Positions 1 to 64,000 of a stretch of DNA of 64,000 bases are shown in pieces. The stretch spans positions 117,557,329-117,621,328 of the forward strand of contig OX235271.1 in the NCBI GenBank assembly GCA_944472155.2, written 5' to 3'. The DNA is from Trichobilharzia szidati (Eukaryota; Platyhelminthes; Trematoda; Strigeidida; Schistosomatidae). The position numbers were made by a program, and so were the translations under genes. The number at the start of each line of letters is the position of its first letter. Position 1 is the first letter of the stretch. The notes below the pieces were generated by a model. It saw only the letters and a list, made by a program, of their open reading frames with translations. It did no database searches and was not told the DNA's origin.

Positions 1-322
1 CAGTTCATTTGAATTATTATTTTGCAATCGAATTAAATTAACAAAGAAACTGTGTAATTGGCACAATCATCGTGTTTTCACTCTCCGTTGTCTGCAACAG
101 AATGCATATCGTAAATCCGTAGCTGTCGAGTCACCTGACAACTCCGGTAGGTCGAATGAAGCGGCTCAATCTTCAGAAAGAAGACAAAGCAATGAGTCCG
201 ACAGGGTGCTTCTACTAAACTCTAATCCTAAACACCATTATTTTGAAAGTACTTCTAATCATAAAATTCTAGATACTAACAGTTTGGACAGACATGAAGG
301 CGTGATGTTAGCTGATGCATAG
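1..322 (+). CDS. Satellite ORF, 3' part of a copy cut by the window edge
   Basis: The window opens inside a copy of the satellite ORF. It ends in TAG at 320-322 and matches the last 106 or so codons of the full copies. Confidence 0.4.
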   Translation, partial: SSFELLFCNRIKLTKKLCNWHNHRVFTLRCLQQNAYRKSVAVESPDNSGRSNEAAQSSERRQSNESDRVLLLNSNPKHHYFESTSNHKILDTNSLDRHEGVMLADA

Positions 323-639
323 GAAATCCTTATTAATAAATAAAAATGGATATGTATCACTAATTATTAATACTTGGTCGAAATTCTCCACTGTCCATAT
401 CTTCTTATGGAGACGTTAAGAAATGTTTTACAACTGTCCACCCACACACACATACACACTCTGTTTAAAGTGTTTAACACAGGTAGACCAATATTTGTAA
501 GTCCGAGGTCAAATTCCGATCACAGCTCATAAACTTTTGTTTATTATACTTGTTGAATGACTCATGATTGGAGAAAGTTTTTGAAAACAAGTGATGTTCC
601 TTTGATATATATACCTCTGTCATGTGAATTTCGATTAAT

Positions 640-684
640 TTCCCTGAAGAAGTTCGGACCAGATTTCCGAACGAAACCTCGGAA
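640..684 (+). ncRNA. Minimal type I hammerhead ribozyme, unit 1
   Basis: Stem I is TTCC (640-643) with GGAA (681-684). The core CTGAAGA (644-650) matches C3 U4 G5 A6 N7 G8 A9, followed by one extra A (651). Stem II is a perfect 7-bp GTTCGGA (652-658) with TCCGAAC (666-672) around a 7-nt loop. GAA (673-675) follows, then A15.1 (676), a two-base CC, U16.1 (679) and H17 = C (680), the predicted cleavage site. Stem III is therefore only the A-U pair, as in the very short stem III hammerheads reported from retroelements. An extra A after A9 is tolerated in a viroid hammerhead. Activity is inferred, not shown. ATG of the ORF lies 52 nt past the cleavage site. Confidence 0.75.
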
Positions 685-732
685 TTACTCATTTCAATCT
701 CGCTGACATTTTACAAATACAATTTTGTACAA

Positions 733-1113
733 ATGTCTACTTCTCACTCGGCGCCCAAATATTTGAGAACTATTCTGACAAATCTCGACGACAGTTCATT
801 TGAATTATTATTTTGCAATCGAATTAAATTAACAAAGAAACTGTGTAATTGGCACAATCATCGTGTTTTCACTCTCCGTTGTCTGCAACAGAATGCATAT
901 CGTAAATCCGTAGCTGTCGAGTCACCTGACAACTCCGGTAGGTCGAATGAAGCGGCTCAATCTTCAGAAAGAAGACAAAGCAATGAGTCCGACAGGGTGC
1001 TTCTACTAAATTCTAATCCTAAACACCATTATTTTGAAAGTACTTCTAATCATAAAATTCTAGATACTAACAGTTTGGACAGACATGAAGGCGTGATGTT
1101 AGCTGATGCATAG
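733..1113 (+). CDS. 126-residue ORF of the satellite unit, PLE-like N-terminal pattern
   Basis: The ORF starts at ATG 733, 52 nt after the predicted hammerhead cleavage site, and ends in TAG. An in-frame extension upstream exists in other units only through a non-ATG codon, so the ATG is preferred. Residues 20-60 have the spacing K-L..K-L...H-x2-V-F-x3-C, which resembles the short N-terminal helical region before the reverse transcriptase of Penelope-like elements. The second half is hydrophilic and Ser/Asn/Arg-rich with no recognised domain. No catalytic motif is visible. It may be the start of a PLE ORF captured in a pseudo-LTR, or it may not be translated. This copy has T where the others have S at residue 17. 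Confidence 0.4.
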   Translation: MSTSHSAPKYLRTILTNLDDSSFELLFCNRIKLTKKLCNWHNHRVFTLRCLQQNAYRKSVAVESPDNSGRSNEAAQSSERRQSNESDRVLLLNSNPKHHYFESTSNHKILDTNSLDRHEGVMLADA

Positions 1114-1432
1114 GAAATCCTTATTAATAAATAAAAATGGATATGTATCACTAATTATTAATACTTGGTCGAAATTCTCCACTGTCCATATCTTCTTATG
1201 GAGACGTTAAGAAATGTTTTACAACTGTCCACCCACACACACACATACACACTCCGTTTAAAGTGTTTAACACAGGTAGACCAATATTTGTAAGTCCGAG
1301 GTCAAATTCCGATCACAGCTCATAAACTTTTGTTTATTATACTTGTTGAATGACTCATGATTGGAGAAAGTTTTTGAAAACAAGTGATGTTCCTTTGATA
1401 TATATACCTCTGTCATGTGAATTTCGATTAAT

Positions 1433-1477
1433 TTCCCTGAAGAAGTTCGGACCAGATTTCCGAACGAAACCTTGGAA
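1433..1477 (+). ncRNA. Hammerhead ribozyme, unit 2
   Basis: Same fold as 640-684 except that H17 is T rather than C. All remaining units share this T. Confidence 0.73.
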
Positions 1478-1525
1478 TTACTCATTTCAATCTCGCTGAC
1501 ATTTTACAAATACAATTTTGTACAA

Positions 1526-1906
1526 ATGTCTACTTCTCACTCGGCGCCCAAATATTTGAGAACTATTCTGTCAAATCTCGACGACAGTTCATTTGAATTA
1601 TTATTTTGCAATCGAATTAAATTAACAAAGAAACTGTGTAATTGGCACAATCATCGTGTTTTCACTCTCCGTTGTCTGCAACAGAATGCATATCGTAAAT
1701 CCGTAGCTGTCGAGTCACCTGACAACTCCGGTAGGTCGAATGAAGCGGCTCAATCTTCAGAAAGAAGACAAAGCAATGAGTCCGACAGGGTGCTTCTACT
1801 AAACTCTAATCCTAAACACCATTATTTTGAAAGTACTTCTAATCATAAAATTCTAGATACTAACAGTTTGGACAGACATGAAGGCGTGATGTTAGCTGAT
1901 GCATAG
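1526..1906 (+). CDS. Satellite ORF, unit 2
   Basis: Full 126-codon copy, ATG 52 nt after predicted ribozyme cleavage. Confidence 0.4.
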   Translation: MSTSHSAPKYLRTILSNLDDSSFELLFCNRIKLTKKLCNWHNHRVFTLRCLQQNAYRKSVAVESPDNSGRSNEAAQSSERRQSNESDRVLLLNSNPKHHYFESTSNHKILDTNSLDRHEGVMLADA

Positions 1907-2223
1907 GAAATCCTTATTAATAAATAAAAATGGATATGTATCACTAATTATTAATACTTGGTCGAAATTCTCCACTGTCCATATCTTCTTATGGAGACGT
2001 TAAGAAATGTTTTACAACTGTCCACCCACACACACATACACACTCCGTTTAAAGTGTTTAACACAGGTAGACCAATATTTGTAAGTCCGAGGTCAAATTC
2101 CGATCACAGCTCATAAACTTTTGTTTATTATACTTGTTGAATGACTCATGATTGGAGAAAGTTTTTGAAAACAAGTGATGTTCCTTTGATATATATACCT
2201 CTGTCATGTGAATTTCGATTAAT

Positions 2224-2268
2224 TTCCCTGAAGAAGTTCGGACCAGATTTCCGAACGAAACCTTGGAA
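2224..2268 (+). ncRNA. Hammerhead ribozyme, unit 3
   Basis: Core, stem II and stem I bases are unchanged; H17 = T. Confidence 0.73.
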
Positions 2269-2316
2269 TTACTCATTTCAATCTCGCTGACATTTTACAA
2301 ATACAATTTTGTACAA

Positions 2317-2697
2317 ATGTCTACTTCTCACTCGGCGCCCAAATATTTGAGAACTATTCTGTCAAATCTCGACGACAGTTCATTTGAATTATTATTTTGC
2401 AATCGAATTAAATTAACAAAGAAACTGTGTAATTGGCACAATCATCGTGTTTTCACTCTCCGTTGTCTGCAACAGAATGCATATCGTAAATCCGTAGCTG
2501 TCGAGTCACCTGACAACTCCGGTAGGTCGAATGAAGCGGCTCAATCTTCAGAAAGAAGACAAAGCAATGAGTCCGACAGGGTGCTTCTACTAAACTCTAA
2601 TCCTAAACACCATTATTTTGAAAGTACTTCTAATCATAAAATTCTAGATACTAACAGTTTGGACAGACATGAAGGCGTGATGTTAGCTGATGCATAG
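2317..2697 (+). CDS. Satellite ORF, unit 3
   Basis: Full-length copy, same protein as unit 2. Confidence 0.4.
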   Translation: MSTSHSAPKYLRTILSNLDDSSFELLFCNRIKLTKKLCNWHNHRVFTLRCLQQNAYRKSVAVESPDNSGRSNEAAQSSERRQSNESDRVLLLNSNPKHHYFESTSNHKILDTNSLDRHEGVMLADA

Positions 2698-3014
2698 GAA
2701 ATCCTTATTAATAAATAAAAATGGATATGTATCACTAATTATTAATACTTGGTCGAAATTCTCCACTGTCCATATCTTCTTATGGAGACGTTAAGAAATG
2801 TTTTACAACTGTCCACCCACACACACATACACACTCCGTTTAAAGTGTTTAACACAGGTAGACCAATATTTGTAAGTCCGAGGTCAAATTCCGATCACAG
2901 CTCATAAACTTTTGTTTATTATACTTGTTGAATGACTCATGATTGGAGAAAGTTTTTGAAAACAAGTGATGTTCCTTTGATATATATACCTCTGTCATGT
3001 GAATTTCGATTAAT

Positions 3015-3059
3015 TTCCCTGAAGAAGTTCGGACCAGATTTCCGAACGAAACCTTGGAA
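3015..3059 (+). ncRNA. Hammerhead ribozyme, unit 4
   Basis: Unchanged fold, H17 = T. Confidence 0.73.
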
Positions 3060-3107
3060 TTACTCATTTCAATCTCGCTGACATTTTACAAATACAATTT
3101 TGTACAA

Positions 3108-3488
3108 ATGTCTACTTCTCACTCGGCGCCCAAATATTTGAGAACTATTCTGTCAAATCTCGACGACAGTTCATTTGAATTATTATTTTGCAATCGAATT
3201 AAATTAACAAAGAAACTGTGTAATTGGCACAATCATCGTGTTTTCACTCTCCGTTGTCTGCAACAGAATGCATATCGTAAATCCGTAGCTGTCGAGTCAC
3301 CTGACAACTCCGGTAGGTCGAATGAAGCGGCTCAATCTTCAGAAAGAAGACAAAGCAATGAGTCCGACAGGGTGCTTCTACTAAACTCTAATCCTAAACA
3401 CCATTATTTTGAAAGTACTTCTAATCATAAAATTCTAGATACTAACAGTTTGGACAGACATGAAGGCGTGATGTTAGCTGATGCATAG
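3108..3488 (+). CDS. Satellite ORF, unit 4
   Basis: Full-length copy, same protein as unit 2. Confidence 0.4.
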   Translation: MSTSHSAPKYLRTILSNLDDSSFELLFCNRIKLTKKLCNWHNHRVFTLRCLQQNAYRKSVAVESPDNSGRSNEAAQSSERRQSNESDRVLLLNSNPKHHYFESTSNHKILDTNSLDRHEGVMLADA

Positions 3489-3805
3489 GAAATCCTTATT
3501 AATAAATAAAAATGGATATGTATCACTAATTATTAATACTTGGTCGAAATTCTCCACTGTCCATATCTTCTTATGGAGACGTTAAGAAATGTTTTACAAC
3601 TGTCCACCCACACACACATACACACTCTGTTTAAAGTGTTTAACACAGGTAGACCAATATTTGTAAGTCCGAGGTCAAATTCCGATCACAGCTCATAAAC
3701 TTTTGTTTATTATACTTGTTGAATGACTCATGATTGGAGAAAGTTTTTGAAAACAAGTGATGTTCCTTTGATATATATACCTCTGTCATGTGAATTTCGA
3801 TTAAT

Positions 3806-3850
3806 TTCCCTGAAGAAGTTCGGACCAGATTTCCGAACGAAACCTTGGAA
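3806..3850 (+). ncRNA. Hammerhead ribozyme, unit 5
   Basis: Unchanged fold, H17 = T. Confidence 0.73.
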
Positions 3851-3898
3851 TTACTCATTTCAATCTCGCTGACATTTTACAAATACAATTTTGTACAA

Positions 3899-4279
3899 AT
3901 GTCTACTTCTCACTCGGCGCCCAAATATTTGAGAACTATTCTGTCAAATCTCGACGACAGTTCATTTGAATTATTATTTTGCAATCGAATTAAATTAACA
4001 AAGAAACTGTGTAATTGGCACAATCATCGTGTTTTCACTCTCCGTTGTCTGCAACAGAATGCATATCGTAAATCCGTAGCTGTCGAGTCACCTGACAACT
4101 CCGGTAGGTCGAATGAAGCGGCTCAATCTTCAGAAAGAAGACAAAGCAATGAGTCCGACAGGGTGCTTCTACTAAACTCTAATCCTAAACACCATTATTT
4201 TGAAAGTACTTCTAATCATAAAATTCTAGATACTAACAGTTTGGACAGACATGAAGGCGTGATGTTAGCTGATGCATAG
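3899..4279 (+). CDS. Satellite ORF, unit 5
   Basis: Full-length copy, same protein as unit 2. Confidence 0.4.
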   Translation: MSTSHSAPKYLRTILSNLDDSSFELLFCNRIKLTKKLCNWHNHRVFTLRCLQQNAYRKSVAVESPDNSGRSNEAAQSSERRQSNESDRVLLLNSNPKHHYFESTSNHKILDTNSLDRHEGVMLADA

Positions 4280-4596
4280 GAAATCCTTATTAATAAATAA
4301 AAATGGATATGTATCACTAATTATTAATACTTGGTCGAAATTCTCCACTGTCCATATCTTCTTATGGAGACGTTAAGAAATGTTTTACAACTGTCCACCC
4401 ACACACACATACACACTCTGTTTAAAGTGTTTAACACAGGTAGACCAATATTTGTAAGTCCGAGGTCAAATTCCGATCACAGCTCATAAACTTTTGTTTA
4501 TTATACTTGTTGAATGACTCATGATTGGAGAAAGTTTTTGAAAACAAGTGATGTTCCTTTGATATATATACCTCTGTCATGTGAATTTCGATTAAT

Positions 4597-4641
4597 TTCC
4601 CTGAAGAAGTTCGGACCAGATTTCCGAACGAAACCTTGGAA
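4597..4641 (+). ncRNA. Hammerhead ribozyme, unit 6
   Basis: Unchanged fold, H17 = T. Confidence 0.73.
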
Positions 4642-4689
4642 TTACTCATTTCAATCTCGCTGACATTTTACAAATACAATTTTGTACAA

Positions 4690-5070
4690 ATGTCTACTTC
4701 TCACTCGGCGCCCAAATATTTGAGAACTATTCTGTCAAATCTCGACGACAGTTCATTTGAATTATTATTTTGCAATCGAATTAAATTAACAAAGAAACTG
4801 TGTAATTGGCACAATCATCGTGTTTTCACTCTCCGTTGTCTGCAACAGAATGCATATCGTAAATCCGTAGCTGTCGAGTCACCTGACAACTCCGGTAGGT
4901 CGAATGAAGCGGCTCAATCTTCAGAAAGAAGACAAAGCAATGAGTCCGACAGGGTGCTTCTACTAAACTCTAATCCTAAACACCATTATTTTGAAAGTAC
5001 TTCTAATCATAAAATTCTAGATACTAACAGTTTGGACAGACATGAAGGCGTGATGTTAGCTGATGCATAG
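4690..5070 (+). CDS. Satellite ORF, unit 6
   Basis: Full-length copy, same protein as unit 2. Confidence 0.4.
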   Translation: MSTSHSAPKYLRTILSNLDDSSFELLFCNRIKLTKKLCNWHNHRVFTLRCLQQNAYRKSVAVESPDNSGRSNEAAQSSERRQSNESDRVLLLNSNPKHHYFESTSNHKILDTNSLDRHEGVMLADA

Positions 5071-5387
5071 GAAATCCTTATTAATAAATAAAAATGGATA
5101 TGTATCACTAATTATTAATACTTGGTCGAAATTCTCCACTGTCCATATCTTCTTATGGAGACGTTAAGAAATGTTTTACAACTGTCCACCCACACACACA
5201 TACACACTCTGTTTAAAGTGTTTAACACAGGTAGACCAATATTTGTAAGTCCGAGGTCAAATTCCGATCACAGCTCATAAACTTTTGTTTATTATACTTG
5301 TTGAATGACTCATGATTGGAGAAAGTTTTTGAAAACAAGTGATGTTCCTTTGATATATATACCTCTGTCATGTGAATTTCGATTAAT

Positions 5388-5432
5388 TTCCCTGAAGAAG
5401 TTCGGACCAGATTTCCGAACGAAACCTTGGAA
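5388..5432 (+). ncRNA. Hammerhead ribozyme, unit 7
   Basis: Unchanged fold, H17 = T. Confidence 0.73.
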
Positions 5433-5480
5433 TTACTCATTTCAATCTCGCTGACATTTTACAAATACAATTTTGTACAA

Positions 5481-5861
5481 ATGTCTACTTCTCACTCGGC
5501 GCCCAAATATTTGAGAACTATTCTGTCAAATCTCGACGACAGTTCATTTGAATTATTATTTTGCAATCGAATTAAATTAACAAAGAAACTGTGTAATTGG
5601 CACAATCATCGTGTTTTCACTCTCCGTTGTCTGCAACAGAATGCATATCGTAAATCCGTAGCTGTCGAGTCACCTGACAACTCCGGTAGGTCGAATGAAG
5701 CGGCTCAATCTTCAGAAAGAAGACAAAGCAATGAGTCCGACAGGGTGCTTCTACTAAACTCTAATCCTAAACACCATTATTTTGAAAGTACTTCTAATCA
5801 TAAAATTCTAGATACTAACAGTTTGGACAGACATGAAGGCGTGATGTTAGCTGATGCATAG
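5481..5861 (+). CDS. Satellite ORF, unit 7
   Basis: Full-length copy, same protein as unit 2. Confidence 0.4.
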   Translation: MSTSHSAPKYLRTILSNLDDSSFELLFCNRIKLTKKLCNWHNHRVFTLRCLQQNAYRKSVAVESPDNSGRSNEAAQSSERRQSNESDRVLLLNSNPKHHYFESTSNHKILDTNSLDRHEGVMLADA

Positions 5862-6178
5862 GAAATCCTTATTAATAAATAAAAATGGATATGTATCACT
5901 AATTATTAATACTTGGTCGAAATTCTCCACTGTCCATATCTTCTTATGGAGACGTTAAGAAATGTTTTACAACTGTCCACCCACACACACATACACACTC
6001 TGTTTAAAGTGTTTAACACAGGTAGACCAATATTTGTAAGTCCGAGGTCAAATTCCGATCACAGCTCATAAACTTTTGTTTATTATACTTGTTGAATGAC
6101 TCATGATTGGAGAAAGTTTTTGAAAACAAGTGATGTTCCTTTGATATATATACCTCTGTCATGTGAATTTCGATTAAT

Positions 6179-6223
6179 TTCCCTGAAGAAGTTCGGACCA
6201 GATTTCCGAACGAAACCTTGGAA
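6179..6223 (+). ncRNA. Hammerhead ribozyme, unit 8
   Basis: Unchanged fold, H17 = T. Confidence 0.73.
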
Positions 6224-6271
6224 TTACTCATTTCAATCTCGCTGACATTTTACAAATACAATTTTGTACAA

Positions 6272-6652
6272 ATGTCTACTTCTCACTCGGCGCCCAAATA
6301 TTTGAGAACTATTCTGTCAAATCTCGACGACAGTTCATTTGAATTATTATTTTGCAATCGAATTAAATTAACAAAGAAACTGTGTAATTGGCACAATCAT
6401 CGTGTTTTCACTCTCCGTTGTCTGCAACAGAATGCATATCGTAAATCCGTAGCTGTCGAGTCACCTGACAACTCCGGTAGGTCGAATGAAGCGGCTCAAT
6501 CTTCAGAAAGAAGACAAAGCAATGAGTCCGACAGGGTGCTTCTACTAAACTCTAATCCTAAACACCATTATTTTGAAAGTACTTCTAATCATAAAATTCT
6601 AGATACTAACAGTTTGGACAGACATGAAGGCGTGATGTTAGCTGATGCATAG
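6272..6652 (+). CDS. Satellite ORF, unit 8
   Basis: Full-length copy, same protein as unit 2. Confidence 0.4.
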   Translation: MSTSHSAPKYLRTILSNLDDSSFELLFCNRIKLTKKLCNWHNHRVFTLRCLQQNAYRKSVAVESPDNSGRSNEAAQSSERRQSNESDRVLLLNSNPKHHYFESTSNHKILDTNSLDRHEGVMLADA

Positions 6653-6969
6653 GAAATCCTTATTAATAAATAAAAATGGATATGTATCACTAATTATTAA
6701 TACTTGGTCGAAATTCTCCACTGTCCATATCTTCTTATGGAGACGTTAAGAAATGTTTTACAACTGTCCACCCACACACACATACACACTCTGTTTAAAG
6801 TGTTTAACACAGGTAGACCAATATTTGTAAGTCCGAGGTCAAATTCCGATCACAGCTCATAAACTTTTGTTTATTATACTTGTTGAATGACTCATGATTG
6901 GAGAAAGTTTTTGAAAACAAGTGATGTTCCTTTGATATATATACCTCTGTCATGTGAATTTCGATTAAT

Positions 6970-7014
6970 TTCCCTGAAGAAGTTCGGACCAGATTTCCGA
7001 ACGAAACCTTGGAA
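6970..7014 (+). ncRNA. Hammerhead ribozyme, unit 9
   Basis: Unchanged fold, H17 = T. Confidence 0.73.
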
Positions 7015-7062
7015 TTACTCATTTCAATCTCGCTGACATTTTACAAATACAATTTTGTACAA

Positions 7063-7443
7063 ATGTCTACTTCTCACTCGGCGCCCAAATATTTGAGAAC
7101 TATTCTGTCAAATCTCGACGACAGTTCATTTGAATTATTATTTTGCAATCGAATTAAATTAACAAAGAAACTGTGTAATTGGCACAATCATCGTGTTTTC
7201 ACTCTCCGTTGTCTGCAACAGAATGCATATCGTAAATCCGTAGCTGTCGAGTCACCTGACAACTCCGGTAGGTCGAATGAAGCGGCTCAATCTTCAGAAA
7301 GAAGACAAAGCAATGAGTCCGACAGGGTGCTTCTACTAAACTCTAATCCTAAACACCATTATTTTGAAAGTACTTCTAATCATAAAATTCTAGATACTAA
7401 CAGTTTGGACAGACATGAAGGCGTGATGTTAGCTGATGCATAG
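7063..7443 (+). CDS. Satellite ORF, unit 9
   Basis: Full-length copy, same protein as unit 2. Confidence 0.4.
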   Translation: MSTSHSAPKYLRTILSNLDDSSFELLFCNRIKLTKKLCNWHNHRVFTLRCLQQNAYRKSVAVESPDNSGRSNEAAQSSERRQSNESDRVLLLNSNPKHHYFESTSNHKILDTNSLDRHEGVMLADA

Positions 7444-7760
7444 GAAATCCTTATTAATAAATAAAAATGGATATGTATCACTAATTATTAATACTTGGTC
7501 GAAATTCTCCACTGTCCATATCTTCTTATGGAGACGTTAAGAAATGTTTTACAACTGTCCACCCACACACACATACACACTCTGTTTAAAGTGTTTAACA
7601 CAGGTAGACCAATATTTGTAAGTCCGAGGTCAAATTCCGATCACAGCTCATAAACTTTTGTTTATTATACTTGTTGAATGACTCATGATTGGAGAAAGTT
7701 TTTGAAAACAAGTGATGTTCCTTTGATATATATACCTCTGTCATGTGAATTTCGATTAAT

Positions 7761-7805
7761 TTCCCTGAAGAAGTTCGGACCAGATTTCCGAACGAAACCT
7801 TGGAA
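7761..7805 (+). ncRNA. Hammerhead ribozyme, unit 10
   Basis: Unchanged fold, H17 = T. Confidence 0.73.
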
Positions 7806-7853
7806 TTACTCATTTCAATCTCGCTGACATTTTACAAATACAATTTTGTACAA

Positions 7854-8234
7854 ATGTCTACTTCTCACTCGGCGCCCAAATATTTGAGAACTATTCTGTC
7901 AAATCTCGACGACAGTTCATTTGAATTATTATTTTGCAATCGAATTAAATTAACAAAGAAACTGTGTAATTGGCACAATCATCGTGTTTTCACTCTCCGT
8001 TGTCTGCAACAGAATGCATATCGTAAATCCGTAGCTGTCGAGTCACCTGACAACTCCGGTAGGTCGAATGAAGCGGCTCAATCTTCAGAAAGAAGACAAA
8101 GCAATGAGTCCGACAGGGTGCTTCTACTAAACTCTAATCCTAAACACCATTATTTTGAAAGTACTTCTAATCATAAAATTCTAGATACTAACAGTTTGGA
8201 CAGACATGAAGGCGTGATGTTAGCTGATGCATAG
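7854..8234 (+). CDS. Satellite ORF, unit 10
   Basis: Full-length copy, same protein as unit 2. Confidence 0.4.
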   Translation: MSTSHSAPKYLRTILSNLDDSSFELLFCNRIKLTKKLCNWHNHRVFTLRCLQQNAYRKSVAVESPDNSGRSNEAAQSSERRQSNESDRVLLLNSNPKHHYFESTSNHKILDTNSLDRHEGVMLADA

Positions 8235-8551
8235 GAAATCCTTATTAATAAATAAAAATGGATATGTATCACTAATTATTAATACTTGGTCGAAATTCTC
8301 CACTGTCCATATCTTCTTATGGAGACGTTAAGAAATGTTTTACAACTGTCCACCCACACACACATACACACTCTGTTTAAAGTGTTTAACACAGGTAGAC
8401 CAATATTTGTAAGTCCGAGGTCAAATTCCGATCACAGCTCATAAACTTTTGTTTATTATACTTGTTGAATGACTCATGATTGGAGAAAGTTTTTGAAAAC
8501 AAGTGATGTTCCTTTGATATATATACCTCTGTCATGTGAATTTCGATTAAT

Positions 8552-8596
8552 TTCCCTGAAGAAGTTCGGACCAGATTTCCGAACGAAACCTTGGAA
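8552..8596 (+). ncRNA. Hammerhead ribozyme, unit 11
   Basis: Unchanged fold, H17 = T. Confidence 0.73.
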
Positions 8597-8644
8597 TTAC
8601 TCATTTCAATCTCGCTGACATTTTACAAATACAATTTTGTACAA

Positions 8645-9025
8645 ATGTCTACTTCTCACTCGGCGCCCAAATATTTGAGAACTATTCTGTCAAATCTCGA
8701 CGACAGTTCATTTGAATTATTATTTTGCAATCGAATTAAATTAACAAAGAAACTGTGTAATTGGCACAATCATCGTGTTTTCACTCTCCGTTGTCTGCAA
8801 CAGAATGCATATCGTAAATCCGTAGCTGTCGAGTCACCTGACAACTCCGGTAGGTCGAATGAAGCGGCTCAATCTTCAGAAAGAAGACAAAGCAATGAGT
8901 CCGACAGGGTGCTTCTACTAAACTCTAATCCTAAACACCATTATTTTGAAAGTACTTCTAATCATAAAATTCTAGATACTAACAGTTTGGACAGACATGA
9001 AGGCGTGATGTTAGCTGATGCATAG
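8645..9025 (+). CDS. Satellite ORF, unit 11
   Basis: Full-length copy, same protein as unit 2. Confidence 0.4.
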   Translation: MSTSHSAPKYLRTILSNLDDSSFELLFCNRIKLTKKLCNWHNHRVFTLRCLQQNAYRKSVAVESPDNSGRSNEAAQSSERRQSNESDRVLLLNSNPKHHYFESTSNHKILDTNSLDRHEGVMLADA

Positions 9026-9342
9026 GAAATCCTTATTAATAAATAAAAATGGATATGTATCACTAATTATTAATACTTGGTCGAAATTCTCCACTGTCCA
9101 TATCTTCTTATGGAGACGTTAAGAAATGTTTTACAACTGTCCACCCACACACACATACACACTCTGTTTAAAGTGTTTAACACAGGTAGACCAATATTTG
9201 TAAGTCCGAGGTCAAATTCCGATCACAGCTCATAAACTTTTGTTTATTATACTTGTTGAATGACTCATGATTGGAGAAAGTTTTTGAAAACAAGTGATGT
9301 TCCTTTGATATATATACCTCTGTCATGTGAATTTCGATTAAT

Positions 9343-9387
9343 TTCCCTGAAGAAGTTCGGACCAGATTTCCGAACGAAACCTTGGAA
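9343..9387 (+). ncRNA. Hammerhead ribozyme, unit 12
   Basis: Unchanged fold, H17 = T. Confidence 0.73.
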
Positions 9388-9435
9388 TTACTCATTTCAA
9401 TCTCGCTGACATTTTACAAATACAATTTTGTACAA

Positions 9436-9816
9436 ATGTCTACTTCTCACTCGGCGCCCAAATATTTGAGAACTATTCTGTCAAATCTCGACGACAGTTC
9501 ATTTGAATTATTATTTTGCAATCGAATTAAATTAACAAAGAAACTGTGTAATTGGCACAATCATCGTGTTTTCACTCTCCGTTGTCTGCAACAGAATGCA
9601 TATCGTAAATCCGTAGCTGTCGAGTCACCTGACAACTCCGGTAGGTCGAATGAAGCGGCTCAATCTTCAGAAAGAAGACAAAGCAATGAGTCCGACAGGG
9701 TGCTTCTACTAAACTCTAATCCTAAACACCATTATTTTGAAAGTACTTCTAATCATAAAATTCTAGATACTAACAGTTTGGACAGACATGAAGGCGTGAT
9801 GTTAGCTGATGCATAG
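9436..9816 (+). CDS. Satellite ORF, unit 12
   Basis: Full-length copy, same protein as unit 2. Confidence 0.4.
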   Translation: MSTSHSAPKYLRTILSNLDDSSFELLFCNRIKLTKKLCNWHNHRVFTLRCLQQNAYRKSVAVESPDNSGRSNEAAQSSERRQSNESDRVLLLNSNPKHHYFESTSNHKILDTNSLDRHEGVMLADA

Positions 9817-10133
9817 GAAATCCTTATTAATAAATAAAAATGGATATGTATCACTAATTATTAATACTTGGTCGAAATTCTCCACTGTCCATATCTTCTT
9901 ATGGAGACGTTAAGAAATGTTTTACAACTGTCCACCCACACACACATACACACTCTGTTTAAAGTGTTTAACACAGGTAGACCAATATTTGTAAGTCCGA
10001 GGTCAAATTCCGATCACAGCTCATAAACTTTTGTTTATTATACTTGTTGAATGACTCATGATTGGAGAAAGTTTTTGAAAACAAGTGATGTTCCTTTGAT
10101 ATATATACCTCTGTCATGTGAATTTCGATTAAT

Positions 10134-10178
10134 TTCCCTGAAGAAGTTCGGACCAGATTTCCGAACGAAACCTTGGAA
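10134..10178 (+). ncRNA. Hammerhead ribozyme, unit 13
   Basis: Unchanged fold, H17 = T. Confidence 0.73.
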
Positions 10179-10226
10179 TTACTCATTTCAATCTCGCTGA
10201 CATTTTACAAATACAATTTTGTACAA

Positions 10227-10607
10227 ATGTCTACTTCTCACTCGGCGCCCAAATATTTGAGAACTATTCTGTCAAATCTCGACGACAGTTCATTTGAATT
10301 ATTATTTTGCAATCGAATTAAATTAACAAAGAAACTGTGTAATTGGCACAATCATCGTGTTTTCACTCTCCGTTGTCTGCAACAGAATGCATATCGTAAA
10401 TCCGTAGCTGTCGAGTCACCTGACAACTCCGGTAGGTCGAATGAAGCGGCTCAATCTTCAGAAAGAAGACAAAGCAATGAGTCCGACAGGGTGCTTCTAC
10501 TAAACTCTAATCCTAAACACCATTATTTTGAAAGTACTTCTAATCATAAAATTCTAGATACTAACAGTTTGGACAGACATGAAGGCGTGATGTTAGCTGA
10601 TGCATAG
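10227..10607 (+). CDS. Satellite ORF, unit 13
   Basis: Full-length copy, same protein as unit 2. Confidence 0.4.
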   Translation: MSTSHSAPKYLRTILSNLDDSSFELLFCNRIKLTKKLCNWHNHRVFTLRCLQQNAYRKSVAVESPDNSGRSNEAAQSSERRQSNESDRVLLLNSNPKHHYFESTSNHKILDTNSLDRHEGVMLADA

Positions 10608-10924
10608 GAAATCCTTATTAATAAATAAAAATGGATATGTATCACTAATTATTAATACTTGGTCGAAATTCTCCACTGTCCATATCTTCTTATGGAGACG
10701 TTAAGAAATGTTTTACAACTGTCCACCCACACACACATACACACTCTGTTTAAAGTGTTTAACACAGGTAGACCAATATTTGTAAGTCCGAGGTCAAATT
10801 CCGATCACAGCTCATAAACTTTTGTTTATTATACTTGTTGAATGACTCATGATTGGAGAAAGTTTTTGAAAACAAGTGATGTTCCTTTGATATATATACC
10901 TCTGTCATGTGAATTTCGATTAAT

Positions 10925-10969
10925 TTCCCTGAAGAAGTTCGGACCAGATTTCCGAACGAAACCTTGGAA
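10925..10969 (+). ncRNA. Hammerhead ribozyme, unit 14
   Basis: Unchanged fold, H17 = T. Confidence 0.73.
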
Positions 10970-11017
10970 TTACTCATTTCAATCTCGCTGACATTTTACA
11001 AATACAATTTTGTACAA

Positions 11018-11398
11018 ATGTCTACTTCTCACTCGGCGCCCAAATATTTGAGAACTATTCTGTCAAATCTCGACGACAGTTCATTTGAATTATTATTTTG
11101 CAATCGAATTAAATTAACAAAGAAACTGTGTAATTGGCACAATCATCGTGTTTTCACTCTCCGTTGTCTGCAACAGAATGCATATCGTAAATCCGTAGCT
11201 GTCGAGTCACCTGACAACTCCGGTAGGTCGAATGAAGCGGCTCAATCTTCAGAAAGAAGACAAAGCAATGAGTCCGACAGGGTGCTTCTACTAAACTCTA
11301 ATCCTAAACACCATTATTTTGAAAGTACTTCTAATCATAAAATTCTAGATACTAACAGTTTGGACAGACATGAAGGCGTGATGTTAGCTGATGCATAG
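11018..11398 (+). CDS. Satellite ORF, unit 14
   Basis: Full-length copy, same protein as unit 2. Confidence 0.4.
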   Translation: MSTSHSAPKYLRTILSNLDDSSFELLFCNRIKLTKKLCNWHNHRVFTLRCLQQNAYRKSVAVESPDNSGRSNEAAQSSERRQSNESDRVLLLNSNPKHHYFESTSNHKILDTNSLDRHEGVMLADA

Positions 11399-11715
11399 GA
11401 AATCCTTATTAATAAATAAAAATGGATATGTATCACTAATTATTAATACTTGGTCGAAATTCTCCACTGTCCATATCTTCTTATGGAGACGTTAAGAAAT
11501 GTTTTACAACTGTCCACCCACACACACATACACACTCTGTTTAAAGTGTTTAACACAGGTAGACCAATATTTGTAAGTCCGAGGTCAAATTCCGATCACA
11601 GCTCATAAACTTTTGTTTATTATACTTGTTGAATGACTCATGATTGGAGAAAGTTTTTGAAAACAAGTGATGTTCCTTTGATATATATACCTCTGTCATG
11701 TGAATTTCGATTAAT

Positions 11716-11760
11716 TTCCCTGAAGAAGTTCGGACCAGATTTCCGAACGAAACCTTGGAA
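11716..11760 (+). ncRNA. Hammerhead ribozyme, unit 15
   Basis: Unchanged fold, H17 = T. Confidence 0.73.
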
Positions 11761-11808
11761 TTACTCATTTCAATCTCGCTGACATTTTACAAATACAATT
11801 TTGTACAA

Positions 11809-12189
11809 ATGTCTACTTCTCACTCGGCGCCCAAATATTTGAGAACTATTCTGTCAAATCTCGACGACAGTTCATTTGAATTATTATTTTGCAATCGAAT
11901 TAAATTAACAAAGAAACTGTGTAATTGGCACAATCATCGTGTTTTCACTCTCCGTTGTCTGCAACAGAATGCATATCGTAAATCCGTAGCTGTCGAGTCA
12001 CCTGACAACTCCGGTAGGTCGAATGAAGCGGCTCAATCTTCAGAAAGAAGACAAAGCAATGAGTCCGACAGGGTGCTTCTACTAAACTCTAATCCTAAAC
12101 ACCATTATTTTGAAAGTACTTCTAATCATAAAATTCTAGATACTAACAGTTTGGACAGACATGAAGGCGTGATGTTAGCTGATGCATAG
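11809..12189 (+). CDS. Satellite ORF, unit 15
   Basis: Last full-length copy. A truncated one begins at ATG 12600 and loses similarity by about 12650. Confidence 0.4.
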   Translation: MSTSHSAPKYLRTILSNLDDSSFELLFCNRIKLTKKLCNWHNHRVFTLRCLQQNAYRKSVAVESPDNSGRSNEAAQSSERRQSNESDRVLLLNSNPKHHYFESTSNHKILDTNSLDRHEGVMLADA

Positions 12190-12506
12190 GAAATCCTTAT
12201 TAATAAATAAAAATGGATATGTATCACTAATTATTAATACTTGGTCGAAATTCTCCACTGTCCATATCTTCTTATGGAGACGTTAAGAAATGTTTTACAA
12301 CTGTCCACCCACACACACATACACACTCTGTTTAAAGTGTTTAACACAGGTAGACCAATATTTGTAAGTCCGAGGTCAAATTCCGATCACAGCTCATAAA
12401 CTTTTGTTTATTATACTTGTTGAATGACTCATGATTGGAGAAAGTTTTTGAAAACAAGTGATGTTCCTTTGATATATATACCTCTGTCATGTGAATTTCG
12501 ATTAAT

Positions 12507-12551
12507 TTCCCTGAAGAAGTTCGGACCAGATTTCCGAACGAAACCTTGGAA
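12507..12551 (+). ncRNA. Hammerhead ribozyme, unit 16
   Basis: Last copy, unchanged fold, H17 = T. The downstream ORF is cut short by the array boundary. Confidence 0.73.
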
Positions 12552-12870
12552 TTACTCATTTCAATCTCGCTGACATTTTACAAATACAATTTTGTACAAA
12601 TGTCTACTTCTCACTCGGCGCCCAAATATTTTACAACTATTCTTTCAAATATTTTTCACATTTCGCATGAATATAATTCAGATATGTCATATGTTTTTTC
12701 TGGTTCATGAAGTTTTTAAAGAAAATAAAGAATGTATCTCCAGATTCATTGTAATTTGCATTTTTATATGAAATCTCTAATCTCTGTTACCAGTATATGT
12801 TTTATATCCTTTATTTACACCTGACCTTATAACTTTGAATGAAACCTACATATAATTTGATTTTGATTTA

Positions 12871-13037
12871 CAGCTTGATTCCACACCGTATTTTCAGTAC
12901 AAGTGTGGAATTTTCAGCATGGATATCGGCAACCCAAATTCAGGCCGACCATAGATATCGGGTGTGCGTCGGCAGGGTATCGAACCCCGGACCATGTTCA
13001 TGGTCGGCGATAGTCCTAACCACTGTCCCACCGACGC
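12871..13037 (-). mobile_element. tRNA-headed SINE, copy 1
   Basis: The minus strand begins with a 72-nt tRNA-like head (12966-13037) closed by a perfect 7-bp acceptor-like stem, GCGTCGG with CCGACGC. It has a box A-like TGGGACAGTGG and a box B-like GGTTCGATACC, the internal RNA polymerase III promoter elements. A GACCATG/CATGGTC hairpin sits where a variable arm would be. A body of about 95 nt without coding capacity follows, ending in an A-rich tail (AATCAAAATCAAA) at the plus-strand left side. That is the layout of a SINE mobilised by a LINE. The cloverleaf is not intact, so this is not a working tRNA gene. I cannot name the family. Confidence 0.8.
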
Positions 13038-13486
13038 ACATTAAAACGGTTATGTGCTTTTCATAACAAAAGCTTATTCTTTCATGATACAGGAATGTTT
13101 GTGTAGACCAGGAGCCTCATTTCACTGAAATTATAATTACCGAGAAATGAATATACATAATTTCGCAAATTGAGGATTAATTCACCTTTTAACGCCATGA
13201 TAATTTCGTTATAATCTCTAACTACTAATGAGTAGTGTGATTTTACTTTCAAAAGTATCAAGTAAATGCTCAAGTAATAGACGGTCAACACATTTTTGAC
13301 AACGGAAGATACCAATTATTATTATGGTCAAACAAATATCTACACACACTGAAGCCATCAGGATAAATGTCTTAGTTAAAACTGAAAGCTAAAGGTAACT
13401 AAATAATTAAAAACCATTAGTTCCCTTATAATGAAGGTTTGTGTATTTACCAATGAATGAAAAACAAAACGACATTTTTTTGATTA
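13038..13486. other. Intervening AT-rich sequence between two SINEs
   Basis: No coding, repeat or RNA signal was found here. Short ORFs on either strand match nothing recognisable. Confidence 0.5.
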
Positions 13487-13656
13487 CAGCTTGATGCCAC
13501 ACCGTTTTCACAGTACAAGTATCAAATTTTCAGCATGGATATCGGTAGCCCAAATTTTGCAGAGTGATCATAGGTATTGGATTTGCGTTGGCAGGGGATC
13601 GATCCCCGGACCATGCGCTGGGTCGGCGAGAGTCCTTACCACTGTTCCACCGACGC
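13487..13656 (-). mobile_element. tRNA-headed SINE, copy 2
   Basis: Same orientation as copy 1. The head is 13585-13656 and the acceptor-like stem has one changed base (GCGTTGG). The body is more diverged than in copies 1 and 3. The A-rich tail lies at 13472-13486. The head end abuts the PLE terminal repeat at 13658, exactly where that repeat's hammerhead-like motif would otherwise continue. Confidence 0.78.
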
Positions 13657-13657
13657 C

Positions 13658-13872
13658 ATTTAATGCCAATAGCTTTATCAAAGTATTATTAAACCGGAAC
13701 TTACAAAATCTCAGCATATATATAACAAAGAGTTAAGGGGTGAGAAATAGACTTAGGTCAATTTAAAAGGACATATTGAAAGTTAAAACTACCAATGAAG
13801 ATCACTAAACCAAATAACAAAGGTAATAGTACATCTGTTATGGTATCAAAATAAAGTTTACTAACTTGATCA
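13658..13872 (-). repeat. Left inverted terminal repeat of PLE relic
   Basis: This 215-bp segment is the reverse complement of 15285-15499 with about one mismatch seen. The pair brackets a PLE coding remnant and a SINE. PLE pseudo-LTRs are known to occur in direct or inverted orientation. The outer end is cut by the SINE at 13656, so the hammerhead-like motif of the right copy is only half present here. Confidence 0.85.
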
Positions 13873-14938
13873 TACTTCGTTATATAGACAGACAAATGGT
13901 GTTGCTATGGGTTCACCAGTCTCCCCAATAGTCGCCGACCTCTACCTGAATAGATTCCAAAATAACATCTTTTCAAGCATACTCACTCCTAAAATATGGT
14001 TAAGATATCTACTTTTGTAGTACTAAAACGAGATCTACACAATTCATTCCTGGAGAGAATAAACTGTGTATCTCCCAAAAATCCAGGTCACTTCGGAAGC
14101 AGAATCAGACGTCGGGGAACTACCATTTCTAGCCTGCCTAGTTAGGAGAAGGGGAAACGGACATTTTGGTATATCCATATTCAGTAAGAAAACCCACTCC
14201 GATAAATATTTAGACTTCAAATCATCACACCCCATCAGCGCAAAGATTTCAGTTGTTTCAAGTCTTCTTAGACGAGCACACTCTCTGACAACCGACGAGA
14301 AAGAAAAAGAAGAAATATCAAACATTACTGAAACTCTCAAGCAAAACAACTACCCATGGAACTTCATCAACAAAATCAACACAGACATTAAGTATAGCCG
14401 AAAACGCATTCCGAAAACATGGACATCAACAGTCGTCATTCCATATAGAGCAGAGACGTCAGACGATATCAGAAGAGTACTCAATCAGCTCGACATTAGA
14501 GTTTTCTTCAAAACACCAGACACACTTCAAAGCAACCTTACCCATATAAAAGACCAAATCCCCAAAGATTCTCTATCTAATTGTGTCTATAAAATAAAAT
14601 GCTTGGAATGTGATGCGATATACATCGGACAAACATCTCGAGAAATCGAAATCAGAAGAAATGAACACCATAGAGCATCTCTTCGACCACCGAGAAATCC
14701 AACTGAACTGGAAAAACTTGAAAAATCATCAGCCATAGGTCTACATGCTTTAGAATCAGGTCACAAAATTGATTTTGACAGTATTGAAATAATCCAGAAA
14801 AACTTCAGAAATCACAAAGAACGTCTAATATCAGAAGCCCTTCATATCAAGTGGAATCCAAATTGTCTGAACAGGAATGATGGACTAAAACAGAATCTGA
14901 CCTTGTTATTTATTTTTATATTTTTGGTTCCAGCTTGA
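13873..14938 (+). pseudogene. Penelope-like element RT and GIY-YIG endonuclease remnant
   Basis: The region opens in RT with an MGSPVSPIVADLYLN motif (about 13909-13955), typical of PLE reverse transcriptase, and is then broken by stops near 14016-14030, so the catalytic Asp motif is lost. From 14066 an open stretch of 290 codons covers the RT C-terminal part (KTHSDKYLDF, SHPISAK) and a GIY-YIG domain near residues 170-285. The GIY-YIG domain has VYKIKC...YIGQT, then an R-x2-EH motif, and NPNCLN near the end. In PLEs the RT copies element RNA and GIY-YIG nicks the target. The copy is 5'-truncated and dead. The last codons run into SINE copy 3. Confidence 0.85.
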
Positions 14939-15100
14939 TTCCACACCGTATTTTCAGTACAAGTATGGAATTTTCAGCATGGACATCGGTACCCCAAATT
15001 TTACAGGCCGCCCACAGATATCGGGTGTGCGTCGGCAGGGGATCGAACCCCGGACCATGTGCATGGTCGGCGAGAGTCCTAACTACTGTGCCACCGACGC
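14931..15100 (-). mobile_element. tRNA-headed SINE, copy 3
   Basis: Best preserved copy. Head 15029-15100 has intact acceptor stem, box A-like TGGCACAGTAG and box B GGTTCGATCCC. The tail side is A-rich on the minus strand (14908-14930) and sits directly after the PLE coding remnant. Confidence 0.82.
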
Positions 15101-15284
15101 ACAACACCTCCCTCCCCATGAAGTGACAAAATCAACACGAATGTGATATGCAATTTCACTATGTAAACACACACTGCCTATATAATTTTAAACACTGATC
15201 AAATCCAACAATCTACACTCGGTTTTTTTATCTTTACCAATTGACCAACTTGACAACGAAAACTGCCCTCAGACAAACGAACAA

Positions 15285-15499
15285 TGATCAAGTTAGTAAA
15301 CTTTATTTTGATACCATAACAGATGTACTATTACCTTTGTTATTTGGTTTAGTGATCTTCATTGGTAGTTTTAACTTTCAATATGTCCTTTTAAATTGAC
15401 CTAAGTCTATTTCTCACCCCTTAACTCTTTGTTATATATATGCTGAGATTTTGTAAATTCCGGTTTAATAATACTTTGATAAAGCTATTGGCATTAAAT
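15285..15499 (+). repeat. Right inverted terminal repeat of PLE relic
   Basis: Reverse complement of 13658-13872. On this side the sequence continues past 15499 through the rest of a hammerhead-like fold, which the left copy lost to a SINE. Confidence 0.85.
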
Positions 15500-15514
15500 A
15501 GCGAAACGTCAGTA
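15472..15514 (+). ncRNA. Degenerate hammerhead-like fold in PLE terminal repeat
   Basis: Stem I is TACT (15472-15475) with AGTA (15511-15514). The core reads TTGATAA, two changes from the consensus (C3 to U, G8 to A), followed by an extra A. Stem II is GCTATT/AATAGC with a 7-nt loop. GAA, A15.1, a two-base CG, U16.1 and C17 follow. The architecture equals that of the satellite ribozyme (extra A, 7-nt stem II loop, one-pair stem III). The G8 change should abolish cleavage. Confidence 0.6.
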
Positions 15515-15764
15515 AAAACAATATCGCTTTCATTTTCATTCATTGGGAAATACAAAAGCATGTAATTTAATGAATATAATATACACATTACCCAAATTAT
15601 TTCAAACTGATAAAGTGAAATTTGTTTCGACATATATAAAATAGTTCCAATTATAAATTTAGATAAAGCAATAAGAAGACGTGTAATGTATTTACGCAAC
15701 ACATTTCGAACAATCTGATCACACACGGACTTGTCATAGGAGTGTATATGAAATTAATAAAGAG

Positions 15765-15876
15765 GAAAGAGGTGAGAAAATACAATTAGATCAAGTCAAA
15801 AAGACATATTCAAGGTGAAAATAACAATGAAGACCACTAAACCAAATAGCTGAGGTATTAGTACATCTGCTATGGA
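15765..15876 (-). repeat. Third, diverged copy of the PLE terminal repeat
   Basis: This stretch matches 13738-13850 in the same orientation (GGTGAGAAA, AAGACATATT, CACTAAACCAAATA, AGTACATCTG) with clear divergence. It is older than the inverted pair. Confidence 0.7.
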
Positions 15877-15988
15877 AGATTTAATGTGATGACGAATGGT
15901 TTTTGAAAGCATAAAGGTGGCTTAAACCTTCTATTTGCTAGGGCTTCCACAAACTTTAGGATACGCCCCAAACACCTTTAATAGATAG

Positions 15989-16347
15989 TGTAGCGGCTTT
16001 AGAGGTTGCAGGTATCGACGTTCGCGAACTGTAAGGAGTATACTAACGCAAGATCTTACACCAACAACTTCTATACTGTTCGTTCTTCGAGTACGAAAGA
16101 TAAAGCAAAAGACCAGATTTAGCCGTCCAAAGCACGTATTATATTTCGGGACCAAATCGCGGGTAGGAATGAATGCTTAGCTAGCTAGTAATCGTGCACG
16201 CACGTGACACGACGGAGCACCAAAAGGCGGGGATGCTTGACCGTAAGCCTTCAGCTAAACAAGTCGACTTAAACAGTGATGGTCAGCATCCAATGTTGAG
16301 TGATGATTGCTGTGGTTAATAATTTTGGGGAATTATTTACCGCTACA
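15989..16347 (-). repeat. 3' LTR of gypsy element A
   Basis: It starts TGTAGCGG and ends CCGCTACA, an 8-bp perfect terminal inversion. The 311 bp from 15998 to 16308 align without a gap to 21105-21415 with few substitutions. Confidence 0.9.
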
Positions 16348-16361
16348 GCTCACTCCCCCCC
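16348..16361 (-). promoter_or_regulatory. Polypurine tract of gypsy element A
   Basis: On the minus strand GGGGGGGAGTGAGC lies directly before the 3' LTR, the expected plus-strand priming site. Confidence 0.8.
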
Positions 16362-16868
16362 TAGTGGGTTTGTGAGGACCCTAAGACATGACCAGCCGGA
16401 AGTAAAAATATCTGGATGGTCCCCTGATGGGTGAAAAAAATCTTCCGAGCGGCTTGATGGAGAGCCTGCTGGTCTGTCTGCCTATGCTAATAGGGTGTCT
16501 GTACATAGCTTCCTCGATGTTGTTCGTTGGATCCCGTGCTTCGTTTGTTTCATGTCCAGTGCCCGTTGCACCTGGAAAAGAAAACAAGAATGCTAAGAAC
16601 CTTGTCGAAGGAAAAGGTACCAAATAAGCGTTGTTTTACAAAAATATTACGTGCATCTACTATACAGTAAAATAATGTAAAGTTCAAAATATAGAAAAAA
16701 AATATACATCTAATTTAATTTTTTTTATAAGTGCATGTATAATGTACGGTTATGGGAAAAAAATCGTTTACTTGTGTTAAGTGATGCTTCATAAAAAAAC
16801 TGATGTGTCTGAAGAGAAATACTGATTAATACCACAAGCGAATGAGTTGGGTGAAACGCACCACTCAG
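16362..16868 (-). other. 3' internal noncoding region of element A
   Basis: Between the end of the Pol remnant and the polypurine tract. No domain was recognised, and short ORFs on both strands look like chance. Confidence 0.4.
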
Positions 16869-19236
16869 TTATGTGAAATAGGTGTGAAGATATTCTGGGA
16901 ATCTAACGTGACGTCCAGAAAGCGTTTTCTTAGAGAGCTCGACCGAAGGTTTGGTGGCTTTCACCGTGCTATTGAGTTCTTCGAGGACTACAGGATATTC
17001 TATTACTTGTGGATTATTGGGTACCCTCAGCTCTAGGCTAAGTAAGCCGGTTTCAGACGGTCGATGCAGGTTAACATATAGGTATATCCATGAGATTCTG
17101 GAAGGGAGTGTGCTCAAAACGGGCATCTGGGGGAAGAAAGGTACCAAGGGGGCTTTTAGTGGGTCTTATTACCTTGCACTTTTGGCAAGCTAAGCACATC
17201 TGTGCCCATTCTCTTACTTCCTTATTAGTACCAGGCCAACAAAACCGATTAGTTACGAGTTTGACGGTAGTTCGAATACCTGGGTGTGATAAGCCATGCA
17301 ACGTATTGAAGACGTTACAGCGATAACTTTTAGGCACGATAGGGCGAGGAGTACTAGTGGAAATGTCGCAGAGAATAGCATCTTTTCCTATGCCTAAGGG
17401 TTTCTCGTCTAATTGTAGAGTTGTTCTCGACAACTCATGCTGAAGCTCGGTATCTTCTTCTTGAAGACGAGCCAGTTTTGAAAGGTCTATGCCGTCGATT
17501 TGGGTGAAGGAACAAATACGTGACAAGGCATCTGCCACAGTGTTGTTCACTCCAGATACATGGCGAATATCCTATGTAAACTGTGAAACGTAATCCAGTT
17601 GTCGTGATTCCCTGGGTGAATACTTATCTGAAGTTGAGTTAAGAGAGTACGTCAGAGGTTTGTGGTCAGTGAAAATGATGAATTCACGACCCTCAACTGA
17701 ATGTCAAAAATGGCGTATAGCACAGTATATAGCTAGAAGTTCTCTTCCAAATGTGCTGTACTTCGTTTCAGCTAATTGAAAGCGCCTCGAGAAAAAGGCG
17801 AGTGGTTGCCACTCTTTATTAACTAGTTGTTGCAGAACTGCGCCGATTGCAGTGTCTGATGCATCAACTGAGATACTTAACGGTGCCATTGGCTCCTGAT
17901 ACATAAGAAGGGTGGCATCCGCAATAGCTTTCTTTACCTGAGTAAAAGCATGTGGAGAAGACGTGTCGAGTTCGATAGACTTGTTATTCCCTCGAAGGAG
18001 ATCTGTTAATGGCTGAATCAGAGAAGCACAATAAAGAATAAAACGTCGGTAATAACTTACCAAGCCGTTAAAAGTGCGAAGACTTTTCACTGTCTTTGGC
18101 TCCGGAAAGTTCAGTATCGCTTCGACTTTAGTAGCCAGTGGGCGGATGCCCTGGCAGTCAATAGCGTGACCCAGAAAATCGAGTGAGTCAACGCCTATTT
18201 GGCACTTTTGGATATTGATGGTAACACCATGTTGGCGTAACCTTTCAAATGCCAAGTCCAAGTGTCTAAGGTGAGTTTCCTTATCTGGACTGGCAATGAG
18301 GCAGTCGTCTAAGTATGCGTATACAAAGTCGAGACCGCGAAATACTTCGTTGATGAAGCGTTGGAATGTTTGTGCCGCATTCCGGAGGCCGAATGGCATT
18401 CCCAGAAATTCAAAAAGTCCGAAAGGCGTGATGATAGCCGTTTTCGGAATATCTTCCGTTGCCATCGGGATTTGATTATATGCTTTAACCAAGTCGATTT
18501 TGGAGAATATAGATGCTCCCGATAACGTTGCCGTCAAGTCGTGTATGTGAGGCAAAGGGTAGCAATCGGGGGTCGTTTTGGCGTTCACTCGCCGGTAATC
18601 ACCAGTGGGTCGCCAATCGTTGCTATCCTTTTTAGGTACCATATGCAACGGGGATGCCCATGGACTATTCGATGGTCGAATGATGCCAAGGGTGAGCATA
18701 TGATCGAATTCGTTTCTGGCAATTCTCAGTTTGTCAGGGGCCAGTCGTCGTGCTTTAGATGTCACGGGCTGTCCTGAGGTTATGATGTGGTGCATAACAT
18801 TGCTGGTCATGCACGGGAGATCGTCAGATGGGCAATTGAGTTCCGGATATTTGTCAACAATCGGTTGAAAAGTTGGATCGAGGATTGCTTTCATCTTAAC
18901 GACTGACAAGCTGGGGCCTATGTAGGTGATGCCTTTGATAGACAAACTAGTAGTGTTGTCAATTAATCGTTTACGGCGGACGTCTACGAGCAAATCATGA
19001 TGATTAAGTAGGTCCGTGCCGATGATGGGCATTGTGACGTCAGCGATTAGGAAAATCCACTGAATAGGTTCGCGTAAACCTACGTTCAGATAGAAGTATT
19101 TCCGACCATAGGTTGCAATTGGTTTTCCATTTGCAGCCTGTAGGTTGAAGTTAGGATCCTTCTGTCGATCTGCTGCTGTAGCACGAAGGACGCTGACTTC
19201 GGCGCCTGTGTCGACTAGATATCTAGTCTGGCTCAT
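16869..19236 (-). pseudogene. pol: Gypsy A Pol: protease, RT, RNase H, partial integrase
   Basis: The first 510 codons (19236-17704) cover protease ([11 protein letters not shown] near residue 8), reverse transcriptase ([15 protein letters not shown], catalytic YLDD near residue 309) and RNase H ([13 protein letters not shown]). A TGA at about 17704 and a TAG at about 17570 interrupt RNase H in the same frame. The integrase zinc finger survives at 17550-17071 (H-x3-H, C-x2-C). The reading then jumps from the FEHTPF region to a C-terminal tail with SGRHVRFPEYL (16869-17100). The DDE core has been deleted, so integration function is lost. RT residues look intact, which suggests the nonsense changes are fairly recent. 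Confidence 0.88.
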
Positions 19237-19240
19237 TACA

Positions 19241-19560
19241 TCATGGATGTAAAGAAAGCGGCTGGTGCCACCGGCGACGGTTGCCGCTAACGCGTGCCGG
19301 CGAGATAGTTTCCCACAGACTTGGAGGTTTTGCCGAAATCACAAGGTTTTCGACAACATTTCGCTTCCTTGCCATAGGTGTTGTGATACCAACACCAGTC
19401 AGGATTTTTGAGAGAACGTGTGTTGGACTTAGATCGTCCACGCGCGTTTTGACGTTGAGGGGATTTGGAACGACGGTAGGAGGAATTTCTAGGCTTGTTT
19501 GACCTAAGCATCTGCTGGACGGAGTTGATTAACTCGGCGAAGTTCAACAATAGCGTCCCA
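19241..19560 (-). pseudogene. gag: Gypsy A Gag C-terminal part with CHCC finger
   Basis: The minus strand encodes FAELINSVQQML, a basic Arg/Ser-rich stretch, then CWYHNTYGKEAKCCRKPC. This gives C-x2-H-x8-C-x4-C, the CHCC arrangement of the CsRn1/Kabuki group instead of the usual CCHC knuckle. It ends just before the protease start. Its N-terminal side runs into unrelated sequence, so Gag is not continuous. Confidence 0.75.
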
Positions 19561-19724
19561 GGATTGTGAAATCTCCAATGACCTTGAGCGCATGCTAGTC
19601 GTTGGCTAACGGCATCTGTCATTATCACAGCTGAAATATCAATGGTATACACCAACTTAGGAGCAAATTTCACCCAGATCACGTTTTTAAGAACTGTTTG
19701 GACAATGTGTTAGTAGCTCGTTAG

Positions 19725-19870
19725 GGTTAGGATTAGGGTTAAGGTAAGTATTGGGGTTATGGTTAGGATCAGGGTTAGAATTTCTGTTTGAATAAGGGTT
19801 ATGATTAGGATTAAGGTTAGGTTTAGTGTTAGGGTCAGAATTAAGCTTACGGTTAGGATCAGGGATAGAT
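19725..19870 (+). repeat. Degenerate TTAGGG-type tract inside element A
   Basis: A run of GGTTAGG/TTAGGGTT-like hexamers and variants on the plus strand, such as GTTAGGGTTAGGATTAGGG at the left. TTAGGG is the telomere repeat of many animals including schistosomes. The minus strand reads as a PN-rich peptide, which I regard as non-functional. Confidence 0.75.
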
Positions 19871-20176
19871 TTATAGTTGATGTCATTTATTTTAATTTTC
19901 TTACTATCCACGTTTTCCTGTTAAGCGTCGTCTATCCTCTTGCTGGAAACCTTAATAATTCAACCGCTGGCATTTTTGGAAGACTGCAAGCAGGATGAGA
20001 GAGATAAACGATTAACAAAAACAGTTTGTCTGTAGTCATCATGGTGAATACATGCACAGAAACTAGTCCAACTTAGCAACTGATACCCCTTTTTACAACT
20101 AGGACGTATTTTTAAGCCATGTCAGAGAAAGATAACCTATTTAGTGCGTTTTCAAGCATTTTCTTGTCAATATACA
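19871..20176. other. Sequence of unknown origin between the two Gag parts
   Basis: No protein or repeat match was recognised. With the TTAGGG-like tract it separates Gag fragments that should be adjacent, so it is probably an insertion or a rearranged segment. Confidence 0.4.
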
Positions 20177-20991
20177 TCATTTTTTGAGCAAACGCTCCTC
20201 GTTTTTACGATTGGTCAGCTGAAGGTCACTCGTGCGTCGCACTCCTGGGACGCTATTGTTGAACTTTGCCATTAACTCTATCATTGCAGAATCCTTCTTC
20301 GAAGTCTGTTCGGTAACAGAGTATACTTCGGTAACTGGCCGTTTCGTTATCTCTAGAATTCTATCTGCAGAGACAGCTAAGTCATCCATGAGAACACCTT
20401 GAAGTGTCACAAGTACAGTCTGAACTGGCTGTGGCAGTTTGGACAAAAATTGTTCTCTGAACAGTCCTTCGTCGAACTGACTTTGGCCAATAATCTCTTT
20501 CATTCTTGCCAGCATGCTCACGGCTGACTGATCCCCTAACTTGATGTTACGAAATAACTCATCCAGACGTTGTCGATTACCTGCCGACGCACACCCGATA
20601 TCTATGGTCGGCCTGTAAAATTTGGGCTACCGATATCCATGCTGAAAATTCCATACTTCTACCAAAAGTACTGTGTGGAATCAAGCTGTAAACGAAAATA
20701 AAGAAAAAAATCCGTGAGAACGTTTCTCTTGAGGAGGGATGCTTTGAGCAACTCGTACGAGTTACTTACCTCTGGCCCCGACATCTGCAGAGTTACGCAC
20801 CTGCTGAATTCCCGCGGTAGGGCGCGAATAACTGCAAGGAACTGTGAACGTTGATCGGTTATGCCATGCTCACAAAAATCAGATTCAGCTATCTGAAACC
20901 ACGTTTCAGCATTATCTGTCCAATATGGTACGAGCTGAATTGTTTTGGCGGCTGAGCGAAGACGAATAACCTTGGGGCTAGGATCAGTCAT
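20177..20991 (-). pseudogene. gag: Gypsy A Gag N-terminal part, split by a SINE
   Basis: The N-terminal half starts at an ATG at 20991 (an in-frame upstream Met at 21036 would add 15 residues overlapping the leader) and shows VPYWTDNAETWFQIAESDF and SQFLAVIRALP. After the SINE at 20582-20690 it resumes with MLARMKEIIGQ, FREQFLSKLPQPVQTVL and GVRRTSDLQ. This is the capsid-like region of CsRn1-type Gag. The protein is broken by the SINE and ends at 20177, before the finger region. Confidence 0.8.
20582..20690 (+). mobile_element. tRNA-headed SINE, copy 4, 5'-truncated
   Basis: Opposite orientation to the other three. Only CCGACGC of the tRNA head remains (20584-20590), then the body and an A-rich tail (20690-20710). 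It interrupts the Gag frame of element A. Clear target duplications were not seen, as expected for a 5'-truncated insertion with later decay. Confidence 0.8.
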
Positions 20992-21085
20992 GACGAAAAG
21001 TATGCCGATTACAAAGGAGTACAAGAACAAACACAAAAAGGAACGAACTCACCGGGTTTATCTGCGTGTGTATTGAAGATGAAGT

Positions 21086-21103
21086 TCGTGGTTGGGCTCA
21101 CCA
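21086..21103 (-). promoter_or_regulatory. Primer binding site of element A
   Basis: Minus strand TGGTGAGCCCAACCACGA follows the LTR end at 21104. It starts TGG, complementary to a tRNA CCA end, and resembles the tRNA-Trp site of CsRn1-type elements (TGGTGACCCC...) with several changes. Confidence 0.6.
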
Positions 21104-21104
21104 G

Positions 21105-21415
21105 TTTAGAGGTTGCAGGTATCGACGTTCGCGAACTGTAAGGAGTATACTAACGCAAGATCTTACACCAACAACTTCTATACTGTTCGTTCTTCGAGTA
21201 CGAAAGATAAAGCAAAAGACCAGATTTAGCCGTCCAAAGCACGTATTATATTTCGGGACCAAATCGCGGGTAGAAGTGAATGCTTAGCTAGCTAGTAATC
21301 GTGCATGCACGTAAAACGACGGAGTACCAAATGGCGGGGATGCTTGACCGGAAGCCTTCAGCTAAACAAGTCGACTTAAACAGTGAGGGTCAGCATCCAA
21401 TGTTGAGTGATGATT
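21105..21415 (-). repeat. 5' LTR of element A, truncated at both ends
   Basis: Pairs with 15998-16308. The last 9 bases of the full LTR (including CCGCTACA) and about 39 bases at the other end are absent. Beyond 21415 the sequence turns into an inverted LTR piece. Confidence 0.88.
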
Positions 21416-21426
21416 TCTGCCGTCAG

Positions 21427-21661
21427 ACATCCCCGCCATTTGGTACTCCGTCGTGTCACGTGCGTGCACGATTACTAGTTAGCTAGGCATTCACTTCAAC
21501 CCGCGATTTGGTCCCGAAATATAATACGTGCTTTGGACGGCTAAATCTGGTCTTTTGCTTTATTTTTGTTACTCGAAGAACGAACACTATAGAAGTTGTT
21601 GTTATAAGGTTTTGTGTCAGTATACTCCTTACAGTTCGCGAACGTCGGTGCCTTCAACCAC
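21427..21661 (+). repeat. Inverted LTR fragment of the element A family
   Basis: It is the reverse complement of the neighbouring LTR (for example GGTCCCGAAATATAATACGTG against the inverse at 21239-21259), with some divergence. Together with 21105-21415 it makes a near palindrome with an 11-bp centre. Confidence 0.85.
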
Positions 21662-21935
21662 CAAAATAGGTTTAAAAGATCTGTTAACGTCAATTTTATG
21701 TACTGTCTCTATGATATGTCTCGCAATAGAAGAGCTAGGTCTTCTGTTCGCACCGTTAATAGGTTCTGAGGATTCCATTTGTTTGTGGAGCCATTTAGGA
21801 ATATGCTCTGAAGCCCTTACTTGCAGAGATCGACGAGTCCTCCCTATGTATGTGTGTCCACACGTACATTCAAATTGATAAATACAGTGAAATGTGACGT
21901 CATCTTTCGCATGTTTGAAGGGCTTAGAGAGATGG
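21662..21935 (-). pseudogene. PLE fragment B, GIY-YIG endonuclease domain
   Basis: The minus strand encodes VTFHCIYQFECTCGHTYIGRT, then R-x3-VRASEH and SSIARHIIETVHKID, the GIY-YIG core of a PLE. Only this domain is left. One end joins the inverted LTR fragment, the other the LTR of gypsy element B. A close relative of this PLE type lies at 33804-33995. Confidence 0.8.
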
Positions 21936-22198
21936 CTGCTAGCCAAATCGGTAGACAGCAATTGACGTCATTGTCATTGTCTCAATTATAAGTCTTGTGA
22001 AAACTAGCTGTTAGCATATGGAAGATCTGACACAGCCACAAAGAGATGGAAGGTTAACTTTCTATCAGAAACAACCAACCAAAAGACTGTATTTTCTACT
22101 TATAATAATCTTTAATAAAATACATTAAAATCTATAATTATGTGTTGATTTTCCTTAATAAACTATCTGTTGCCTGACTCTTGCCTTCTGTCGTTACA
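21936..22198 (+). repeat. 5' LTR of gypsy element B
   Basis: The right end GTCGTTACA is followed by AT and a TGG-starting primer site at 22201. The segment matches the reverse complement of 24795-25106. The left boundary is judged from where that match ends and is approximate. Confidence 0.7.
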
Positions 22199-22200
22199 AT

Positions 22201-22218
22201 TGGTGTCGCTGCCTCCGA
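22201..22218 (+). promoter_or_regulatory. Primer binding site of gypsy element B
   Basis: TGGTGTCGCTGCC lies 2 nt after the LTR end. Its first eight bases match the primer site of element D (62377-62364, minus strand). Confidence 0.65.
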
Positions 22219-22221
22219 ACA

Positions 22222-22878
22222 ATGAAGATCCCATGGCCAACTGCGTTTGAAGAAGGAGACATACGGAGCTTCTTACGTGACTTCCAGGCTGTTGCTGAGT
22301 TAGTGGGTGTCAAAGAGCAGGCGGCGAAGGCGGTTGTGCTGGGGACGCTGTTGAGAGGCCGAGCGAAGGCGGCATATGACATCGTAGAGTGGTCAGATGG
22401 CACAGCGTCTTGGAAGACATTTGTTGAACGATTGGTGTCGGAGTTCGACAGTCCAACAGACAGACAGCTGGCAATGCAGCAGTTCCTTTCAACGAAGCTC
22501 GGACCAAATTGAGATCTGTTTGTTTTGGCGGTGAAATTGACCAATCTACTTCGACGTGCGCTTCCTCCTTTGGATGAAGAATCAGAGGCGCAGTTGCTGA
22601 GTTCCCAGTTCATTGAGAGTGTCCCAGACCAAATTTCTCAGCAATTACAACTGGTTAACGCTACGCAGCCGATGGATATTAGTGAGCTGGCGAAGGTGAC
22701 CAGACAGATGCTGAGCACAACTGTAGCTGCCATAGAGCGACCAAAACCAAACGAATTCGAGCAGAAAATTGAAGCGTTGCAGCGGGAAGTTGCGGCGTTA
22801 AAGTTGGGTGACAGGAAAGATAGGTGTTTTGAATGCGGTAAGCCGGGACAATGGAGGAGATACTGCCCAGAAAGGTAA
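22222..22878 (+). pseudogene. gag: Gypsy B Gag with one nonsense codon
   Basis: It starts MKIPWPTAFEEGDIRSFLRDF close behind the primer site. The capsid-like part contains VLGTLLRGRAKAAYDIV and WKTFVERLVSEF. A TGA at 22510-22512 cuts the frame after FLSTKLGPN. The same frame continues to a CCHC-like knuckle, CFECGKPGQWRRYC, near the end, where the His position is Trp or Arg. Without the stop this would be a single Gag of about 218 residues. Confidence 0.82.
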
Positions 22879-22959
22879 AAAAGAAAATTTTCAGACGGTA
22901 TAATACGTGTTCTTTCTCTCGTATAAAACTAGATGTAGTGGGGGCTATCGAGAAAGGGG

Positions 22960-24700
22960 GTGTATTCGAAAATGCGAGTGAATCATAACGAAGTTGTATG
23001 TTTAGTAGATACGGGGGCGGCTGTGTCCCTCATAGATAAGAACTTATGTACGAGTTTTAGTCCGTGTTCATTGACAGTACAAACGGTAGGTGGGCACGTA
23101 TTACGTATCACGGGTAGATCGAACTGTACGGCCGTGGTTGGCAGCTGCGTTGTGCCCAAATTACGACGGACGATACTTGGCGCGGATTTTCTGCGGGAGG
23201 TTGGTGCGATAATAGACACGCAAGCGAACGTTGTAATTACGAAATACGGACATATCAGCATGTATGAGACCAACGAGATAGCAGCGGTTAAGCTGTCGAA
23301 TGTACACAATATGACAGAGTTAATTAATAAACACGATCATCTGTTTACTGGAGATGGGGACCCATACGGTTATTGCGATAAGGTGAATCATGAAATTCCG
23401 TTAAGTGGCCCGAAAGTAACGTCATTTACCACGCGAAGAGTTCCATGTCATTTAGAAGGCGAAGTTGAGCGACAAGTGCGAGAGATGTTAAAAGATGATA
23501 TTATTGAAGAAGCTGATAGCCCGTACAACTCTCCAGTGCTGTTATTAAAAAAGGCGGGTGGGAAGTATAGATTCTGCGTTGATTTTCGACAGTTAAACAG
23601 TATGACAGAGTTAAGACCGTGTGCCATGCCAACAGTAGTAGAAACTTTAGATCGCCTACAAGGCGCAAATTTGTTTTCAGTTCTCGATCTTCGCTCAGGA
23701 TACTGGCAGATACCGATAAAGCCAGGTGATAGAGATAAGACGGCATTCATCGTGGGTCAGACACAATATCGATTTAAACGCATGCCGTTTGGACTAGCAG
23801 GTGCACCGTTTACGTTCAGACGACTGATGACGCCATTACTTAAGAACTTGAAAAACGCTGAGGTGTTCGGTGATGATCTCGTCATATGTAGTCAAATCGA
23901 AGACTATCATGTGAACCATGTGGAAGCCGTGCTGCGACGCATCGAAGAATTTGGACTGCGCGTCAACAAAACCAAGTCTCAGATAACCAAAAGGAATGTA
24001 ACTCTTTTGGGACGTAAAGTGGGAAATGGTGAGATTAAACCACTACTGGAGAAAATCTTGACGATAAAGACGATCTCGGCCCCGAATTCAAAGAGAAAAT
24101 TGAGACAATTCTTAGGTAAAGCAGCGTTTTATAGTCGCTTCGTGAAGAAATTCAATGAGACAGCAGCCCCTCTGTACAGGCTACTAGGTGAACCGAAGTT
24201 TGTTTGGTCGGAGGAATCGCAGAAGACATTCGAGGGGATTAAACAGCTGCTCGACCACCAACAAATGACACTGAAGCTACCCGCACCTGGAAGACAGTTC
24301 ACAGTGTGCACAGATGCCAGTGACTACGCCATAGGTGCGGTCCTAAGACAGGGTGAGGGAATCGTTGAGTATGCCTGTCGGGTTTTGACACGTAGAGCGA
24401 AAGTATTCAACCATAGAGAAAGAATGTTTAGCAATGGTATGGGCAATCGAAAAATGGAGACCTTATTTACTCGGCCGGCGGTTCCACATCGAAACGGATC
24501 ATAAGCCACTACAGTTTCTGAAGACAGCGAGAAACCCACGAGGGAAATTGTCACGGTGGATGCTGCGTCTTCAGGAGTACGATTTTACCATCTCACACGT
24601 TCCTGGAAATGAAAATGTTTTGGCAGATTTGTTATCGAGACCAGAAGACAAGGTGAGTTGCCCAAGGCCGCTTACGGATTGCATGCAGTAGAACAAGACC
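22960..24700 (+). pseudogene. pol: Gypsy B Pol: protease, RT, RNase H
   Basis: Protease has CLVDTGAAVSLID (about residue 15). RT has FCVDFRQLNS, LDLRSGYWQIPI, MPFGLAGAPFTFRRLM and a catalytic box VFGDDL, where the usual Tyr is Phe and the X is Gly. RNase H begins VCTDASDYAIGAVLRQG. A one-base insertion near 24421-24425 shifts the frame inside RNase H, which resumes at 24434 with MVWAIEKWRPYLLGRR and TDHKPLQFLK. Pol and Gag are not in one continuous ORF here (gap 22879-22959). The copy is inactive. Confidence 0.87.
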
Positions 24701-24794
24701 CACTAAGACTGGCACGCAGACAAAGGTTGGACCTTACGCTGAATACAGTAATACAGGTGATCACTAGCGGAATAGAAGTGGATCCAGCTACAGC

Positions 24795-25106
24795 TGTAAC
24801 GACAGAAGGCAAGAGTCAGGCAACAGATCATTTATTAAGGAAATCAACGCATATTTATATATTTTCATGTACATTACTATAGATATTTAAGCAAACAAAC
24901 ACAGTCTTCCGATTGGTTGTTTCTCACGTAAAGTTAATCTTCTATTTGTGACTGTTTCTTGAACGTCAAATCCTCTACATGTTAAATGCATCCGCCTACG
25001 CAAAGTCTGTTGTGGTCGGTTTTGAATCAATCTTTGTTCACATTTTCTCACGACAAATCTTGGGAACGTAAATATTGACGTAAATTACTGTCTACCAATT
25101 TGGCTA
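24795..25106 (-). repeat. Inverted solo LTR inside gypsy B pol
   Basis: TGTAACGACAGAAGGCAAGAG at its left is the reverse complement of the 5' LTR end at 22178-22198, and the match continues with substitutions to a GTCTACCxATTTGGCTAG block. It separates RNase H from integrase. It is about 50 bp longer than the 5' LTR because of an internal length difference. Confidence 0.75.
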
Positions 25107-25622
25107 GTAGACAGTTCTCACCACACAGCGAGTAAGGAGCTAACCACACTACTCAGACAGAGAGATCGACTAAGAGTGAATGCCTACGGGACTCTGACCT
25201 GGCGAGAGAACGACGGAAGCTGGCTAGCTGTCATACCTCAATCGTCGCGCCACGACATGATAGAAGAATGCCACCAGCTAGCACGTACCGGAGTGGCCAG
25301 AACAACCGACCTCTTGAGGCAAAGTATGTACTGGCCAGGTATGAGAGAAGACGTAGCAAGATATGTACTTGGATGTCCACGATGCCAGCTAATGAAAGGC
25401 GACCGATGCATACGACCACCGCTTCAGTCGATTCCGGTTACGGCGATAGGTGACTTGTGGTCCGTAAATGTCATGGGTCCATTTCCTCAGACATCCATTG
25501 GTAATCAGTACCTCTTGGTGATGACGGAACACGTGACACGATGGGTAAACGCCGTAGCAATCCCAGACCAACGCGCAAGGACCGTGACAGATGCAGTAGT
25601 TAGACACATCGTTGCAGACCAC
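25107..25622 (+). pseudogene. pol: Gypsy B integrase, N-terminal part and truncated core
   Basis: The zinc-binding domain reads ECHQLARTGVART...CPRC. The second His of the H-x3-H pair is Arg. The core begins LWSVNVMGPFPQT, with Asn where the first catalytic Asp should be. The reading is lost at about 25622, where CR1-type LINE sequence starts, so the rest of the core and the 3' LTR are missing. Confidence 0.82.
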
Positions 25623-26565
25623 GACTCCGAAATATGCGAAGCTTGTAATACATTCCTACTGTTTAACTCCGATGATTGTATTGTACGGGTTTTACCCAAA
25701 ATTTATGGAAAGTCACACAAGAGAACCTTTTCACACCTGTGCAAGAAAATTGTACATAGATGTTACTTTAATGAGAATGTTCAGATTCTTAGGAGCATGT
25801 TCAAAGACACTAGGTGGGACTTGTTTAATGAAGATTCTCCTGATGACACTATCTCAAATGTTACATGTTATCTCAAATTTTGTCTTGACATTTGTTGTCC
25901 CAGAGAAACATTCTTCATCAGATTTGACCGTTCCTCCTCCCTTCAACTTAAAAAGCCTCGCAGGGAAAAGGAAAAGTTAAATAAAATGAAGGATAACATT
26001 GGCGTGAAAAGAATTAACATCCTAATCAAGTCTGAATTCAATTTATAACCAGAAGTTTATATCCTGTTAAAATGCCTCTAAATATGGAAACTGTTCAAGG
26101 AAATTACTGGTGGTAAGGGGATCAATAGTATCCCTCATTCATTTGATGTGTGTACACTAAACAAGTCTTTCATATATTCTCCCGCAAATACCAAGCTTTC
26201 CAGTGTCACAAGTGTTAATGAAACCTGCTTCCCTGATTTCACTACAAATGACGTTCTAAAATGTCTCCAGTCGCTGAACCCTACTTGTATTCTAAGACCA
26301 GATGGCTTGCCTAGCCTTGTTCTTAAAGAATATGCAGATATCCTGTGTTATTCTTTAATGGACATATTTAATGAATCTTTTTCCAGAAATGTCGTGCCAG
26401 CCGTTTGGAAGGACATGAACTATACCTAAGTCATCTGCTGGAACATGTTTTAAATTTAGACCTATTGCCATCACTTCTCCTTTTTTAAAAACTCTCGATA
26501 AGTTGCTCTTACTTAGTCTCGAACTTTCACTTAAGGCCTTTAACAATCCCAAACAATTCTCCTAC
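25623..26565 (+). pseudogene. CR1-type LINE ORF2 fragment, left part
   Basis: The segment encodes DTRWDLFNEDSPDDTISNV and a basic linker, then FTTNDVLKCLQSLNPTCILRPDGLPSLVLKEYADIL and VVPAVWKDM. These correspond to the endonuclease-RT linker and the first RT motifs of the CR1-type elements at 27597-32612 and 53338-56451. Several stops and frame changes make it inactive. The LINE continues at 27288 after a PLE insertion. Confidence 0.8.
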
Positions 26566-26639
26566 AAACATAGATGTATTTATATCAGATGGATGGGAAA
26601 GTTCCAGAATAATTTCCCGTTAAGGGTCAAATTAATAAA

Positions 26640-26960
26640 AATTACAATTAGGAATTAGAATGCCATAATAAACAGGGGGACGGGTAAAACTCAAACAAAG
26701 TAGCATTATAATAACTAAGAAAATTGACATTGTGCAATTGGCGGTTAGAAATGCAGAAATAACAAAATATACAGGATGTTTGGATAAAAAACTAATGTGA
26801 TGAATAATTGTTTATGCAATCAGGGATTAAATATGTAGAAACAGTAGAATGACAAAATAAACAGGAAGCGTGGATATGAAAATATGGTAGTGTAGACAGG
26901 GATTAAGAAAAACTTAAAATAACATGAATAAACAGGAAATTTAGATAAGAAAGGCGATGA
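26640..26960. repeat. Degenerate subrepeats in PLE 3' noncoding region
   Basis: A motif resembling AATAAACAGGAAG-GGATA recurs about three to four times (near 26667, 26762, 26853, 26926) with variable spacing and divergence. Confidence 0.5.
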
Positions 26961-26988
26961 GATGGTTATTATTAAAAAATTTACCTTT

Positions 26989-27252
26989 TTATGATGGCCA
27001 TGACACGGACAGGAGTTGGACGTATTTCTTTTGGATACAAAGAGTGGGTTTGAGTTTTTGGATAGCTAACGCCTCTGCTATGCTCAGATGTCTTGATTTC
27101 ACTCCCTTTGATAGGTTCGATTGAATCTTGTATATTACTTTGAAGGATTTTTCGAAAGGCGCTGAATGTCCTGAGCTGACCAGCCTAGATGATGACTTCG
27201 TCGGAAAGAAAATTCTCTTCGCTGCAACTGCCTTTTTATTCCCTATGATCAA
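26989..27252 (-). pseudogene. PLE GIY-YIG C-terminal tail
   Basis: The minus strand ORF carries SSGHSAPFEKSFKVIYKI and LSIAEALAIQKLKPTLCIQK, the end of a PLE endonuclease, where the EAL...I...KP motif follows the GIY-YIG core. The upstream RT is missing by 5' truncation. Confidence 0.72.
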
Positions 27253-27287
27253 ATGTGTATATTCCGTGATTTGAAAACATAGATGTA

Positions 27288-27430
27288 CTTTAGATGTGGC
27301 TGCAGTCTTGCATCATAACGTTGTCTCCAGTTTAGACAAAGAGACTAAATCTGTTCGCTTCACCTTCCTAGATTACACATCTGCTTTTGACTCAGCACCT
27401 AGGGATATTTTTTTAAAATAAGCTTGCTGA
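27288..27430 (+). pseudogene. CR1-type LINE ORF2 fragment, right part
   Basis: It resumes after the PLE insertion with RCTLDVAAVLHH and FTFLDYTSAFDS, the RT motif around the first catalytic Asp. It decays into stops by about 27430. Confidence 0.75.
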
Positions 27431-27596
27431 AACTGGCTGCATTCTAATATCTCAAGAAGAAAGTAGTACACGTGGTACGTTCAACGTTTGCATTACATTT
27501 TTGCCTGATTCGTTACATAAAATTTATCTTGTAATCCTTGCACAAGTACTCTACTACCTCCATACCTATAACTATTAACTCTCATATCAAATAGTT

Positions 27597-28715
27597 ATGG
27601 TTAATCAAAGTAAAAGGCAACGAACTCAATCCCCTTTAAATTTGATGACTAATTTTAAGTCGTTGATTGCTACATCAAGCAACACACTACCTACAAACGG
27701 TTATAGTGAGCCACATAACTCACTTGTGTGTCGTAAGCGTCGAGGTGAAACTGAGGATAAAACTGTACTGACAGCTAGTATTAGCACTACTCCCAAAAAT
27801 TCAGTACTCTATGCTCATACAGAAACCCTCCCTACACCGTATGTGCTTATCGAAATACTCCAGCCTTCAAGCTCTGTTTCAGTACTATCTTCAGAAATAG
27901 AACTTCTAAAGTTGTTTATAGGAGAACTTAAGGCCGAGTTAAGGGAAGTAAAAAACAATAAGTCAGTAAATCTTGGAATTTCTGAAACCAATACCAAATT
28001 ATCAGATCAGATCGGGGATATCAGATCGCAGGTCTGTGAACTGACACCCTTAACTATCCTCATGAAAACTGTAAACCTTAATAAACTCGACACAGAATCA
28101 GTAACTAAGGTAGATAACCTCATTAACTTTGTTACTACAGAAGTAACAAAACGACTCGACGCTAAACTAAGTGCTATTGTCTACAATGTTACGGACAATG
28201 AGGCACTAAAAAAGATACAGCGTATCTTACTTAGTGAGGCAAAAATGCCCAACTCCAAGACTAAATGCTATAGGCTGAAGAAGAGTCAACATGAAAAGTG
28301 TTGTCCTATTCGTTTTCAGCTCGAAACACCGGCAGAGGCCAGAAAATTCATCCACTCCCAACATACCCAATCGCAAGCCAGAAACTACAAACTAATAAAG
28401 GTTGCGGCGGACAAGACAGTCATAGAAAGGCGCGCATACAATTATCTCGCTACGTCTAATTGTGGAAGAAATAATAGGACATTGCAAGCAGCAGTTATAC
28501 CCGACCCTTCGAGAGACACCGTAGAACCCACCGCACCATTCTTCTCAAACCACACAGAATTATCTTCTCAGAGGGCAACACCAACCGAAAGGCCACTAAA
28601 TTGTAATCAAATAGCTAATAAAACTATACCACCTATCACCGTGGATATAGACATGTCACTAAATAATCCCAGAAAAAAGTCAAAGTCCCCGAAATTCGAC
28701 CCTGTCCTCTCATAG
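27597..28715 (+). CDS. CR1-type LINE ORF1 protein (372 residues)
   Basis: The ORF starts ATGGTTAATCAAAG at 27597 and is uninterrupted. The N-terminal third is Ser/Thr-rich. A coiled-coil-like segment (about residues 95-145: LKLFIGELKAELREVKNN) precedes a central region with LINFVTTEVTKRLDAKLSAIVYNV and KCYRLKKSQHEKCCPIRFQLETPAEARKFIHS. That pattern recurs in ORF1 of the LINE at 52236-53326. It looks like an RRM-type nucleic-acid-binding ORF1 protein, but that fold is inferred. No zinc knuckle is seen. It belongs with the broken ORF2 downstream. Confidence 0.7.
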   Translation: MVNQSKRQRTQSPLNLMTNFKSLIATSSNTLPTNGYSEPHNSLVCRKRRGETEDKTVLTASISTTPKNSVLYAHTETLPTPYVLIEILQPSSSVSVLSSEIELLKLFIGELKAELREVKNNKSVNLGISETNTKLSDQIGDIRSQVCELTPLTILMKTVNLNKLDTESVTKVDNLINFVTTEVTKRLDAKLSAIVYNVTDNEALKKIQRILLSEAKMPNSKTKCYRLKKSQHEKCCPIRFQLETPAEARKFIHSQHTQSQARNYKLIKVAADKTVIERRAYNYLATSNCGRNNRTLQAAVIPDPSRDTVEPTAPFFSNHTELSSQRATPTERPLNCNQIANKTIPPITVDIDMSLNNPRKKSKSPKFDPVLS

Positions 28716-29072
28716 CCATAAGTCCATTGGTAAAATAAAGGAAAATATGACCCCAAATCATGCCAACAACAACAATGGCAGTATAAATAAGCCCACACTC
28801 CCCACGGTCAATAGTATTAGCACCCACAACGTGCGAAATAGCACCATGACACACACTGATAACCTACGTCACAACAGTGCCATCCTCAATAGTACAAGTG
28901 GCAATAGTCAGAACTCGACCACCAACAACTCAGGGCATTCACAGTATGGCACACAAATAAATTTTGATCGGATATTTGGTACAAGTCTGCTGGGAACTGA
29001 CCCACAATGCAGTACACACGAAACCCATTCAAGGACACAACTAGTACCTAACAATAGGTGGAATAATAAACC

Positions 29073-32000
29073 ATGTTCATCACAAGGTTCCAATCATTTT
29101 TTATCCCCTGCGTCCCTGTCAGCGTTGAAAAAACAGCTGGTTGGGATGTTAACACTTCTAAACCACTAGTGCTGGCTTCCCCCTTGCATGAATACAGGAA
29201 AAGTGTAGCGCACACGCATCCATTAAGCACACTTGATACATGCACAAGTTTAGGTCAAATGAAGATCCCTACCCACGTTTCTAGCTTAACTAAAAATAAA
29301 AATGCCTTAGCCTATAGCAAATTCAGTACTCCAACGCCTAATTCTTCACCGAAAACAGCACACACCAACTCGATAGACATAGGTGAGCATGATGTTGAAA
29401 CTCCTCTTAACATAAGGTCGTCATGTCAAGCAGAACTACTGGGTGCTGAACCATATTCGGGGCTGATTAACGAGCTTAAATACTTCAAATGCTACTTCAA
29501 ATCTCATCTTTACCTGATCCTCATAAATGCTAGATCTGTTCTAAATACACTACCGATGCTCAGAGCACTCACAGTAATATACAAACCCCCTATAATTGTC
29601 ATCACTGAATCTGGGTGTAATTCGAACACACTGGATGAAGAGATAAGCTTAGATAACTACACACACTTTCGGTGTGACAGGGAGGGTGGTAAGGGAGGGG
29701 GTTGCCTCATGTACTTTCTGAATGTACTTACTGTATCACGGCTAGAATGTAGCACACTTAACATGCCTGAGACTCTATAGGTTAACTTACACTTAAATAA
29801 CGCAATAGTATTAATTGGATGCACCTACAGAGCACCTGGTACCTTTAGTAATTACGAGACCCAACACATTATTACTCTGCAGCAATTGTCTGCCTTACAA
29901 TACGATCAAAAGATCCTATGTGGAGACTTTAACTTACCAGAAATCAACTGGGATATACCCACAGGTCCAACTAAATTTGACAAGTTGTTCTTAGGCACAC
30001 TGGATATGCTTGGCTGGAAACAAACTGTCACTACCCGCACAAGAGGTAAAAGCGTACTAGACTTAATCTTCTGCCACAATATAAGTCCTCTTTCTACCCT
30101 AGTAGGTTCTGAGTTTTCGAGGAGTGACCACAAAACAGTACTGTGTGCACTGCCACTTCCACCAAGTAGCAATGAAAGCCATATCCCTACCTCACAACAA
30201 ATAACACACAGAACTACAATAAGGCAGACTGGACTCTAGTGAAATCAGTGTTAAGATCCTCAGAATGGAGAGTACTTCTATACTGATAACCTCTCGAAAG
30301 CTCTAGACATCTTTTACTATAACTCAAACACATGCTTAGACGCTGTGATCCCATTGCAAACAGTAAAAGTTGTTGCTGCTAAATTTTGACTGAATTAGAG
30401 TTCACGTATATTCTAGTACTTCTTCGCGTTTATAATTGTGACCTAACGTTGCGATTACTCGACATCCACAACGTAATTCAAAAGGCACTTGCGAAGGAAT
30501 ACGATAGTGTATTATTGCAGCAATCAAAATTCAAAAATCGAGCGAGTGCAAAAGTATCAATTGTTAACATGCAAGATTTAGAGTAATAAACAAATCAAAG
30601 TACAATTACGTAGTGAAAGTATACTGCGATGATGAGTAATAAAACGGGTCACTACAAAGTCTCAAAATTCAAGAAGCAATTTATTCAACCAAAAGATCGC
30701 TCAAAACTGAAGAGACTATCAACAAGTTACTTCAGACCACATGACTTTAGTACACTAGGGTCAATACTTGGTACTCTTAGCTCCATCTCGCAAGCTCATA
30801 ACTTGCGTATGAGAAATGAAGAGTGCACCGCACTAGCCAGCACCACCAGAGTGTGTGCTCCCACAGAAATCCTAAAGAAACGAATGAATCGTCAAAGCCC
30901 TAAAATTTCTCCCCTTATACACAAGGGTTAACTATACAGCAACCATGCAGACATGTGTGAACTGTTTAACGAGACGTTTGCAGCTAACTACCTTAGGCCC
31001 ACTTCTCGGTTTAAAATATACAATGGAACTCCCTTCTTCTTCAACGCTGAAACAAATCAGTACAGTTCATTTCACTTACTCTAATATTAACCAAGCCATT
31101 AAAACTCTTAAAAACTCTAGTAGTGCTGGTATTGACGGCATACCATCGTATTTCTATAAACGCGGTGGTTCTGACATTTCCTTTTTATTACTTAAGATCT
31201 TTACAATGTCCTGAGAAAGCCAAACGTATCCAGATAAATGGAAAACCACAATCATAATACCCAAACACAAATGCGGATCGAAAACTGAAGTCAACAACTA
31301 TAGGCCAATCAATATTACAACCATAGCATCTAGAATTATGGAAAGAATAGTTAAAGGTGATATTCTCAAACATATGCTCAGCTGCAATATCCTAAGTCCC
31401 AACCAACATGGATTCTTAAAATCCAGATAATGCATGACCTAGACTTCTTTAACTATATAATTAGTAGCCGAGACAAACAACAACCAGTACTAGTCATCTA
31501 CTTTGACATCTCCAAAGCCTTTGACCGTGTTGACCATTTGCTTCTAATAAAAAAACTGAACTCCATAGGAATCATTCCTTAACAATAAGTCCCAAGTAGT
31601 TAGACTGGGGTCTGTAAACGCCAAACCTGGTCCAGTCACTTCTGGAGTAGTTCAAGGTAGCGTCTTAGGCACCCTCCTATTCACTCTGTATGTCAACGAC
31701 ACATGCAGCTGTTCCTCACTTGGTAAACCATTCATCTTTGCAGATGATCTCAAAGTAGCTTACACACTCCCCTGTGATGACTTAGGATACTTTCGGAAAG
31801 CTGTTCAGGAAGAACTAGATAGAGTAACTGCGTGGTCCTCCACATGGAACCTAAAATTCAACCTTAAAAAATGTGGTTGGATCTGTTTCGGTGCACCCTC
31901 GATAAATATCAAACTGGTACTTGAATCTCTTGACTTGCCTAAACTCTAAAGTGTTGTTGACCTAGGACTCAGGTACTCTAGTGACATGACATTCTCTGAG

Positions 32001-32612
32001 CAAGTGGCGACACAGACGCGTAAATCGAGGATGCTCTTAGAATGCCTACTCAGGAATTTCCACAACTACGAAGCGAAACTTTTATTATATGAAACTTGTA
32101 TCAGACCACTACTTGAATATTGTCCATTTATTCTCAGCAGCACTCGCGTAAGTGACAAACTCAAAATAGAAAGTGTCCAACGATACTTCATGTCTAAACT
32201 ACTAGAATTTGACTGCGAAAAGGCCTACACATCAAGGTGTATAACTCTAGGTATCGACCCACTCTGGATGAGACGACTGAGCATTAACCTAACATTCTTC
32301 TTTAAAATCTTGCATCAAATACCATTCTCAAACAGTAAGGAGATACAGTTCTCAATGGAAGGCTCCGACGACCTGCGTAACCAAATGTGTACAGCATCTA
32401 GGAAAAGCTGTAACACAGCACTCCGTGCAAACTTCTTCATAGTCATGTACTCTAAGATCTGGAACAGTTTACCCCTAGAAATGAGGACCTGTCACTCTAT
32501 TATAACCTTCAAACGCTTGCTATATAAACTGTTTCATCCCAATGACTATGCCAATCAGACCGCACCACTTATTTCTAAAACGCATCAGCTATTAGAACAC
32601 TATAACGCTTAA
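29073..32612 (+). pseudogene. CR1-type LINE ORF2, endonuclease and RT, broken
   Basis: The AP-like endonuclease is recognisable: LILINARSVLN, ITESGCNS, CTYRAPG, CGDFNLPEINW and SRSDHKTVL, with catalytic Asp, Asn and His present. A TAG near 29778 and a stop at 30239 interrupt it. RT follows with SSAGIDGIPSYF, NNYRPINIT, NQHGFLKS, FDISKAFDRV (shifted), VVQGSVLGTLLF and FADDLKVAY. A C-terminal region (31986-32612, RMLLECLLRNFHNYE...YETCIRPLLEYCPF) is open for 208 codons. Multiple stops and frameshifts and a deletion near 31570 show that it is dead. The endonuclease normally nicks target DNA and RT copies the element RNA there. Confidence 0.85.
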
Positions 32613-33548
32613 ACGCATTAATATATATTATGACACTAAATAAACTCTAAGACTTCGCAAAAATACATGAAAACACAACTAGAATATAGGAAATGTTTAC
32701 TATACGGTAACATATTTATAAACATTTATATATATACATAAAACATTAATGTTCTTTTCATGTTTACATACTTCCTCTTTCTGAGATTATATTCCTGAGC
32801 CTACACTTCTATATACCTCCTCGTCGAGGTCCAACAACCCAACATTTAAACTGAAATGACCATTTAAGTAAATTCAAACTCAAATTCCATGAACGATCCG
32901 ATGCTACCATTTGAAGACGCTGGCCAACATTCTGTACAAGGAGTATTCTTGATCTGAAATAAAGAAGCAACTGGTTTTCAAACAGTTTTCAATGTATTAC
33001 TCAACTTACATGTACAGTCTGCCATGCTGACACAAATGGCGCCAATGGGTAGTTCTAGAATCGACCTCGGCCCCATTTCATGCAGTAAACAATCCAACAT
33101 GATCTAATTTAGTTTTCGTATCCACAATCAAATTTCTTTCCTGTTATAAAACTACGATTAGACTGCTGAAAAAATTGGAATAAATATATCAATTATCTCA
33201 AAATTATACATCAATGAACATTAAGCCAAGGATGCTGTTCACAACAAAGTTATATAGGAGAATTGACTTCAAGCTTTATTTTTCCCAGATATTTGTATTA
33301 CATTCATCTGATGTCTGGGTTTCTGTTAAGGCGAAGACAATATTTCTATATCTCTTTATGTGTTACACAGACAGACTATTTTGCAGGCTGTTCCGACTGA
33401 CTCCAATGTCAGAAGGAACAAACAAACTGTAAATTCAACATATATCGAAACATGTGTAATTTATATAATAACTTATCCATGCCTGTACAATTGGTATATT
33501 CCTGCATAAACAGGAATAAATAAATATATAATACGTAACCCATTATTA
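32613..33548. other. LINE 3' flank, no recognised feature
   Basis: AT-rich noncoding sequence with short AT repeats (TATATATACATA near 32730). I see no coding or RNA signal. Confidence 0.45.
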
Positions 33549-33557
33549 GGATGGCTT

Positions 33558-33809
33558 GAATCATTCCTTAACAATAAGTCCCAAGTAGTTAGACTGGGGT
33601 CTGTAAACGCCAAACCTGGTCCAGTCACTTCTGGAGTAGTTCAAGGTAGCGTCTTAGGCACCCTCCTATTCACTCTGTATGTCAACGACACATGCAGCTG
33701 TTCCTCACTTGGTAAACCATTCATCTTTGCAGATGATCTCAAAGTAGCTTACACACTCCCCTGTGATGACTTAGGATACTTTCGGAAAGCTGTTCAGGAA
33801 GAACTAGAT
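33558..33809 (+). repeat. Second copy of a CR1 RT segment
   Basis: It is collinear with 31569-31820 (constant offset 1989) with no difference seen over 252 bp. It encodes SFLNNKSQVVRLGS, SGVVQGSVLG and FADDLKVAY. A few extra RT codons (LLGWLE) upstream are retained here but lost at 31569. Confidence 0.85.
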
Positions 33810-33995
33810 GGAGTAATTGCATGTGCGAAGTTCCTTGACGCACGTTTTATAGATAGGTCTAAAAGATCTGTTAACGTCAATTTTATGTCCTGTCTCTATA
33901 ATATGTTTTGCAATAGAATAACTAGGTCTCCTGTTCTCACTGTTAATAGGTTCTGAGGATTCCATTTGTTTCTGGAGCCATATCACATGCCTCAA
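33804..33995 (-). pseudogene. PLE fragment D, GIY-YIG part
   Basis: The minus strand reads LQKQMESSEPINSENRRPSYSIAKHIIETGHKIDVNRSF, clearly the same family as 21662-21935. It is too short to judge function and is fused to the LINE segment on its left. Confidence 0.75.
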
Positions 33996-34139
33996 TTCGA
34001 AGGCTTTGTTACTTTTTCGCGCTTTATTCCTCCGTTCTGTTTCTACAGTATAGGCGACTTTTAAATGGGTCTCTCACGGTTAGTAGTGAATATTCAGTCC
34101 TATTCCTCCATAAAATATAACTTCTCCTGCTCTAAACGT

Positions 34140-34676
34140 CTAGAATAGTTAGTGTCTATTAAAGTGCTTCTTTTTCGCATCTCTGCATTTATAGTGCTTG
34201 TATAGCGTGTCTTTACACTCTAGTTCAATAGCTTTATCCGTATAAACAGCTGATTGCATACAGAACTAAACAGTTTAAATCTCCAACACTCTAAAACGGA
34301 CCTTACAGAGGCTTTGCTCATTCTCTTATATTTAAGAGTTTAAACTCAATCCAAAATGCCAATGGTTCAAACCAAGCGTCAAACTCCACTGTCTGCTTCA
34401 ATTCCCAGTAAAAAACACGAACCAAACAGAATAAATAGGCTTGCAGGAAGTGAGAGCACTACATCCAGTGATTTAACAACCAAATACATGTCTGCTGCAG
34501 TAGATACGTTAAGTCCGGACATTAACCTCCCCTCAACTGCTTGCGTAGTAAACAACATCATGGATGGCATACGCAGTGATACTACATTTAGTGATCTAGG
34601 CCTCCCACACACCAGCAAAGCGTCTTGCGATATGAATCACATGGCAAACATTTTGACCCTTATCACTAATCCAGGT
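34140..34676 (+). pseudogene. CR1-type LINE 5' region and start of ORF1
   Basis: A probable 5' untranslated region ends at ATG 34356, from which MPMVQTKRQTPLSASIPSKK runs with Ser/Thr-rich composition like ORF1 at 27597. It loses sense at about 34676, where the minus-strand RTE-type LINE begins. The string TTTAAATCTCCAACACTCTA in the leader recurs at 52209-52228 before the other CR1 element. Confidence 0.6.
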
Positions 34677-35690
34677 TGCTACTTTCGGACTCCCCTCATT
34701 TATGCTGATTGTTGTCTGTTGTTGTTGCTTTTAGTAAGGAATGTTCATCATTTCTGTTTTCTCTATGTTCACCTAAAGTCTTATCTTTGATGCTTATTCC
34801 TCCAACATGTTGTTTTGCACTCACAATCTTCCATTTTGTGGGAAATCAGATGTATATTATCCGCGAAGTCCAGATTCTGCAAGTGTTTTGTGCGGGTCCA
34901 TTTCATGCCTGTTTCCTCGCTGCCATTTCCTCTCTCTGCCGCATCATCCAGTCTACCATAATCAGTAAAATCGTTGGAGATAGTAGACAGGCTTGTCTTA
35001 CTCCCATCATCACTTCAAAGAGTTACGTGAACTTCCCGTTGTTGATTACTTGGCATACAGCATTGTCGGTCGACTGTTGGATGAGGTGTATAGTTGTCAG
35101 CGGCACCCCGTATTAGCGAAGTAGCTGCCAAATCACCTCTTGACCAACGCTGTCGAAGGCCTTTTCAAAGTCAGTGAAGCTGAGATAGAGGGCTGACTGC
35201 CATTCCAAGCTCTGCTCAGTGATGTTCCGTAGTGCTGCGATTGAATCGATAGATGACTTGTTTCTCCTGAATCCATCCTGTTCCGGTAGAAGATTTTATC
35301 CAGGGACTTTTTGATCCTGTCCGGGATGACGCAGCTTAGTATTTTACTTGAGACGGATAGGAGCATGATGTATCACTAGTTCTCGTATTGACTAAAGTTT
35401 CCTTTTTTTGTTAATTTGAATAGGTAGCCTTTATTCTAATCTGTGGGTACCTTGCCCTCTTTCCACACCTTCTCCAGTGGTTGTGTCAACAGGTTCGCTG
35501 ATGTCTCTGGGTCCATTTTCAGTAATTCTGCTGAGATTCTGTCAGATCCTGCCACTTTTCCAGGTTTTAGCACCTTGATTGCCTTCAGGATTTCCGTTTC
35601 CGTCGGAGGGTTGATGTCCGCTGGTAGTTCTGCTTCCGCTGTTGGTATTATTGGGTGCGTTGTAGGTGGCAGTCGATTTAGAAGTATTTT
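34677..35690 (-). pseudogene. RTE-type LINE RT, left (3') part
   Basis: The minus strand shows LLNRLPPTTHPIIP, EILKAIKVLKPGKVAGSDRISAELLK, EKVWKEGKVPTD, LLSVSSKILSCVIPDRIKK, then a degraded second catalytic box NLDFADNI (FADD changed to FADN). The order and motifs fit an RTE-type (SR2-like) reverse transcriptase. Stops and shifts occur throughout. The upstream (5') part is at 51742-52205, on the other side of gypsy array C. Confidence 0.82.
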
Positions 35691-35884
35691 GCGGTGATTG
35701 ACTATTTCTATCTTTGTATTGTTTAAATACTTACTGTTGTTTGTTAATATATTTATTATTTTGATTTGAAAATAGAATTCCGCCAAATACAAATTCCTAA
35801 ATTCATCCCTCTCAGTGTTTTGGTTGAGTTCCTGTAATTCGGTCATTGCGAAATACAATACTACTAGTACAAATAACAATCACA
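35691..35884 (+). repeat. LTR 1 of array C (5' outer)
   Basis: Lacks the first bases of the full LTR (GCGGTGATTG here against TGTGGCGGATGTGGTGATTG) and has one unique T to A change in CTTTGTATTG. Confidence 0.88.
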
Positions 35885-35887
35885 TTT

Positions 35888-35905
35888 TGGCGTCGCAATG
35901 GAATT
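35888..35905 (+). promoter_or_regulatory. Primer binding site of array C unit 1
   Basis: TGGCGTCGCA starts 3 nt after the LTR and runs into the gag ATG at 35898, so an 18-nt site would overlap the first codons. The same arrangement recurs before 39867, 43843 and 47798. Confidence 0.6.
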
Positions 35906-38900
35906 AAATAATCTTGGAAAGTTTCCTATAAATGGTTCACCGCGGGAAATCTCCGATTATCTTGAATGTTTCGACGCATGGTGCATGTCGAAGAATGTTC
36001 GCGATGACAAAATTCCAGCTCATTTTATTACTGCTGTTGGGCTAGATGCGTACAGCCTACTGAAAACTCTGTCATTTCCAGATAAACCAATTTCTCTGTC
36101 TTATGATAAACTCCGTGAACTTTTAACAAATCACTTCCACATAACAACTTTCGAAACACGAGAGAGGGCTCAGTTCAACAAACTTGTTCGTGCTCCCAAC
36201 CAGAAGATTAGAGACTTTATTCTTCAACTTCAGATACAAGCTTCAAAATGCAACTTTGGAGATCAGCTCCATACTCAACTACGTGATCGTCTAATTGCTG
36301 GAATCAATATTCCTAAGTTAGAGAAAGAGTTGGTTCAGATACCTTCCTGCACCTTTCAAACTGCCAAGGATTTATGTATTACGTATGAAGATGTCAACAG
36401 TGACTACCCAGCTGCCACTACGTCAGAGTCTGATGTCATGCTGTCCAAAGTTGATAATAAAAGTGTTCATAGAAAGAAATCCAAACTGCCGTCCACATGT
36501 AATAGAATGCATACAGAAGGCAAGAACATCAAACCGTGTTTTTCATGTGGAAAGCTTCATCTGCGAAGCACTTGTCGTTTTCGGAGTGCTAAGTGCCATA
36601 AATGTGGTAAAATTGGGCACATCAAGTCTGTTTGCAGAAGTTCAAATACTTACGCTACTCATGATTCTCCCAAACTGTCCGATAAAATGAAGTCAATGTC
36701 TCTTTCAACTTTTCACAATACTCAATCTCATCTAGTGAGAAACTTCACTACAAGTTCAGGCAAGTCTCACTGTTTTATAATTGATACTGGGAGTACTGAA
36801 TCTATAATTTCTAAGAAAGATTTACTATCGCTTTGTAAGCATGCTCAGGTAGACCCTACTACTAGTTCAATTACAGGCATAACTGGTCATAAACTACCTC
36901 TTATTGGTGCAACCAACATTTGTTTGAAGTCAGACAGTGGTAATTTTGTGAATATCCCCTTTCTTGTTAGTGAATATGGTCCATCTTTATTGGGATTGAA
37001 AGCCCTTAGATTGTTAAATGTTGAAATCTCACTTTGTACTGAGTTGTTTGATGAATCTTTGTTCAGAGAATTAGTTTTTCAATGTTCAAAGTGTGTAGGT
37101 GGCATGAAGATTCAGCCCATCCATCTTGAAATAGAGGGTGATCCTATCTTCCTAAAGCGCCGATTAATTCCATATGGTTTGCGAGATGCAGTTAAGAAAG
37201 AGTTGGACAAGTTGGTTGAGCAGGGCATACTTATGGCAGTTGAATCTTCGAATTGGGCTACTCCCATTGTCACACCACTAAAGGCTGACGGAAAAACACC
37301 GAGAATTTGTGGTGACTATCGCCTTACACTCAATAGTCGTCTTCTACAGCAAAGTTGCACTACGCTAGAAAGCGAAGATATTCTCTACAAGCTACATGGC
37401 TCAAAATACTTTTCCAAAATAGATCTAAAAGATGCTTATTTGCAAATTCCTCTTGACGAAGCTTCTAGTGCATTAACAACCATTAATACTCCATTTGGAT
37501 TGTTCAAGAATAAGTTCTTGCCTTTTGGTTTAAAGGTTTCTCCTGCAATATTTCAAAAAGTAATAAATCAGATGATAGACGGATTAGATGGTGTTGAGTC
37601 TTACCAAGACGACATTATAGTTCATGGTCCGAACATCGAATTGCATAATCAACGTCTTTTAAAACTGTTCAGGCGCTTCTGTGAGAAAAATGTTCTTATT
37701 AATCCATCTAAATGTCATTTTACTTTGTCGTCTGTATCATGCTTGGGATATACAGTAGACTCTGAGGGTTTCAGACCTGATGCTAGGCGTTTGGCACCTC
37801 TAATTCAAGCACCGTCACCTAATAATATGACGTCGTTGAGATCATGGATTGGCACTCTTCAATTTTACTCCAGATTCATTCCCAATTTCACTCAACTGTT
37901 ATCTCCACTTTTTAATATTGTCTCCAGTAAACAATTTAAGTGGGAACAACAACATGAAGATATCTTGCGAAAAACTTTGGAGTTTCTTAATAAACAAGCT
38001 TTCTTAAGACCTTTTTCATCGAAAGATAAGTGCGTTCTCACTACAGATGCTTCTCCTACGGGTATAGCTGCAGTACTTGAGCAAAATGGACAACCTGTTA
38101 TTTGTATTTCAAGACGTCTAAGTAAGAGTGAACTAGGGTACTCACAAACCCAGAAAGAGGCTCTAGCAGTAGTATGGGCAATAAGACGCTTGCACAAGTA
38201 TCTCTTTGGTACTAAGTTTCACATAGTTACTGATCATCAGGCTTTGAAATTCATTTACAACCCAGAAAAATCTTTGAATAGATCATCTGCTGCTATGGTT
38301 CAAAGATGGAGTTTAGAACTAAGTGCATATGATTACACTATTGAACACAGATCGGCTAAGGATATACCTCATGCAGACTTTTTATCTCGTTATTCATTAT
38401 TTGAAAATTCTGCTAATGACACTGATTGTTTGTTAGTCCAGCCGTTACCTGTGGATAGAGTTCGACTTATAAACGATACTCGGAAATATTACGGGTGCAT
38501 TATAAATGCAACAAAAAGAGGTTGGAATATTCAGTGTAAGCGAAGATTTCCGGACTTTTATAAGCGAAGAGATGAGATTTCAGTCCATCCTGAAGGATTT
38601 CTATGTCTGAATGACAGAATTATTATTCCTCCAATATTAAGATCTGCGATTTTGGATGATCTTCATTCTGCTCATCTGGGAGCTGATAAGATGAAATCAT
38701 TAGCACGTCTAACATGTTGGTGGCCGGAAATTGATGCTGACATTAACAAAAGATCGAAGAGCTGTTCCAGCTGTTTGCATAAAATGTCCTATGGGAAGTC
38801 GTCGTGGAAACCGTGGCCTACGTCTTGTGAGGTTTGGCAGCGTATTCATGCAGATTACTGTGGTCCATTCTTAAATTCATACTATGCTTTAATTATTGTG

Positions 38901-39625
38901 GATTCTTATTCTAGATGGCCAGAAGTTATAATTACAGATAGCCCTAATGCGAAATTCACTCACAGAGCGTTGAGAAAGATTTTTAGTCGAGAAGGAATTC
39001 CAGATGTCTTAGTTACTGATAATGGTGCTCATTTCACTGAGAAGAACTTCAATGATTGGCTTAAACACATAGGTTGCCGTCATCTGTACACAGCACCACG
39101 TCATCCTCAGTCAAACGGTTTGGCAGAAAATTTCGTACGAACATTAAAGAGTGCCATAGCATCAGAATCATTGCATCAATGAGTCCTAAGAATTTTGATG
39201 AGCTAGAGAGATGTGTAGATAACTTCCTACTTCAATATCGCAATGCGGAGCATACAAGTACCCATGAAAGTCCTGCTAAACTGTTCAAATCTCGCATTCT
39301 CAGAAAGCACCTAATGTCTACGACTTCTGATGTACATTATTACAGAGGGAATGACTATAGACCTTCTGTTGGAATCATACTACAAAAAATGGGAAATCGA
39401 ATGGTGAAAATATTAGACATCGAAGATCATTCAATTCATAACAGACGCCTGGATCAAGTGAGAATAAACGAAGTAGGTCGTTCCGATTATAATTTTAATG
39501 ATTCCGCTACTAATCCTGATATTGTAGATAATTCAGAAATAAGTCCAGATGATACTGATGAAAATAATATCACAGAATCAGTTAGAAGATCCCAGAGACT
39601 TGCAAGCAAACCGAGACCTCATTAA
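35898..39625 (+). pseudogene. gag-pol: Gypsy C Gag-Pol unit 1, frameshifted in integrase
   Basis: It is open for 1094 codons from 35898 to 39182. A net 14-bp insertion at about 39160-39174 shifts the frame just after the integrase catalytic Glu region. The remaining C-terminal part follows in another frame to 39625. Unit-specific substitutions include Ala for Pro in the RT N-terminal motif (about residue 446, GILMAVESSN) and Val for Ala in QPVICIS. Domains are as described for unit 3. Confidence 0.9.
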
Positions 39626-39649
39626 AAATACGCAAGGAGACATTCGACA

Positions 39650-39853
39650 TGTGGCGGATGTGGTGATTGACTATTTCTATCTTTGTTTTGTTTAAATACT
39701 TACTGTTGTTTGTTAATATATTTATTATTTTGATTTGAAAATAGAATTCCGCCAAATACAAATTCCTAAATTCATCCCTCTCAGTGTTTTGGTTGAGTTC
39801 CTGTAATTCGGTCATTGCGAAATACAATACTACTAGTACAAATAACAATCACA
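39650..39853 (+). repeat. LTR 2 of array C
   Basis: Full 204-bp LTR, TGTGGCGG to AATCACA, shared by units 1 and 2. Confidence 0.92.
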
Positions 39854-39866
39854 TTTTGGCGTCGCA

Positions 39867-42800
39867 ATGGAATTAAATAATCTTGGAAAGTTTCCTATAA
39901 ATGGTTCACCGCGGGAAATCTCCGATTATCTTGAATGTTTCGACGCATGGTGCATGTCGAAGAATGTTCGCGATGACAAAATTCCAGCTCATTTTATTAC
40001 TGCTGTTGGGCTAGATGCGTACAGCCTACTGAAAACTCTGTCATTTCCAGATAAACCAATTTCTCTGTCTTATGATAAACTCCGTGAACTTTTAACAAAT
40101 CACTTCCACATAACAACTTTCGAAACACGAGAGAGGGCTCAGTTCAACAAACTTGTTCGTGCTCCCAACCAGAAGATTAGAGACTTTATTCTTCAACTTC
40201 AGATACAAGCTTCAAAATGCAACTTTGGAGATCAGCTCCATACTCAACTACGTGATCGTCTAATTGCTGGAATCAATATTCCTAAGTTAGAGAAAGAGTT
40301 GGTTCAGATACCTTCCTGCACCTTTCAAACTGCCAAGGATTTATGTATTACGTATGAAGATGTCAACAGTGACTACCCAGCTGCCACTACGTCAGAGTCT
40401 GATGTCATGCTGTCCAAAGTTGATAATAAAAGTGTTCATAGAAAGAAATCCAAACTGCCGTCCACATGTAATAGAATGCATACAGAAGGCAAGAACATCA
40501 AACCGTGTTTTTCATGTGGAAAGCTTCATCTGCGAAGCACTTGTCGTTTTCGGAGTGCTAAGTGCCATAAATGTGGTAAAATTGGGCACATCAAGTCTGT
40601 TTGCAGAAGTTCAAATACTTACGCTACTCATGATTCTCCCAAACTGTCCGATAAAATGAAGTCAATGTCTCTTTCAACTTTTCACAATACTCAATCTCAT
40701 CTAGTGAGAAACTTCACTACAAGTTCAGGCAAGTCTCACTGTTTTATAATTGATACTGGGAGTACTGAATCTATAATTTCTAAGAAAGATTTACTATCGC
40801 TTTGTAAGCATGCTCAGGTAGACCCTACTACTAGTTCAATTACAGGCATAACTGGTCATAAACTACCTCTTATTGGTGCAACCAACATTTGTTTGAAGTC
40901 AGACAGTGGTAATTTTGTGAATATCCCCTTTCTTGTTAGTGAATATGGTCCATCTTTATTGGGATTGAAAGCCCTTAGATTGTTAAATGTTGAAATCTCA
41001 CTTTGTACTGAGTTGTTTGATGAATCTTTGTTCAGAGAATTAGTTTTTCAATGTTCAAAGTGTGTAGGTGGCATGAAGATTCAGCCCATCCATCTTGAAA
41101 TAGAGGGTGATCCTATCTTCCTAAAGCGCCGATTAATTCCATATGGTTTGCGAGATGCAGTTAAGAAAGAGTTGGACAAGTTGGTTGAGCAGGGCATACT
41201 TATGCCAGTTGAATCTTCGAATTGGGCTACTCCCATTGTCACACCACTAAAGGCTGACGGAAAAACACCGAGAATTTGTGGTGACTATCGCCTTACACTC
41301 AATAGTCGTCTTCTACAGCAAAGTTGCACTACGCTAGAAAGCGAAGATATTCTCTACAAGCTACATGGCTCAAAATACTTTTCCAAAATAGATCTAAAAG
41401 ATGCTTATTTGCAAATTCCTCTTGACGAAGCTTCTAGTGCATTAACAACCATTAATACTCCATTTGGATTGTTCAAGAATAAGTTCTTGCCTTTTGGTTT
41501 AAAGGTTTCTCCTGCAATATTTCAAAAAGTAATAAATCAGATGATAGACGGATTAGATGGTGTTGAGTCTTACCAAGACGACATTATAGTTCATGGTCCG
41601 AACATCGAATTGCATAATCAACGTCTTTTAAAACTGTTCAGGCGCTTCTGTGAGAAAAATGTTCTTATTAATCCATCTAAATGTCATTTTACTTTGTCGT
41701 CTGTATCATGCTTGGGATATACAGTAGACTCTGAGGGTTTCAGACCTGATGCTAGGCGTTTGGCACCTCTAATTCAAGCACCGTCACCTAATAATATGAC
41801 GTCGTTGAGATCATGGATTGGCACTCTTCAATTTTACTCCAGATTCATTCCCAATTTCACTCAACTGTTATCTCCACTTTTTAATATTGTCTCCAGTAAA
41901 CAATTTAAGTGGGAACAACAACATGAAGATATCTTGCGAAAAACTTTGGAGTTTCTTAATAAACAGGCTTTCTTAAGACCTTTTTCATCGAAAGATAAGT
42001 GCGTTCTCACTACAGATGCTTCTCCTACGGGTATAGCTGCAGTACTTGAGCAAAATGGACAACCTGCTATTTGTATTTCAAGACGTCTAAGTAAGAGTGA
42101 ACTAGGGTACTCACAAACCCAGAAAGAGGCTCTAGCAGTTGTATGGGCAATAAGACGCTTGCACAAGTATCTCTTTGGTACTAAGTTTCACATAGTTACT
42201 GATCATCAGGCTTTGAAATTCATTTACAACCCAGAAAAATCTTTGAATAGATCATCTGCTGCTATGGTTCAAAGATGGAGTTTAGAACTAAGTGCATATG
42301 ATTACACTATTGAACACAGATCGGCTAAGGATATACCTCATGCAGACTTTTTATCTCGTTATTCATTATTTGAAAATTCTGCTAATGACACTGATTGTTT
42401 GTTAGTCCAGCCGTTACCTGTGGATAGAGTTCGACTTATAAACGATACTCGGAAATATTACGGGTGCATTATAAATGCAACAAAAAGAGGTTGGAATATT
42501 CAGTGTAAGCGAAGATTTCCGGACTTTTATAAGCGAAGAGATGAGATTTCAGTCCATCCTGAAGGATTTCTATGTCTGAATGACAGAATTATTATTCCTC
42601 CAATATTAAGATCTGCGATTTTGGATGATCTTCATTCTGCTCATCTGGGAGCTGATAAGATGAAATCATTAGCACGTCTAACATGTTGGTGGCCGGAAAT
42701 TGATGCTGACATTAACAAAAGATCGAAGAGCTGTTCCAGCTGTTTGCATAAAATGTCCTATGGGAAGTCGTCGTGGAAACCGTGGCCTACGTCTTGTGAG

Positions 42801-43601
42801 GTTTGGCAGCGTATTCATGCAGATTACTGTGGTCCATTCTTAAATTCATACTATGCTTTAATTATTGTGGATTCTTATTCTAGATGGCCAGAAGTTATAA
42901 TTACAGATAGCCCTAATGCGAAATTCACTCACAGAGCGTTGAGAAAGATTTTTAGTCGAGAAGGAATTCCAGATGTCTTAGTTACTGATAATGGTGCTCA
43001 TTTCACTGAGAAGAACTTCAATGATTGGCTTAAACACATAGGTTGCCGTCATCTGTACACAGCACCACGTCATCCTCAGTCAAACGGTTTGGCAGAAAAT
43101 TTCGTACGAACATTAAAGAGTGCCATAGCATCAATTAAGAGTGCCATTGCATCAATGAGTCCTAAGAATTTTGATGAGCTAGAGAGATGTGTAGATAACT
43201 TCCTACTTCAATATCGCAATGCGGAGCATACAAGTACCCATGAAAGTCCTGCTAAACTGTTCAAATCTCGCATTCTCAGAAAGCACCTAATGTCTACGAC
43301 TTCTGATGTACATTATTACAGAGGGAATGACTATAGACCTTCTGTTGGAATCATACTACAAAAAATGGGAAATCGAATGGTGAAAATATTAGACATCGAA
43401 GATCATTCAATTCATAACAGACGCCTGGATCAAGTGAGAATAAACGAAGTAGGTCGTTCCGATTATAATTTTAATGATTCCGCTACTAATCCTGATATTG
43501 TAGATAATTCAGAAATAAGTCCAGATGATACTGATGAAAATAATATCACAGAATCAGTTAGAAGATCCCAGAGACTTGCAAGCAAACCGAGACCTCATTA
43601 A
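39867..43601 (+). CDS. gag-pol: Gypsy C Gag-Pol unit 2 (1244 residues), 7-residue duplication
   Basis: Uninterrupted ORF. Relative to unit 3 it carries 21 extra bases at 43136-43156 that repeat the adjacent integrase sequence (ATTAAGAGTGCCATTGCATCA), adding seven residues after the catalytic Glu helix. All catalytic motifs are retained. Whether the longer helix is tolerated cannot be judged from sequence. Confidence 0.9.
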   Translation: MELNNLGKFPINGSPREISDYLECFDAWCMSKNVRDDKIPAHFITAVGLDAYSLLKTLSFPDKPISLSYDKLRELLTNHFHITTFETRERAQFNKLVRAPNQKIRDFILQLQIQASKCNFGDQLHTQLRDRLIAGINIPKLEKELVQIPSCTFQTAKDLCITYEDVNSDYPAATTSESDVMLSKVDNKSVHRKKSKLPSTCNRMHTEGKNIKPCFSCGKLHLRSTCRFRSAKCHKCGKIGHIKSVCRSSNTYATHDSPKLSDKMKSMSLSTFHNTQSHLVRNFTTSSGKSHCFIIDTGSTESIISKKDLLSLCKHAQVDPTTSSITGITGHKLPLIGATNICLKSDSGNFVNIPFLVSEYGPSLLGLKALRLLNVEISLCTELFDESLFRELVFQCSKCVGGMKIQPIHLEIEGDPIFLKRRLIPYGLRDAVKKELDKLVEQGILMPVESSNWATPIVTPLKADGKTPRICGDYRLTLNSRLLQQSCTTLESEDILYKLHGSKYFSKIDLKDAYLQIPLDEASSALTTINTPFGLFKNKFLPFGLKVSPAIFQKVINQMIDGLDGVESYQDDIIVHGPNIELHNQRLLKLFRRFCEKNVLINPSKCHFTLSSVSCLGYTVDSEGFRPDARRLAPLIQAPSPNNMTSLRSWIGTLQFYSRFIPNFTQLLSPLFNIVSSKQFKWEQQHEDILRKTLEFLNKQAFLRPFSSKDKCVLTTDASPTGIAAVLEQNGQPAICISRRLSKSELGYSQTQKEALAVVWAIRRLHKYLFGTKFHIVTDHQALKFIYNPEKSLNRSSAAMVQRWSLELSAYDYTIEHRSAKDIPHADFLSRYSLFENSANDTDCLLVQPLPVDRVRLINDTRKYYGCIINATKRGWNIQCKRRFPDFYKRRDEISVHPEGFLCLNDRIIIPPILRSAILDDLHSAHLGADKMKSLARLTCWWPEIDADINKRSKSCSSCLHKMSYGKSSWKPWPTSCEVWQRIHADYCGPFLNSYYALIIVDSYSRWPEVIITDSPNAKFTHRALRKIFSREGIPDVLVTDNGAHFTEKNFNDWLKHIGCRHLYTAPRHPQSNGLAENFVRTLKSAIASIKSAIASMSPKNFDELERCVDNFLLQYRNAEHTSTHESPAKLFKSRILRKHLMSTTSDVHYYRGNDYRPSVGIILQKMGNRMVKILDIEDHSIHNRRLDQVRINEVGRSDYNFNDSATNPDIVDNSEISPDDTDENNITESVRRSQRLASKPRPH

Positions 43602-43625
43602 AAATACGCAAGGAGACATTCGACA

Positions 43626-43829
43626 TGTGGCGGATGTGGTGATTGACTATTTCTATCTTTGTTTTGTTTAAATACTTACTGTTGTTTGTTAATATATTTA
43701 TTATTTTGATTTGAAAATAGAATTCCGCCAAATACAAATTCCTAAATTCATCCCTCTCAGTGTTTTGGTTGAGTTCCTGTAATTCGGTCATTGCGAAATA
43801 CAATACTACTAGTACAAATAACAATCACA
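43626..43829 (+). repeat. LTR 3 of array C
   Basis: Full 204-bp LTR between units 2 and 3, no difference from LTR 2 noticed. Confidence 0.92.
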
Positions 43830-43842
43830 TTTTGGCGTCGCA

Positions 43843-46800
43843 ATGGAATTAAATAATCTTGGAAAGTTTCCTATAAATGGTTCACCGCGGGAAATCTCCG
43901 ATTATCTTGAATGTTTCGACGCATGGTGCATGTCGAAGAATGTTCGCGATGACAAAATTCCAGCTCATTTTATTACTGCTGTTGGGCTAGATGCGTACAG
44001 CCTACTGAAAACTCTGTCATTTCCAGATAAACCAATTTCTCTGTCTTATGATAAACTCCGTGAACTTTTAACAAATCACTTCCACATAACAACTTTCGAA
44101 ACACGAGAGAGGGCTCAGTTCAACAAACTTGTTCGTGCTCCCAACCAGAAGATTAGAGACTTTATTCTTCAACTTCAGATACAAGCTTCAAAATGCAACT
44201 TTGGAGATCAGCTCCATACTCAACTACGTGATCGTCTAATTGCTGGAATCAATATTCCTAAGTTAGAGAAAGAGTTGGTTCAGATACCTTCCTGCACCTT
44301 TCAAACTGCCAAGGATTTATGTATTACGTATGAAGATGTCAACAGTGACTACCCAGCTGCCACTACGTCAGAGTCTGATGTCATGCTGTCCAAAGTTGAT
44401 AATAAAAGTGTTCATAGAAAGAAATCCAAACTGCCGTCCACATGTAATAGAATGCATACAGAAGGCAAGAACATCAAACCGTGTTTTTCATGTGGAAAGC
44501 TTCATCTGCGAAGCACTTGTCGTTTTCGGAGTGCTAAGTGCCATAAATGTGGTAAAATTGGGCACATCAAGTCTGTTTGCAGAAGTTCAAATACTTACGC
44601 TACTCATGATTCTCCCAAACTGTCCGATAAAATGAAGTCAATGTCTCTTTCAACTTTTCACAATACTCAATCTCATCTAGTGAGAAACTTCACTACAAGT
44701 TCAGGCAAGTCTCACTGTTTTATAATTGATACTGGGAGTACTGAATCTATAATTTCTAAGAAAGATTTACTATCGCTTTGTAAGCATGCTCAGGTAGACC
44801 CTACTACTAGTTCAATTACAGGCATAACTGGTCATAAACTACCTCTTATTGGTGCAACCAACATTTGTTTGAAGTCAGACAGTGGTAATTTTGTGAATAT
44901 CCCCTTTCTTGTTAGTGAATATGGTCCATCTTTATTGGGATTGAAAGCCCTTAGATTGTTAAATGTTGAAATCTCACTTTGTACTGAGTTGTTTGATGAA
45001 TCTTTGTTCAGAGAATTAGTTTTTCAATGTTCAAAGTGTGTAGGTGGCATGAAGATTCAGCCCATCCATCTTGAAATAGAGGGTGATCCTATCTTCCTAA
45101 AGCGCCGATTAATTCCATATGGTTTGCGAGATGCAGTTAAGAAAGAGTTGGACAAGTTGGTTGAGCAGGGCATACTTATGCCAGTTGAATCTTCGAATTG
45201 GGCTACTCCCATTGTCACACCACTAAAGGCTGACGGAAAAACACCGAGAATTTGTGGTGACTATCGCCTTACACTCAATAGTCGTCTTCTACAGCAAAGT
45301 TGCACTACGCTAGAAAGCGAAGATATTCTCTACAAGCTACATGGCTCAAAATACTTTTCCAAAATAGATCTAAAAGATGCTTATTTGCAAATTCCTCTTG
45401 ACGAAGCTTCTAGTGCATTAACAACCATTAATACTCCATTTGGATTGTTCAAGAATAAGTTCTTGCCTTTTGGTTTAAAGGTTTCTCCTGCAATATTTCA
45501 AAAAGTAATAAATCAGATGATAGACGGATTAGATGGTGTTGAGTCTTACCAAGACGACATTATAGTTCATGGTCCGAACATCGAATTGCATAATCAACGT
45601 CTTTTAAAACTGTTCAGGCGCTTCTGTGAGAAAAATGTTCTTATTAATCCATCTAAATGTCATTTTACTTTGTCGTCTGTATCATGCTTGGGATATACAG
45701 TAGACTCTGAGGGTTTCAGACCTGATGCTAGGCGTTTGGCACCTCTAATTCAAGCACCGTCACCTAATAATATGACGTCGTTGAGATCATGGATTGGCAC
45801 TCTTCAATTTTACTCCAGATTCATTCCCAATTTCACTCAACTGTTATCTCCACTTTTTAATATTGTCTCCAGTAAACAATTTAAGTGGGAACAACAACAT
45901 GAAGATATCTTGCGAAAAACTTTGGAGTTTCTTAATAAACAGGCTTTCTTAAGACCTTTTTCATCGAAAGATAAGTGCGTTCTCACTACAGATGCTTCTC
46001 CTACGGGTATAGCTGCAGTACTTGAGCAAAATGGACAACCTGCTATTTGTATTTCAAGACGTCTAAGTAAGAGTGAACTAGGGTACTCACAAACCCAGAA
46101 AGAGGCTCTAGCAGTCGTATGGGCAATAAGACGCTTGCACAAGTATCTCTTTGGTACTAAGTTTCACATAGTTACTGATCATCAGGCTTTGAAATTCATT
46201 TACAACCCAGAAAAATCTTTGAATAGATCATCTGCTGCTATGGTTCAAAGATGGAGTTTAGAACTAAGTGCATATGATTACACTATTGAACACAGATCGG
46301 CTAAGGATATACCTCATGCAGACTTTTTATCTCGTTATTCATTATTTGAAAATTCTGCTAATGACACTGATTGTTTGTTAGTCCAGCCGTTACCTGTGGA
46401 TAGAGTTCGACTTATAAACGATACTCGGAAATATTATGGGTGCATTATAAATGCAACAAAAAGAGGTTGGAATATTCAGTGTAAGCGAAGATTTCCGGAC
46501 TTTTATAAGCGAAGAGATGAGATTTCAGTCCATCCTGAAGGATTTCTATGTCTGAATGACAGAATTATTATTCCTCCAATATTAAGATCTGCGATTTTGG
46601 ATGATCTTCATTCTGCTCATCTGGGAGCTGATAAGATGAAATCATTAGCACGTCTAACATGTTGGTGGCCGGAAATTGATGCTGACATTAACAAAAGATC
46701 GAAGAGCTGTTCCAGCTGTTTGCATAAAATGTCCTATGGGAAGTCGTCGTGGAAACCGTGGCCTACGTCTTGTGAGGTTTGGCAGCGTATTCATGCAGAT

Positions 46801-47556
46801 TACTGTGGTCCATTCTTAAATTCATACTATGCTTTAATTATTGTGGATTCTTATTCTAGATGGCCAGAAGTTATAATTACAGATAGCCCTAATGCGAAAT
46901 TCACTCACAGAGCGTTGAGAAAGATTTTTAGTCGAGAAGGAATTCCAGATGTCTTAGTTACTGATAATGGTGCTCATTTCACTGAGAAGAACTTCAATGA
47001 TTGGCTTAAACACATAGGTTGCCGTCATCTGTACACAGCACCACGTCATCCTCAGTCAAACGGTTTGGCAGAAAATTTCGTACGAACATTAAAGAGTGCC
47101 ATTGCATCAATGAGTCCTAAGAATTTTGATGAGCTAGAGAGATGTGTAGATAACTTCCTACTTCAATATCGCAATGCGGAGCATACAAGTACCCATGAAA
47201 GTCCTGCTAAACTGTTCAAATCTCGCATTCTCAGAAAGCACCTAATGTCTACGACTTCTGATGTACATTATTACAGAGGGAATGACTATAGACCTTCTGT
47301 TGGAATCATACTACAAAAAATGGGAAATCGAATGGTGAAAATATTAGACATCGAAGATCATTCAATTCATAACAGACGCCTGGATCAAGTGAGAATAAAC
47401 GAAGTAGGTCGTTCCGATTATAATTTTAATGATTCCGCTACTAATCCTGATATTGTAGATAATTCAGAAATAAGTCCAGATGATACTGATGAAAATAATA
47501 TCACAGAATCAGTTAGAAGATCCCAGAGACTTGCAAGCAAACCGAGACCTCATTAA
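43843..47556 (+). CDS. gag-pol: Gypsy C Gag-Pol unit 3 (1237 residues), intact
   Basis: One continuous Gag-Pol. Residues 1-200 are capsid-like Gag. Two zinc knuckles lie at about 212-246 (CFSCGKLHLRSTC, with one residue fewer than usual before His, and CHKCGKIGHIKSVC). Protease has FIIDTGSTESII near 295. RT has DLKDAYLQIPL, LPFGLKVSPAIFQ and catalytic YQDD near 569. RNase H has TTDASPTGIAAVL near 716 and TDHQALKFIY. Integrase has an H-x3-H, C-x2-C finger near 920-965, and catalytic residues in HADYCGPF (about 984), TDNGAHF (about 1040) and NGLAENFVRT (about 1077). No chromodomain or GPY/F motif was recognised. It resembles Mag-type gypsy Pol. This is the best copy of the array. Confidence 0.93.
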   Translation: MELNNLGKFPINGSPREISDYLECFDAWCMSKNVRDDKIPAHFITAVGLDAYSLLKTLSFPDKPISLSYDKLRELLTNHFHITTFETRERAQFNKLVRAPNQKIRDFILQLQIQASKCNFGDQLHTQLRDRLIAGINIPKLEKELVQIPSCTFQTAKDLCITYEDVNSDYPAATTSESDVMLSKVDNKSVHRKKSKLPSTCNRMHTEGKNIKPCFSCGKLHLRSTCRFRSAKCHKCGKIGHIKSVCRSSNTYATHDSPKLSDKMKSMSLSTFHNTQSHLVRNFTTSSGKSHCFIIDTGSTESIISKKDLLSLCKHAQVDPTTSSITGITGHKLPLIGATNICLKSDSGNFVNIPFLVSEYGPSLLGLKALRLLNVEISLCTELFDESLFRELVFQCSKCVGGMKIQPIHLEIEGDPIFLKRRLIPYGLRDAVKKELDKLVEQGILMPVESSNWATPIVTPLKADGKTPRICGDYRLTLNSRLLQQSCTTLESEDILYKLHGSKYFSKIDLKDAYLQIPLDEASSALTTINTPFGLFKNKFLPFGLKVSPAIFQKVINQMIDGLDGVESYQDDIIVHGPNIELHNQRLLKLFRRFCEKNVLINPSKCHFTLSSVSCLGYTVDSEGFRPDARRLAPLIQAPSPNNMTSLRSWIGTLQFYSRFIPNFTQLLSPLFNIVSSKQFKWEQQHEDILRKTLEFLNKQAFLRPFSSKDKCVLTTDASPTGIAAVLEQNGQPAICISRRLSKSELGYSQTQKEALAVVWAIRRLHKYLFGTKFHIVTDHQALKFIYNPEKSLNRSSAAMVQRWSLELSAYDYTIEHRSAKDIPHADFLSRYSLFENSANDTDCLLVQPLPVDRVRLINDTRKYYGCIINATKRGWNIQCKRRFPDFYKRRDEISVHPEGFLCLNDRIIIPPILRSAILDDLHSAHLGADKMKSLARLTCWWPEIDADINKRSKSCSSCLHKMSYGKSSWKPWPTSCEVWQRIHADYCGPFLNSYYALIIVDSYSRWPEVIITDSPNAKFTHRALRKIFSREGIPDVLVTDNGAHFTEKNFNDWLKHIGCRHLYTAPRHPQSNGLAENFVRTLKSAIASMSPKNFDELERCVDNFLLQYRNAEHTSTHESPAKLFKSRILRKHLMSTTSDVHYYRGNDYRPSVGIILQKMGNRMVKILDIEDHSIHNRRLDQVRINEVGRSDYNFNDSATNPDIVDNSEISPDDTDENNITESVRRSQRLASKPRPH

Positions 47557-47580
47557 AAATACGCAAGGAGACATTCGACA

Positions 47581-47784
47581 TGTGGCGGATGTGGTGATTG
47601 ACTATTTCTATCTTTGTTTTGTTTAAATACTTACTGTTGTTTGTTAATATATTTATTATTTTGATTTGAAAATAGAATTCCGCCAAATACAAATTCCTAA
47701 ATTCATCCCTCTCAGTGTTTTGGTTGAGTTCCTGTAATTCGGTCATTGCGAAATACAATACTACTAGTACAAATAACAATCACA
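47581..47784 (+). repeat. LTR 4 of array C
   Basis: Full 204-bp LTR between units 3 and 4. Confidence 0.92.
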
Positions 47785-47797
47785 TTTTGGCGTCGCA

Positions 47798-50700
47798 ATG
47801 GAATTAAATAATCTTGGAAAGTTTCCTATAAATGGTTCACCGCGGGAAATCTCCGATTATCTTGAATGTTTCGACGCATGGTGCATGTCGAAGAATGTTC
47901 GCGATGACAAAATTCCAGCTCATTTTATTACCGCTGTTGGGCTAGATGCGTACAGCCTACTGAAAACTCTGTCATTTCCAGATAAACCAATTTCTCTGTC
48001 TTATGATAAACTCCGTGAACTTTTAACAAATCACTTCCACATAACAACTTTCGAAACACGAGAGAGGGCTCAGTTCAACAAACTTGTTCGTGCTCCCAAC
48101 CAGAAGATTAGAGACTTTATTCTTCAACTTCAGATACAAGCTTAAAAATGCAACTTTGGAGATCAGCTCCATACTCAACTACGTGATCGTCTAATTGCTG
48201 GAATCAATATTCCTAAGTTAGAGAAAGAGTTGGTTCAGATACCTTCCTGCACCTTTCAAACTGCCAAGGATTTATGTATTACGTATGAAGATGTCAACAG
48301 TGACTACCCAGCTGCCACTACGTCAGAGTCTGATGTCATGCTGTCCAAAGTTGATAATAAAAGTGTTCATAGAAAGAAATCCAAACTGCCGTCCACATGT
48401 AATAGAATGCATACAGAAGGCAAGAACATCAAACCGTGTTTTTCATGTGGAAAGCTTCATCTGCGAAGCACTTGTCGTTTTCGGAGTGCTAAGTGCCATA
48501 AATGTGGTAAAATTGGGCACATCAAGTCTGTTTGCAGAAGTTCAAATACTTACGCTACTCATGATTCTCCCAAACTGTCCGATAAAATGAAGTCAATGTC
48601 TCTTTCAACTTTTCACAATACTCAATCTCATCTAGTGAGAAACTTCACTACAAGTTCAGGCAAGTCTCACTGTTTTATAATTGATACTGGGAGTACTGAA
48701 TCTATAATTTCTAAGAAAGATTTACTATCGCTTTGTAAGCATGCTCAGGTAGACCCTACTACTAGTTCAATTACAGGCATAACTGGTCATAAACTACCTC
48801 TTATTGGTGCAACCAACATTTGTTTGAAGTCAGACAGTGGTAATTTTGTGAATATCCCCTTTCTTGTTAGTGAATATGGTCCATCTTTATTGGGATTGAA
48901 AGCCCTTAGATTGTTAAATGTTGAAATCTCACTTTGTACTGAGTTGTTTGATGAATCTTTGTTCAGAGAATTAGTTTTTCAATGTTCAAAGTGTGTAGGT
49001 GGCATGAAGATTCAGCCCATCCATCTTGAAATAGAGGGTGATCCTATCTTCCTAAAGCGCCGATTAATTCCATATGGTTTGCGAGATGCAGTTAAGAAAG
49101 AGTTGGACAAGTTGGTTGAGCAGGGCATACTTATGCCAGTTGAATCTTCGAATTGGGCTACTCCCATTGTCACACCACTAAAGGCTGACGGAAAAACACC
49201 GAGAATTTGTGGTGACTATCGCCTTACACTCAATAGTCGTCTTCTACAGCAAAGTTGCACTACGCTAGAAAGCGAAGATATTCTCTACAAGCTACATGGC
49301 TCAAAATACTTTTCCAAAATAGATCTAAAAGATGCTTATTTGCAAATTCCTCTTGACGAAGCTTCTAGTGCATTAACAACCATTAATACTCCATTTGGAT
49401 TGTTCAAGAATAAGTTCTTGCCTTTTGGTTTAAAGGTTTCTCCTGCAATATTTCAAAAAGTAATAAATCAGATGATAGACGGATTAGATGGTGTTGAGTC
49501 TTACCAAGACGACATTATAGTTCATGGTCCGAACATCGAATTGCATAATCAACGTCTTTTAAAACTGTTCAGGCGCTTCTGTGAGAAAAATGTTCTTATT
49601 AATCCATCTAAATGTCATTTTACTTTGTCGTCTGTATCATGCTTGGGATATACAGTAGACTCTGAGGGTTTCAGACCTGATGCTAGGCGTTTGGCACCTC
49701 TAATTCAAGCACCGTCACCTAATAATATGACGTCGTTGAGATCATGGATTGGCACTCTTCAATTTTACTCCAGATTCATTCCCAATTTCACTCAACTGTT
49801 ATCTCCACTTTTTAATATTGTCTCCAGTAAACAATTTAAGTGGGAACAACAACATGAAGATATCTTGCGAAAAACTTTGGAGTTTCTTAATAAACAAGCT
49901 TTCTTAAGACCTTTTTCATCGAAAGATAAGTGCGTTCTCACTACAGATGCTTCTCCTACGGGTATAGCTGCAGTACTTGAGCAAAATGGACAACCTGCTA
50001 TTTGTATTTCAAGACGTCTAAGTAAGAGTGAACTAGGGTACTCACAAACCCAGAAAGAGGCTCTAGCAGTTGTATGGGCAATAAGACTCTTGCACAAGTA
50101 TCTCTTTGGTACTAAGTTTCACATAGTTACTGATCATCAGGCTTTGAAATTCATTTACAACCCAGAAAAATCTTTGAATAGATCATCTGCTGCTATGGTT
50201 CAAAGATGGAGTTTAGAACTAAGTGCATATGATTACACTATTGAACACAGATCGGCTAAGGATATACCTCATGCAGACTTTTTATCTCGTTATTCATTAT
50301 TTGAAAATTCTGCTAATGACACTGATTGTTTGTTAGTCCAGCCGTTACCTGTGGATAGAGTTCGACTTATAAACGATACTCGGAAATATTACGGGTGCAT
50401 TATAAATGCAACAAAAAGAGGTTGGAATATTCAGTGTAAGCGAAGATTTCCGGACTTTTATAAGCGAAGAGATGAGATTTCAGTCCATCCTGAAGGATTT
50501 CTATGTCTGAATGACAGAATTATTATTCCTCCAATATTAAGATCTGCGATTTTGGATGATCTTCATTCTGCTCATCTGGGAGCTGATAAGATGAAATCAT
50601 TAGCACGTCTAACATGTTGGTGGCCGGAAATTGATGCTGACATTAACAAAAGATCGAAGAGCTGTTCCAGCTGTTTGCATAAAATGTCCTATGGGAAGTC

Positions 50701-51511
50701 GTCGTGGAAACCGTGGCCTACGTCTTGTGAGGTTTGGCAGCGTATTCATGCAGATTACTGTGGTCCATTCTTAAATTCATACTATGCTTTAATTATTGTG
50801 GATTCTTATTCTAGATGGCCAGAAGTTATAATTACAGATAGCCCTAATGCGAAATTCACTCACAGAGCGTTGAGAAAGATTTTTAGTCGAGAAGGAATTC
50901 CAGATGTCTTAGTTACTGATAATGGTGCTCATTTCACTGAGAAGAACTTCAATGATTGGCTTAAACACATAGGTTGCCGTCATCTGTACACAGCACCACG
51001 TCATCCTCAGTCAAACGGTTTGGCAGAAAATTTCGTACGAACATTAAAGAGTGCCATTGCATCAATGAGTCCTAAGAATTTTGATGAGCTAGAGAGATGT
51101 GTAGATAACTTCCTACTTCAATATCGCAATGCGGAGCATACAAGTACCCATGAAAGTCCTGCTAAACTGTTCAAATCTCGCATTCTCAGAAAGCACCTAA
51201 TGTCTACGACTTCTGATGTACATTATTACAGAGGGAATGACTATAGACCTTCTGTTGGAATCATACTACAAAAAATGGGAAATCGAATGGTGAAAATATT
51301 AGACATCGAAGATCATTCAATTCATAACAGACGCCTGGATCAAGTGAGAATAAACGAAGTAGGTCGTTCCGATTATAATTTTAATGATTCCGCTACTAAT
51401 CCTGATATTGTAGATAATTCAGAAATAAGTCCAGATGATACTGATGAAAATAATATCACAGAATCAGTTAGAAGATCCCAGAGACTTGCAAGCAAACCGA
51501 GACCTCATTAA
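47798..51511 (+). pseudogene. gag-pol: Gypsy C Gag-Pol unit 4, nonsense codon in Gag
   Basis: A single C to A change turns a Ser codon into TAA at 48143-48145 (codon 116). The rest, 48146-51511, stays open with all Pol motifs. There is also an Arg to Leu change in RNase H (AIRLLHKYLFG). Length equals unit 3, so it lacks the insertions of units 1 and 2. Confidence 0.92.
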
Positions 51512-51535
51512 AAATACGCAAGGAGACATTCGACA

Positions 51536-51738
51536 TGTGGCGGATGTGGTGATTGACTATTTCTATCTTTGTTTTGTTTAAATACTTACTGTTGTTTGTT
51601 AATATATTTATTATTTTGATTTGAAAATAGAATTCCGCCAAATACAAATTCCTAAATTCATCCCTCTCAGTGTTTTGGTTGAGTTCCTGTAATTCGGTCA
51701 TTGCGAAATACAATACTACTAGTACAAATAAGAATCAC
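51536..51738 (+). repeat. LTR 5 of array C (3' outer)
   Basis: Matches the inner LTRs except for AATAAGAATCAC at the end, with the terminal A missing. CTC and then TTTT follow. Confidence 0.9.
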
Positions 51739-51741
51739 CTC

Positions 51742-52205
51742 TTTTGAAGTGTTCAGCCCGGTGTTTCCATTGTTCCACCTCTTTGGTAATTGACTTTCCA
51801 TTGGCATCCTCCACTGGCATATTTGTGTCAATCTCTCCCCCTATAAGAACCTAGCTGTTTGGTAGAGTGTTGCAAAGTTTCCTTCGCCTGCAGCTGATTC
51901 TGCTTCACTCTCCATAGCTTCATAATATTTTCTTTCGTCTTCCTTGGCACTTTTCCTTACCTTTTTGTTCAGCGTATTGTAGCTAGCATTGAATTCGTGC
52001 ATTTTTGCTCTTCGATGCACTGGGTATTCTTTTTTTCACAATCCTTCTCTTTTCTATTAATCTCCATGTGTTTGTATTGAGCCACTCTTTTCCTGCCCTT
52101 CTTTCTGCAGAGAACTTCCATGCAATGTCGTCTCCACACCGTTTTCAGGTTGTTTCAGTGCTTTTTGACGCTGGTCTCTTTGATAGTGTTGATTTGTTTC
52201 TCCGC
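51742..52205 (-). pseudogene. RTE-type LINE, right (5') part
   Basis: The minus strand encodes the linker between endonuclease and RT. The frame reads into QWKHRAEHFK immediately before array C and resumes on the other side of it with ILLNRLPP. The endonuclease is absent, so the LINE was 5'-truncated at about 52205. Confidence 0.8.
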
Positions 52206-52235
52206 CCTTTAAATCTCCAACACTCTAGAACGGAC

Positions 52236-53326
52236 CTAAGTAACCACAAACCGCAAATTTGATAAACTACGTTGCAAGTGAAGTATGTCAACGTGTAGTG
52301 TGCGAGAGGAACATAATTGTGTATAATATACCGGATAGTGCACAGATCAACAAGGTGAAAAGCACTCTTCTAAATGTATGCTCTATGAATAATGTCTCGT
52401 GCAGCTGCCATCGACTAAGAAAGTCTCATAAAAATAAATCTTGCCCACTTGTGTTGAAATTTGACTCGTCCCCTAATGATGACATCTTTTAAAATAGGCT
52501 AACACTACTGAAAAATACGCGTTACCATACGATTAAGTTAGCTCGCGACAAAACGCTGACCCAAAGAATGACTTATATGACTGATTCTAAAGCCGTGAAT
52601 CCCAGCTCCTCTACAACACCCCTGAGCTCCCAAACTTCTGTTGAGGCAGAGCGAAAGAGAGTTGATCTTTCTATACAAAGCACATCGTATTCGGCAACGA
52701 ACTTGCCTGAAATTATAAGGTCAAAAAGTAGTTCACTGTATAGCCGTACACTGAGAAGGAAATCGACCGTAGATCTAGATTCCTCTGATAACGATCCCTG
52801 TACCCCAGTGATAAAATGCAGTACATCACACCCAGTATTCACCAATCCAAGTAGTCTCAATTCCAAGAAGTCGAAGAATGTGGCTACCAGTTCGTCTACA
52901 AAGACAATGCAGAATAAGAGACAAATGCCACACACTGATTCGGATGCTCACAGCGTGATATCACACCTCTCTCCAGAAACAAATATCCACAAAACCAACA
53001 GGTATAAAAACCGTAAAGCAGAACCTGAACCTCGTAGCCACCTGTCCAAAAAATTGAGCCGTCGTGCCATCATAAATAATAAGATTGAGACACGTAACTA
53101 TAGGACGTCGAATAGTGGTGACGTAAATCGCAACAATTCGAATAAGTTGAGCTTGCTTGGTAGGCCACCTCCACCTATTTACATGCCTACACACAACAGG
53201 GCTGACTATCCAGCGATCAGCAGTTTTGCTGAAACGACATTACCATTTTTTATTCAGGTTCACAAGATGACCTCAAACATACTACAAATGCTCACCACTC
53301 TCCACAGGTTTCGCCCCCCGATATAG
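52236..53326 (+). pseudogene. CR1-type LINE ORF1, broken
   Basis: The first part (to TAA at 52490-52492) reads NLINYVASEVCQRV, IIVYNIPDS and CHRLRKSHKNKSCPLVLKF, aligned with the central part of ORF1 at 27597-28715. A second open stretch, 52568-53326 (252 codons), is basic and Ser/Thr/Asn-rich with no named domain. The N-terminal part is missing: 30 bases of leader sequence at 52206-52235 are joined directly to the middle of ORF1. Confidence 0.7.
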
Positions 53327-53337
53327 CTGATACAGCA

Positions 53338-56300
53338 ATGCCCACTTACTGCCTGGAGCTCCCTTTACATGACTCAGGCAATTCTTTTCTTCATAAGCAA
53401 CCCTCTATCTCCTTTTCTTCTGACAACCAATCTTCTTTACACCCGAAATTACATAAACACGAAAATATAATTCACCCCCTCTGCACTTCTAGCTTTCCTA
53501 GCGCATCTACAGACATAGACATTCCATTGTCGTCTGAGGACACTATGATTGAATCTCACCAGCAGCTACTTCAAGACATGGCTAAAATCTTAAGATATGA
53601 CTCGGCTAATCCTAACATAGTTCTTATTAATGCCAGGTCAGCTGTAAACAAGATGGCATACATCCAATCCCTACTACTGATTAGCCAACCTACAGCACTA
53701 ATGATCACTGAAGCTTGGTGCACAAGTGAAATAAATGAAGATGTCTTTCACTGCGAAGGCTACCCATTTTTTAGGAAGAACAGACCAGTTGGGCGGGGTG
53801 GAGGATGCATTATCTATGTTAAATCTGACTGCAGAGCTGTGCACTATGATGACCCTAACCTGAATATATGTGATACATTATGGGTGACACTCTACATAAA
53901 TAAACAGCAAACCCTGTTATTAGGTTGCATATATCGCCCACCCAACCACGACAGTGAACTGCTAAGTGAAATAACTGCAGCTTTTCATTACACTTCGAAA
54001 TTAAACTTCACTCATAAAGTGATTGGAAGTGATTTTAACATGGCTGAAGTTTCATGGGAGCCCATCAGTGCTCCTCCCCGCTACAGCAAATTCTTAAACG
54101 CAGTAGAGTTATGTGGGTGGACACAAAGTATTCTAAGGTCCACCCGAAACCACAATATACTGGACTTGGTTTTCTTAAAAGACATCGCCTTATCTACCAT
54201 AGACATCAGCCAACCATTTCCTGGTAGTGACGACAACACAATAATCTGCGCCCTCGATACCAAGCTTCACTCATCAAAATGCTCTACCCTGCGCAAGACA
54301 TTCATGTGCTTCGGAAAAGCTAGGTGGGATGCATTTAACTCCTTCATTAGAAGCTTGGACTGGGACCTTTTCTTTTCTAGTAGCAGCCTAGACACTATCC
54401 TAATAGCCTTTTACCAGAATGTAACTATATGCTTTGATAAACTTGTTCCTAAATGTAAAGAGAGCCCAAGACAAAACATAAAGAATTTCATTCCTATAAA
54501 AGTAAAGGCTAAGCTGCGAAAGCTGCACCGACAGTACCACAAAGAAAATGACTTCTCGTGTCTTGTAAATATACAGAACATTTATCTCAGATTGAAAGAA
54601 AATAACGACAAAGTTCTACTCAGACAAGAAAATGCAGCCCTTAAAGATAGCTCTAAATACACTGCAATCTGTAAGCTTTATGGCAAAAGGTTAAACTCTC
54701 GTAAAACAGATATACAATTCATCTTAGAAAATGATGAGACTGCTACTGACCCTAAAATAATTTGTGAGCTTCTAAACTCCTACTTCTCACGGTCATATGC
54801 CTATGATGACAACACGTCGCCACAACCTCTATTCCATATACGTTCACAAAAAACTTTAGAAACTATCAGCTTTTCTTTGGATAATATTAAGAAAGCAATC
54901 ACGTCCCTTAAAAGTTCAAACAACCCTGGTCCTGATATGATTCCCTCAACTTTTTTAAAATACGGTGGTGAAGACATCCCTATTCTCTTTCTTAAATTGT
55001 TCTCTATCTCTCTATCAACTGGAACATATCCAGATGCATGGAAAACCACGCACATTGCCCCTAGGTATAAGTCAGGCTCCCGTTCAAGTGTCATGAGTTA
55101 CAGACCCATTAACCTAACTTCTGTTATTTCAAGGGTTCTGGGAAAGATCGTGAAAAGTGCCATTTTTGACTTCCTCTCTCAAGAGAAACTTATCACTCCC
55201 TATCAACATGGTTTCATGAAGTCACGTTCTTGCACTACATGCCACTTACAATTTTTCGATCACATCTCACAACTGAAAGATTCCAGTATGATCACAGTTA
55301 TTGTATACTTAGATTTTAGTAAAGCTTTTGACACAGTAAGCCACCGACTGTTAATATCAAGAGTCCAGTCTTATGGGATCCAAGGTTCTTTGTTAAGCTG
55401 GCTCAGTTCATTCCTAAGCAATCGGATGCAAATGGTCAGGTTAGGTTCCCACACATCCAACCCCGTTCGGATAACAAGTGGAGTCATACAAGGTAGTGTT
55501 CTAGGTCCACTGTTATTCCTGTTATATTTCGATGATATTTGCGACGTTATTAGACATGGCAGACCTTTCCTATTTGCTGATGACATCAAAATAGTATACC
55601 ACTCACTCAAAAATGAAGTGTCATGTGTATTTGATAGGATTCAGGATGATATTGATAGGGTTCAATTGTGGTGTAACACGTGGAAAATGAAGTTTAACGT
55701 TGAAAAATGTGGTGTGCTATGCTCCAAAGGCATTTCATCCGAACTTTCCATCTCCCTACACAACAATCATATTCCTCGTCTGCCGCTTACAACAGACTTG
55801 GGTCTAAAATACACTCCAGAATTTAGCCTAACGGAATACGTTAAATTACAGGTATCAAAGGTTAAAAGGCTTTTTGGGTTTTTATTCCGAAACTTTAAAG
55901 GGTGTGAATCCAAAATTATGCTGTACAAGTTATGCATAAGGCCCTTACTTGAATTTTGTCCTCCTGTCATGGACAGTGTTTCCGTAAAAGATAGGTGCAA
56001 ATTGGAAAGCCTACAAAGGGCGTTTACTCAACGTCTAGTAGGTGAAAATCTTTGCATTTCCTACTACGACAGATGTAACATATTTGACTTGGAACCCTTA
56101 TGGGTCAGACGACTGAAGTTTAACCTAAAAATTACATTTAGGATTGCTAAAGGGCTTATATATTTCCCCCACAATGACTTTACTTTTAGTTCACCTAAGA
56201 AATATAACCTCAGAAATAAATCTTCATCTTTTGAAGTGCCCCGCTGTCATACAAAGTACAGATCAAATTCTTTCACTGTCAGATACCGCTGCATTTGGAA

Positions 56301-56451
56301 CCGTCTTCCAACTGAAATTAGGAACAGTCCTACCCGAAAAACCTTCTCATCTCTGCTGAACAAATATTTTGTCAACACCGGGTTAGAAGGCGTATGTGAC
56401 AGACTAAAAATCAGAGATCTAATACGGCACTCCTCTGACCCTCACTGTTAG
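53338..56451 (+). CDS. CR1-type LINE ORF2 protein (1037 residues), endonuclease-RT
   Basis: Uninterrupted ORF. The N-terminal 95 residues are unstructured. AP-like endonuclease runs from about 96 (VLINARSAVN, ITEAW near 125, GCIYRPPN near 197, GSDFNM near 232) to PGSDDNTII near 302, where the catalytic His of the usual SDH is Asp. RT follows with LKSSNNPGPDMIPSTF, SYRPINLTS, YQHGFMKSR, LDFSKAFDTVSH (about 660), IQGSVLGPLLFLLY and FADDIKIVYH (about 745). The C-terminal region has RPLLEFCPPVMDS. RT looks sound, but endonuclease activity is doubtful. ORF1 upstream is broken, so the element could move only in trans. The start at 53338 is the first Met, 11 nt after the preceding stop. Confidence 0.88.
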   Translation: MPTYCLELPLHDSGNSFLHKQPSISFSSDNQSSLHPKLHKHENIIHPLCTSSFPSASTDIDIPLSSEDTMIESHQQLLQDMAKILRYDSANPNIVLINARSAVNKMAYIQSLLLISQPTALMITEAWCTSEINEDVFHCEGYPFFRKNRPVGRGGGCIIYVKSDCRAVHYDDPNLNICDTLWVTLYINKQQTLLLGCIYRPPNHDSELLSEITAAFHYTSKLNFTHKVIGSDFNMAEVSWEPISAPPRYSKFLNAVELCGWTQSILRSTRNHNILDLVFLKDIALSTIDISQPFPGSDDNTIICALDTKLHSSKCSTLRKTFMCFGKARWDAFNSFIRSLDWDLFFSSSSLDTILIAFYQNVTICFDKLVPKCKESPRQNIKNFIPIKVKAKLRKLHRQYHKENDFSCLVNIQNIYLRLKENNDKVLLRQENAALKDSSKYTAICKLYGKRLNSRKTDIQFILENDETATDPKIICELLNSYFSRSYAYDDNTSPQPLFHIRSQKTLETISFSLDNIKKAITSLKSSNNPGPDMIPSTFLKYGGEDIPILFLKLFSISLSTGTYPDAWKTTHIAPRYKSGSRSSVMSYRPINLTSVISRVLGKIVKSAIFDFLSQEKLITPYQHGFMKSRSCTTCHLQFFDHISQLKDSSMITVIVYLDFSKAFDTVSHRLLISRVQSYGIQGSLLSWLSSFLSNRMQMVRLGSHTSNPVRITSGVIQGSVLGPLLFLLYFDDICDVIRHGRPFLFADDIKIVYHSLKNEVSCVFDRIQDDIDRVQLWCNTWKMKFNVEKCGVLCSKGISSELSISLHNNHIPRLPLTTDLGLKYTPEFSLTEYVKLQVSKVKRLFGFLFRNFKGCESKIMLYKLCIRPLLEFCPPVMDSVSVKDRCKLESLQRAFTQRLVGENLCISYYDRCNIFDLEPLWVRRLKFNLKITFRIAKGLIYFPHNDFTFSSPKKYNLRNKSSSFEVPRCHTKYRSNSFTVRYRCIWNRLPTEIRNSPTRKTFSSLLNKYFVNTGLEGVCDRLKIRDLIRHSSDPHC

Positions 56452-58037
56452 CTCCCGAAATCTGTGATCTCTATTTTTGACTCTACTTTCACTATGATTG
56501 TTTTCACAACCCCAGTCACCTATTCTCAATCAGCCTTAAATTTTAATTAATTCTTCATTCAAATATTTAAAAAATTTTTTTGCAAAGATCACTGATATCA
56601 TGGTATTATGAGTATTTCAGCATGCTAAGAGTTCAGTCTCAAGTTCCAGATGCAAATCAACTGAAGACGACTGGTATTAAAATGTCTCTGGAGACTGCCT
56701 AATGCTACATGTTAGCACTGTCTGCCTATACGCAAATTAAGGCCCGAATGTTGGTAGTCTAAATAATCAACTATACGGTGAGTCCTAAATAGTAATGAAT
56801 CCTATCTTACTGTTCCATAACTATAATCTTGTGTAGTCAAATCTTCCGGAACAAAATATTATAACTTACTACTACTTATATGTTTAATGCTGCACGATTA
56901 TGCACTGTTTTCCGAAATTACATTTGTTTATATCTAAAATGTAGACTCTGATAGTCTATTTTCCTTATACTTTTATTATTGTTCCTCTCCAAAATGCTGT
57001 AACAGATGAAACATACATGACGGTCTTCTGAAAGTAGTCACTCATGCCATGACTTCGAATGAGTTGATAAATGAATATTTTTTTAAAAAAAGAAAAGTTT
57101 GTGGCATATTATAACAGAAATTAAAAGATATATATAACAAAAAATGAAGCATTTTGCCAGGGCCTTGCACAAAATAGGTGGGAGGGTGGTGATTGCTAGT
57201 CAGCGGATATGATGGTGGGGACATATGAGAACCACCCTTATCTGTGGGACAGCACTCTATTGCTAAGGCTCCTGAGTTCGAATGGCTTCTGCAAAATAAG
57301 AGAATAAATAAAATTAAAAAAACAGAAGCTGAAAATTTGCCTGAAGCTGAAGTTTAAATGACAAACTCCTCGAATGCAAGTACATGGTATGAGTCCCCTA
57401 CTTCAGAAGGACACCTAAATGTATACTTCAGAAAAACAGTAGTTATTATTAAGCCCTCGCTTTTCTTCTACATAGTTCGTGCACTTTGACTTTTGTGCTT
57501 AACTCATATTCAACCTATATAAGTAGGTAAACGTATCATCTTTTTTCACTTAAACTTTTTTTCTTTTCGCAAGAAAGACTAGAATTCCATCACTAGAAAA
57601 TCTCAGGGGGAAATTGTATCTTTTAAATGAAAAAAAACAACAAAAAAATGATGAACCCCATGTTTGTTATATATGTTTTGAATTATTAACACCTATTATA
57701 TACTTCTGCACTTCTGTGGCGGTTTTCTTGTGTCTTCTCTTTTCAAAGGCACTGCCTTTAACGAAGGCACTGAAACAGTGCCGCTATCCTCAACTAATTC
57801 GGAATATTGCTAGCCCACCTGGTGAATAACGGAACCACCTCTATCATGAAATCTGCTGACAAGTTCAAAGTTGGTCTCATATACAACTGGAAATGTCACA
57901 ATTATGGTGTACTTACCGGTGAATTTGAAGTTTTATGGACTTTCAAACACTCTATGAATCATTTACTTACAATTACTGTTCATTCCGCATCTCTTATATT
58001 TCACGACAGCACCTGTACAAAAATGCTACTTACCTTC
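56452..58037. other. LINE 3' flank and unassigned AT-rich sequence
   Basis: The 3' untranslated part of the CR1 element must lie at the start, but I cannot place its end. The rest is AT-rich with short ORFs only. A weak box B-like GAGTTCGAATGG near 57271 is not enough to call a SINE. Confidence 0.45.
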
Positions 58038-58281
58038 TGTTACACGCAAGCAACAACCACAACCAACGGAAAAGGAAGAAGACGAAGAGACGAGAGGGAG
58101 ATCTTTATTTCAACCACGGCAGGATTGAATTAACCGGGTACAAGCTAATTATCGTCACTTATAACAAGTCTGGCCAAACGATCTTCCTCCTGTTCCAGTG
58201 AAGCCACGTCAGCGTTTCTTTCTGAAAAAGGAAGAAAAGAAACTTATTTAGTGGCGTTATGGTGGTTTTTATTTTATTACA
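58038..58281 (-). repeat. 3' LTR of gypsy element D
   Basis: On the minus strand it begins TGTAATAAAATAAAAACC and ends GCGTGTAACA. Identical to 62380-62623. Confidence 0.95.
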
Positions 58282-61200
58282 TCGCCTCCCCCCTTCTGGA
58301 GGCACTGTCCTCAGTGCCTGGCGGTGGTATAAGATATGCACTGCCTCCATCTGTTGGTACCTCGACGAAGCTAGTAGCGGGCGGTGGTTGCGGGGATGGC
58401 GACGGCTTCTGGGCGGCTGCTGGGTGATGTGGTTTCAGCTGGTTATAGTGTGCGGATATAAGGTTATCTTGAGGACGTTGCAAATTCCGCAGGACATACG
58501 TTGTGGGAGGTCGGTGCTGTACGATCTCATAAGGTCCTTGCCACGGGGCGTAGAATTTAGGACACGAACCGGCAGGTACCGATGGGCGATGAAGCCAGAC
58601 ATAGTCACCAGGCGAATAGGTGGGGCCGCGGGCGAGGCGGTCATAAATACTCTTCTGATGTTCTGACGAAGACTGGAGATGACGACGTGCCAGGTTGTAG
58701 GCTATCCCCAGGTGGTGGCGAAGATGTCGAACATAGGGGATGCAGTCGATTTTCTCATACGGTAGCAGCGGCGTTTGAATCTCAACTGGGAGACGGAGTT
58801 CATGTCCAAACAGAAGCAAAGCTGGGGAAAATCCCGTGGATGAATGGATGGAGGAGCGATACGCTAGTAGACACTGAGGTAGGACATCGTCCCAGGTGTT
58901 CTCCGGTGTATTGTGCAAAAAGGCACGGAGAAGATTCTTAATAGTTCGGTTGGTGCGTTCGACGAGTCCATTACCCTGTGGGTGGTATGATGTAGTACGA
59001 GTCTTCCGGATGCCAAAAGTATTGCAGATGTGAGCGATAAGGTGACCCTCGAATGCGGCGCCCTGGTCAGAGTGTAGATAAAGAGGGGCACCAAAGCGGG
59101 ACACCCAGTTGTCTATGAACGCGCGACCAATCGTCAAGGCATCTTGTTGTTGCAGGGGGACAGCTTCGCACCACTTCGTGAAGTAGTCGACCATGACGAG
59201 TATGTATCGATTACCACGTCTCGACGTTGTTATTGGCCCCATGACATCTACCCCAACTCGGTGGTTGAAAGATTCCGTAAGCATAGGTACTAACGGTGCT
59301 CGGGAAGGTAGTTTGGGCTGTTTGATTTGTGCACATGTAGCACAGTTGCGGCAGAATTCAGTAACGTCGTGATGAAGAAGTGGCCACCAAAAACGTTGAC
59401 GGACGGCGTGTTCGGTTTTTTGTTGGCCAGCGTGACCCAGCTGGTAGTGCACAAGGTGAATCACCTCCGGAACTTTCAACCGGGGAACAAGGAGACGGGG
59501 TGACGAGGATGGTTCCACTATATACAGAACATCGTCGATTAGTCGTAACACGCCCCACTTGCCACAGATGCATCGTGTTGTATCTGACAGACTCCGTAGT
59601 TCCTTATTCGATGGTTTATCGTTCCCATGGAGCTGTCGCGAGTAAACAGGTTGAATATCTGCATCAGCCGCCTGCAGTGCAGCCCAATCTACATCGATAC
59701 CCGTATTAAGTAGAGCATTCACTGAGTCGTACCTCGGCAATCGGGAGAGGGCATCAGCGTTAGCATGCCGAGGCCCCGGACGATACTCACAAGTAAACTC
59801 GAACTCCTGTAACCGCTCTTGCCATCGAGCCACCTGACCTTCAGGTTCATGAAATGTTTGCAGCCATTGTAGTGCACGATGGTCAGTGCGTACTCGAAAG
59901 GGGCGCCCAAGTAGATAGTGTCTAAAGTGTCTCAGGAAATACACAAGGGCAAGCATCTCCCTTCGGGTTGTCGAGTATCGTGTTTCCCTTTTGTCTAGCT
60001 TGCGACTGGCATATGCAATAACGCGTTCTCGACCATCGGTTGCCACTTGGGAAAGGACAGCCCCTATAGCGTTAGCGCTTGCGTCCGTGTCCAGAATAAA
60101 TGAACCAGATGACGGAGACGTGTCTGGGAACGCAAGGATGGGGGTTGATGTCAAGTTCGTCTTTAGCTTGTCGAACGCGTGTTGGCATTCATTGGTCCAC
60201 AGGAATTTACGGCCCTTTTCTGTCAGGCGATGCAGGGGCGAGGCTAGGGTGGCAAACCCAGGCACGAAACGTCGGTAGTACGAAGCCAACCCTAGGAAGC
60301 TACGAACGTCTTTACACGACTGGGGTGTAGGCCATTCTGAGATGAGGCGCGTTTTCTCTGGATCTGTTTGAATACCATCTGGTGAAATTCGATGCCCCAA
60401 AAATGTGACTGCCCTCTGTAAGAATGAACATTTAGCCGGCTTCAACTTTAACCCATTCGTTCTAAACCTTGTAAGAACAACCCGTAGGTTATCCATGTGC
60501 TCCTCTGGGGACTTCCCATGTACAATAATGTCGTCAAGATAGATGAGACATTTTTGCGGGACTAACCTGTCAAGGACTATTTGCATCAAGCGTTGAAAGG
60601 TGGCCGGGGCATTGCATAGTCCGAAGGGCATTGTTCGGAATTCGTAGAGACCGCTCGGGAGGATAAAGGCCGTCTTCGGGCAATCGTCAGGGTGCACCTC
60701 TACCTGCCAGTAGCCTGACGCCAGATCTAACGTGGAGAACCACTGTGAGCCAGCAAGTGCGTCAAGGGTTGCATCGATACGGGGAATCGGAAAAGCGTCC
60801 CGTCTGGTTACAGCATTCAGTTTACGGTAATCAATACACATTCGGAGGGAGCCGTCCTTCTTCTTGACTAAAACGATGGGTGACGCCCATGGGGAGGATG
60901 ATGGTACGATGATCTTTTTATCCAACATATCTCGTATCAGGGCGTCCAGTTGGGGCTGGTAATGTACGGGGATGCGTCGGGGTGGTTGACGCACAGGCGG
61001 ATGACTGCCTGTATTGATACGGTGCTGAACAACACCAGTGCGTCCTGAATTACCCCCATCATCGAACACATCAGCGTATTCATCAATCAATTTCAGCATT
61101 TGCCCTCGGAGGGGGACAGGAGCAGATGGGTCAACTGAAACTTGATTTATGATCGTAGACACTGACAACTTTGACGCAGCAGACCGCGGTTGCTGAGGGC

Positions 61201-62347
61201 TATATACGGGTATAGTGACATAATCAATTGTGACTCGAGAATTGGTGATATCTATAAGAGTGTAGTGTGACCTCAAGAAGTCTACTCCTAGGATGAGGTC
61301 CCATGTAATCTGGGCGCAGATAAGAAACTGATGGCGCACATCTAGGTCTCCAAGACGCAGCTGTAGATCGGTAGCCGATCGGGCCTCCAGTTTGGCACCG
61401 TTAGCTGTCGTCAAGATGGTGTGAGTGGTTACTGGGGCTGAGTACTGGGGCAAGCGTCGAAGGAAGGAAGCCTTTACTAGAGAGACTGACGCGCCAGTAT
61501 CTAAGAGGACTTTAGAGGGCACTCCATTAATATGTCCCCATAACATCAAAGGTTGCCCGTTACAAGAGTATGTAGACAAATTAAAAACAGGGGACTTACT
61601 GCGGTCCGGCTGGCGATTGTGGCCACACTTACGGGCCTTCTTCCCGAAGCGTTGACAGTAGTAGCAGCGACGGGTAGCGTCCCCATTTGAGCGTTGTTGG
61701 CTTCGTGAACGGTTGCGGCGAACGGGGGGTGCATTGGGTTTTGTTGATACTGGGCACATAGAGGTACTGGGTGTCGGCACGTGGTCATTCTCGGCGTCCG
61801 TGAAACGGAGAATAATCTTCTGTAAGTGGGACGTGTTGGCTGGGAGCTGACGTCGGAGGTTTGTGCGCAGGTCACCAGGCAACATTCCCTCGACGAAACG
61901 GGTGCATACCAATTGATCTGTGCCGCCAGGGCTATCGTGATTGTCAAGTCCAGCTGCCAGTAGCTGGAGAGCGTTAAGATATTCCAGGAAACTCTCTCCT
62001 GGTAGTTGTCGGCGGGAGAGCAGTTGTAATAGGGTATGTTGAGAACCCAGCCTCAGGTCAAAACATTGATCTAGGATCTCCCAGTTCTTTTGCATGGAGT
62101 TGGTTTTACTGAACCCAGCAGCGTCTGCACGGGCGAATGCATCGTCTGATAGGTTGTTGCAGACGTGGACGAAATGGTGGGCTGCTGGGGCAACGTCCAG
62201 GAACGCCTGCATTCGTATCTTCCAGCGAGGGTAATCTGATGATGGTTGCAGCAGTGGTGGGCAGGAGAGCGGTGGTACACTAGGCAATGATGGAGCACTA
62301 TCCTGAGGAAACAATTTGGGAGGCTGATCCTCTGGTCGATTTGCCAT
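58277..62347 (-). CDS. gag-pol: Gypsy D Gag-Pol polyprotein (1356 residues), intact
   Basis: The start chosen is ATG 62347 (MANRPEDQPPKLF), behind the primer site. An upstream in-frame Met lies in the LTR. Gag (about 1-270) has WKIRMQAFLDVAP and CYYCQRFGKKARKCGH, a zinc knuckle lacking the usual His position but followed by Cys-x-His. Protease has LLDTGASVSLV near 282. RT has IDYRKLNAVT, LDLASGYWQVEV, MPFGLCNAPATFQRLM and YLDD near 601. RNase H has LDTDASANAIGAVLS and TDHRALQWL. Integrase has H-x3-H, C-x2-C, then VDVMGPI (about 1033), SDQGAAFEG and NGLVERTNR. A GPY/F-type WQGPYEIV lies near 1270. Every catalytic residue is present. It may be active. The stop lies within the 3' LTR. Confidence 0.94.
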   Translation of the reverse strand: MANRPEDQPPKLFPQDSAPSLPSVPPLSCPPLLQPSSDYPRWKIRMQAFLDVAPAAHHFVHVCNNLSDDAFARADAAGFSKTNSMQKNWEILDQCFDLRLGSQHTLLQLLSRRQLPGESFLEYLNALQLLAAGLDNHDSPGGTDQLVCTRFVEGMLPGDLRTNLRRQLPANTSHLQKIILRFTDAENDHVPTPSTSMCPVSTKPNAPPVRRNRSRSQQRSNGDATRRCYYCQRFGKKARKCGHNRQPDRSKSPVFNLSTYSCNGQPLMLWGHINGVPSKVLLDTGASVSLVKASFLRRLPQYSAPVTTHTILTTANGAKLEARSATDLQLRLGDLDVRHQFLICAQITWDLILGVDFLRSHYTLIDITNSRVTIDYVTIPVYSPQQPRSAASKLSVSTIINQVSVDPSAPVPLRGQMLKLIDEYADVFDDGGNSGRTGVVQHRINTGSHPPVRQPPRRIPVHYQPQLDALIRDMLDKKIIVPSSSPWASPIVLVKKKDGSLRMCIDYRKLNAVTRRDAFPIPRIDATLDALAGSQWFSTLDLASGYWQVEVHPDDCPKTAFILPSGLYEFRTMPFGLCNAPATFQRLMQIVLDRLVPQKCLIYLDDIIVHGKSPEEHMDNLRVVLTRFRTNGLKLKPAKCSFLQRAVTFLGHRISPDGIQTDPEKTRLISEWPTPQSCKDVRSFLGLASYYRRFVPGFATLASPLHRLTEKGRKFLWTNECQHAFDKLKTNLTSTPILAFPDTSPSSGSFILDTDASANAIGAVLSQVATDGRERVIAYASRKLDKRETRYSTTRREMLALVYFLRHFRHYLLGRPFRVRTDHRALQWLQTFHEPEGQVARWQERLQEFEFTCEYRPGPRHANADALSRLPRYDSVNALLNTGIDVDWAALQAADADIQPVYSRQLHGNDKPSNKELRSLSDTTRCICGKWGVLRLIDDVLYIVEPSSSPRLLVPRLKVPEVIHLVHYQLGHAGQQKTEHAVRQRFWWPLLHHDVTEFCRNCATCAQIKQPKLPSRAPLVPMLTESFNHRVGVDVMGPITTSRRGNRYILVMVDYFTKWCEAVPLQQQDALTIGRAFIDNWVSRFGAPLYLHSDQGAAFEGHLIAHICNTFGIRKTRTTSYHPQGNGLVERTNRTIKNLLRAFLHNTPENTWDDVLPQCLLAYRSSIHSSTGFSPALLLFGHELRLPVEIQTPLLPYEKIDCIPYVRHLRHHLGIAYNLARRHLQSSSEHQKSIYDRLARGPTYSPGDYVWLHRPSVPAGSCPKFYAPWQGPYEIVQHRPPTTYVLRNLQRPQDNLISAHYNQLKPHHPAAAQKPSPSPQPPPATSFVEVPTDGGSAYLIPPPGTEDSASRRGEAM
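58282..58296 (-). promoter_or_regulatory. Polypurine tract of gypsy element D
   Basis: Minus strand GAAGGGGGGAGGCGA abuts the 3' LTR and overlaps the end of gag-pol. Confidence 0.85.
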
Positions 62348-62361
62348 GTTAGTGTAGATAA

Positions 62362-62377
62362 AACACCTCCGACACCA
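62362..62377 (-). promoter_or_regulatory. Primer binding site of gypsy element D
   Basis: Minus strand TGGTGTCGGAGGTGTT starts 2 nt after the 5' LTR. The tRNA was not identified. Confidence 0.75.
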
Positions 62378-62379
62378 AT

Positions 62380-62623
62380 TGTTACACGCAAGCAACAACC
62401 ACAACCAACGGAAAAGGAAGAAGACGAAGAGACGAGAGGGAGATCTTTATTTCAACCACGGCAGGATTGAATTAACCGGGTACAAGCTAATTATCGTCAC
62501 TTATAACAAGTCTGGCCAAACGATCTTCCTCCTGTTCCAGTGAAGCCACGTCAGCGTTTCTTTCTGAAAAAGGAAGAAAAGAAACTTATTTAGTGGCGTT
62601 ATGGTGGTTTTTATTTTATTACA
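62380..62623 (-). repeat. 5' LTR of gypsy element D
   Basis: Identical to 58038-58281. Flanked outside by CTTC. Confidence 0.95.
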
Positions 62624-62919
62624 CTTCCACAATTAACGTAATCGTTTATAATTCCCGCGTGAAATTGACATACCGTGTTTTTTTCAATTACAGTTTTGAT
62701 TTGATGCTATATCTCATGAATTATTCAGTTGAAAGCATATCTCGAAAATTACCTATTGCCTTATTTGTACATTTCTTTTTAAATATTTCTCTCAAATTTA
62801 CCAGTATTCAATCTATTTCTAGATTAACAAATCATATATATTCTATAAGTTCTAATTAGTGTACATTTGTTCATGCCTGTAAAAATGGCTGGTTTCTGTT
62901 CCAGAAATAAATTATTATT

Positions 62920-63870
62920 ATTAAGTTACTACAGCCATGATGACTTATCATCGTTAATCGCTATCAAAACAATCCTCACTAGAATCCATGATTTGAAAAT
63001 TCTAAGTCTTAGGAATAAAGAAACGCGGGACATTCAGTCGCCACATAACACTGGAGAAATAGCCAAACTCTTCAAAAGTAGGTTAACAAACTCCAAATCA
63101 GCATACCCAAAAATAATACACCTAGGCGGCATTACTTACGAAAGTGCTGAGGATATATGTGAAGTGTTTAGCACGCACTTTGCTAAACTGTACACTCCAG
63201 AAAATGACCAGGATATTGATTTCCCTCGTAAAACAGAAAGGTATTTAAGCGATGTAGTCTTAAACGCTCAAGAAATCGATAAAGCTTTCGCAACTCTTAA
63301 GCTTACTAATACTCCCAGCCCAGATGTAATGTCTTCCGTCCTCTTAAAAAATGGTGGAAATGACATGAACTTACTTCACCTCAAGATATTTTCAACTTCG
63401 ATAAGGGGTGGAACATATCCAAATAGCTGGAAGAAATCTTACGTTGTACCCATTCACAAAACCGGACCTACAGCGGACCTAGATAACTACCGCCCCATCA
63501 ACATCACTTCCATGGTTTCACGTGAAGGCGGGTAAAATTGGCTGCATTTACACCATATTTTGCCCACCTTTTTGCCGATCAAAATTACCCATTTATCCCA
63601 TGTTTTGCCCACGTGCATTAACCGGCTGGGACGTGTGTTGGAAAAGATTGTAAAGAAGCAAATTGTTCAGTATTTGCTTTCGAATGACTTAATATCCCCT
63701 TTCCAATACGGTTTCTTAAATAGAATGTCGTGCATAACTTGCCAGTTAGATTATTTCGACCATATTACTGAATGTGTAGACAAAGGTCGTTCGGCAGCAA
63801 CATTATTTCTAGATGTTAGAAAAGCTTTTGATATGGTCCCAAATGTGGAGTGCGTAACAATGTGATTGTA
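62920..63870 (+). pseudogene. CR1-type LINE ORF2 fragment with an insertion
   Basis: Begins in the endonuclease-RT linker (SHDDLSSLIAIKTILTRI), then RT motifs LKLTNTPSPDVMSSVLLKNGG, SWKKSYVVPIHKTG and NYRPINITSMVSR. It is interrupted at 63525-63630, resumes with VLEKIVKKQIVQYL, SPFQYGFLNRMSC and FLDVRKAFDMV, and ends in stops after about 63860. Both ends are missing. It is related to, but distinct from, the copies at 27597 and 53338. Confidence 0.82.
63520..63635. mobile_element. 106-bp non-autonomous insertion with ACGTG duplication
   Basis: ACGTG occurs at 63520-63524 and 63631-63635. Removing 63525-63630 plus one ACGTG would leave the LINE RT frame continuous. The insert begins AAGGCGGGTAAAATTGG and ends TTAACCGGCTGGG, which are only weakly inverted (GCGGGTAAA against GCCGGTTAA). 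No coding capacity. Family unknown. Confidence 0.7.
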
Positions 63871-64000
63871 CACTTTTTGGTTATTTGTAGAAATTAGACA
63901 TATTGTACATAATTTTTGTTTAAAACGCTTCTTGTTGAAATACACTTGGAGTCCGTGTAAAATTGAAAAAATACACTCTGCTGTTGGAGACTTCGTCTTC
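63871..64000. other. Unassigned right end of window
   Basis: No feature recognised. Confidence 0.4.

What the first reader, a model, noticed from the sequence alone, without database searches (positions are those of the whole stretch)
1..12650. Tandem 791-bp satellite with a conserved-core hammerhead ribozyme in every unit
All 16 units keep C3 U4 G5 A6 N7 G8 A9, a perfect 7-bp stem II, G12 A13 A14, the A15.1-U16.1 pair and a 4-bp stem I. If active, a long transcript of the array would cut itself into 791-nt monomers, each starting about 52 nt before the ORF. Hammerhead-bearing tandem repeats are known (schistosome, salamander, cave cricket, plant retrozymes), but I do not recognise this unit, its 791-bp length or its ORF.
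Basis: partly seen in the sequence, partly recalled or inferred. Interest (0 to 1): 0.9.

Follow-up and report, generated by a model that had tools for sequence, protein, structure and literature searches.

The report
Stripped-down Penelope jumping-gene satellite
Sixteen near-identical 791-base repeats in the genome of a blood fluke (likely the bird parasite Trichobilharzia szidati) are copies of a stripped-down Penelope-type jumping gene that lacks the copying and cutting enzymes, likely spreads with enzymes borrowed from fuller relatives in the same genome, and carries in every unit a predicted self-cutting RNA motif that in this block is predicted to be weaker than in its scattered relatives.

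Summary
The array is real: 16 head-to-tail units (791 bp; unit 2 is 793), bounded on the left by a 499-N gap; an unplaced contig holds 21 more unit segments. All 16 match a minimal type I hammerhead descriptor, absent from the window's other strand and from 15.4 Mb of random sequence.

The unit is best read as a non-autonomous Penelope-like element (PLE). Its ORF matches the PLE N-terminal domain and lacks RT and endonuclease. TATA box, hammerhead and ATG follow in the same order and at similar distances in open-frame PLEs of the same genome. The 38 dispersed copies examined end at two sites around the ORF start; 12 of 12 PLE copies examined also end at two such sites. 20 of 32 have target-site duplications of 8 bp or more (control 6.6%); 27 of 38 carry an inverted partial copy. 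Tandem PLEs with such hammerheads are known; a 791-bp stripped form building a satellite is a new variant. Cleavage, RNA and mobilisation in trans are untested.

The parts
1..12650 (+). Tandem array, 16 units of 791 bp (unit 1 and unit 16 incomplete in register; unit 2 793 bp); left end is an assembly gap, right end at unit position 785 (ORF +51)
1583..2373 (+). Reference unit used for all unit coordinates in this report
2190..2197 (+). TATATATA box (unit 608-615), predicted promoter, about 30 nt upstream of hammerhead stem I; present in 16 of 16 units; TATATAAA in 28 of 33 dispersed loci readable there
   Evidence: promoter function inferred
2224..2268 (+). Minimal type I hammerhead motif of the reference unit (CTGAAGA at 2228, predicted cut after 2264)
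640..12551 (+). Span of the 16 hammerhead motifs; CTGANGA begins at 644, 1437, 2228, 3019, 3810, 4601, 5392, 6183, 6974, 7765, 8556, 9347, 10138, 10929, 11720, 12511; each motif runs from 4 nt before to 40 nt after that base
2317..2697 (+). ORF of the reference unit, 126 aa plus stop; PLE N-terminal domain without RT or endonuclease; the same ORF recurs along the array (15 copies listed as open)
2318..2322 (+). First preferred 3' end of dispersed copies (unit 736-740, ORF +2 to +6); range over 6 loci is 728-740
2385..2398 (+). Second preferred 3' end of dispersed copies (unit 12-25, ORF +69 to +82); 32 of 38 loci fall in unit 4-28
14063..14938 (+). Neighbouring fragment of a different PLE-like ORF (GIY-YIG end); not part of the array, 1.4 kb away

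Best explanation
The array is a tandem block of a non-autonomous Penelope-like retroelement: each 791-bp unit carries a predicted TATA promoter, a predicted minimal type I hammerhead, and an ORF for only the PLE N-terminal domain, and its copies were likely inserted in trans by the reverse transcriptase-endonuclease of fuller PLEs in the same genome. Shown: tandem structure, hammerhead core, N-terminal homology, no RT or GIY-YIG match in the unit, two 3' end sites around the ORF start in unit copies and in PLEs, target-site duplications and inverted pieces in dispersed copies, and open PLE frames elsewhere in the genome. Inferred: transcription starts just before the hammerhead of one unit and runs into the next; only a tandem array gives a transcript with a whole unit, so arrays would be the source loci and single copies dead ends; the PLE protein would bind near the ORF start and begin copying inside it. 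The hammerhead would trim the 5' end of such transcripts, most likely acting as a dimer of neighbouring units; in this array it is predicted to be weak because the ACGU palindrome is ACCU.
For: N-terminal homology: a profile of 19 PLE N-termini gives 33.3 bits (dispersed copy L017), 23.3 (array unit) and 21.5 (T. regenti protein) against a best of 11.2 in 3000 shuffles; hhalign probability 94% over 73 columns. Fuller PLEs: 55 scored matches in the genome (of 138146 first-look candidates), 90-100% identical, 41 of 55 without an inner stop, several spaced at about 3 kb in tandem; the query ORF has Pfam RVT_1. TATATAAA box, hammerhead-like motif and ATG in the same order in 6 of 6 PLE spacers fetched; cut to ATG 56-60 nt against 52 nt, box to stem I 31 nt against 30 nt in the unit. 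Ends: 38 of 38 dispersed copies end at unit 4-28 (32) or 728-740 (6); 12 of 12 PLE copies examined end at ORF +4 to +13 (4) or +43 to +52 (8); the array ends at ORF +51. Border repeats of at least 8 bp in 20 of 32 loci with both borders against 6.6% of 992 mispaired controls; at least 10 bp in 15 of 32 against 0.6%. Inverted partial copy in 27 of 38. Tails, inverted copies and duplications of this kind are described for PLEs in PMC3846280 (passages), internal start of reverse transcription in PMC11167929 (main text). Hammerhead stretch varies less than the unit as a whole: 1.27% against 2.75%; 0.5% of windows are as low.
Against: No parent PLE with the same terminal sequence was found (the genome search for it did not complete); the non-coding part of the unit has no significant similarity to the spacers of the PLE family examined, and the main 3' site of dispersed copies (ORF about +74) lies 22-31 nt beyond that of those PLEs (+43 to +52). 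The GIY-YIG part of the L021 PLE is assigned by similarity only; Pfam gives no GIY-YIG hit for it, and the window fragment hits below cut-off (E 0.017). The ORF tail does not match the PLE C-terminus significantly. Minor changes in 13 ORF copies from 9 loci are 44/26/43 by codon position, so no clear sign that the truncated protein is kept by selection; 14 of 21 full-length ORF copies are open. No Rfam hammerhead match in the array, in 4 dispersed copies or in 2 PLE spacers. 17 of 63 dispersed hammerheads fail a loose core pattern. Folding energy of the motif is no better than shuffles. No RNA data.
Confidence: 0.85

Rival explanations
1. Retrozyme-like cycle: transcripts of the array cut themselves at every hammerhead, the 791-nt monomers are closed into circles by a host ligase, and the circles are reverse transcribed.
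For: Hammerhead core in 16 of 16 units; animal retrozymes use type I hammerheads and circles, and PLEs are proposed as their mobilisers (PMC7229834, PMC7761336, passages). Copying around a circle would allow the uninterrupted hammerhead regions seen in dispersed copies, and 8 of 38 copies start at unit 2-37 with direct lengths of 784-804 nt, about one turn.
Against: The motif is the minimal kind with an extra nucleotide and no stem III; the unit is 791 bp with an ORF against about 150-400 bp for animal retrozymes; the pile-up near one unit length may come from the search, which scored only 38 of 2374 candidates.
Confidence: 0.25
2. Ordinary satellite: the array grew by unequal crossing-over or DNA rolling circle from a dead PLE terminal repeat, and the hammerhead is a relic.
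For: Units 3-15 are almost identical in blocks (464C>T in units 5-16 and unit 1, not in units 2-4), as expected of DNA-level homogenisation; the ACCU variant is predicted to weaken the ribozyme; no selection seen on the ORF.
Against: The family is dispersed with border duplications and precise ends, so the unit itself has been mobile; the hammerhead stretch is less variable than the rest. This rival can be true of the array and false of the family.
Confidence: 0.4
3. The hammerhead is a chance or coding-driven pattern, kept because it encodes PEEVRTR..PNETLE upstream of the ORF.
For: The motif lies in an open frame that reads into the ORF, and the T. regenti protein model keeps this peptide.
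Against: No match in 15.4 Mb of random sequence; 6 of 6 PLE spacers have a hammerhead-like motif at the same place with different sequence.
Confidence: 0.03

Closest known systems
Penelope-like elements of the Penelope/Poseidon type, e.g. PAc of Anolis (PMC11167929) and Pen1-Pen6 of Adineta vaga (PMC3846280)
   Same: Tandem or partial-tandem units, hammerhead near the ORF start (PAc), internal start sites and tail, head-to-head inverted partial copies, target-site duplications, N-terminal domain
   Different: No RT and no GIY-YIG match in the unit; 791 bp, against about 3 kb spacing of the PLE tandems in this genome; a satellite of 16 units plus 21 unit segments on an unplaced contig
Minimal PLE hammerheads that cleave as dimers (Lunse et al. 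2017; title seen in reference lists, paper not held)
   Same: Type I, no real stem III; dispersed members have ACGU between A14 and H17, self-complementary between two copies
   Different: Array has ACCU; extra A before stem II (an extra nucleotide in a viroid hammerhead core is the subject of De la Pena and Flores 2001, title seen in a reference list; its position recalled)
Metazoan non-LTR retrozymes (PMC7229834, passages)
   Same: Tandem, non-autonomous, type I hammerhead, proposed to depend on PLEs (PMC7761336, passages)
   Different: Those are about 170-400 nt; most invertebrate ones adopt a stable helix III (PMC7761336); here 791 bp, ORF, promoter-like box, PLE sequence ancestry
SMalpha and W-element families of Schistosoma mansoni (PMC8490949, passages)
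   Same: Schistosome repeats with type I hammerheads and very short stem III
   Different: Described as SINE-like or W-satellite families; no PLE domain or PLE-type ends in the passages read

Membership tests
Penelope-like element, autonomous | Telomerase-like reverse transcriptase in the ORF | tested here: not met
   126-aa ORF, no Pfam match up to E 10
Penelope-like element, autonomous | GIY-YIG endonuclease | tested here: not met
   No Pfam match in the unit ORF
Non-autonomous derivative of a PLE | Sequence homology to a PLE | tested here: met
   N-terminal profile 21.5-33.3 bits against at most 11.2 in 3000 shuffles; hhalign 94%
Non-autonomous derivative of a PLE | PLE-type insertion ends (two sites at or inside the ORF start), inverted piece, target-site duplication | tested here: met
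   38 of 38, 27 of 38, 20 of 32; PLE copies of the same genome 12 of 12 for the ends
Non-autonomous derivative of a PLE | A parent PLE with the same terminal sequence | tested here: inconclusive
   Spacers of one PLE family do not match; the whole-genome search for the parent did not complete
Minimal type I hammerhead ribozyme | CTGANGA, stem II, GAAA, A15.1-U16.1, H17, stem I | tested here: met
   16 of 16 units, with one extra nucleotide before stem II
Minimal type I hammerhead ribozyme | Match to an Rfam hammerhead model | tested here: not met
Minimal type I hammerhead ribozyme | Self-cleavage at the predicted site | not testable with these tools
   needs RNA work
Metazoan retrozyme | Short non-coding unit of about 150-400 bp | tested here: not met
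   791 bp with an ORF
Metazoan retrozyme | Circular RNA of unit length | not testable with these tools
   no RNA data

The most novel reading that the evidence does not exclude
A Penelope-derived retrozyme: an element that keeps only the PLE promoter, hammerhead, RNA start sites and N-terminal domain, replicates solely from its tandem arrays because only a tandem transcript spans a whole unit, and so turns a retrotransposon into a self-renewing satellite; it would be the physical link between PLEs and animal retrozymes.
Probability: 0.4. Interest if true: 0.75.

Novelty: new variant of a known kind. Interest (0 to 1): 0.58.

Why it matters
A review calls the role of the minimal hammerheads in PLEs unknown and names PLEs as likely mobilisers of animal retrozymes (PMC7761336, passages). 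This family offers a small natural substrate: a 791-nt element with hammerhead and start sites but without the enzymes, beside open-frame PLEs in one genome, plus natural hammerhead variants (ACGU and ACCU; C3-G8 in the unit, A3-U8 in the PLEs). It makes the questions 'is the hammerhead needed' and 'does the PLE protein act in trans' directly testable, and suggests how a satellite can arise from a PLE.

Tried and rejected
Rfam hammerhead models: no match at gathering score in the window, nor at E up to 10 in window 600-1600 or in 4 dispersed and 2 PLE loci. RNA folding: the stems are recovered but the energy is no better than shuffles (z 0.03, -0.77, -0.84). A PLE C-terminal (LNR) match in the ORF tail looked plausible by eye, but the three test sequences ranked 33rd, 56th and 618th of 4777 and lower with a looser profile; rejected. 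The neighbouring GIY-YIG fragment (14063-14938) as the 3' half of the array element: rejected, as two tRNA-like repeat stretches lie between (near 12966 and 13585) and the array ends at 12650. Purifying selection on the ORF: not seen. Papers on non-autonomous PLEs: five phrases in one search gave one paper, on butterflies (listing only). One search lists nine papers holding Penelope, non-autonomous, hammerhead and tandem; the passages I read from four of them do not describe this family; PMC4918200, PMC11722881, PMC9695139, PMC6431247 and PMC12477314 were not opened. The hammerhead cut as 5' end of insertions: two of 38 copies start at 684 and 686 (predicted 683), others scatter; inconclusive. 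An index slip made its stem III column wrong; I do not use it and count the pairs from the sequence.
Full report
Check of the observation. The 791-bp array is present at window 1-12650 with 16 units. Units 3 to 15 differ at no more than one site from each other; unit 1 has C at the predicted cleavage position and unit 2 two extra bases. The 499 bases before the window are N. A 126-bp piece of the unit matches 21 further places at 791 or 793-bp spacing on the unplaced contig C453, each identical over those 126 bp (40 of 267 candidates scored), so the block has at least 37 units if that contig fills the gap, which is inferred. In one search the array itself was not among the scored places; the tool warns that it skips very common words.

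Hammerhead. A descriptor with a 4-bp stem I, CTGANGA, up to one extra base, stem II of 5-7 bp, GAAA, two bases, T, H hits 16 of 16 units on the + strand and nothing on the - strand or in 15.4 Mb of first-order random sequence; it was written after seeing the motif. 16 of 16 have the extra base. In the reference unit (window 1583-2373) CTGAAGA starts at unit 646, the cut is predicted after 682, and ATG is at 735. Stem I can extend by three pairs past a bulged U (sequence). Rfam models do not recognise it.

Host. The ORF has an 83%-identical relative of full coverage and a shorter one in Trichobilharzia regenti; the longer ends at the same residue. The genome is 1.114 Gb in 907 contigs; a PLE protein named as Trichobilharzia szidati lies on a contig of 179,022,751 bases, the length of contig C8 here, so the genome is very likely T. 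szidati. PLE RT fragments of this species are in print (PMC4465651, passages).

Dispersed copies. The 38 distinct loci were fetched, at about 89-98% identity. Most are about one unit long; L017 and L025 hold three and four units, L055-L057 more than one. The 3' end of the direct part falls at unit 4-28 in 32 of 38 and at 728-740 in 6 of 38. 27 of 38 have an inverted partial copy, 13 of the 27 with the outer end at 735-742. For 32 loci with both borders in the stretch, 20 have a repeat of at least 8 bp at the two borders against 6.6% of 992 mispaired borders. The other 6 were left out because my narrow stretches cut a border. The first 17 copies share no common continuation beyond their 3' ends. 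The search favours long copies, so nothing can be said about short insertions.

PLE ancestry. By chance L021 holds an uninterrupted 827-aa PLE ORF with a Pfam RVT_1 domain; its endonuclease part is 40% identical to the window's GIY-YIG fragment but gives no Pfam GIY-YIG hit of its own. The genome has 55 scored matches at 90-100% identity, 41 without an inner stop, several in tandem. A profile of 19 PLE N-termini scores the unit ORF family at 21.5-33.3 bits; the best of 3000 shuffles is 11.2. The match covers the stretch written NHR.F..RC......PKS in dispersed copies (PKS is RKS in the array). The rest of the ORF and the non-coding part show no significant match. In 6 of 6 PLE spacers a TATATAAA box, a hammerhead-like motif and the ATG lie in the same order as in the unit: box to stem I 31 nt (30 in the unit), cut to ATG 56-60 nt (52 in the unit). 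12 of 12 PLE copies whose 3' flanks were fetched end at ORF +4 to +13 or +43 to +52; the window array ends at +51. PAc of Anolis starts reverse transcription inside the ORF, most often 111-118 bp in, and the tail lies between two start sites (PMC11167929). A. vaga PLEs show pLTR tandems, inverted copies, tails and 8-10 bp duplications (PMC3846280, passages).

How it works. The best account is a non-autonomous PLE. A single inserted unit has its promoter-like box inside, so its own transcript would hold only about 170 nt of element (126 after a cut); a whole unit can be transcribed from its own promoter only in a tandem. Arrays would therefore be the sources, as partial tandems are for PLEs. 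The templates of the examined insertions were not cut at the internal hammerhead, in line with PAc, where unprocessed RNA is the main substrate and the ribozyme needs the protein (PMC11167929). In the array the two bases between A15.1 and U16.1 are CC; 60 of 63 dispersed hammerheads have ACGTTG there, that is ACGU. Two ACGU strands can form four pairs, two ACCU strands only two (sequence). [quoted passage not shown] Lunse et al., title). I therefore predict weak cleavage in the array. The hammerhead stretch is less variable than the family average (1.27% against 2.75%; 0.5% of windows of that length are as low), which favours a role in the past or present; still, 17 of 63 fail a loose core pattern and 10 of 63 carry insertions.

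Natural variant. In 6 of 6 PLE spacers the core reads ATGATTA instead of CTGANGA, that is A3 and U8 in place of C3 and G8, again with one extra base before stem II. C3 and G8 pair in the folded ribozyme (recalled), and a C3G/G8C double change keeps partial activity (PMC11167929), so A3-U8 looks like a compensated pair. No match of that looser descriptor occurs in 3.1 Mb of random sequence. The six spacers are close relatives, so this is one variant, not six. Activity is untested.

Verdict. Observation confirmed; interpretation partly supported; a new variant of known PLE and retrozyme kinds rather than a new system.

Noticed in passing
L032-L037 (PLE spacers), e.g. L032 392-433: Open-frame PLEs carry a hammerhead-like motif with A3 and U8 instead of C3 and G8 (a compensated core pair) and one extra base before stem II, 6 of 6 spacers of one family.
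   Followed up: partly
window 35690-51738: Tandem array of an LTR element (RT, RNase H and integrase domains): four bodies sharing 194-bp terminal repeats, pieces 98.5-99.6% identical, period 3.95-3.98 kb.
   Followed up: partly
G000 contig C453:375-16324: Unplaced contig with 21 segments of the same 791-bp repeat, probably from the assembly gap left of the window.
   Followed up: no
window 19720-19864: Degenerate TTAGGG-like repeats inside the chromosome.
   Followed up: no
window near 12966, 13585 and 15029: tRNA-like, SINE-like stretches (GCGTYGGCAGGG followed by CCCGGACCATG) around the PLE fragment.
   Followed up: no
L016, L019 and other dispersed copies at unit 674-676: 10 of 63 dispersed hammerhead stretches carry insertions, 9 of them of 4 nt near the stem II-GAAA junction and of varied sequence.
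   Followed up: no
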